Assembly (NCBI GenBank): GCA_015228935.1 | Contig: JADGCO010000047.1 | Span: 1-33,918 of the forward strand | Origin: Magnetococcales bacterium | GTDB lineage: Bacteria; Pseudomonadota; Magnetococcia; Magnetococcales; DC0425bin3 | DNA: 33,918 nt | Direction: 5' to 3' | Part shown: piece after piece, positions 1 to 33,918 of the stretch | Position numbering within the stretch: position 1 is the stretch's first letter | Layout of the letters: every line of letters starts with the position of its first letter | Translations under genes and position numbers: made by a program | The notes under the pieces: generated by a model | Seen by the model: only the letters and a program-made list of their open reading frames with translations | What the model was told of the DNA's origin: nothing | Database searches by the model: none

Positions 1-84
1 GCTGTGCCCTTCCTCCTGGCGGGGTTTGGGGCGGAGCCCCAATAAAATCTTTTTTTCCAATTTTATTATCCGAGAGTTAATGGA
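1..84 (+). repeat. Dispersed hairpin repeat, copy 1 (cut by window edge)
   Basis: This segment closely matches 18821-18906. It holds the palindrome TTGGGGCGGAGCCCCAA (26-42) followed by AATAAAATC and a T run. Only the right arm (CTTCCTCCTGG) of the upstream stem seen in copy 2 is inside the window. It lies just past the 3' end of the minus-strand gene at 123-896, so it may act as a transcript end or a REP-like element. Confidence 0.7.
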
Positions 85-122
85 CAGCCCCTCACTGTCA
101 TTCCGATGTGGAAGATCTGACG

Positions 123-896
123 TCAAAACAACAAAATCTGGACGGAACCTCTTTTGAGGGTAGTCGGTCTCGGGTTTACAACAATTTTTCCAGATGTTCC
201 TGATTTTTCTTTTATGATTGATGCGATCTTTTCTGCGAGTTCAAGTTTTCCCTCATTGTAAATGATCAACATGTTGCCACTGTCTTGATGCGCTCCTGGC
301 ACGATCTCGGTCAGGTCTGTTTTGTAGTTTGTTGCTGAATAACCACTATCCTGTAGTGATTTAAGTATTTTCAAGGATTCATTCTTGCTGTCGGTACGAT
401 AGAACAGAAAAATTTTGTCAGATTCTTCCTGGACCAATAAATTTATCGATTTTACAGGGTTGTTATCGTTAACCGCCAGAACGTCTGCGCTATTTTTCTT
501 GACGTTTTCTAATGATAATTTAAGATCTACCATTTCCTGAGATATTTCTCCGCGCTTTGTTTTGAAATAAGCAATATCCTTGGATATTCTGTCACGTTCC
601 TGTTCCATTGCATCGTATTGTTTTAGAAGATCTTTAATTTTAACTCCGATCTCCGCTTCAAGCATATAATATTTTCTGCTCATATCTTCAACTGATTTAT
701 CAATTCTGTTCTTAAGAACATCCTCTATCTTGTTTTCAATCATTGAGTTTATGTTGTAATTTATTCCGAAAAAGCCAAGAAATCCAGTTATAATAAATAT
801 TATAGAGAATCTTTTCTTGAACCATTCAGTCAGTCTTTCTTGGCTTTTCAGGTCATGGTAGTGCTTGATGATATCAATTTGTTCGTTGTCGCCCAT
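123..896 (-). CDS. Membrane-anchored coiled-coil protein, unknown function
   Basis: I do not recognise a named family. The 257-residue protein has a short charged N-terminus, one hydrophobic segment at about residues 30-47 (FSIIFIITGFLGFFG), a charged heptad-like stretch at about 55-135 that should form a coiled coil, and a C-terminal region (about 150-257) with alternating predicted strands and helices. That tail resembles the small alpha/beta modules (SPOR or LytR C-terminal type) found on cell-envelope proteins, but this is inference from pattern only. The likely topology is a cytoplasmic N-terminus with a periplasmic coiled coil and tail. The start at 896 is supported by AAGGAGA about 7 bases upstream. 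Its base composition is clearly more AT-rich than the genes that follow, which hints at separate ancestry. It stands alone, separated from the next gene by 240 bases that include a perfect hairpin. Confidence 0.75.
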   Translation of the reverse strand: MGDNEQIDIIKHYHDLKSQERLTEWFKKRFSIIFIITGFLGFFGINYNINSMIENKIEDVLKNRIDKSVEDMSRKYYMLEAEIGVKIKDLLKQYDAMEQERDRISKDIAYFKTKRGEISQEMVDLKLSLENVKKNSADVLAVNDNNPVKSINLLVQEESDKIFLFYRTDSKNESLKILKSLQDSGYSATNYKTDLTEIVPGAHQDSGNMLIIYNEGKLELAEKIASIIKEKSGTSGKIVVNPRPTTLKRGSVQILLF

Positions 897-1038
897 GTGT
901 CATCTCCTTCTCTGTAAAAATGTTTATATTGCCATCATGAAAAGAATGTATTTTATTGCATGAATTCTGAAAATTTGAAATAAATTTAGAATATTTAGAT
1001 GTCTTGGTATTCAATGGCCGATACAGTTATTTAAGAAT

Positions 1039-1077
1039 GCCTTGATCATCGTCGATATCAACAACGATGATCAAGGC
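1039..1077. other. Perfect 14-bp stem hairpin between genes
   Basis: GCCTTGATCATCGT (1039-1052) is followed by an 11-base loop and its exact reverse complement (1064-1077). It lies 60 bases beyond the stop of the aldolase gene and upstream of the 123-896 gene. No strong U run follows on either strand, so it is either a weak or processed 3' end for the leftward operon or an operator-like site. Confidence 0.65.
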
Positions 1078-1136
1078 CATGCAACGTTTATTTAAGAGCC
1101 TCAGTCGTCAATCACCGATACAGCCATTTCGGGCGA

Positions 1137-1916
1137 TTAATTCCGGACGACCTTGTCCAGGGCACCTTTGGCGGCACTTTGGAGGAAGAGGACATCGAGT
1201 CCCAGGATAATGTTGGTGAATCCCTGTTTGATGCGGTCATTGGCATTGTCCGGCCCGCCGCTGATGATGCCGCAGGGTATCTTGGCCCGTTTGCTGGCGG
1301 CAAGAACGGTTTGGATGGCCTGTTCCACCCGCGGGTCAGTTGTCTGGCCGAGGATGCCCATGCTCCCGGAAAGATCAAGGGCACCGATCATGATCGAATC
1401 GACACCCTTGACCGACAGGATGGCATCAATATTTTCGACCGCCTTGATATGCTCGATCATCAGAATGGTCGTGACTTCCTGGTCGGCTGTCTTGAGATAC
1501 TCACCCATGGTCAGGCCATACCCCTGTGCCCGGGAAAGACCGGCACCCCGTTCGCCCCAGGGCGGATATTTCATGGCGCGCACAGCCGCTTCGGCCTCTT
1601 CGCGGCTGTTGACCAGCGGAATGATCACCCCGTCGGGACCGGCATCGAGGATCCGCTTGATCATGGTTTTGTCGTTCCAGGGAACCCGCACCACGGTGCT
1701 GATATCGGATCCGTTGGTGGCCTGCAACATGGCCAATACGCTTTCAAAGGTGACCGTGGTGTGTTCGGTTTCGAACCATAACCAGTCAAAACCCAGACGG
1801 GACATGAGTTCCGCCACGACCGGACTGCTCATGGTGATGGTGGCCCCGATGCATACTTTTCCGGCAGCGAGATCCCGTTTCAGGCGATTTGGATTTCTAC
1901 CCCCTGTCGCATTCAT
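1137..1916 (-). CDS. HpcH/HpaI-family class II aldolase
   Basis: The 259-residue protein matches the HpcH/HpaI family of metal-dependent pyruvate aldolases, which cleave or form 2-keto-3-deoxy sugar acids and related hydroxy-oxo acids. Visible family marks are the WLWFETEHT segment with the catalytic-type histidine at about residue 52, RVPWND with arginine 77, metal-ligand glutamate in MIEH (155) and aspartate in GALDLSGSMG (181), and the YPPWGERGAG loop. Length is typical (about 250-270). The exact substrate cannot be read from sequence. It is the last gene of a leftward operon after an ankyrin protein, with its ATG overlapping the ankyrin stop in ATGA. GGAGG lies nine bases upstream of the ATG, separated by the A run, which favours translational coupling. 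In its neighbourhood (DJ-1, GH13) a role in sugar-derived aldehyde or keto-acid metabolism is plausible. Confidence 0.88.
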   Translation of the reverse strand: MNATGGRNPNRLKRDLAAGKVCIGATITMSSPVVAELMSRLGFDWLWFETEHTTVTFESVLAMLQATNGSDISTVVRVPWNDKTMIKRILDAGPDGVIIPLVNSREEAEAAVRAMKYPPWGERGAGLSRAQGYGLTMGEYLKTADQEVTTILMIEHIKAVENIDAILSVKGVDSIMIGALDLSGSMGILGQTTDPRVEQAIQTVLAASKRAKIPCGIISGGPDNANDRIKQGFTNIILGLDVLFLQSAAKGALDKVVRN

Positions 1917-3151
1917 TTTTTTTTTCCTCCAGTCGATTGTGGTTTTCCATCCAGGACTTCGAGCAGCCGTTGGCGCATGATCGGATCCCTGGTCTCTGCC
2001 GCGATGCGCCGTTGCGTGCGCCCGGAAAAATCTTCCATGTCAGTACGACCACCATTGGCGACAAACCATGCCGCCTGTTCCAGATATCCTTCAAAACGAT
2101 CCGGACTGGCCGTGGAGGCACGCAACACCGTGTCGTGCATGGCGGTCAGGCCGTTGACAATGGGGATTTCATTGATGGCATCGGTCAGTTTTTGTTGGGA
2201 AATGTGGGTTCCGCACAGGCGCAGAATGTCCAGGTGGTTGAACACGGCTCCCCGGATGATGGTCTGTGCCCCCATGGGGTGCCTTTCATGCAGGGTCGGA
2301 TCGGCACCACGGGCGAGCAGATATTTGGCCAGCTCGCTACGGAGCCTGGCAACGTCGGGATTGGCTGGAAAACCATTGTTGCCGGTTACCACCACAACCA
2401 GGGGGGGCTGTTGCAAAGGTCCGGCGAGCCGGTTGACATCGGCCTTTTGATTGTCCACACACTCCTGCACGGCCTTCAGGGTGGCATCGACGGATCTGGG
2501 ATCCTGGGCAGCCTTGGCGAGGCCATCGCCGATCAGCTTGTTGAGCTGGTCGGCAAGGTCCTGTTGGGATTTTTGCTCTGGCGGGATCACCGGGGCGATT
2601 TTTTTGAGGTATGAGGCATAGTAGGCTTTTTTATCGGCTGCCGAGGCGTCCCGGGGGCGGATGATCTCCTGCATCGGCACGTTTTCAAACTGTCTGGCCA
2701 ACTCCATGGGCCCCAGGCCCCGTGCCGTGGTGATGGCCGTATTGGCCCCACGTCCGATCAGCTCCTGGGCCAGAGAGAGATGACCATAGAAAACAGCCTG
2801 CAACAAAATGGTATGACCATTGAGATCCCATACGGCATCGATCTGGTCCGGTCGGCGATCCAGCAAAAGCCGCGCAGAACACAAATCACCCGAATGACCA
2901 GCCATGTGGATCGGCAAGGCACCGGAGATCCGATGGGCCATGGCCAGATCGGCCCCCTTGTCCAGCAGCAGAGTGACCACATCGTCATGTCCGCGTGCCG
3001 CGCCCCACAACAATGGTGTCCATCCTTCCGCATCGTATTGATTGGGATCGTTGTTGGCCAACCATTTCTGCAATTGCGGCAAATGGCCCACCTTGGCGGC
3101 GGTTATTCCCTCCTCAATGGGGGATGTGGCCTTGACTGTCGTGTTTGGCAT
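1913..3151 (-). CDS. Ankyrin-repeat protein
   Basis: A 412-residue protein with several ankyrin repeats. The clearest are at about residues 40-155, with signatures such as GWTPLLWGAARGHDDVVTLLL followed by GADLAM, a GALPIHMAGHSGDLCSARLLL unit, and GHTILLQAVFYGHLSLAQELI. Further degenerate repeats occur in the C-terminal half (about 270-390, e.g. LAKYLLARGADP). No signal peptide or membrane segment is seen, so it is probably cytosolic. Ankyrin domains bind proteins and carry no catalysis by themselves, so it is likely a scaffold or regulator of the enzymes encoded beside it (inference). The start has GAGGAG about 7-8 bases upstream, and the gene begins 27 bases after the GH13 gene. The last codons, GGA then three AAA, form a ten-A run ending at the TGA, which overlaps the aldolase start. 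Confidence 0.88.
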   Translation of the reverse strand: MPNTTVKATSPIEEGITAAKVGHLPQLQKWLANNDPNQYDAEGWTPLLWGAARGHDDVVTLLLDKGADLAMAHRISGALPIHMAGHSGDLCSARLLLDRRPDQIDAVWDLNGHTILLQAVFYGHLSLAQELIGRGANTAITTARGLGPMELARQFENVPMQEIIRPRDASAADKKAYYASYLKKIAPVIPPEQKSQQDLADQLNKLIGDGLAKAAQDPRSVDATLKAVQECVDNQKADVNRLAGPLQQPPLVVVVTGNNGFPANPDVARLRSELAKYLLARGADPTLHERHPMGAQTIIRGAVFNHLDILRLCGTHISQQKLTDAINEIPIVNGLTAMHDTVLRASTASPDRFEGYLEQAAWFVANGGRTDMEDFSGRTQRRIAAETRDPIMRQRLLEVLDGKPQSTGGKKK

Positions 3152-3178
3152 CGTTCGCTCTCCTCAAAGGAGCCATTC

Positions 3179-5662
3179 TCATTGGCGTTTCAAGACCACA
3201 ATTGAGTTGCCGGGCAGGGCCAGGGTGATTTTTCCATGGCCGTCCGCTGTACGTTGACCATTATTGAGATTGCCCCAGCCGTTGTATTGTGGATTGTTGC
3301 TGTTCAGGACCTCGTTCCAGTTGCTGCGCGGAATACGGTCATTGATCACATCGTAGGCCGTATAGGAAACGTGGTTGAGATTGAGCGCGATGAGCAGGTC
3401 CCCGGTGTTGTCCTGACGCCGGAACACCAGGATTCGATTTTGATTATGGACGTGCAGGATATCGACGTTTTTGGTACGCAACGCCGATTCATGGCTCCTG
3501 AGAGCCAGGATATCCTGATAGAACTTGAACATGTACGCACCGGTCGTGGCGCGTAAACCCGGCAGGTCTTCACGATTGTGGATGAAATTGTCATGGGTGA
3601 AGGGTTTGGCGGCTCCGACCTCTTCACCCATGAAAAACATGGGAATACCGGGTGACAGCAGGGTCACGCCCGCCACGACCCGGGTACGGGCTTCGGCCCA
3701 ACGGCGTGTCTCGCCGATCAGGGGGGCATTGTTGACGGCCACGACCAGAGTACGTGCCGAATGGACATCCCGGTCGCCTTCCCTGAAGGAAGAGTTTCCC
3801 GCTTCATCGTGGGATTCGTGGTAGACCACCTTGCCAAACTGGGATACCCAGAGAACATGGGCAAAACGGTCCATGGCCAATTCGCGATCATCGCCAAAAC
3901 CGGCTGCCCACAACAGTCTGGCTCTCGAAGAGTCGTTTTGCGCGTCGCCGATCAGATGGTGGTAGTAATCGGCATACCAGACCGCATCAAAACCAAGTCC
4001 CCCGGTTTCCGTATCCTGCGTCACCTTGTCCCATCCCGAATGATCCTCGGCCATCAGAAAGACATTCGGCTTGATCAACCGCAGGGTGCGGCACCATTCC
4101 CGCAGAAACTTGACACCAAAGGCCTTGGCACCACCACTGGAAGAACCATCGGCATGCAGGACGGGATAGGAATGGATGCTCGTGGTTTGATCCACCCGGA
4201 AGCCGTCGATGTGGAACTCGCTGATCAGCATGGCGGCACTGCTGATGAACATTGTGCGCACCATCTCTTCCCAGTAGCGGGGTGCATAACCGGTGGACAT
4301 GTTGTCGATGTAACCGCCATGTCCGGGGGGATTGTCATTGGGGTAGCCGCCCGGGCGACTTTCGTACCAATAATAGATGTTTCTTTCATGATTATTGGTA
4401 TCGTACATCCACTCGTCGCGGTCGCCGTCGGCAATGTAGTGGTTGTACACCACGTCGAGAATCACGGCCATGCCGTGGCGATGACAGGCCCGCACGAAAT
4501 GCTTGAACTGGTCGCGGCCCCCGTTGGCAAATTCGATGGCCATGTAGTGGGAGGTGCCATATCCCCAACTCATGCTGCCCTGGAACTGGCCCATGGGGAG
4601 CAGCTCGATGGCATTGACGCCGAGGTCCGCCAAATACCCGAGCAGATCCATGGCGTCCTTGAATGATCCGACTTGCAGACGTCCGCACGCGCCACACTCT
4701 TTTTCGCCGCCCAGACTGCCGACATGCATTTCATAGATCACCAGATCCTCGATGCGTTTTGGCATGGGGAAGCCGGGGCGGAATTCATCGCGCCAGAAGG
4801 CTGTTTCGTCCACCCAATCGTTGGGTGCCGGTTCGGCAGCCCTGGCAAAGTCGCAGACGACCAGCTCCGGATTGACGACGTTCGAACAACTCTTGCTGCC
4901 ATCCAGGTTGCGCCAGGTTCCCGAATAGGTTTTTCCCTGGGGGTTGAATTCACCACGGCCCAACTGGCAACGGGAGTAAAGATCGGTGCGGTAGGCAACC
5001 GAACCATCATCCCTGGTGACCCTGAACATGTAGGGTTTGTGGTCAAAGTTTTGGAAGTTGTTCAGGGCGGGGGTTGTTGTTACATCGGTTTCCCAGATGT
5101 CTGCGTCGGTCCGGCGCAGCATGGGAATGACGGCAGGCGATTCATCCGGTTTTGTCGTGATTCCGTTGCCGGCGTCATCGATGTAGGCGCTTTCCAGGTT
5201 GCCGCGCACGACTTCAACTTTTCGGGCATTGGGTGCCCAGACGGCAAAGCGGATTGCCGGGTCTCTGTTTCCCTGGAGAAACAGTTTGTTGGCACCCAGT
5301 CGCCGACAATGGGTCAGGTAGTAGCGTTGTTCACCTCCCGCTGCGGAGAGCGTGAAGGTGCGATACCTTTCCATGGAGGCGGGATCGGAGAGTTCGGTGG
5401 GAATGATCCAGAGGTTCGATCCCCGGGGGGCATCCGCCCGTACTCCCCAGTGAAACGTTTTGCCCACGTCACTTTCGGCAAAAATCACCGTGGCACGAAA
5501 GGCCGGTGCGCCGTCTTCGGCCTGAAACGCCTCCATGGGAGTGTCGGTCCAGGTGTCGGAGAAACGACCTGCCGAGTCCCAGGTACCCGAGAGACGGGCA
5601 TTGGTGAACAGGGGTTGGCGCAAACCGGTATAATACAGGAAGGTCATCGATATTTGGGCCAT
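3179..5662 (-). CDS. GH13 alpha-amylase superfamily enzyme, branching-enzyme-like
   Basis: An 827-residue GH13 enzyme acting on alpha-glucans. The (beta/alpha)8 barrel spans about residues 305-690 with all four conserved regions: DVVYNH (403-408), GFRVD with nucleophile Asp491, LMAED with acid/base Glu539, and ESHDE with Asp619. A CBM48-like beta-sandwich precedes the barrel (about 135-240, IRFAVWAPNARKVEVV), and an additional 120-residue N-terminal module (NARLSGTWDS, HWGVRADAP) looks like a second beta-sandwich. The C-terminal beta domain is about 730-827. The layout is closest to glycogen-branching or maltooligosyltrehalose-type enzymes, but region II (DQTTSIH) and region IV (ESHDE) differ from classic GlgB, so I leave the specificity open. 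No signal peptide is seen, so it is probably cytosolic. GGGGAG precedes the start, and it lies 17 bases after the DJ-1 gene in the same operon. No other glycogen genes are in the window. Confidence 0.9.
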   Translation of the reverse strand: MAQISMTFLYYTGLRQPLFTNARLSGTWDSAGRFSDTWTDTPMEAFQAEDGAPAFRATVIFAESDVGKTFHWGVRADAPRGSNLWIIPTELSDPASMERYRTFTLSAAGGEQRYYLTHCRRLGANKLFLQGNRDPAIRFAVWAPNARKVEVVRGNLESAYIDDAGNGITTKPDESPAVIPMLRRTDADIWETDVTTTPALNNFQNFDHKPYMFRVTRDDGSVAYRTDLYSRCQLGRGEFNPQGKTYSGTWRNLDGSKSCSNVVNPELVVCDFARAAEPAPNDWVDETAFWRDEFRPGFPMPKRIEDLVIYEMHVGSLGGEKECGACGRLQVGSFKDAMDLLGYLADLGVNAIELLPMGQFQGSMSWGYGTSHYMAIEFANGGRDQFKHFVRACHRHGMAVILDVVYNHYIADGDRDEWMYDTNNHERNIYYWYESRPGGYPNDNPPGHGGYIDNMSTGYAPRYWEEMVRTMFISSAAMLISEFHIDGFRVDQTTSIHSYPVLHADGSSSGGAKAFGVKFLREWCRTLRLIKPNVFLMAEDHSGWDKVTQDTETGGLGFDAVWYADYYHHLIGDAQNDSSRARLLWAAGFGDDRELAMDRFAHVLWVSQFGKVVYHESHDEAGNSSFREGDRDVHSARTLVVAVNNAPLIGETRRWAEARTRVVAGVTLLSPGIPMFFMGEEVGAAKPFTHDNFIHNREDLPGLRATTGAYMFKFYQDILALRSHESALRTKNVDILHVHNQNRILVFRRQDNTGDLLIALNLNHVSYTAYDVINDRIPRSNWNEVLNSNNPQYNGWGNLNNGQRTADGHGKITLALPGNSIVVLKRQ

Positions 5663-5679
5663 ACGTATACTCCCCTGGG

Positions 5680-7248
5680 CTACCAGCCCCAGCGTCTGAG
5701 AGGTGGGTCACCGTCCAGGACTTCAATGAGCTTGCGACCGGTCAGATAGGAATCCGGGGTGGAGCGTCCGGTGATGAAGGGATAATCGACAATGACGCTT
5801 GTCGGATGGCCAAAGTTGCCGATATAGCCGCCCTGCGGTCCGGTGGCATCGCGCAGGATGTATTCGAGCGGGTAAGGGGGGGGACCCATGTTGAAGTCGA
5901 GGGGTTTGCCACGACCGGCCATGAACCCGGTCCCATCTTTGTAGTCATATTCGAGACAGTGGCCGGTGACCTGTTTGCCCCAGATAAGGGAGCGACGATT
6001 TTCAATGTTGCGGGCAAAAGCGAGGCAGGCCACGCTGTAACATTGGGCGGCAATGGGTTTGCCGGCCTTGTGAAAGGCCAGGATCAGGTCATGCAGACGT
6101 TGATTGTTGACCATATCCACAATCGGGCCACTTCCCCCAACCATGATCATGGCGTCATAGGATTGAATGCGCTCTTCAGCCCGATTCAGGTGGATGTTGT
6201 AAATTTCCATGGCCCGCACGAATTGCGGATGCGACCAATAAGGGCGTTCCGGAAACCATTCGGCCAGATTGACGGGGCGGTTCAGGCGTTGGCCTTGCCT
6301 GGAAGTGGGATCGTCCATGGCGCGGACCTTGGCGGCCATGTCATAAGATGTCGCCGAACGAGCCAAAGGTGGGTCGATGAAGTTGGGATCCATGGAGACC
6401 CCGATGGCATTGGGGCGTTTGCCGGTTGGCGTGCAAAAATCCACGGTATATCCAACACGGTCAAACTCTTCCAGTGGTCCAATCAACTCTTCACCCCAGT
6501 AACCCCATTCGGAAAGAACGGTCAGGATCCGGCGGGGGCGCGGGTTGGCGACGACAGGCGTTGTGGAAACAACCGCCGAAGGGGTGCTGACCGCCGTGAT
6601 GGCCGGCACGACGGTTCCGGCTTCCATGGCCAGGATCTGGTCGCGGATTGCGTCCACGAATTCAGGGGAGCGGGAGGCACTGTCGTCGGTCACGATATCG
6701 GCATCCACCACGACGCCACTGGGTGACGCGGTGTAGACACCACCGGCATTGACCACATCCGGCAACAAGACTTTATTGCAAATGACGCGGCGTCCGGCCA
6801 GGGTTTCGGGAACCGGCGTGAGAATCCACAATCCATGGCAGGGGAATCCCTTGACGATACGCGGGTTGCGCATCGCCTGATACATGAATTGCACAGCCGG
6901 GGCGTGACGGCTGTCACCGGCCTGGGGTGGTGCCGGGTGCGGATAGTCGCGATCATCCAGCCAGCGCAAACGCACGCTGGTATAGTTGGCGGCCTGAATG
7001 ATGGCCGCATAATCCTCCACATGAACGTTCTGAAAGTCGATTGTCACTTCCAGAGTTTCCAGTTGTCCCCCGACATGGTCCACGTCACTGACAAACGTGG
7101 CCTTGGGTTGTCCCCACAAACGGGACATGATGTGGACTTCGGCACCGTAAGATTCAAAACGTGACTTGTAGGTGGCAATCTCGGAAGGAACGTATTCCGT
7201 CTCCACAAGAACGGCAATTTTTTTGCCGCGCAGGGGCAGGTCATTCAT
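5680..7248 (-). CDS. Tandem DJ-1/PfpI (class I glutamine amidotransferase-like) protein
   Basis: A 522-residue protein built from two DJ-1/PfpI-type domains. Domain one (about 8-200) opens with KKIAVLVETEYVPSE and has a nucleophile-elbow cysteine in GFPCHGLW (Cys137), followed by VVNAGGVYT and a C-terminal helix. Domain two (about 240-512) opens with RRILTVLSEWGYWGEEL, has IMVGGSGP, the elbow cysteine in AAQCYSVACLA (Cys403) and a final TGRSTPDSYLTGRKLIEVL helix. A Thr/Val/Ala/Pro-rich linker (about 210-238) joins them. Family members act as cysteine proteases, glyoxalases or deglycases, chaperones or hydratases, so the reaction here is unknown. Both cysteines being kept suggests two active sites. 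AAAGGAGA lies a few bases before the ATG at 7248. It is the first gene of the operon running to the aldolase. In this company it could remove reactive sugar aldehydes (inference). Confidence 0.88.
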   Translation of the reverse strand: MNDLPLRGKKIAVLVETEYVPSEIATYKSRFESYGAEVHIMSRLWGQPKATFVSDVDHVGGQLETLEVTIDFQNVHVEDYAAIIQAANYTSVRLRWLDDRDYPHPAPPQAGDSRHAPAVQFMYQAMRNPRIVKGFPCHGLWILTPVPETLAGRRVICNKVLLPDVVNAGGVYTASPSGVVVDADIVTDDSASRSPEFVDAIRDQILAMEAGTVVPAITAVSTPSAVVSTTPVVANPRPRRILTVLSEWGYWGEELIGPLEEFDRVGYTVDFCTPTGKRPNAIGVSMDPNFIDPPLARSATSYDMAAKVRAMDDPTSRQGQRLNRPVNLAEWFPERPYWSHPQFVRAMEIYNIHLNRAEERIQSYDAMIMVGGSGPIVDMVNNQRLHDLILAFHKAGKPIAAQCYSVACLAFARNIENRRSLIWGKQVTGHCLEYDYKDGTGFMAGRGKPLDFNMGPPPYPLEYILRDATGPQGGYIGNFGHPTSVIVDYPFITGRSTPDSYLTGRKLIEVLDGDPPLRRWGW

Positions 7249-7290
7249 GATGGCATCTCCTTTGACGACATGAAAAAACGGATGTTCGGC

Positions 7291-7324
7291 AAAACAGCAT
7301 CGGCCAGGGGCCGATGCTGTTTTT
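7291..7324 (-). terminator. Strong intrinsic terminator after the AGE-like gene
   Basis: AAAACAGCATCGGCC and GGCCGATGCTGTTTT form a perfect 15-bp stem with a three-base loop. T runs flank it on both strands. It sits between the stop of the 7333-9390 gene and the start of the DJ-1 gene, so the operon downstream must have its own promoter or depend on read-through. Confidence 0.85.
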
Positions 7325-7332
7325 CCAGCCTT

Positions 7333-9390
7333 TCATGCGTGATGTTTGCCATCCAGAACCTTGAAATTGATCGTCAGACTCTGCTCGCACTCTTGCGGTT
7401 TCAGGTTGATCTGGAAGGAGTTGGGAGAACGGGGTTTCAGTTTGTCGGTCTGGTCCATGCCATTGAGGAATACCTTGTTGATCATCACCGAGCCGGGTTT
7501 CATGAAATCCGGCAGGACATTGATGGATTCCTGCCCGCAATTGGGAGCCACACGGAAGTACATGTTGAAACTGGCGTCGGATTCCTTGATTTCCTTCGAA
7601 ATGTACGCCCGGATGTAAAAGTGGGCCAGATAGTTCAATTCGAAGACATGATAGCCGGAGATGGAATGGCCACCTTTGTCGGCAAAGCTGCCATCGATGA
7701 CCGGTTTGCCATCGTCGGTGGTACGGAAAAACACCCCCTGGCGATCCCGATCCAGGAAAAAGGCATTCCAGAACGCGATGGACTCCCGGGCCAGCTCGCG
7801 GAAATGGGTCTCTCCGGTGGCTCCATAGAGGATCAGGTAGGCCAGGATGCCTTGTTCCTGCTGCCAGAAATCCTTGGTGTTTTCCCAGGAAAACTCCATG
7901 GGCAGGCCGTTTTTGGGATTGCGCTCCATGGCGTCGAAAATGCCGCCCCGGAATTTGTCCACCCCGACCTCGGCCATGTCGTTGGCAATTTTGCTGGCGA
8001 CGGCCTTGTACTGGTCGGCTCGCCGTTGACAATCTCTGGCCTCTTCGGGATCGCTGTGGATCAGTTCTTCTGCACGTCCTTCGAAATAGAACGCAACCCG
8101 GGTCAGGTTCCAGGAAATTTTCAGATTGTGGCCGACAATGCCCCGGTTTTGTTGCCAGAACCAGGAGTGATCCGGTACCCAATCCTGTGAAAAGCGCTCA
8201 TTGACATATCTGGAACCCGGATCGGGAAACTTGTCGGCGATCAGTTGTGAAGTTTCCTTGAGAATCAACAGGCAGGTTTCGGCCAGATCATTGCGGTGCT
8301 TGACGGCATTGCCCTCGCCGATGGGGGAGGGGTCCAGGGCCAGCATCAGGTTGATCAGGTAGGCGGGAATGTGATCGCCCACCGAATTCCAGTTTTTGCG
8401 CGACTTGTTTTTGGCCCCTGTATTAGGCAGGTTGTCCAGATAATTCGTGTCCGGGCGCATGAGAACAGGATCCAGATGTGAAAAATACCCCCCCAGACCG
8501 GGAAAGTTTTTGGACTTGATCTTGTCATTGTCGCCATCATAATAAAAATCTTGGAACATTCTGACGGTGCGACGAATGTCTTCCAAAACTTCGGCGTCCA
8601 GGGAGATCCGGTAGTACTGGGTCATGCCGGCCAGGGCGTAGATTTGTTCATAAAGCGGAATCGTGCCCCGATCATCGGCGTTTTCGGAGGTCATGATCTG
8701 GACATAGCCATTTTTTTCCTTGCGTCGGCCATACGCCCAGAAACAGTATTTTCCATCGTTATCGAGGCTGCGGAAGGTGACCCGTTGATACTCGACTCCC
8801 GCCTTGGCAGCCAGGAAGTACCGTTTGTTGCCGGTCAGGAGGAAGGCAGAGGAAAGACCATAGATCAGGCGCGACAGCGTGGCGCATTCCTGGACCGAAT
8901 CCGTGGTGGGGGAGCCTTGAATGTTGAGATTGGTCCGGTAGAACTCGGCAAAATCGTCTGCCGTATAGGTGCGGCGGTCCTGAAACAGGTTGTCAAGCCA
9001 GCGGTTGGCCAACAGGGTGATCTGGGTCAACCACCAATGTGTTTCCTCAAATACATAGGCATTGGGGTCCGAATGCATGATGATGATGCGGCGTGCTTCC
9101 AGGACCTTTGTATCGTTGTTTTCCTGAAAAATGCCGGTGACGATCAACAGGCGACCTTCCCGGACGTATTTGTCAATGTTGCGCTCAATACCCACGGCAT
9201 TCGTGTTTGGTTCGGCAACCCGGTCGCGACCCAGACCATCCAGATTGGTCAATACTTCAAACCAGCTCGTATCCCCCACCTTGACCACAAAGTTGTCGCC
9301 GCTGCGACACTGGATGGTGAATTGATGTCCCTGGGCATTGATTGAATGCACATGTCCGGCAAAGACAACGTGCTGTGAATAGTTTTGCAT
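7333..9390 (-). CDS. AGE-like (alpha/alpha)6-barrel protein with extra N- and C-terminal domains
   Basis: I chose the ATG at 9390 (685 residues) because AAGGGG lies about 6 bases upstream; a longer reading from 9477 adds 29 residues without such support. The protein has an N-terminal beta-rich module (first about 90 residues, VFAGHVHSINAQGHQFTIQC), a long helical middle of about 430 residues with repeated aromatic and acidic helices, and a C-terminal beta-rich tail of about 110 residues (SINVLPDFMKPGSVMINKVFL). The helical part resembles the N-acylglucosamine 2-epimerase / cellobiose epimerase fold, e.g. GIFDAMERNPKNGLPMEFSWENTKDFW and LAYLILYGATGE. Such proteins epimerise or isomerise sugars, and some are glycoside hydrolase-like. 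No signal peptide is evident. The gene is followed by a strong terminator and then the DJ-1/GH13/ankyrin/aldolase operon on the same strand, suggesting a shared carbohydrate role. Family call moderate, activity unknown. Confidence 0.75.
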   Translation of the reverse strand: MQNYSQHVVFAGHVHSINAQGHQFTIQCRSGDNFVVKVGDTSWFEVLTNLDGLGRDRVAEPNTNAVGIERNIDKYVREGRLLIVTGIFQENNDTKVLEARRIIIMHSDPNAYVFEETHWWLTQITLLANRWLDNLFQDRRTYTADDFAEFYRTNLNIQGSPTTDSVQECATLSRLIYGLSSAFLLTGNKRYFLAAKAGVEYQRVTFRSLDNDGKYCFWAYGRRKEKNGYVQIMTSENADDRGTIPLYEQIYALAGMTQYYRISLDAEVLEDIRRTVRMFQDFYYDGDNDKIKSKNFPGLGGYFSHLDPVLMRPDTNYLDNLPNTGAKNKSRKNWNSVGDHIPAYLINLMLALDPSPIGEGNAVKHRNDLAETCLLILKETSQLIADKFPDPGSRYVNERFSQDWVPDHSWFWQQNRGIVGHNLKISWNLTRVAFYFEGRAEELIHSDPEEARDCQRRADQYKAVASKIANDMAEVGVDKFRGGIFDAMERNPKNGLPMEFSWENTKDFWQQEQGILAYLILYGATGETHFRELARESIAFWNAFFLDRDRQGVFFRTTDDGKPVIDGSFADKGGHSISGYHVFELNYLAHFYIRAYISKEIKESDASFNMYFRVAPNCGQESINVLPDFMKPGSVMINKVFLNGMDQTDKLKPRSPNSFQINLKPQECEQSLTINFKVLDGKHHA

Positions 9391-9682
9391 GAATTCCCCT
9401 TTCGACGTTCGCTGAATGAATTGATTCCGACGATCCCGACAGCGAGCATATACCAGGAGAATTTGAGAATCAATCAAAGTTTTATCTGATCACCTGACAA
9501 TTATTAACTTAATTATGGGTATCCGTACCCCGGAAAAGCCGGAATTATATCAGAATAAATTTTAATTTCATCGTTATTTTAAATTTTTTCTGAAAATAAT
9601 AGAAGACGATGGGTGTGTTGACAACAAATATTAATTATTTTTAATATTAAATTCAAAACGGCACTCCCGGGCGTGACAACTC

Positions 9683-10342
9683 TCAACGAAAGCTGACAAT
9701 CTCCCACCCCCTGGCCTGGGCATGGGCACGCAAAACCGGATCCGGATCCACCGCCACAGGATGGGCCACGGCTTCCAGCAAAGGCAGATCATTGCGAGAG
9801 TCGCTGTAAAACCACGCCGTCGCCAACGCCTGCGGATGCGGATATTCTGTCAGCCATTCCCGAATGCGCAGCACTTTTCCTTGTTGAAAACAGGGAATGC
9901 CCTCCGGACGCCCCGTAAAAAATCCGTCCCGAATCTCCAGTTCCGTGGCCAGGAGGTGTTCTACCCCCAAGGCAGCCGCAATCGGCGCAGTGACAAATTG
10001 ATTGGTGGCCGTGATGATCACCACCGTGTCACCCGCCTGCTGGTGACGCTGAATGCGTGCCAAACCCAGGGGCAGAATAATGGGCCGGATCAGACGTTCC
10101 ATGTATTCAGTGTGCCACCGTTCCAGATCTGCCCGAGAATGCCGGGTCAAAAATTCCAACTGAAATTTCAAATAGGCATCCATATCCAGGACCCCCTGGG
10201 CATAATCCCGGTAAAATTTTTGATTCGTGGCCTCAAACCCCGCCTCCTCGACCAGCCCCCTCTCCACCAAAAATCGTCCCCAAAGATAGTCGCTGTCCCC
10301 ACCCAACAAAGTGTTGTCCAAATCAAAAAGTGCAAGGCTCAT
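9683..10342 (-). CDS. HAD-IB family phosphatase (SerB-like)
   Basis: A 219-residue haloacid-dehalogenase-superfamily hydrolase of subfamily IB, the group of phosphoserine phosphatase and similar small-molecule phosphatases. Motif I is FDLDNTLL right at the N-terminus (nucleophile Asp and general acid Asp), motif II is VVIITATN (Thr), a conserved lysine sits in GKVLRIREWL, and motif III/IV is YSDSRNDLPLL. A helical cap lies between motifs I and II (GDSDYLWGRFLVERGLV onward), and VDPDPVLRAHAQARGWEIV closes the protein as in many IB members. I start at 10342 because GAGGGAAA lies just upstream; 12 more residues are possible from 10378. The gene stands alone between two AT-rich intergenic stretches. 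The substrate could be phosphoserine or another phosphomonoester. Its sequence does not decide this. Confidence 0.88.
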   Translation of the reverse strand: MSLALFDLDNTLLGGDSDYLWGRFLVERGLVEEAGFEATNQKFYRDYAQGVLDMDAYLKFQLEFLTRHSRADLERWHTEYMERLIRPIILPLGLARIQRHQQAGDTVVIITATNQFVTAPIAAALGVEHLLATELEIRDGFFTGRPEGIPCFQQGKVLRIREWLTEYPHPQALATAWFYSDSRNDLPLLEAVAHPVAVDPDPVLRAHAQARGWEIVSFR

Positions 10343-10938
10343 GCAATTTCCCTCGGCCTGGGCTGAAGTGTGACGCAACTCACGACGTGGAATCCTACCA
10401 AATCAGAGAATTTTTGCCCATGGACAGCCTGCTGCTTACAAAATTTTAAAATTCTGAAATGTTGAGAGAAAAAAAATATTATAATGGTAATATATTTTGT
10501 CGTTGATTATCGAAAGGATATTGGGAAAAATTTTGTTTGTATGATTTTTTGTAAGTTTATCTTGAATCATGATGGCGTTTACGTTTTAACATATTGATTT
10601 TTAATATTATAATTTGCTGATAAATTGGAAGGGATGAATTTTTTGGTTTAAAAAATAATTCCTTGAAACCTGAATATGTCGCGTGTTAGACTTACACAAG
10701 CTTGGAATATGGGCCGTCGTCATCGTTTCGGCCACCAAGCTGGTGGTGTCCATCCGGCCCGTCAGCATCATTGCATATGAGCTTGAAATTGCATAGGTTC
10801 CAGCATCTACAGGACAGATTGGCCCAAACGATGATCAAGCGGAATGTGTTTCTTTAAGGTCTTTTCTTGACTGACAATCTAACGGATTGTTGAAAGGTTG
10901 TGTACGTTCGACCCAATTCAAAACATGGAGGTTTGGAC
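10343..10938. other. AT-rich intergenic region without a confident gene
   Basis: This is an AT-rich stretch with many A/T runs between divergent genes. One GC-richer patch (about 10709-10780) can be read as a 23-codon His/Arg/Gly-rich frame starting ATGGGCCGTCGT, with only weak GGA upstream. A small hairpin, ACAATC-TAACG-GATTGT (10874-10890), lies about 50 bases before the exported-protein start and could be an operator. I see no tRNA or known RNA. Confidence 0.5.
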
Positions 10939-11781
10939 ATGAAACGCAAAGGAATATTCGTATCAGTTTTACTATCTAGCTTGATCGGCGGGACTTTATC
11001 TGCATTTGCTGCTGACGCTGGTGCTGGTGCTGGTGCTGGTGCTGGTGCTGGTGCTGGTGCTGGTGCTGGTGCTGCATCAGGGCCTTTTGATCTTAAGATC
11101 ATATTTGGCGCTGAATTCTCGACATACCAAAACGAGTCCGCACAAGTATCCGGAAATGATGGGGTCTGGTCATCGAAAGGGTTCTTTGTTGATCTCGCCA
11201 AGGATTGGTCAATTAAGTTGGATAATAAAAGTCTTGTTACACCTAAATTTTCAACTTCAATTGCCCTCAGTAGGGAGAACATTGAACAAGATAAAACAAG
11301 CCCAGCAGCGGCTCCTGGACTTACGGAAATTATTCGCGATGCGCAAACGGTATCCACAAATGCTTCGTTTGTCTTTGATGTAAAAGGTTCGAATCTATTT
11401 GGTGTGTTGGGAGGCGGTTTTTTGATACCTACCGAGTCAAAAGTGACGCATGATTTTATTTCGAGGTACTTTGTTGGTGTTGGGTTAAAGGAAGAAACGA
11501 AAGTTGCGAGCTATGTGTTTGATATCGGTTATGGTTACGATGAGAGATTCAAAGAAAATTATAGGCCATTTCAGGGTGATGCGATAGTGCGAATTTTCAG
11601 GGGTGGTGATAATCCTGAGACCATTAAAGATGGTGGGGGAAAAGCAGCCGATAGTGCTTATTTTATTAAAACAAGATGGAGTCCAGATGGTCATAAAGGT
11701 CCGGATGATTTAAAAGTAATGCTCGGTTTAGAAAAGAGTTTTACTGATCTGACTGGCGCTATCAATCAGCTTATCAAATAG
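10939..11781 (+). CDS. Exported protein with Ala-Gly repeat linker, probable outer-membrane barrel
   Basis: The start is the ATG at 10939 with GGAGG about 8 bases upstream, giving 280 residues. A Sec signal peptide is clear: MKRKG, then a hydrophobic core (IFVSVLLSSLIGGTLS) and AFA cleavage site. Immediately after the predicted cleavage come nine exact Ala-Gly dipeptides, coded by nine perfect GCTGGT repeats. The remaining about 235 residues are rich in alternating polar/hydrophobic and aromatic stretches (FFVDLAKDWSIKLDN, SYVFDIGYGYDERF), consistent with an outer-membrane or periplasmic beta-rich protein, although the C-terminus does not end in the usual aromatic residue. I do not recognise a family. 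It is much more AT-rich than mnmA or the HAD gene, as is the amidase gene that follows after a terminator. The pair may have been acquired together. Confidence 0.8.
   Translation: MKRKGIFVSVLLSSLIGGTLSAFAADAGAGAGAGAGAGAGAGAGAASGPFDLKIIFGAEFSTYQNESAQVSGNDGVWSSKGFFVDLAKDWSIKLDNKSLVTPKFSTSIALSRENIEQDKTSPAAAPGLTEIIRDAQTVSTNASFVFDVKGSNLFGVLGGGFLIPTESKVTHDFISRYFVGVGLKEETKVASYVFDIGYGYDERFKENYRPFQGDAIVRIFRGGDNPETIKDGGGKAADSAYFIKTRWSPDGHKGPDDLKVMLGLEKSFTDLTGAINQLIK
11017..11070 (+). repeat. Nine-copy GCTGGT microsatellite inside coding sequence
   Basis: Nine perfect tandem copies of GCTGGT encode nine Ala-Gly units just after the signal peptide. Because the unit is six bases, copy-number changes keep the reading frame and would only lengthen or shorten the linker. 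Confidence 0.97.
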
Positions 11782-11800
11782 TCAACGGACTTTAATATAT

Positions 11801-11846
11801 TCAGCCGGGAGGAATGTTTGTTCCGTTTCTCCTGGCTGAGTTTTTG
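11801..11846 (+). terminator. Intrinsic terminator after the exported protein
   Basis: CAGCCGGGAGGAA and the nearly complementary TTTCTCCTGGCTG form a stem with a short loop, followed by GAGTTTTTG. It lies 20 bases after the stop at 11781, so the downstream amidase gene is probably transcribed separately or by read-through. Confidence 0.75.
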
Positions 11847-11945
11847 ATTTATTGTTAAAAAACGAAGATATTAATTCCTTAGTGCATATTTATTGCGTTA
11901 GGGTGTTTGCAAGGTAAATCTTTCCTCTAGTATTAGGAGTATATC

Positions 11946-12710
11946 ATGAATATCTATATGCCGTCCAGTGTAGTAGAAGAAGTGGAATATCCAGGTAATT
12001 TGTTTTTACAATCATCCAGATGTGACGTAAAAGTCAAGAGACTCCAAGAGTGGCTCAATTTTCATTTGTGTGGTACAAAGATAGACGGTTTGTTCGGATC
12101 CGCTACCAAGTCAGCTCTTGCCAAATTTCAAGGAAACAATAATATTAATGCTTCTGGTCAATTAGATCAGACAACATGGAGTTTATTAGTCAAACCGATG
12201 GTTGATGCGATGGCAATCCCGGCATCCACTGGCAAGAGCTATGGAGATGTTGTGCAAATGATCGCCAAGCAGCACTTGACAGTTCGGCCTGTAGAAATTG
12301 GAGGACAGAATTGTGGACCATGGGTCAGGGCCTATATGAAAGGCCATGATGGCAATAACTATCCATGGTGTGCTGGTTTTGTATCTTTCGTGTTGGCACA
12401 GTCTGCCCAATGCCTGGGTACAAACGCACCGCTAAGTTATACTTTTTCGTGCGATGATATGGTAAAAGATGCTCGTGGTTCAGGGTTATTTCTCGGAATA
12501 GATCACAGTGAACGATCCCCATTGATATTTGCTAAGAGAAGAACTTCAACAGATTGGACTCATGTTGGATTTTGCTTTTCATGGGAAAGTGGTGTGTTCG
12601 TGACAATTGAGGGTAATACCAACGATCAACACTCAAGAGAAGGTTTTGAATTGGCTGAAAAATACCGTAGTACAGAAGAAGAAGGTTATGATTTTATAAG
12701 GATCACGTAA
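11946..12710 (+). CDS. Peptidoglycan-binding cysteine amidase/peptidase (CHAP/NlpC-P60-like)
   Basis: A 254-residue protein with two parts. Residues about 22-82 form a PG_binding_1-type domain (VKRLQEWLNFHLCGTKIDGLFG, SALAKFQ, LDQTTWSLL). Residues about 95-254 form a papain-like amidase domain: catalytic-type cysteine in NNYPWCAGFVSFVL (Cys142), histidine in TDWTHVGF (His206) and the polar third position in TIEGNTND (Glu222 to Asn224). This layout matches cell-wall hydrolases and endolysin-like enzymes that cut peptide stems or the amide bond of peptidoglycan. No signal peptide or membrane segment is present, so export would need another route (phage holin, secretion system) or lysis. AGGAG lies 8 bases before the ATG. 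It is AT-rich like the preceding exported protein. No phage structural, holin or immunity gene is beside it. Confidence 0.85.
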   Translation: MNIYMPSSVVEEVEYPGNLFLQSSRCDVKVKRLQEWLNFHLCGTKIDGLFGSATKSALAKFQGNNNINASGQLDQTTWSLLVKPMVDAMAIPASTGKSYGDVVQMIAKQHLTVRPVEIGGQNCGPWVRAYMKGHDGNNYPWCAGFVSFVLAQSAQCLGTNAPLSYTFSCDDMVKDARGSGLFLGIDHSERSPLIFAKRRTSTDWTHVGFCFSWESGVFVTIEGNTNDQHSREGFELAEKYRSTEEEGYDFIRIT

Positions 12711-12749
12711 CCGTTTGCAGAAATTTTATTCTGAAAAACATGCTTGGGT

Positions 12750-12838
12750 CCCCTGAAAATAAATTTGAAACGCAGACGTCTTCTTGAACTGACGACATGT
12801 TGCGTAAATCCCAGGGTCATTGGAATTTTTTTCAGGGG
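12750..12838. repeat. Imperfect inverted repeat in the intergenic gap
   Basis: CCCCTGAAAATAAATT (12750-12765) recurs as its near reverse complement, AATTTTTTTCAGGGG (12824-12838), about 58 bases apart. This gap lies between the amidase gene and the converging cNMP-binding gene. It may be a tiny non-coding insertion or a long-loop transcript end; no protein is encoded in it. Confidence 0.5.
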
Positions 12839-12998
12839 TCTCGTTTTCAATCATCTTTATTGGCTAGAAAGTTTGAATCACGACTTCCCCGCAAAAAAGA
12901 TGACAACGGGCAAAAGGTGTTGAAAATTGCATTTTCAACATATTGATTTTAAACTGATTTAATTTATTAATAGTCGATTTGGACTTTTTGCAGGTGAT

Positions 12999-13484
12999 TC
13001 AGGAATCCGCGCCAAATTTGGCCAGGGCAGCGACCAATGTCTGATTGGCCAGTTTTTGTCGGGCCAGATCGGTGTTCATGTGGGTGATGCGCTCCACGAG
13101 TATTTTGATCAATTGATCCTTGATCTTGAGTTGCAGGCCAAGGTCCAACGCCCCCATCTCTGAACCATCGATGCGAAAGACGGTGGTCTCTTCACGGGCT
13201 ATGACATTGGAACCTCTGGGCTGTTTGGTGAGAAAGGACATTTCACCAATGATGGAGCCAACACCCAGGACAGCCAACACAGTGCCGGGATGACTGGCCT
13301 TGGTGATGGCCACGCTCCCCTTGATGACGATAAACAGGGCATCATCGGTGTTGCCTTCCTGGATCAACTGACCGTTTGCCTCGTAAGTGACAAAAAAACT
13401 CTCCCCTTCCACAAGCATACCGCGCTCGGCGGGAGTAAATTCCATAAAAAATGGAATTGTTTCAATTAATTTGAGAATGAACAT
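12999..13484 (-). CDS. Cyclic-nucleotide-binding-domain protein (Crp-type sensor, no DNA-binding domain)
   Basis: About 161 residues that form a single cNMP-binding beta-roll: FFMEFTPAERGMLVEGESFFV, then GNTDDALFIVIKGSVAI, the phosphate-binding cassette GEMSFLTKQPRGSNVIA with its Gly-Glu and Arg, and the closing helices (LQLKIKDQLIKILVERITHMNTDLARQ). No helix-turn-helix, kinase or transport domain is attached, so it is probably a stand-alone regulator that works through a partner. The Arg in the cassette suggests it can bind cAMP or cGMP, but this is inference. I prefer the ATG at 13484, with GGGGA a few bases upstream; a TTG at 13508 inside mnmA is an alternative. The mnmA stop is only about 12 bases upstream, so the two genes are probably cotranscribed. 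Confidence 0.88.
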   Translation of the reverse strand: MFILKLIETIPFFMEFTPAERGMLVEGESFFVTYEANGQLIQEGNTDDALFIVIKGSVAITKASHPGTVLAVLGVGSIIGEMSFLTKQPRGSNVIAREETTVFRIDGSEMGALDLGLQLKIKDQLIKILVERITHMNTDLARQKLANQTLVAALAKFGADS

Positions 13485-13495
13485 GTCTGTCCCCG

Positions 13496-14575
13496 TCAAA
13501 GAATCCAACCGCCCCCCAAAACCCGGTCCTCGGCGTAAAAGACACAGGCTTGTCCGGGTGTGATGGCGCGTTGCGGTTGAAAAAAACGCACCCGTACCCG
13601 CTCAAGGTCGTCCAGGGGTTCAATGACCGCCGGCTGTGCGGCGGCAGCGTAACGAATTCTGGCCCGAATGGGGCGGGAATCCGTCAATGGTCGTTGCGCC
13701 AGCCAGTTGAGATGGACCACCTCCAGGGTATCCTTATACAAGGCTTCGGCTGGTCCGACAATGAGTCGATTGTGTCTGGCGGCAATGTCAATGACAAACA
13801 GCGGATGTGGGGCGGCAATGCCAAGGCCGTGCCGTTGTCCGATGGTGTAGTTTCCCAGGCCCCGATGTTGACCCAGAACCCGGCCTTCTTGATCCACAAT
13901 CTCGCCGGGTTCAGCCAACCATGGCGCTTGATTTTTGAAAAAAGCGTGATAATCCCCATCAGGAACGAAACAAAGATCCTGGCTTTCGCGCTTGGCGGCG
14001 TTGTGCAGACCCAATTTACGGGCAAGATCGCGGGTCTGATTTTTGGTCAGTTCTCCCAGGGGAAAACGCAAATACCGGAGTTGTTCCACGGTCGTGGCAA
14101 ACAGAAAATAAGACTGATCCTTGGCCGGGTCCTGCCCACGCCAAAGTTGAGGTTTTTCGGTACCATTTTGACGAATCACCGCATAGTGACCCGTGGCAAG
14201 CGCCGAGGCTTCCAGTGCCCTGGCCCTGGCCAGAAGATGGTCAAATTTCAGGATCTGGTTGCAGCGGATACAGGGATTCGGGGTTTGTCCGGCAGCGTAG
14301 GATGTGATGAAATCCTGAACGACGGCAGCACGAAACTGCTCCTCCAGGTTGATGACGTAAAAGGGAATTCCCAGCCTTTCGGCCACGCGCCGGGCGTCGT
14401 GGAGATCCTCGGTGGCACAACAGGTACGACTGCCGGTAATGGTTCCCTGGCCTTGTTGCCAAAGCCGCATGGTCAGGCCAATCACCTCATGGCCCTGTTC
14501 CAGCAGCCATGCAGCAACGGTTGAAGAATCCACGCCGCCCGACATGGCAACAGCCACTCGCTCTTTATGACCCAT
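13496..14575 (-). CDS. mnmA: tRNA-specific 2-thiouridylase MnmA
   Basis: MnmA makes the 2-thio modification of the wobble uridine (s2U34) of tRNA Lys, Glu and Gln in the cytosol, using ATP and sulfur relayed by the Tus/IscS system. The PP-loop MSGGVDSS is at residues 11-18. The two catalytic cysteines are visible in NPCIRCNQILKF and SQDLCFVPDG, and GHYAVI, KDQSYFLF, NYTIGQRHGLGI and the C-terminal beta-barrel (VRVRFFQPQRAITPGQACVFY) match the family. Starting at ATG 14575 gives 359 residues, the normal length. The frame stays open another 252 bases upstream, but that stretch consists of 40-bp tandem repeats and lacks MnmA similarity, so I reject a longer start despite an in-frame ATG at 14695. 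The Shine-Dalgarno match is weak. A cNMP-binding gene follows. Confidence 0.96.
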   Translation of the reverse strand: MGHKERVAVAMSGGVDSSTVAAWLLEQGHEVIGLTMRLWQQGQGTITGSRTCCATEDLHDARRVAERLGIPFYVINLEEQFRAAVVQDFITSYAAGQTPNPCIRCNQILKFDHLLARARALEASALATGHYAVIRQNGTEKPQLWRGQDPAKDQSYFLFATTVEQLRYLRFPLGELTKNQTRDLARKLGLHNAAKRESQDLCFVPDGDYHAFFKNQAPWLAEPGEIVDQEGRVLGQHRGLGNYTIGQRHGLGIAAPHPLFVIDIAARHNRLIVGPAEALYKDTLEVVHLNWLAQRPLTDSRPIRARIRYAAAAQPAVIEPLDDLERVRVRFFQPQRAITPGQACVFYAEDRVLGGGWIL

Positions 14576-14578
14576 AAT

Positions 14579-14720
14579 GGTGCAATATCCTGGTTGCTGA
14601 TCTTGTGTGACCCATGTTGGGATAAAATCCTGGTTGCCGGTTTTTTGTTGCCCATGCTGGTGCAAAATCCTGGTTGCCGGTTTTTTGTTGCCCATGCTGG
14701 TGCAAAATCCTGGTTGCCGG
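14579..14720. repeat. 40-bp tandem repeats upstream of mnmA (about 3.5 copies)
   Basis: Units start at 14579, 14619, 14659 and 14699 (partial). Units two and three are almost identical; unit one is diverged. Each full unit carries a CAT that reads ATGGG on the minus strand at 14615, 14655 and 14695, in the same context as the mnmA start ATGGGTCATAAAG (14575), exactly 40 bases apart. The repeat therefore looks like successive copies of the mnmA start region. Confidence 0.93.
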
Positions 14721-14965
14721 ATTGACGTTCGATATTGGCTGGGGTCGGCGACGAATATTTGGCAGGGGAGGGGAAAAAATGTGCCACCCCCTGGAAAAAA
14801 TTGTCCCGCATCCCCCCTGCCTGCCAACCTTCCCCATTATAACTGACTGTTTTGTTAATGTAAATAATGTTGGTCCCAGAGTTGCGAAGCAGTGGGAACG
14901 CCGCGCAATCGGGTCAATGGGTGGCGGGCTGATCGAGTCAATAACATTACAGGATTGAGGTCAAT

Positions 14966-15478
14966 ATGAATTCCTTGCAAAGCAGTGCCAAAGGATTGCG
15001 GTCGGCTCCCCGCAGCCGGATTTTGGGTAAACCATTGGCCAGGCCAATCGACCCCGAAGATGCCGAACGGCTGTTGTCAGCCCAGGGATCAGGTCCCGAC
15101 AGGTTCGCCTCCACGATGGGTGGCTCCCAGGATAACAACGAAGTCCACGAAACATTGCGTGGCTTTCTGGGCAATGCCAAGCGGGAACGCCTGGAGTGCA
15201 TGGTCCCCATCATCGAAACCCTGCAAGTGGCCCTGGCGTTGGATCGGGCCAAGGGTGGGGCACCCCCGGGCACGCTCACCGTCAAAGGGTGGTTGGCACT
15301 CCTCAACAGTTGGGAAAAACAGTTGCAGAGCATGCAACCCCGGCAGTTGTTGTTCGGCAAAAGCTTTGTCCAGGAGGCCGTTGACAAGGTGACCCTGGAA
15401 AAATCACCCCTGGTGCCCATCATGAGGGAGCTGATGCACATGATGGAAACGGTCAAGGATCAGGTGGTGGCGGCTTAA
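14966..15478 (+). CDS. Small hypothetical protein upstream of the SPOR-domain ATPase
   Basis: A 170-residue protein with no family I recognise. The N-terminal about 60 residues are polar and probably disordered (RSAPRSRILGKPLARPIDPEDAERLL). The rest looks helical and amphipathic: VHETLRGFLGNAKRERLECMVPIIETLQVAL, LTVKGWLALLNSWEKQLQSM and a final MRELMHMMETVKDQVVAA. There are no signal peptide, membrane segments or metal-ligand clusters. GAGG lies about 7 bases before the ATG. It ends 10 bases before the GTG start of the AAA+-SPOR gene, so the two are almost surely one operon and may act in the same envelope or division process. Confidence 0.8.
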   Translation: MNSLQSSAKGLRSAPRSRILGKPLARPIDPEDAERLLSAQGSGPDRFASTMGGSQDNNEVHETLRGFLGNAKRERLECMVPIIETLQVALALDRAKGGAPPGTLTVKGWLALLNSWEKQLQSMQPRQLLFGKSFVQEAVDKVTLEKSPLVPIMRELMHMMETVKDQVVAA

Positions 15479-15488
15479 GGGTCTGGAC

Positions 15489-16817
15489 GTGCAACAACAC
15501 CGTGTTGCCCCCTTTTCCCCCATGACGGATCCACGGGTATACTACCCGGTCGCCAGTCACAAGGCACTCTGGCGGGTCTTGAGGAGTGCCTTGCGGCGGG
15601 AAGAGGGGGTGGTGGTGATTACGGGTCCACCCGGAGTGGGCAAGACCCTCATCCTGTTGCGTCTCCGGCAGATTTTTCCGGAAGATCGGGAAATGCGGCA
15701 TCTGCCTGATGCCGATGCCGATGCCGCCTTGTTTTTGCGTACTCTGTTGCAAATCTTTGGAGCAGAACTCAAGGAGGGGCAGAGTTATTCGCATCGTGAG
15801 TTGCTCCTGTCCATGGAACTCTGGGCCACACAAGGTAAACGACTCCTGGTGGTGGTGGATCGTGCTGAATGCCTGAACGTGGCCAACCTGGAAGTGTTGC
15901 ACCATGTCGCATCGTTTCAGATGGATGGACGACACCCTTGCCAGGTCCTGCTCGCCGGTCGCCTGGAAACCTCTACCATGGCCATGGATCCCCGGTATGC
16001 CGCCTTGCAGCCCCTCCTGGTCGGGACGGCCACTCTGGGGCCTTTGAATGCTGAAGAGATCATGGGCTATGTGCGCTTTCACCTGGATCGCGAAGGCATG
16101 GAGGGGTGGACGCTGACGCAGGGAGGCTGGCGTGCCTTGCGGGGTGCCAGCGGGGGAATCCCCCGCCAAATCAATCGAATCATGGCAGAAGTTCTGGTGC
16201 GCATGGATGGTCGCCAGACGGCTCGCATCGGAGGATTTGCCATCCGCAGGGCCGCCGCCGGAAGCCATGCCAAATATCGGGTGATGCAACGACAACAATT
16301 GCCCAGGCTGGCCCGTACCGAATGGATCAACACCAGACTTCGTCAAGAACAAGGCACCCGAAGGTCGCACCAATTGTATGTCATGCTGGATCGCTGGCTC
16401 GTGCGTCTGGCCGGATTGGGGGTGCTGGTTGCCATGGCCGGGCTGGTGTTCCGGGTTACCTATCAGATTCCCGAAAATTCTGTCATCACCACTTTGGAAC
16501 AAACATACTCGCCGTCAGAAGAATCTTACCCGTCAGATGAGTTTTCCCAGCCAGGTGTCAGACATCAGGCTCGACAGCCCGTTTTCGTGCAAACCACAGC
16601 GACCCGCAGCCGTGACACGGCCACGACCATCATGTCCGGTTTGTTTCGGAAGGGATATCGTGCCTACCTGCAACAAAGTGAAGATGCTGATGGGGTGGCG
16701 TTGTTTGCCGTGCGGATTAAATATCCGGATCGGGTTGCGGCTGAACAGGTTGCAGAACGTTTGTTGCGACTGGAGGGGTTGGCAACCGAAATTGTCGAAG
16801 AAAACGCTTCCGAGTAG
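15489..16817 (+). CDS. AAA+ ATPase with membrane anchor and SPOR domain (DamX-like)
   Basis: A 442-residue three-part protein. Residues about 20-260 form an ExeA/MshM-type AAA+ ATPase with Walker A GPPGVGKT (46-53), a Walker B-like LLVVVDRAE (119-127, DRAE rather than the usual DEAQ/DEAH), and sensor-like VLLAGR and IPRQINRI. A single transmembrane segment lies at about 305-325 (VRLAGLGVLVAMAGLVFRVTY). Residues about 364-440 form a SPOR domain (VFVQTTATRSRDTATTIMSGLFRKGYRAYL), which binds denuded glycan strands at the division septum. This order equals that of DamX, a septal-ring protein, and the ATPase would be cytoplasmic with SPOR in the periplasm. The GTG at 15489 has AAGGG upstream; ATG 15522 is an alternative. 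It follows the hypothetical gene by 10 bases. Confidence 0.87.
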   Translation: MQQHRVAPFSPMTDPRVYYPVASHKALWRVLRSALRREEGVVVITGPPGVGKTLILLRLRQIFPEDREMRHLPDADADAALFLRTLLQIFGAELKEGQSYSHRELLLSMELWATQGKRLLVVVDRAECLNVANLEVLHHVASFQMDGRHPCQVLLAGRLETSTMAMDPRYAALQPLLVGTATLGPLNAEEIMGYVRFHLDREGMEGWTLTQGGWRALRGASGGIPRQINRIMAEVLVRMDGRQTARIGGFAIRRAAAGSHAKYRVMQRQQLPRLARTEWINTRLRQEQGTRRSHQLYVMLDRWLVRLAGLGVLVAMAGLVFRVTYQIPENSVITTLEQTYSPSEESYPSDEFSQPGVRHQARQPVFVQTTATRSRDTATTIMSGLFRKGYRAYLQQSEDADGVALFAVRIKYPDRVAAEQVAERLLRLEGLATEIVEENASE

Positions 16818-16840
16818 TACACACAGGTAAAGGAACAGGC

Positions 16841-18703
16841 ATGCGACACGATCAGGTTGGAGTTTCAGGGGCTGCCAAATCACGTGATTCATTGCGTGCC
16901 GCCCTGCAAGCCCATAAAAATGGCAATATTTCTCAAGCCTTGCAACTCTACGAATCGGTCCTGCTTTCCGAACCGGACAACGTCTCTGTGCTTTTGTTGG
17001 CGGGAAAAATATTGGTTGAGTCATCGGCTGTGGACCGGGGCGTGATCTTGTTGCGTCGGGCCATGGAACTGGAACCTGGATCGGTCACCGGTCAGTTTAC
17101 ACTTGCATATGGCCTGTGCTTTCAAAAACATTATGATGAAGCATTGAGTCTTTATCTGCAAATATTGGCGCAAGATCCCCATCTGGAAAATATTCACTAT
17201 TACATCGGTGATACCCTGGCCAAACTGGGCCGCCATGATGAGGCACTCGGGTACCTGGCCAAGGCGCATCAGATGGCACCAGATGATCCGATAGTTATTC
17301 ATGTTTTAAATCAGGTATTGATAAAAATAGCCATACGGGCACAGGAAAATAATCAGAAATCTCACGCCAGGCAAATGTATGAGACGGTTCTCATGAGTGA
17401 ACCGAACAATATCATTGCGCTTTTATTGCTGGGAATGCTCCTGGTGCGTTCGGATGCTTCGGAAAAAGACGCGGAATTTGAGAAGGGTACGGAACTGTTG
17501 CGGCGTGCTGTCGCCCTGGATCCCAGGCAGTTGACCAGTCAAATGACCTTGGCGCATGGCTTGAGAATGCAATTGATGTACAAAGAGGCGCTCGATATCT
17601 ATCTGAGAGTCCTGGCTCAAGATCCGGGTTACGAGCAAATCCATTATTATGCAGGTTTGGTTCTGACCAAAATGGGTCGCTATTCCGAAGCCGTGGAGCA
17701 TCTTTCCCGGGAGTTGCAGGTCAATCCGGATGATGCCAATGTTCTTTTCTTTTTGGGATTGGCCAAATTGTCCGGCAATGATGCCAGCCGTGAAGAGGGG
17801 GTGGCCTTGATCCGACAAGCCTTGGCAAACAAGCCGGATCTGTTGGGAGTGGACCAGCCGGATATGGTGCCATTACAGGAATATCGGCAGCGGCAGATGG
17901 CCAACAGCCTGGTCTTTCGAACACCGGATGAACCAAAATCCTTGCATTTGCCAACGCCGTGCGCCTGTTTTTCCTATCCCAAGTGCGGGACGCATTTGTT
18001 GTCGGACATCACGCAACTGATCACGAATCATCATTTTTACTGGCCGAATGACTACGAGTCAAATTCAGTCCCAAAAGATGCCCTGAGCCGGATTCCTGAC
18101 AAACATTTTCTGATCGGACATTGGCATGCCACTCTTGAACTGGGCGCGGACATGCAGACCAGAAATTACAAAGCCATTGTCCAATACCGGGAACCCCGGG
18201 ATCAAATGGTCTCATTTTATTGTTATTATACAGGAATGGCCGCCGATCCCCATGGGATGTATACGGCCATGCTGACGAATGTCAGTCAGGAAGAGGCATT
18301 CAATCGGCTTATTATTGGTGGTCCCGTCAAGGGCGGGGGTATCGTGCCGGGACAGGCATTCAACATGGTTGCCTGGATGGAACAATGGCGTCTGATGAAT
18401 GCATATTATCAGGTCCCGGTCTATTTTGTCTCTTATGAGGATATGGTGGAAAACAAGGTTGAGACCATCGGCCGCATCGCCCGGTTTCTGGAGATGCCCC
18501 TCTCCCGGGAAGAGTGTGAGGTGATCGCCGAAGCGACGGGTTTCCATAAAAAATCAAAAACCATGGAAAAAAATGCCGTACCCAAAAATTTCAAACGCAA
18601 AGGGATTGTCGGCGATTGGCGAAACTATTTTACAGAGGCCAACAGGATTCTGTTCAAAACGCTTAATGGAGAAATTCTAACACGTCTGGGATATGAGGAA
18701 TAA
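16841..18703 (+). CDS. TPR-repeat sulfotransferase fusion
   Basis: A 620-residue protein joining tetratricopeptide repeats to a sulfotransferase. Residues about 15-345 hold TPR units in two similar blocks of about 135 residues (15-150 and 165-300): LYESVLLSEPDNV matches MYETVLMSEPNNI, and YLQILAQDPHLENIHYY matches YLRVLAQDPGYEQIHYY. Residues about 370-620 are a cytosolic-type sulfotransferase: the PAPS 5'-phosphosulfate loop FSYPKCGTHLL (Lys381), a GHWH catalytic-type histidine region, the 3'-phosphate segment QYREPRDQMVSFY with Arg and Ser, and the end signature RKGIVGDWRNYFT. It would transfer sulfate from PAPS to an alcohol on a glycan, lipid or small molecule; the acceptor is unknown. No signal or membrane segment. 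AAGGA precedes the ATG, 23 bases after the SPOR gene, so it may share that operon. Confidence 0.92.
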   Translation: MRHDQVGVSGAAKSRDSLRAALQAHKNGNISQALQLYESVLLSEPDNVSVLLLAGKILVESSAVDRGVILLRRAMELEPGSVTGQFTLAYGLCFQKHYDEALSLYLQILAQDPHLENIHYYIGDTLAKLGRHDEALGYLAKAHQMAPDDPIVIHVLNQVLIKIAIRAQENNQKSHARQMYETVLMSEPNNIIALLLLGMLLVRSDASEKDAEFEKGTELLRRAVALDPRQLTSQMTLAHGLRMQLMYKEALDIYLRVLAQDPGYEQIHYYAGLVLTKMGRYSEAVEHLSRELQVNPDDANVLFFLGLAKLSGNDASREEGVALIRQALANKPDLLGVDQPDMVPLQEYRQRQMANSLVFRTPDEPKSLHLPTPCACFSYPKCGTHLLSDITQLITNHHFYWPNDYESNSVPKDALSRIPDKHFLIGHWHATLELGADMQTRNYKAIVQYREPRDQMVSFYCYYTGMAADPHGMYTAMLTNVSQEEAFNRLIIGGPVKGGGIVPGQAFNMVAWMEQWRLMNAYYQVPVYFVSYEDMVENKVETIGRIARFLEMPLSREECEVIAEATGFHKKSKTMEKNAVPKNFKRKGIVGDWRNYFTEANRILFKTLNGEILTRLGYEE

Positions 18704-18721
18704 AAACCTCCTTCCCAAACT

Positions 18722-18749
18722 TTGGCCGTCCGCTGAACACGACGGCCAA
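18722..18749 (+). terminator. Hairpin downstream of the sulfotransferase gene
   Basis: TTGGCCGTC and GACGGCCAA form a perfect 9-bp stem with a 10-base loop, 18 bases after the stop at 18703. No T run follows immediately, so it is a likely but not classical transcript end between convergent genes. Confidence 0.55.
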
Positions 18750-18800
18750 CGAGGCTGCCTGATAACTTGTTAATTTAAAAAAACGAATGAAAAACTGGGA

Positions 18801-18906
18801 TGGAGGTCCAGGAGGAAGCGGCTCTACCCTTCCTCCTGGCGGGGTTTGGGGCTTAAGCCCCAATAAAATCTTTCTTTCCAATATGTTCTATTGGAGAGCT
18901 AACGGA
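18801..18906 (+). repeat. Dispersed double-hairpin repeat, copy 2
   Basis: Two hairpins stand in a row: CCAGGAGGAAG (18808-18818) with CTTCCTCCTGG (18829-18839), and the perfect palindrome TTGGGGCTTAAGCCCCAA (18846-18863), followed by AATAAAATC and pyrimidine runs. The part from 18821 on matches window positions 1-84. It lies between convergent genes. Confidence 0.85.
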
Positions 18907-18964
18907 TTGCCTCAAAGAGGGCAAGGAGTGTTTGTCTGATTTCCCGGGAAGGTTGTACCGAAAA

Positions 18965-20203
18965 TCAGAATTTGTAGCCATAATTCAGCGTGAAACCTGT
19001 ATACCCGCCACCAAAGGTATAGGTCAGACCGAGTTTGTTGTCCTTGTAGGTGTAGTTGCCAATGGTCATGTTGGTGCCGAGATCGAAGCCAATGTCGGTG
19101 GAGCTTTTGACGTACACATCATCACCACCAAAATAGGTGTTGATAGCAAAAAGTTCACCTGTGACTTTTTTGGAGAGGAGATCAAAGGGCAATTTCCTCT
19201 CGAAGGCCAAGCCGTTTCTGAAGATATAGTTACTCAAATCGTAGTTGGTTTCGTATCCGCCGACTTCAATCGAGTAGGTTTTTGAGTAGCTGATCATGTT
19301 ACCCATCATGATCTTTGAACCATCATCCGGAATCAGGTAGGAAAAATCACTGGTAAGCGATCCTGAATAGATACCGGAGACAGCCCCCAGGTCTTTTGAG
19401 CCACCCACGCCGTCACGCAAAAATCCGGTTATGTTCCATTTATTCATGACTGGAACTTTGAGGCCAACACCCAATGAGCCGGTATAGGATTTGGAAGACT
19501 CCGTTTCAATCATGCTGAGGGGCACGTCAAAAAAAAGCGTGTATTTGTTGATCACTTTCGAATAGAAAAGAGGCAGCGTGGTGGTATCGGTCTTGAATCC
19601 GTTGCTCTTGTATTGCCCGTAGCGGATTCCGACACCCAGCAATCCCGGGTTGGCATGATCTGATTTGGCATCCGATTTATTGGCGTCTTCTTTTTGCGAG
19701 ACATCCTTGTCTTCAACTCCGATTCCGGTGGCGGCCCTGAAATCCGATGCCGCCATCTGTGACATCAGGCTGTTCGGATTGCCGGCAATGGGGTCGATGG
19801 GCGTGGATTTGGCATACTCTTTGAACATGCGGGAGAGAATATTCGGATTTTTCTTGAACCAGTCTTCCAGCATGTCCTGGCTTTGTTTCCGTGTGGCACC
19901 ATTGAATGTTTGTGTAATGCCCAATGAAGGAATATTGAACTGTAATGAGGGCGAATTGGCTGTGTAGGCAAAATTGGCTTCGACGCCACGCAAATTCAAA
20001 ACGGCTGTTGCCTGGGATTGTTCCGTGTAACCGATATTCAGGCTGTCCATGGAGTATTTTGCCGTGCTGGAAAGATCACTCAGGCCAACCGATGCTGTCT
20101 TGCCACCTGTTGTGGCTGTGAAGGTATAAACATCAGCAGCCTGGACTGGGTTCCAGGCCAGGGTAACAGCAAGAACAGGTAGAAACTTGATTGACTTTAT
20201 CAT
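18965..20203 (-). CDS. Outer-membrane beta-barrel protein, unknown function
   Basis: A 412-residue exported protein. It opens with a Sec signal peptide (MIKSIKFLPVLAVTLAWNPVQA, cleavage after AQA or AADV region). Residues about 25-200 form a soluble N-terminal part with a short helical section (KQSQDMLEDWFKKNPNILSRMF). From about 205 to the end, alternating aromatic/polar strands and turns occur (GLLGVGIRYGQYKS, TLFFDVPLSM, KLGLTYTFGGGYTGFTLNYGYKF), and the protein ends in Phe, the C-terminal barrel signal recognised by the BAM machinery. I do not recognise a specific porin or autotransporter family; the organisation suggests an autotransporter-like or large barrel. AAGGAG lies close to the ATG at 20203. 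It stands 48 bases before the hisD stop and reads in the same direction as hisD and murA, but is probably a separate function. Confidence 0.82.
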   Translation of the reverse strand: MIKSIKFLPVLAVTLAWNPVQAADVYTFTATTGGKTASVGLSDLSSTAKYSMDSLNIGYTEQSQATAVLNLRGVEANFAYTANSPSLQFNIPSLGITQTFNGATRKQSQDMLEDWFKKNPNILSRMFKEYAKSTPIDPIAGNPNSLMSQMAASDFRAATGIGVEDKDVSQKEDANKSDAKSDHANPGLLGVGIRYGQYKSNGFKTDTTTLPLFYSKVINKYTLFFDVPLSMIETESSKSYTGSLGVGLKVPVMNKWNITGFLRDGVGGSKDLGAVSGIYSGSLTSDFSYLIPDDGSKIMMGNMISYSKTYSIEVGGYETNYDLSNYIFRNGLAFERKLPFDLLSKKVTGELFAINTYFGGDDVYVKSSTDIGFDLGTNMTIGNYTYKDNKLGLTYTFGGGYTGFTLNYGYKF

Positions 20204-20251
20204 GACTAAACTCCTTAGTCCTTATTTTCAGGTTTGCAGGGACCAGATTTT

Positions 20252-21571
20252 TCAGTCTGGTGTAACAGCCAAGCGCAGGTCCAGGCTTAATTGATGCGCC
20301 GTCAATCCCTCTCTTGCCGCCAAAAGAGATGCCGCCGGTCCAATGGTGGCCAACGCGGCTGCCGAACAACCAATCACACTGGTGCGCTTGATGAAATCAT
20401 GAACGCCCAACGGACTGGAAAAGCGGGCAGTGCCACTTGTTGGCAAGACATGACTGGGACCGGCAACGTAGTCACCGACAGCCTCGGGTGTGTGGCGTCC
20501 CAGAAAAATGGCCCCGGCATGACCAATCTGGGGCAGGAGTTGTTCCGGGTCCGCAACAGCGAGTTCCAAATGTTCCGGGGCGATTCGCGTTGCCAGTTGA
20601 CACGCTTCGTTTAAATCCCTGACCACGATGATGGCTCCGCGCTCGGCCAACGAGCGTTCACAGATGGAACGTCGTTCCAAAATCTCAAGGTGTTGCGTCA
20701 AGGCATGTTCCACGGCGTCGGCAAAGGGGGCGTGATCGGTCATGAGAATGGCCTGGGCGGCGGTATCGTGTTCGGCCTGGGAAAGCAGATCCGCCGCAAT
20801 CCAACGTGGATCGTTGTGTTGGTCAGCGATGACCAGAATTTCCGAGGGACCGGCGATCATGTCGATTCCCACCTGGCCATAAAGTTGGCGCTTGGCTGTT
20901 GCGACATAGATATTGCCCGGGCCGACGATTTTATCGACTGCCGGGATGGTTTCCGTACCAAAGGCCAAGGCGGCAATGGCCTGGGCACCACCGATGCGAA
21001 AAACCTGGTCGATACCGGCGATGCGAGCCGCCAGCAGGAGGAGGGGATTGACCACGCCATCCGGTGTGGGGACCACCATGACCAAATCCTTGACCCCAGC
21101 CACCCGGGCCGGAATGGCGTTCATCAAGACCGTGGATGGATAGGTGGCAAGACCACCCGGGACATACAGTCCAACTCGTTGAATGGCCGACAGGCGTTGT
21201 CCCAGCAGGGTACCGGTGGCATCCCGGAACTGCTGAATACCCATCTCCGGCATCTGCCATTGGTGATAACGCCGAATACGCTCCGCTGCCAGTTCCAGTG
21301 ATTGGCGCTCTTCAGGTGTGGCTTGATCGGCGATCCGGTTGATTTCCGATGGAGAAAAAGCCAATGTTGCCGCCGTGAGCCTGATCCGGTCAAACCGATG
21401 GGTATACTCGATCAGGGCCTGGTTTCCGCCTTGCCGCACGGCCTGGATGATGTCAGTGACGGACTGTTCTACCGCTGTCATGGCATCTTTTTCCCAATAG
21501 AGAAGATGGGAAAAAGTTTTCTGAAAATCTGGATCCGAAACGTGTAGACGCCGAATCCTGGTTCGGGACAT
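20252..21571 (-). CDS. hisD: Histidinol dehydrogenase HisD
   Basis: HisD catalyses the last two steps of histidine biosynthesis: histidinol to histidinal to histidine, NAD-dependent and zinc-requiring, in the cytosol. The 439-residue length is normal. Visible family marks are GLYVPGGLATYPSTVLMN, MVVPTPDGVVNP, the KIVGPGNIYVATAK region, IAGPSEILVIAD, LLSQAEHDTAAQ (zinc-ligand Gln/His), RIAPEHLELAV with the catalytic Glu-His, and YVAGPSHVLPTSGTARFSSPLGVHDFIKR. GGAG lies about 6 bases before ATG 21571. It follows murA on the same strand after a 164-base gap, a neighbourhood also known from other proteobacteria where hisG often sits between them; hisG is absent here. Confidence 0.97.
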   Translation of the reverse strand: MSRTRIRRLHVSDPDFQKTFSHLLYWEKDAMTAVEQSVTDIIQAVRQGGNQALIEYTHRFDRIRLTAATLAFSPSEINRIADQATPEERQSLELAAERIRRYHQWQMPEMGIQQFRDATGTLLGQRLSAIQRVGLYVPGGLATYPSTVLMNAIPARVAGVKDLVMVVPTPDGVVNPLLLLAARIAGIDQVFRIGGAQAIAALAFGTETIPAVDKIVGPGNIYVATAKRQLYGQVGIDMIAGPSEILVIADQHNDPRWIAADLLSQAEHDTAAQAILMTDHAPFADAVEHALTQHLEILERRSICERSLAERGAIIVVRDLNEACQLATRIAPEHLELAVADPEQLLPQIGHAGAIFLGRHTPEAVGDYVAGPSHVLPTSGTARFSSPLGVHDFIKRTSVIGCSAAALATIGPAASLLAAREGLTAHQLSLDLRLAVTPD

Positions 21572-21599
21572 GAAAATCTCCTGATGGTTAAAAAAATTC

Positions 21600-21643
21600 G
21601 TAACTATTCACCATCCGGCAACAAACTGAGGTCCAGTAGTTAC
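21600..21643 (-). other. Inverted repeat in the murA-hisD gap
   Basis: GTAACTA (21600-21606) and TAGTTAC (21637-21643) are exact reverse complements, with T-rich sequence on the hisD side in the minus-strand reading (GAATTTTTTTAAC). It lies about 30-70 bases before the hisD ATG. It could be a weak terminator or attenuator-like stem. No histidine-codon leader peptide is visible. Confidence 0.4.
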
Positions 21644-21735
21644 AAAAATTCTTCCCAAAAAGAGGGAGCAGTGGACCCACTGATTCGTGATTCAACAAAA
21701 AGGACGCGACCCCAAAAATTCAGTCGTTCAAGCGA

Positions 21736-22992
21736 TCAGTGACTCAAACGGTGAATGTCCGCACCCAGAGCCATCAATTTTTCTTCGATACGTTCATAGC
21801 CGCGGTCAATGTGATAGACCCTGGATATGTAGGTATCTCCGGTGGCAGCCAGACCGGCCAGAACAAGGGACGCCGAAGCCCGCAAATCCGTGGCCATGAC
21901 GGGTGCGCCGCGCAGTTGCACGCCACCCCGGACGACGACGGTGTTGCCTTGCAGCGTGATGTCGGCTCCCAGTCGTTGCAGTTCCGAGACATGCATGAAG
22001 CGGTTTTCAAAGATGGTTTCGGTCACGGTTCCGGTTCCGGACGAAATGCTGTTCAGGACCAGCATTTGGGCCTGGAGGTCGGTCGGAAAACCCGGATAGG
22101 GAAAGGTGGTGATGTCCACGGCCCGCAAGGGACCATCGACCGAGACATGCAGCGAACCGGGACCTTCCTTGATGATGACGCCGGCCTGACGCAATTTGGC
22201 GATGGGGGCTTCGAGAATGTGTGGATCGGTATGATTCAGGGTCACGTTGCCGCCGGTGATGGCAGCGGCGATCATGAACGTTCCGGTTTCGATCCGGTCC
22301 GGCAGGATATGGTGAGTTGTGCCGTGCAGACGTTCGACGCCTTCGATACGAATGCGATTGGTGCCGGCCCCCTCGATGCGTGCCCCCATATTATTTAAAA
22401 GTTTTGCCAGATCAACAACTTCAGGTTCGCAGGCAGCATTTTCCAGGACGGTATGCCCATCGGCCAGGGCGGCAGCCATCATGAGATTTTCCGTGCCGGT
22501 AACCGTGACCAGGTCAAGAATGATCGTTGCGCCGTGGAGGCGTTTGGCGCGGGCCTTGATGTATCCTTCCTCAAGGCGAATTTCTGCCCCCATGCTCTCC
22601 AGGCCTTTGAGATGGAGATTGACCGGGCGTGTCCCGATGGCACAACCGCCAGGCAGCGAAATTTCGGCTTGTCCATAGCGAGCCAGCAAAGGACCCATGA
22701 CCAAAACCGAGGCCCGCATGGTTCGCACCAGATCGTAGGGTGCCCGGGTATTGTGGATACCCGAGCAGTCGATCTCGACGCCCAAACGTTCATCGACTGT
22801 GATGGCCGCGCCATGCTGACCCAACAGTTCCAGCATGGTGGTGACGTCACGCAGATGAGGCACATTGGAGAGCGCCAGCGGCTTGTCGGTCAACAAAGAC
22901 GCCGCCAACGCCGGCAATGTGGCGTTTTTTGCGCCACTGATGGGGATGGTCCCCACCAGGGGTCTTCCCCCGCGTACAAGAATTCTATCCAT
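21736..22992 (-). CDS. murA: UDP-N-acetylglucosamine 1-carboxyvinyltransferase MurA
   Basis: MurA adds enolpyruvate from PEP to UDP-GlcNAc, the first committed step of peptidoglycan synthesis, in the cytosol. Starting at ATG 22992 gives 418 residues, the usual length, with GGGGG just upstream and the conserved [27 protein letters not shown] beginning (catalytic Lys in GAKN); a reading from 23028 adds 12 unsupported residues. The active-site cysteine is present in [14 protein letters not shown], so fosfomycin sensitivity is expected at this residue. Other conserved blocks are [40 protein letters not shown] and [17 protein letters not shown], and the C-terminus [20 protein letters not shown]. 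It precedes hisD and lies beside, but divergent from, ssrA. Confidence 0.97.
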
Positions 22993-23079
22993 CCCCCATT
23001 CATACCAAATCCCGGCGACCTTGGGCAAGAGTTCCAGCAGGAAAAGTTTGCCCGGATTTGCAGCGGGTTGATTATGTGC

Positions 23080-23107
23080 TTGAAAAAAAAATTGGATGTG
23101 TTATGAT
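23080..23107 (+). promoter_or_regulatory. Sigma-70-type promoter of ssrA
   Basis: A TTGAAA box at 23080-23085 and a TATGAT box at 23102-23107 are separated by 16 bases. The predicted start of transcription is near 23114, about 30 bases before the mature tmRNA 5' end, as expected for a precursor trimmed by RNase P. Confidence 0.7.
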
Positions 23108-23145
23108 GTCTTCAGGATCTTGAATTTGTATCCATTTCGTAATCA

Positions 23146-23514
23146 GGGGGTGAAACGGCTTCGACGGGGTATCGAAAGGCTTTGACGGCGACCCGGCATG
23201 AGCACCGCCGCAAGAGGCTCATAATCACAATTGCCAACGACGAGTTCTACGGCGAAGCTCTCGCTGCCGCCTAAAACGGTAGCAGAGCGGGGTTCAGACC
23301 TGAGCCCGGCAACAGAAGTACCTAAAAACAGGGTCAAGCCGGAATTATGAAATCGCCGGTCTAAATCCAGGGTTTCCCAGTTCTCCGAGGTAACGGAGGT
23401 TCCGAAGCCTGCCGACTGCAACGGCCCAGGAACTATATGTCGGCAAAATGGTCGTGACTCCTTCAGGTTCAGTACGTATCTCGGACCCGGGTTCGACTCC
23501 CGGCACCTCCACCA
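23146..23514 (+). ncRNA. ssrA: Transfer-messenger RNA (tmRNA)
   Basis: tmRNA frees stalled ribosomes by acting as both tRNA and mRNA and tags the unfinished protein for degradation. The 5' end GGGGGTGAAACGGCTTCGAC and the 3' end GGTTCGACTCCCGGCACCTCC-ACCA form the acceptor stem (GGGGGUG with CACCUCC) and T arm. The resume codon GCC is at 23233 and the tag frame runs to TAA at 23272-23274. The encoded tag is ANDEFYGEALAAA, preceded in the finished protein by the alanine on the tRNA part. It is about 369 bases long, the normal one-piece form. It is transcribed away from murA. Its 3' end serves as an integration site (see the att copies). Confidence 0.98.
23491..23514 (+). repeat. att site copy in the tmRNA 3' end (attL-like)
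   Basis: The last 24 bases of ssrA, starting GTTCGACTCCCGGCACC, recur at 27055-27078 with two mismatches. Integrases commonly use the tmRNA 3' end as attachment site and restore it on insertion. Confidence 0.8.
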
Positions 23515-23546
23515 TTCTAATATTTAGGAAAAAGTCTTGGCATGGA

Positions 23547-23572
23547 AGCCGCCCTAAGGGGCGGCTGTTTTT
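23547..23572 (+). terminator. Rho-independent terminator of ssrA
   Basis: AGCCGCCC and GGGCGGCT form a perfect 8-bp stem around a TAAG loop, followed by GTTTTTG. It lies 33 bases after the mature tmRNA end. Confidence 0.9.
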
Positions 23573-24248
23573 GTTGGGGGGTGGTTCGGGGTGGAAATGT
23601 GTTGGGTGTTCCTTTCTCCCCCTGAAGGTGTGGTTCTTTTGTTCCTTGAAAACTTTTGAGCCTAAAGTACAGTGTGTCCGCAATTTTTCGATGAGTGGGT
23701 TGGGTGGAGAGCGGAAAGGAAAGTGGGGTGTGGGAGGGTGGTATTATATTGTGTCCCTGAATTCTATATATCCTTGATTTTGCAAAAAGGGGCAATGTTT
23801 ATGGTATTCTCGGAATTTTCCGGATGTTCACGAAATTTCTGGAGGATTTTTGGCTTTTTTGCAGAAGATTTAATAAAGAGATGCAAACGTACAATGCTCT
23901 TGTCAGCCTTTCATTTGGAGTTGCACGGCAGTGGTGTGGTCGATTTGGCAAGGTGGAAAACTGCCAGGTTGGGGTATTTGCTGCGTAGGGTCTGGGAGAA
24001 CGCGCTGCGTTCGTTGATTTCAAACTGTACTTGCCCTGTCCCTACCAAAAACCCCATCCACCACAATTTTGGCCCCATTGCCAAGCAGTTTTGCGGGGCT
24101 GCAGGATTTTTCTGGACACTGAGGCGGCTTTCCACGAAAATTAGAGACAAGTTGGAGGTTTCATTGAACGCCACGGCCCCAATTTTCCTGGAGCGAGCAA
24201 AAGGAATCGGAACATCACCCTTCATTCCATGAATGGACACTTGCCAAC
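23573..24248. other. Island stretch with no recognisable gene
   Basis: About 680 bases with overlapping open frames on both strands but no confident gene. A minus-strand frame (about 23911-24225, starting MKGDVPIPFARSRK) and a plus-strand frame (23672-24232) both lack a clear ribosome site and family resemblance. The composition is mixed and looks like remnant sequence of the island. Confidence 0.5.
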
Positions 24249-25205
24249 ATGCCACAGCGACGCTTGATTAGCTTCGACTGGGCCTTGAAACGTCTGCTGC
24301 GCAGCAAGGCCAACTTTGAAATTCTGGAAGGATTCCTCAGTGAACTCCTTCGCGAGGATATGCGCATTATTGAAATCCTGGAAAGCGAAAGCAATCAAGA
24401 GTCCCACCACGATAAATTCAACCGTGTCGATCTCAAAATCAAAAATACTCGTGATGAAATTGTCATCGTTGAGTTGCAGTATGAGCGGGAATGGGACTAC
24501 CTGCAGAGGTTAATCTTCAGCACCGCCAAGGCCATCACTGAACATATGGCGGAAGGCAAGCCTTACGCCAGTGTTGTCAAGGTCATCACCATCAGCATTC
24601 TCTATTTCGATCTTGGACATGGCAGCGATTACGTTTATGTAGGCAATACCACTTTCAGAGGGTTGCACACTCAGGAAGAGCTGGCTCTGGATGAGGGACA
24701 AAAGGCATTGTTTCAACGCCCTTCGGTAGCCGCGATTTTCCCAGAGCATTACCTTATCAAGGTAAAAAATTTTGATGATGTCGCCCGCAACACCCTGGAT
24801 GAGTGGATCTATTTTCTGAAAAACGCCGATATCCGCGATGATTTTACGGCACGTGGCCTTAAAAAAGCCAAAGAAAAGCTTGATGTCCTGCAATTGCCAG
24901 AGACAGAGCGCAAGGCCTACGAACGCTATCAGGAAGAACTGCATGACCAGGCGAGCTTTGTACTCTCCACCTATGGCGCTGGTAAATGGGAAGGCGAACA
25001 AATCGGCGCACAGAGAGGCGAACAGAGAGGTCGCCAAGATGGCAAGGCCGATATGCTCCTGAAACAGATGCGCCGCAAATTTGGCCAAACACCAGACTGG
25101 GTGCCCGAAAAGGTGAAAACGGCGAACCTGGATGAGATCGAGGCATGGAGCGAGAACGTCCTGTTCGCCAACTCGGTGGACGAGGTATTCGCCGACAGGC
25201 ATTGA
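24249..25205 (+). CDS. Rpn-family PD-(D/E)XK nuclease (recombination-promoting nuclease/putative transposase)
   Basis: A 318-residue protein of the Rpn/PDDEXK_2 family, DNA endonucleases linked to recombination and genome rearrangement and often counted as transposase-like. The N-terminus SFDWALKRLLRSKANFEILEGFLSELL is typical. The nuclease core shows RVDLKIKN (Asp61) and IVIVELQYE (Glu75-x-Gln77), as in this family's D...ExQ variant of the motif. A helical section follows, and near residue 255-275 a Gly/Arg/Glu-rich repeat (GEQIGAQRGEQRGRQDGKADMLLKQMRRKFG) leads into the usual C-terminal short helical tail. Length is normal. The ribosome site is weak. It lies alone in the island; a hairpin terminator follows about 140 bases later. 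Confidence 0.9.
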   Translation: MPQRRLISFDWALKRLLRSKANFEILEGFLSELLREDMRIIEILESESNQESHHDKFNRVDLKIKNTRDEIVIVELQYEREWDYLQRLIFSTAKAITEHMAEGKPYASVVKVITISILYFDLGHGSDYVYVGNTTFRGLHTQEELALDEGQKALFQRPSVAAIFPEHYLIKVKNFDDVARNTLDEWIYFLKNADIRDDFTARGLKKAKEKLDVLQLPETERKAYERYQEELHDQASFVLSTYGAGKWEGEQIGAQRGEQRGRQDGKADMLLKQMRRKFGQTPDWVPEKVKTANLDEIEAWSENVLFANSVDEVFADRH

Positions 25206-25343
25206 TTGAAAAAATACCCTCAAAATTCTCCGATTCTCCAAAAACGTGGCGAAAAGTTTGCACAAATTGTCATCGTCACCCAAGTGGAAATCGAAACGCG
25301 GGTCCGCAGGTATCCGGTGACGAGGAGGAGAAATTCTGAAACG

Positions 25344-25370
25344 CCGCCCTTTCTCTCCTTGGAAGGGCGG
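25344..25370 (+). terminator. Intrinsic terminator after the Rpn gene
   Basis: CCGCCCTT and AAGGGCGG form an 8-bp stem with an 11-base loop, followed by the T/C-rich TTCTCTTCTC. It lies 138 bases beyond the stop and directly before the IS left end. Confidence 0.6.
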
Positions 25371-25399
25371 TTCTCTTCTCTCCTGGCGTGCATTTTTTC

Positions 25400-26194
25400 C
25401 TTGGTGGCCTGACACCGTTCCGTAGAGGTAACGGTTTATTATATAAGGTCTTTTCCAGTTCCTCAAGGAGAAAGGAAGGCCATGGTGGGACAAGAAGTCG
25501 TTGCGGATGCCGGGTGTGTGAATCCGGAATGTGAACGCTTTTGGATCAATGGGTTGTGTGATGTGGTGTGGTGATCCGTCGTCGGTATGGGACGAACGGG
25601 ATCCGGTTTCTTCGTTGCCGACGCTGTCAGCATGAATTTTCCGAACGGCACGGCACGCCGCTGTACGATCTTCGAATTCCCCAAGAGAAGATCGTGGCAG
25701 TGGTCAGCCATTTGGCGGAGGGAACTGGAGTCCGCAAAACGGCCCAGTTGACTGGGGTCTCCAGGGATACCGTTGGACGGATCCTCAAGCGGGTCGGAGA
25801 CCATGCCAAGGGGGTTCACGACCTGTTGGTCGGCGACCTGACGGTTCCAGAAGTTCAGATGGACGATGTCCTGAATGATTCCCCCTGTTCCGGGACAATC
25901 AACACCGCATTTGTCGAAAGGTACAACGGATCATCCCGCCACTTCAATGCCATGAAGCAGAGGAAAACGTATTCGTTTTCAAAACAGTACAAGGAACACG
26001 AGGCGATGAGTTGGTTGATGGTAACCCACTACAATTTTTGTTAGAAACCGCCCACTCTGCGGATTCCTCTTGGGAACAGGCACTACTGCCAGAGAACCCC
26101 GCCATGGCCGCTGGGTTGACAGGCCACTCCTGGAGCGTGGAAGAGTTGCTGAGGTTCCAGATGTTCAAGGCTGGATGACTGTCAGGCCACCAAG
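25400..26194 (+). mobile_element. IS1-like insertion sequence, internally deleted, 15-bp terminal inverted repeats
   Basis: The left end CTTGGTGGCCTGACA (25400-25414) is the exact reverse complement of the right end at 26180-26194. The 795-base element carries one broken transposase gene. No convincing target-site duplication is seen outside the ends (TTTTTTCC versus CAAATTCG), fitting an old insertion. The transposase core is missing, so it cannot move by itself. Confidence 0.85.
25482..26178 (+). pseudogene. IS1-like transposase remnant (frameshifted and internally deleted)
   Basis: Pieces of one transposase lie in different frames. It opens at 25482 with a zinc-ribbon half (GCVNPECERFWINGLC), stops at a TGA near 25572, and continues in another frame with RRRYGTNGIRFLRCRRCQHEF and the helix-turn-helix GVRKTAQLTGVSRDTVGRIL. 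VQMDD, the first catalytic Asp, joins directly to PCSGTINTAFVERYNGSSRHF, which holds the catalytic Glu. The segment with the second Asp (TDG motif region) and about 80-100 residues of the core are gone. After THYNFC comes a stop, then PENPAMAAGLTGHSWSVEELLRFQMFKAG in a further frame. The first ATG has AAGGAAGG-type ribosome site. The family assignment to the IS1 group rests on motif order; the element is inactive. Confidence 0.88.
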
Positions 26195-26242
26195 CAAATT
26201 CGATGCTTGACGTTCGTACATAAATGCGCGACGATGCTTTCC

Positions 26243-26464
26243 ATGAATGGCAACGAACTCCTCCGCAAGCTCAGAAAGTACGCCATGACCAACGGGTTTG
26301 ATCTGATTCACGTGGCTGGGCGTGGATCTGGGAAGGGGAGCCACTCTTATATCCTTCTGGGGTGCCGCCGGACGGCCATGAAATATTTGCGAAGCGAAAT
26401 CAATCAGGGGCTGTTGGTCAAAATGCTGAAAGACCTTGGCTTGACCTTGGACGACATTCAATGA
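26243..26464 (+). CDS. hicA: HicA-family mRNA interferase toxin
   Basis: A 73-residue protein with the HicA (YcfA) fold: short helix MNGNELLRKLRKYAM, a beta strand, the GRGSGKGSHSYILLG segment with the catalytic-type histidine and its Gly-Ser context, and the closing helix LVKMLKDLGLTLDDIQ. HicA toxins cleave mRNA and tmRNA in the cytosol and stop growth until antitoxin HicB neutralises them. The start could be ATG 26243 or 26234; neither has a strong ribosome site. It lies 49 bases after the IS right end, and HicB follows after 10 bases. That order (toxin first) is the usual hicAB arrangement. It probably stabilises the island that carries it. Confidence 0.85.
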   Translation: MNGNELLRKLRKYAMTNGFDLIHVAGRGSGKGSHSYILLGCRRTAMKYLRSEINQGLLVKMLKDLGLTLDDIQ

Positions 26465-26474
26465 GGAGGTTTCC

Positions 26475-26903
26475 GTGAACCCGACCTATCCCTATGACCT
26501 TCATGAGGATCCACCTGGTTGGTATATCTCGTTCCCGGATGTCCCAGGGAGCAATACCGGGGATGCAACCCGAGATGACACCATAGATGGTGCCATGGAT
26601 TGCCTCATCACCACCATGGAAGCCATTATGCACCAGCGCCAGGATATTCCCCCGGCAAGCCTGCCAAACAATGGTCAGGGAACCGTGACTCTCTCACCTT
26701 TGGTGGTGGCCAAGTTGGCTCTCTATCAGACCATGCGCAGTCATGCCATGACCAACGTGGCTCTGGCAAATGCGCTTGGCATCCAGGAGAGTGCAGTGCG
26801 CAGACTCCTTGATCTTCGGCATCAGTCCCATATCGGACAGGTGGACCGCGCACTTGAATCGCTTGGGAAGAGATTGATTGTCTCCGTTCAGGATGCAGCG
26901 TGA
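26475..26903 (+). CDS. hicB: HicB-family antitoxin with C-terminal helix-turn-helix
   Basis: A 142-residue antitoxin. The N-terminal HicB domain (about 1-70) shows YPYDLHEDPPGWYISFPDVPG and the DATRDDTIDGAMDCLITTMEAIM helix. A DNA-binding region follows (about 80-140) with LVVAKLALYQTMRSHAMTNVALANALGIQESAVRRLLDLRHQSHIGQVDRALE, a Xre-like helix-turn-helix used to repress the hicAB promoter. The start is GTG 26475 with GGAGG 7 bases upstream, much stronger than for hicA, so antitoxin is made in excess. It neutralises HicA by covering its active site. The gene ends about 150 bases before the att copy. Confidence 0.88.
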   Translation: MNPTYPYDLHEDPPGWYISFPDVPGSNTGDATRDDTIDGAMDCLITTMEAIMHQRQDIPPASLPNNGQGTVTLSPLVVAKLALYQTMRSHAMTNVALANALGIQESAVRRLLDLRHQSHIGQVDRALESLGKRLIVSVQDAA

Positions 26904-26978
26904 TGGAGCAGATCCACGGGGCCATGCGCGAGGAGGTGTGTCCAACGTCGTCCCCTAACGTCAATGGCAACCGGGAAG

Positions 26979-27002
26979 TTTGACGGTATATTTGACGGTA
27001 TA
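26979..27002. repeat. Two 12-base direct repeats beside attR
   Basis: TTTGACGGTATA occurs twice without spacer. The repeats lie 52 bases before the att copy, as arm-type integrase or excisionase sites do. Confidence 0.6.
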
Positions 27003-27054
27003 CAAAAGATTTTCAGTACATGAAACGCTTTATAGTCAAAATGTTGACAAGTTA

Positions 27055-27078
27055 GTTCGATTCCCGGCACCACCACCA
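27055..27078 (+). repeat. Degenerate att copy of the tmRNA 3' end (attR-like)
   Basis: GTTCGATTCCCGGCACCACC... ends in CCA and matches tmRNA positions 23491-23514 in 22 of 24 bases. No tRNA or tmRNA body precedes it, so it is a leftover of site-specific integration. Confidence 0.8.
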
Positions 27079-27136
27079 ATTTGATTTTACGGACCAGTTT
27101 CAGGGACGGCTGTGGACCACCCGCCGCAACCTGGGC

Positions 27137-27526
27137 GTGGACCGGTTGGCCTCAGCCTGGCTGATCCGGCGCTTCATCGATCCCGAGGCGCGCTTCGTCT
27201 GGTTTTCCCCCCAGGAGGGAAAACCGCCGGATGCCATCGGTTTCGACTTTGACGGTGCCCGCTTCACCCATGTGGGGGCGCGGGTCACCTTCGAAACCCT
27301 GCTGGCCTCCTTCGGTCTGGAGAAGAATCCAGCGTTGCGACCACTTGCCCGCATGGTGCATGACCTGGATGTGGGTGAGGGTTCTGCTGAGGAAGCAGCG
27401 GGATTTCTGGCCCTGTTCCGGGGCATGAAGACCCGCCTGAACGATGACGACGCTTTCCTGGAGGAAGGCTGTCGCATCCTGGACGACTACCATCTCTCTT
27501 TCTCCGAACAAGAGGAACAACCGTGA
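27137..27526 (+). CDS. ChrB C-terminal domain, 5'-truncated at the att site
   Basis: Only about 130 residues of a ChrB-type chromate-resistance protein. The frame is open without an ATG from just after a TAG at 27053 and reads through the att copy into GRLWTTRRNLGVDRLASAWLIRRFIDPEARFVWF, which is the conserved beginning of the ChrB C-terminal domain. It continues with VGARVTFETLLASFG, MVHDLDVGEG and LNDDDAFLEEGCRILDDYHLSF. The first usable start is GTG 27137, already inside the conserved domain and without a ribosome site. ChrB proteins sense or detoxify chromate and help regulate chrA. Because the N-terminal half is missing at the island boundary, it is probably non-functional or reduced, though translation may still serve to couple chrA. 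It overlaps chrA by four bases (GTGA). Confidence 0.8.
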   Translation: MDRLASAWLIRRFIDPEARFVWFSPQEGKPPDAIGFDFDGARFTHVGARVTFETLLASFGLEKNPALRPLARMVHDLDVGEGSAEEAAGFLALFRGMKTRLNDDDAFLEEGCRILDDYHLSFSEQEEQP

Positions 27527-28863
27527 ACGATACCCCTCTGGAACGACCGCCTCACCCATCCTTCTGGGAAGCATTCCTATATTGGTTGAAGCTCGGTTTC
27601 ATCAGCTTCGGCGGTCCCGCTGGACAGATCGCCGTCATGCATCAGGATCTGGTGGAAAAGAAACGCTGGCTCTCCGAACACCGCTTCCTGCATGCCTTGA
27701 ATTTCTGCATGGTGCTGCCCGGTCCCGAGGCCCAGCAGTTGTGCATCTACATTGGCTGGATGCTGCACCGCACCTGGGGCGGCATCGTGGCGGGCACGTT
27801 GTTCGTACTGCCCTCGCTGTTCATCCTGGCCGGGCTGACCTGGGTCTATCTGGCCTTCGGCGAAGTTACCCTGGTCAAGGGAGTGTTCAACGGTATCAAA
27901 CCGGCAGTGGTGGCCATCGTGGTGTTCGCCTCGTGGCGCATCGGCTCGCGGGCGTTGAAGAACAACCTGCTGGTGGCCATGGCAGGGATCTCTTTCATCG
28001 CCATCTTTGCCCTGGGGATTCCCTTTCCCTACATCGTGTTGGGGGCTGGTATCCTGGGGGCTATCGGTGGGAGGGTGGCTCCCGACAAATTCAAGGTGGG
28101 CGGCGGACATGGGGCTGGGAACAAGACCTACGGCCCGGCCCTGTTGGATGACGACACCCCCCCGCCCGACCACGTGAAGTTCAGCGCAGTCCGGCTGGGC
28201 ATCCTGCTTGTGTCAGGCGTGGCCCTCTGGGGCGCGGCCATGCTCGTGCTGGGCCATCCGGTCCTGAAGAACATGGGGGAATTCTTTACCAAGGCGGCGC
28301 TGGTCACCTTCGGTGGGGCCTATGCGGTGCTGCCCTATGTCTATCAGGGCGGGGTGGATCACTACCAGTGGTTGACCGGCACCCAGATGATCGATGGCCT
28401 GGCCCTGGGAGAGACCACCCCCGGTCCATTGATCATGGTGGTGGCTTTCGTGGGCTTCGTGGGGGCCTGGACCAGGCAGATTTTCGGTCCCGACATGCTG
28501 TTCGTCGCCGGATTTGCCGGGGCGGCGGTGGCCACATTTTTCACCTTTCTGCCCTCCTACCTGTTCATCCTGGCGGGTGCGCCCCTGGTGGAAGCCACCC
28601 ATGGCGACCTCAAGTTCACCGCGCCGTTGACCGGCATCACCGCTGCCGTGGTGGGGGTGGTACTCAATCTGGCGCTGTTCTTCGGCTGGCACGTACTGTG
28701 GCCCCAGGCTACCAAGACCGCGCCCTTTGCCGGCGGTTTCGAATGGTTCTACGCCCTGATGTCCGCAGCAGCCTTTCTTGCCCTGTGGAAGTACAAGCTG
28801 GACATCATGAAGGTGATCGGTGCCTGCGCCGTGATCGGTCTTGTCTACACCTACACACTATAA
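27523..28863 (+). CDS. chrA: Chromate transporter ChrA (CHR family)
   Basis: ChrA pumps chromate out of the cytoplasm and is driven by the proton gradient. The 446-residue protein is a two-domain (long-chain) CHR permease of inner membrane type, with about 10-12 hydrophobic segments. The first CHR block shows YWLKLGFISFGGPAGQIAVMHQDLVEKKRWLSE, HALNFCMVLPGPEAQQLCIYIGW; the second repeats the pattern in LVTFGGAYAVLPYVYQGGV and MIDGLALGETTPGPLIMVVAFVGF. These FGGP/FGGAYAVL and PGPEAQQL/TPGPLIMV pairs mark the duplicated halves. The GTG at 27523 overlaps the chrB-domain stop. The gene is GC-rich compared with the island. A 19-codon frame (28874-28933, MPDDMKPLSC...) follows and may be the cut start of a further gene. 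Confidence 0.95.
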   Translation: MNDTPLERPPHPSFWEAFLYWLKLGFISFGGPAGQIAVMHQDLVEKKRWLSEHRFLHALNFCMVLPGPEAQQLCIYIGWMLHRTWGGIVAGTLFVLPSLFILAGLTWVYLAFGEVTLVKGVFNGIKPAVVAIVVFASWRIGSRALKNNLLVAMAGISFIAIFALGIPFPYIVLGAGILGAIGGRVAPDKFKVGGGHGAGNKTYGPALLDDDTPPPDHVKFSAVRLGILLVSGVALWGAAMLVLGHPVLKNMGEFFTKAALVTFGGAYAVLPYVYQGGVDHYQWLTGTQMIDGLALGETTPGPLIMVVAFVGFVGAWTRQIFGPDMLFVAGFAGAAVATFFTFLPSYLFILAGAPLVEATHGDLKFTAPLTGITAAVVGVVLNLALFFGWHVLWPQATKTAPFAGGFEWFYALMSAAAFLALWKYKLDIMKVIGACAVIGLVYTYTL

Positions 28864-28933
28864 GGACTCCCCCATGCCCGACGACATGAAACCCCTGTCC
28901 TGTAATCCAGCCGGGCTGTCCGGCCTGCGGTGA

Positions 28934-30631
28934 TCATTGGGCAAGGGTTTTGTCAAGTTGACCGATCCAAAGATCGAGGGGAATGGTTGCCAAAGGGACA
29001 TGTTCCCAGGTTTTTGCATCCACAAAGGCATCGCGAATGGCCTGTCCCTTGCCGGAAGGACCCGTCTCGGTTGCTTTCGGGATCAAAGCCAGAACCCGCA
29101 AAGGTTGCGATGTATGGAAACGAATTTTACGCCAGTCGTTTACATCGATCCAATCCGATACCATCAATGCCCGTCCGGGCAAATCCAGTCTGATATTGAC
29201 GTTGGGTGTGAACCAGATATCTGTTTTTGGATTGAATTTTTGAGTCAACTCCGCGACGACATCAACAGGTGACCGGGTTGTCGAAGACAAGAACGGATTG
29301 AACAGACCACTGCTGGCAACCTTGTAATCCGGCTGAATGCGCACAATCTTGCCAGCCATGGAAACCAAACCATATCCCATGGGAATCAGCAGGTAAAATG
29401 CACCTCCCATGGCCAAGGTCATGCGCCACCAGCGTTTTTCCCGGGGCGATTGCCAGATGTGGACCCCTTCACGGATCAGTACCGGGAATACGGCAAATGT
29501 GGTTACCTGCAAATAGGTGCTGAGGTAACCAATGTGCGTATTTGCCCAGACAATCAACAATCCGAGCATACCGAGAAAAATGGACAGGATGCCCAGTTTT
29601 CCAGGTCCCTGCCAGGCACCGGGGCGGGCCAGCAGCATCAAGAACAAAATTCCACCCGGTATGCCAATCAAATTGACGACAAACGAACCATCAATACCCT
29701 GAATTATTTGACGACTGGGGTGAAAGATACCATGATCAGGATGGAGCAGAAGATAATTCCAGAGCGCATCCGCATCACCCAGACACAGGGCTGGATAGGT
29801 AAACAAGCGAACCAGCACGGACCAGTTCAATTTACCGGGTGAATAGAGCGCATCAAACTGATTGACATATCCGCCATAATGAAGATTCAAAAAACTCCAG
29901 ACCAGAATGGGTAACAAACAGGTCAAGGTACCCAAAATCGATATTTTGAAGAGATTGTCTTGCTGATGAGAGAACCAACGCCCCATGGCCGTCAGCCACA
30001 AAAATCCCAAGGCAGGTCCGGCAATGAATGCTCCCGAAAATTTGAATACATAGGCCATGCCGCAGCCAAATCCCAGGATACAAGACAGAAATATTCTGTG
30101 ATGAACCATTCCTGGGCGGGTCACATGCCATGAACCCAGCAAGAGCCAGGGAGCAAGCGCGAAAACAAGTATTTCTGCGTTATTATAGGAAAATATATAG
30201 TTATTCGTAAATCGAAGACAAGGCACATAGCACGACAGCATCAAACCGACAATACCGGGAATATTGAACTTTCCAAACCAGAGTGCCCAACCCATGGCTC
30301 CCAGCAAAACGCAGGCTACAGAGAGGATCCGCAAGGACGTACCAATGTCCAAACCCATGGACATGAGCGGCAGGACAAATAATTGTGTTCCCGGTGGCCA
30401 ATTATGGATCCAGTGCAATTGATCACGTGACAGATCATTTTGATCGGCGGCCAAATAATGATTTGGAGAGGGTGATATATTTTTCAAATACTGATCTACG
30501 GAAAGCACTTGAATGGAAGGATCAAAACCAACCCCTTGCGGAACATGAATGGTCAGAAGAATGACGATGAGTGCCACTCCCAGACCGATCAGGGCTTGAT
30601 AACGAGGTTGCTGAATCGAGATGGGTTTCAT
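28934..30631 (-). CDS. Polytopic membrane protein, GT-C glycosyltransferase-like
   Basis: A 565-residue integral membrane protein with about 10-12 hydrophobic segments (e.g. ALIGLGVALIVILLTI, RILSVACVLLGAMGWALWF, IVGLMLSCYVPCLRF, ISILGTLTCLLPILVWSFL) and a C-terminal soluble domain of about 140 residues. A charged loop after the first segment (QLHWIHNWPPGTQLFVLPLM) is typical of GT-C enzymes such as ArnT or PMT-like glycosyltransferases, which use lipid-linked sugars at the periplasmic face. A specific DxD/DE motif is not clear, so substrate and donor are unknown. It is the last gene of the leftward polysaccharide operon, starting 12 bases after the radical SAM gene stop. The C-terminal domain (TDIWFTPNVNIRLDLPGRALMVSDWIDV) resembles no family I recognise. 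Confidence 0.78.
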   Translation of the reverse strand: MKPISIQQPRYQALIGLGVALIVILLTIHVPQGVGFDPSIQVLSVDQYLKNISPSPNHYLAADQNDLSRDQLHWIHNWPPGTQLFVLPLMSMGLDIGTSLRILSVACVLLGAMGWALWFGKFNIPGIVGLMLSCYVPCLRFTNNYIFSYNNAEILVFALAPWLLLGSWHVTRPGMVHHRIFLSCILGFGCGMAYVFKFSGAFIAGPALGFLWLTAMGRWFSHQQDNLFKISILGTLTCLLPILVWSFLNLHYGGYVNQFDALYSPGKLNWSVLVRLFTYPALCLGDADALWNYLLLHPDHGIFHPSRQIIQGIDGSFVVNLIGIPGGILFLMLLARPGAWQGPGKLGILSIFLGMLGLLIVWANTHIGYLSTYLQVTTFAVFPVLIREGVHIWQSPREKRWWRMTLAMGGAFYLLIPMGYGLVSMAGKIVRIQPDYKVASSGLFNPFLSSTTRSPVDVVAELTQKFNPKTDIWFTPNVNIRLDLPGRALMVSDWIDVNDWRKIRFHTSQPLRVLALIPKATETGPSGKGQAIRDAFVDAKTWEHVPLATIPLDLWIGQLDKTLAQ

Positions 30632-30642
30632 GGCGTGTTGTT

Positions 30643-31815
30643 TCAGGGGAGAAAATAACTGAATCTTTTCAATTGATTCAATAGCTTTGTGTCATCTCTG
30701 GGACAGGTTGCACAGCCATCCAACCGGGAACGGTCATGTGCCAAACGATGACGGAATTCTTGATAGGTGGCACCATGCCAGATTTCCGGGAAGGAATTTT
30801 GGTCGAGATGTCCCATGATGTGGCGGGTATTGACGAGGTAACAGCAGGGGTAGACCCGCCCTTTTGCATCGATGTAGGTATTGTACCAGGGTATGATACA
30901 AGGCGATGGTGTCGCGGAAGAATGGGATGGTACGGGTTGTGTTTGCCAGGCAGCAGCCGTGTCCCGCCATTGGCGATAGAATTTTTTTTCTTCCGGGTTA
31001 ACTGTATTATGAATATCTTGTTCAATCTGTTGTCTGAAAATTTCCAGGTTTTGTGCGGCAGGAATTTGTGGATGGGGAGCGGTTGGAAGGGGGGTATAGT
31101 CGAACAGAGGCACCAATGAATATCGGTTAAGCAAGTGCATCTCTGCCAATAATTGGTACATGGGTCGATAGTCGTGCAGGTTGGTTTGTTGCAGGACGGT
31201 CAAAACCCGGATCAAGGACCCGGGACGGGTCTGTCCACGGTGGAAGCGTTCTGCCAGAGCTTTGTAATTGTTGATTACCTTGGAAAATTGCCCTCGTATA
31301 CGAATATTTTCGTAGGTTTCTGGTGTGGCTCCATCCAGGGAAAAAGTTAATATGTTTGGCATGTGCTGCGCCAGTTGATCCAGGCACTCATGATGCAATA
31401 CCGTGCCATTGGTGGGCATGGCGGTCATGATATTGCGGGCATGCAGATGATTGAGTTTATCAAAAACCCCCTTATCCAGCAGGGGCTCTCCCAGTCCGTT
31501 CAAGGTGACATAGAGAGGCTGAATATCCTGAATTAATTGGGCAAAGCGATCCATCGAGATGCATCCGGTATTCATGTCCGGCATGAATTCACGAGCGCAC
31601 ATGCGGCACTTCAGGTTACAAATGTCTGTGATTTCGATTTGCAGGCGTACCGGCAAAGGTGGTTTGGCAGCGGTCCCCAAAAGAGATCCGGCGATGCGTC
31701 GAAGTCTGCCGAGTCGTTGGGCCAGCAGCCACGGGCTGCCATCGGACAGGCAACGCAAACCGTACAGGAGTGGTGACGCATGCAACCAGTTCCTGATGGC
31801 AAGGAATGGGTTCAT
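30643..31815 (-). CDS. Radical SAM/SPASM enzyme
   Basis: A 390-residue radical SAM protein that splits S-adenosylmethionine with a 4Fe-4S cluster to make a radical. The cluster motif is CNLKCRMC (Cys66, Cys70, Cys73) within VRLQIEITDICNLKCRMCAREFMP. The barrel continues with YVTLNGLGEPLLDKG and ILTFSLDGATPETYENIR. The C-terminal SPASM region (about 300-380) has PCIIPWYNTYIDAKGRVYPCCY and CATCPRDDT, binding auxiliary Fe-S clusters. SPASM enzymes modify peptides or sugars; a polysaccharide context points to a carbohydrate or a carrier-bound substrate (inference). There is no precursor peptide gene next to it. It overlaps the GT9 gene stop by four bases (ATGA), so it is translationally coupled. 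Confidence 0.92.
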   Translation of the reverse strand: MNPFLAIRNWLHASPLLYGLRCLSDGSPWLLAQRLGRLRRIAGSLLGTAAKPPLPVRLQIEITDICNLKCRMCAREFMPDMNTGCISMDRFAQLIQDIQPLYVTLNGLGEPLLDKGVFDKLNHLHARNIMTAMPTNGTVLHHECLDQLAQHMPNILTFSLDGATPETYENIRIRGQFSKVINNYKALAERFHRGQTRPGSLIRVLTVLQQTNLHDYRPMYQLLAEMHLLNRYSLVPLFDYTPLPTAPHPQIPAAQNLEIFRQQIEQDIHNTVNPEEKKFYRQWRDTAAAWQTQPVPSHSSATPSPCIIPWYNTYIDAKGRVYPCCYLVNTRHIMGHLDQNSFPEIWHGATYQEFRHRLAHDRSRLDGCATCPRDDTKLLNQLKRFSYFLP

Positions 31816-32945
31816 ATATTATGGGTCAGTGGCTGGGTTGTCAGAGGTCTGGCGGGAGCGTGATCAGCCAGGCGGGTCAGTTGTTGTAAGACGACCGCCA
31901 ATACTTCGGACACAGTCACGGATGTCATGCAGAGGTGATCCGGTCGCGGACAGATGGAAAAACCACAGCCGCCACAAACGACTGGATGACGAATAATCTC
32001 GTGTCCCTGGCCCAGGGGGTGCCATCTTCCCGGATTGTCCCGATCAGAAAAGATGGCCACACAGGGAATCCCGGCAGCCGAGGCCAGATGCATGGGACCG
32101 CTGTCTGGTCCGACGAATAATTGGCAATGTGAGAGAAGAGCGGCTGTTGTTCGTGGATTAAAGAGACCGGCTGTACCAATACCTGTCCCCCAATGGTTGA
32201 GGAGCTGTTCCTGAACCGGTCTGTCTTTCGATCCACCGACAATGATCAAATCACAACACTCTTTTTGGACAAGTGCAGAACCCAAGGCTGCATAACGATC
32301 CACGGGCCACTGGTTGACTGGCTGTTTGACGCCCGGAGCGATGGCAACCAGGGGTCGTTCTGGATTGTTTCGTTTGGCACTCAACCAGGCTTTCGCCTGT
32401 TGCAGCTCTCCCGGTGACAGCATGAGGTCGGGCGGGGGGAGGGGGTCGGTGATTTTTCTTCCCGTGGCCAAACCACTGGCGGTCAGGCGTTCCAGGAGAA
32501 AGCTGGCTTCGGAAGGGACAGGTGCCGGTCGTCCATCGGGTTTTGTTGGATAAACGGCCTGGGGTTCGAACGGTTGAAACCCAATATGATGTCGAATCAG
32601 GCACAGTCTGAAGAACACGCGATCACGCAGCAAGGCAAATTTGGATCGTTGCCCGGGTGCCAGGTTGATGACAATATCGAACTTCTGTCGGTGAATTGTA
32701 TGAATCAGTCGTGCCAGGGAGATCAGAAACATCCAAGTATTTATTCCAGAAGGGTATTCGAGAAAATGGTCAACATAATTGGTGTCAGATAATAAATTTT
32801 TTGACGAGACTTCGACACCGGGTGACTGTGTTGCCAGCAGGGTAATTTTACTTTCGGCACCAAAATGGTTGCGAATCCATTTCAAGGCTGGCAAGGCCAC
32901 GATGGTATCACCCAAAGATCCAATTCTAAAAATTAAAATTTTCAT
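31812..32945 (-). CDS. Glycosyltransferase family 9 (heptosyltransferase-like)
   Basis: A 377-residue GT9 enzyme of the ADP-heptose:LPS heptosyltransferase group. The start at 32945 gives MKILIFRIGSLGDTIVALPALKWIR, the classical nucleotide-sugar transferase opening; a longer reading from 33047 runs into the neighbouring methyltransferase gene. The C-terminal donor-binding half shows LVAIAPGVKQPVNQWPVDRYAALG, LIIVGGSKDRPVQEQL, and the diagnostic FVGPDSGPMHLASAAGIPCVAIFSDRDNPGRWHPLG block. Glycosyl transfer to lipopolysaccharide core or a related glycan at the cytoplasmic face is the expected role. It overlaps the methyltransferase stop by four bases and the next gene start by four bases. Confidence 0.93.
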   Translation of the reverse strand: MKILIFRIGSLGDTIVALPALKWIRNHFGAESKITLLATQSPGVEVSSKNLLSDTNYVDHFLEYPSGINTWMFLISLARLIHTIHRQKFDIVINLAPGQRSKFALLRDRVFFRLCLIRHHIGFQPFEPQAVYPTKPDGRPAPVPSEASFLLERLTASGLATGRKITDPLPPPDLMLSPGELQQAKAWLSAKRNNPERPLVAIAPGVKQPVNQWPVDRYAALGSALVQKECCDLIIVGGSKDRPVQEQLLNHWGTGIGTAGLFNPRTTAALLSHCQLFVGPDSGPMHLASAAGIPCVAIFSDRDNPGRWHPLGQGHEIIRHPVVCGGCGFSICPRPDHLCMTSVTVSEVLAVVLQQLTRLADHAPARPLTTQPLTHNI

Positions 32946-33742
32946 GACAGGACTGACTGATGTGAATTTTCGCGTTGCCACCACGTACAGAGTATGTCTG
33001 CAAAACCAACTTTGGCCAGGATAAATTTCAACGTATCTTTCCACCATACTCCCTGGGGATGGCTGAAGTGGAATTTTCCCTCATGCTCAAGTAAGGTAAA
33101 CCCTTGCGGTTCCATGAGGTGCCGCAGAGTGGCCAGGCAAAAATAATTGACATGGTGTGGTAGAAAATAATGCCAATGCTCTCCCTTGATTCGGGCGTGA
33201 AGACCAGCAAGATTGGGGACTTCAACAACCAGTATTCCATCGGGCATCAGGACACGCGACAGTTCCTGGATGATCTGCTTTGGGTGTGGAATATGTTCCA
33301 GGACATGAAACATCATGATGACATCATAATTTGCATCAGGTGCGTGTTCAAGGAAGTGCTTGATATCCGACTGGTGCCAGGTGACCAGCGGATGATGGGT
33401 TTTGAGATAGGAGACAGTTTTTTGGCTCTCTTCGACGGCATCGACCCGAAAGCCGGCATGGGCCATGGCCAGGGCAGTTTCGCCCAAACCAGCCCCCAAT
33501 TCCAAAACATGACCTGATTGCCGATACCGACGAATTCCTGTTACACGTTTCTGTAGAAAAATTCTTTTCCAATCAATGTTTTGTGTGGAAAGATCGGCAT
33601 AATAATCCTTGTTGGTGTAAGGGGATTGCCAGAGGTCCAGATCCATACCGAGGAATCCACAATTGGCGCAGGTTTGCAGAGGGAGGTCGGCCCGCAGGAT
33701 TGCCGGGGGGAGGATTTTGTCGCAAATAGGGCAGGTTTGCAT
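32942..33742 (-). CDS. SAM-dependent methyltransferase with N-terminal zinc ribbon
   Basis: A 266-residue class I methyltransferase. The N-terminal CPIC (Cys4, Cys7) and CANC (Cys25, Cys28) form a zinc ribbon, as in methyltransferases that act on sugars or glycan intermediates. Motif I is VLELGAGLGETALAMA, motif II/III VDAVEES and DVIMMFHVLEHIPHP, and VLMPDGILVVEVPNL follows, all typical of the type 11/12 group. It probably methylates a sugar or an acceptor in the surface polysaccharide path; the substrate is not readable. The ATG at 33742 stands 59 bases after the FkbM-type gene stop. Its stop overlaps the GT9 start by four bases. Confidence 0.92.
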   Translation of the reverse strand: MQTCPICDKILPPAILRADLPLQTCANCGFLGMDLDLWQSPYTNKDYYADLSTQNIDWKRIFLQKRVTGIRRYRQSGHVLELGAGLGETALAMAHAGFRVDAVEESQKTVSYLKTHHPLVTWHQSDIKHFLEHAPDANYDVIMMFHVLEHIPHPKQIIQELSRVLMPDGILVVEVPNLAGLHARIKGEHWHYFLPHHVNYFCLATLRHLMEPQGFTLLEHEGKFHFSHPQGVWWKDTLKFILAKVGFADILCTWWQRENSHQSVLS

Positions 33743-33801
33743 GGATCGTTGTCTGAGAGGGGATGCCTGGTTGGGCTGCTCGACGTTGCCTGGGAAATTG
33801 A

Positions 33802-33918
33802 TTAATCACGTGGGATGGCCAACGTGTTGAAAGAAGCCAACTCAATGGGTATTCCGTCGTTTTTTTCCCAGTCAAAAAGGGTATAGGCGTGTTGTTGGAG
33901 CAAAGTGGAAATATTTTG
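33802..33918 (-). CDS. FkbM-type methyltransferase, C-terminal end (cut by window edge)
   Basis: Reading leftward from the window end, the frame gives 38 residues to a TAA at 33802, ending QQHAYTLFDWEKNDG...LASFNTLAIPRD. The closing pattern (a YTLF-x-W strand and NTLAIPRD end) resembles the C-terminus of FkbM-family methyltransferases that modify glycans, but the sequence is too short to be sure. The upstream part lies outside the window. It belongs to the same strand and operon as the following methyltransferase gene. Confidence 0.55.
   Translation of the reverse strand, partial: QNISTLLQQHAYTLFDWEKNDGIPIELASFNTLAIPRD

Follow-up and report, generated by a model that had tools for sequence, protein, structure and literature searches.

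The stretch of DNA analyzed here (the window) comprises 33,918 nucleotides of contig JADGCO010000047.1 from a Magnetococcales bacterium (assembly GCA_015228935.1). Between positions 1137 and 9390, it contains five genes, all of which are complete open reading frames on the minus strand, followed by a hairpin:

7333 to 9390, minus strand: AGE-like gene, 685 aa (ATG at 9390, stop at 7333); core gene
5680 to 7248, minus strand: tandem DJ-1/PfpI gene, 522 aa; core gene
3179 to 5662, minus strand: GH13 gene, 827 aa; core gene
1913 to 3151, minus strand: ankyrin-repeat gene, 412 aa; likely scaffold
1137 to 1916, minus strand: HpcH/HpaI class II aldolase gene, 259 aa; accessory gene
1039 to 1077, minus strand: perfect 16-bp hairpin (fold z -3.24), 3' of the last gene

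An earlier, sequence-only reading had described five large same-strand genes, the last four of them tightly packed, and had named their families; the intact frames, the spacing and the Pfam matches given below bear out all three points. From the AGE-like gene to the aldolase gene, the spacings are 84, 17 and 27 bp, followed by a 4-bp overlap between the ankyrin and aldolase genes. The most likely start codon of the AGE-like gene is the ATG at 9390; the TTG at 9477 that is listed for this gene merely opens the longest frame. Sigma-70-like promoter matches are found upstream of the AGE-like gene and were not counted as evidence. The hairpin is located about 60 nt beyond the aldolase stop codon, lacks a clear T run, and is a possible transcription end of the locus.

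The AGE-like protein matches the Pfam family GlcNAc_2-epim (9.7e-7), and its AlphaFold2 model (pLDDT 91.8) was matched by Foldseek to cellobiose 2-epimerase (3wkf; E 9.9e-18, TM 0.78 by target) and glucose 2-epimerase (8h1l; E 9.1e-17). The model and these matches back the (alpha/alpha)6 barrel proposed from the sequence and place the protein in the AGE superfamily, the known structures of which share this barrel. The extra parts are an N-terminal beta domain (residues ~1-110) and a C-terminal beta segment (~605-680). Residues H340, H421, E512 and H581 are invariant in 60 of 60 sequences, and in HMMER alignments, E512 and H581 fall on two motifs of the known epimerases, WWxQxEA and the C-terminal His motif, respectively. 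Also invariant is Lys424, three residues past His421, at a position that we take to be Asp or Glu in the known epimerases; this lead is a warning that the chemistry of the AGE-like protein may differ from theirs. Judging from the fold and the motifs, the protein is predicted to be sugar epimerase/isomerase-like.

The tandem DJ-1 protein (Pfam ThiJ_like, 2.1e-16, and two DJ-1_PfpI stretches) consists of a PfpI/YhbO-like N half (DJN) with Cys137-His138 and an Hsp31/glyoxalase-III-like C half (DJC) with Cys403. Both halves contain the nucleophile-elbow Cys and the upstream Glu that define the DJ-1/PfpI superfamily: C137, H138 and E16 of DJN are invariant in 57 of 57 sequences, and the Cys, Glu and His of DJC in 44 of 44 (Cys171 and Glu22 in C-half numbering). 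The best structural matches are Arabidopsis DJ-1d, a tandem glyoxalase III, and PfpI/YhbO. The structure model of the tandem is moderate (pTM 0.58), and no domain-domain arrangement was derived from it.

The GH13 protein shows Pfam matches to Alpha-amylase (2.5e-21) and a C-terminal all-beta domain (3.9e-12) as well as a CBM48-like match; N-terminal beta modules and the C-terminal all-beta domain flank a branching-enzyme/TreZ-like catalytic domain. The Asp, Glu and Asp of conserved regions II, III and IV that characterize GH13 (D491, E539, D619) are invariant in 39 of 39 orthologs, together with H408, R489 and H618. With 173 bits against a curated NCBIfam cut-off of 577, the protein does not qualify as GlgB. 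The ankyrin protein matches Pfam Ank_2 (2.2e-16). The aldolase belongs to the HpcH/HpaI family (Pfam HpcH_HpaI, 6.5e-36, 124 bits with a cut-off of 25) and matches PDB entry 1dxe (3.3e-45), with no NCBIfam equivalog cut-off reached.

Within the order, AGE, the DJ tandem and ankyrin are present in the same 3 of 48 genomes: that of the window, that of a species in the same genus (G001), and that of a member of a different family (G039). The window-type GH13 was detected in those same three genomes, the G001 copy being cut by a contig end, and the confinement of all four genes to the same 3 of 48 genomes excludes chance as the cause of their association. The gene order in G039 (locus L026) is AGE, DJN and DJC as separate genes, a toroid-ankyrin-SnoaL fusion (where the toroid is a prenyltransferase-type domain), and GH13. 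In G001, the AGE, DJ and GH13 genes extend to a contig end. The ankyrin (70% identical) and aldolase (90% identical) genes form a pair near the end of a different contig, where the ankyrin gene is preceded by a repeat instead of GH13; the five genes may therefore not be contiguous in this genome. The flanking genes of the copies in these relatives differ from those in the window. In an empty-site comparison, the flanking gene of G002 is located at a contig end.

When 84,980 species genomes were scanned with an AGE alignment profile, 64 loci in about 15 phyla emerged; as AGE served to find them, all counts given for these loci are conditional on AGE. The gene content of the 64 loci, with the window itself left out, comes from six-frame profile searches, since simple ORF-based clustering suffers from long antisense frames where the GC content is high. 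The common architecture is AGE, DJN, DJC, (ThDP), (SnoaL, tautomerase-SnoaL), (GMC), (VOC), (EthD), (ankyrin), GH13, with optional genes in parentheses. DJN was detected in 57 loci, GH13 in 49 and DJC in 46, with all three in 37; DJN and/or GH13 are present in 60 of the 64 loci, and three of the four loci without either are cut by contig ends. In 31 loci, 9 kb or more of sequence is available on either side; of these, DJN is found in 28, GH13 in 27, DJC in 22, SnoaL in 15, ThDP in 14, EthD in 11, and GMC and ankyrin in 8 each. The two DJ-1 halves are fused in 21 of the other loci and are encoded by two separate genes in the rest. Nearly all cluster genes lie on the same strand, mostly with tight spacing: 54 of the 62 DJN matches lie no farther than 200 bp from AGE, none of the 62 is on the opposite strand, and the DJC, ThDP, GMC, VOC, EthD, toroid and ankyrin matches are likewise all on the AGE strand.

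A reverse test on 72,556 plasmid records, which is independent of the AGE-based locus discovery, detected DJC in 14 records, all 14 of them among the 18 that carry AGE; the sole full-length match to the window-type GH13 in these plasmids is in one of the same records. In the genomes of the phylum, the window-type GH13 (2 of 398) is too rare for a reverse co-occurrence test. Thus, core families of the unit proposed in the sequence-only reading do co-occur in other genomes (64 loci), and the conservation of their linkage over about 15 phyla is the opposite of the near absence of adjacency that would speak against a unit. The claim that no pair of these genes makes up a standard operon also holds, with no match to a known operon. 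Full-text searches of an open-access library yielded no description of the cluster; provisionally, the cluster appears to be new as a unit, with every protein family known.

The accessory genes vary among the loci and include those for a ThDP decarboxylase, SnoaL-like cyclases (several SnoaL genes per locus), EthD, VOC, GMC oxidase and aldo/keto reductase (AKR), along with the HpcH/HpaI aldolase and the ankyrin protein. The best match of the ThDP enzyme is to benzoylformate decarboxylases (3.5e-63), with E54 and the GDG...N motif invariant in 26 of 26 sequences, and that of the GMC enzyme is to pyridoxine and choline oxidases, with invariant His/Asn (12 of 12). Given the invariance of the presumed catalytic residues, the cluster proteins are probably active enzymes rather than structural relics. 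In one Nostoc plasmid copy, which belongs to the same branch as the window, genes for two Nif11-like leader peptides are interspersed with the cluster genes. The accessory set of the window is small, with no ThDP, SnoaL or GMC.

In other loci, ankyrin repeats are fused to enzyme domains in toroid-ankyrin(-SnoaL), SnoaL-SnoaL-ankyrin-aldolase-like, SnoaL-ankyrin-ThDP and DJN-ankyrin arrangements, and the window ankyrin protein is 39% identical, over its whole length, to the ankyrin part of the L026 fusion. The ankyrin protein is a likely scaffold for the cluster enzymes; this role had been suggested earlier and fits the fusions to toroid, SnoaL, HpcH/HpaI, ThDP and DJ-1 domains. As a constant member of the cluster, the aldolase was rejected: it has no close homolog in the other 64 loci, where its only relatives are divergent domains fused to ankyrin in two loci. 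The fused domain is an HpcH/HpaI aldolase by Pfam in both cases (L050, 5.6e-7; L063, 3.2e-7), and that of L050 also matches an HpcH/HpaI aldolase in PDB; thus, the ankyrin-aldolase association recurs as a fusion. These two fusions are the best support for counting the aldolase in the cluster. The case for its membership comprises one sister species (G001) and the two fusions.

In the AGE tree, plasmid copies (34-38% identity) branch off separately. This sister branch has the same DJ-1, ThDP, GMC, VOC, EthD and SnoaL partners, and mostly, GlgX replaces the window-type GH13. It is often accompanied by STAS, anti-sigma, SpoIIE and MinD/ParA genes, and its core appears to be tied to partner-switch regulation. 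The Streptomyces copies of this branch adjoin genes for GlgB, a GlgE-type maltosyltransferase, a maltokinase-like protein and an NDP-sugar synthase, and the Runella copy occurs with a glycogen synthase gene. Because the sister-branch copies sit among GlgX, GlgB, GlgE, maltokinase and glycogen synthase genes, the core can be tied to alpha-glucan metabolism, and by analogy, so may the window cluster. Of the earlier proposal that the locus makes or repairs a glucan, the alpha-glucan link is therefore retained, by analogy from the branching-enzyme-like GH13 and the glg neighbors of the sister branch; this analogy does not extend to making or repairing.

The AGE tree contains 21 phylum-label changes against a minimum of 14. 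The window copy clusters with sequences from Rhodospirillaceae, other Pseudomonadota and Actinomycetota. The other Magnetococcales copy, L073, clusters with those from Aeromonas diversa and Niastella, so that the two occupy distant parts of the tree; the labels come partly from binned contigs, and single placements are no proof. The cluster is carried by plasmids, two of which are conjugative. Together with the tree placements, the plasmid carriage makes horizontal movement of the cluster as a unit the simplest reading. A phage origin was ruled out by the absence of AGE matches in 50,697 phage records.

From the gene content, the conserved linkage, the intact presumed active sites, the recurrent fusions, the patchy phylogeny and the plasmid carriage, all directly observed, we infer an order of steps, substrates, a product and a scaffold role for a mobile modular cluster that would turn a glucan-derived sugar into a carbonyl-rich metabolite, with ankyrin proteins as scaffolds. 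This reading is tentative, and we give it slightly less than even credence. The core would consist of an AGE-type sugar 2-epimerase/isomerase, the DJ-1 pair and a GH13 alpha-glucan enzyme (GlgX in the sister branch), joined by a lineage-specific set for carbonyl chemistry: the HpcH/HpaI aldolase in the window, and elsewhere, ThDP 2-oxoacid decarboxylase, SnoaL-like cyclases/dehydratases, tautomerase, EthD, VOC, GMC oxidase and AKR. GH13 would open or remodel a storage alpha-glucan, and the AGE enzyme would isomerize the aldose released from it; the aldolase or ThDP enzymes would form or break C-C bonds beside a carbonyl, the two DJ-1 units would process 2-oxoaldehyde or 2-oxoacid intermediates, and accessory enzymes would cyclize or oxidize the product to a small metabolite. 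The ankyrin protein would keep the enzymes together.

A conversion of glucan sugar to an oxidized small molecule is suggested by the combination of a sugar-acting core with accessory enzymes that act beside carbonyls, and biosynthesis is favored by the way in which tailoring enzymes are exchanged while the core stays the same. Like a biosynthetic cluster, the loci combine a conserved core with variable tailoring enzymes, co-localized on one strand, and the accessory set (ThDP, SnoaL, EthD, VOC, GMC, AKR) looks more like biosynthetic tailoring than plain detoxification. What speaks against a biosynthetic cluster is that no PKS or NRPS was seen, nor any dedicated transporter or carrier protein shared by all loci; the small accessory set of the window and the location of the G001 genes on different contigs also count against this reading. 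A single common product is unlikely because the accessory sets differ strongly among the loci. The retention of the cluster over about 15 phyla, through accessory swaps and on plasmids, implies a benefit worth carrying. That these loci represent an unrecognized class of mobile biosynthetic clusters, which would start from storage glucan or sugar instead of a polyketide or peptide, with ankyrin proteins as exchangeable platforms that carry fused tailoring enzymes and a family of carbonyl-rich metabolites as products across at least 15 phyla, is a broader proposition that we regard as somewhat unlikely.

It is rather unlikely, in our estimate, that the cluster is a stress module for carbonyl/glycation damage control coupled to glucan turnover, where the DJ-1 pair (glyoxalase-III/deglycase-like), VOC, AKR and aldolase would clear 2-oxoaldehydes arising from stress-induced glycogen use. 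Aldehyde clearance, as proposed in the sequence-only reading, nevertheless has to be taken seriously, given that the top DJ-1 matches (DJ-1d, next to PfpI/YhbO) point to glyoxalase-III-like proteins; the STAS, anti-sigma and SpoIIE partner-switch genes of the sister branch and a desert cyanobacterium among the carriers are also compatible with a stress response. However, DJ-1 glyoxalases are normally encoded by stand-alone genes, and damage control leaves unexplained the ThDP decarboxylase, GMC oxidase, multiple SnoaL proteins, EthD and Nif11-like precursors, as well as the very patchy distribution and the lineage-specific mixing typical of biosynthetic clusters. A modified storage-glucan pathway, in which GH13 and AGE would produce or modify an unusual polymer or a compatible solute for the other enzymes to oxidize or decorate, is improbable. 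GH13 is indeed closest to branching enzymes and TreZ, and sister loci include GlgB, GlgE, glycogen synthase and NDP-sugar synthase, but most loci have GH13 only, without a synthase, and the substrates of ThDP, SnoaL and EthD enzymes are small molecules instead of polymers.

Far less probable still is a signaling or conflict system, with the enzymes making a signal or warhead for neighboring STAND, TIR, SIR2 or CHAT proteins. Such neighbors do occur: nSTAND-type proteins that contain TIR-like domains are encoded close to L066 and L071, both Sphingobium loci are followed by a gene with a SIR2 domain, and NB-ARC and CHAT genes lie near plasmid copies. However, these neighbors are limited to a minority of the loci and are often on the opposite strand; moreover, STAND/TIR/SIR2-type genes are common in these multicellular bacteria, and the phage records yielded no match. 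PADLOC gave only generic ankyrin and GlgB-like models for the core genes, and defense was rejected as the main reading. Each of the five families is common individually, but an operon of unrelated housekeeping enzymes that are neighbors by chance has a negligible probability and is refuted for the core and the ankyrin gene by the linkage over about 15 phyla and by the reverse test on plasmid records.

If the glucan-to-metabolite reading is correct, storage-carbohydrate metabolism would be joined to a new type of small-molecule production, and the physiological roles of the AGE-like, paired DJ-1 and SnoaL-like proteins would become directly testable; the ankyrin fusions would be a natural bacterial example of enzyme scaffolding.

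Among known systems, the AGE epimerases (cellobiose 2-epimerase, Runella glucose 2-epimerase and YihS sulfoquinovose isomerase) share the (alpha/alpha)6 barrel and the His/Glu motif residues with the window protein, which differs from them by its low identity (~16%), two additional beta segments, family-specific invariant Lys424 and fixed set of gene partners. The window DJ-1 protein has the fold and the nucleophile Cys and Glu of Arabidopsis DJ-1d and bacterial PfpI, YhbO and Hsp31, and its tandem layout resembles that of DJ-1d; unlike in these proteins, its halves come from different DJ-1 subgroups, are tied to AGE and GH13, and are separately encoded in many species. With the glg/tre clusters (GlgB, GlgX, GlgE, TreS), the cluster has in common a GH13 or GlgX enzyme, and the sister branch is located among glg genes, as in glycogen gene clusters. 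The window, in contrast, encodes no synthase or phosphorylase, and we know of no classical glg operons with AGE, DJ-1, ThDP, SnoaL, GMC or ankyrin partners. Finally, the cluster resembles natural-product tailoring sets (SnoaL cyclases, EthD, VOC, GMC, ThDP) in its constant core with changing tailoring enzymes, its carriage by plasmids and its patchy spread, whereas its core consists of sugar/glucan enzymes instead of a PKS, NRPS or terpene synthase.

Further genes of note in the window are the following.

Window 10900-11781: Gly-Ala-repeat protein, with the N-terminal tract GAGAGAGA... following a signal-like start; no match was obtained in Pfam or NCBIfam.
Window 11946-12710: fusion of a peptidoglycan-binding domain and an endolysin-like region, with PHROG endolysin matches.
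Window 16841-18703: TPR protein that partially matches the magnetosome protein MamA, scoring under the cut-off of the MamA model.
Window 23146-23514: tmRNA gene, tag peptide ANDEFYGEALAAA.
Window 28934-33742: Radical SAM/SPASM protein gene adjoining heptosyltransferase-like and methyltransferase-like genes, all on one strand; a 565-aa protein also encoded here has no match in NCBIfam.

At the left end of the window (about 20-45), a GGGGCGGAGCCCC stretch resembles a dispersed GC-rich palindromic repeat of the GGGGCTTCGCCCC type found in the sister species (L126 13760-14093), where it adjoins the ankyrin gene and the contig end.

Among the cluster loci of other genomes and plasmids, several have TIR-like, nSTAND, SIR2, NB-ARC or CHAT genes near the cluster:

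L066 11987-18662
L071 13759-19667
L064 15487-19722
L105 5084-8605
L110 17434-18786

In a conjugative Nostoc plasmid (L103 19173-19833), two genes for Nif11-like leader peptides (RiPP precursors) lie within the cluster, flanked by EthD and GMC genes. In the sister branch of the AGE tree, genes for STAS, anti-sigma, SpoIIE and MinD/ParA proteins adjoin the AGE and GlgX genes on plasmids (L104, L107, L108, L110 and L114), which suggests regulation of these plasmid clusters by partner switching.

Within the AGE protein, Lys424 (window 8119-8121), located three residues past the presumed catalytic His421, is invariant, being conserved in all 60 of the 60 orthologues. Known AGE epimerases presumably carry an acidic residue at the matching position, and the chemistry of the AGE protein may differ from that of the known epimerases.
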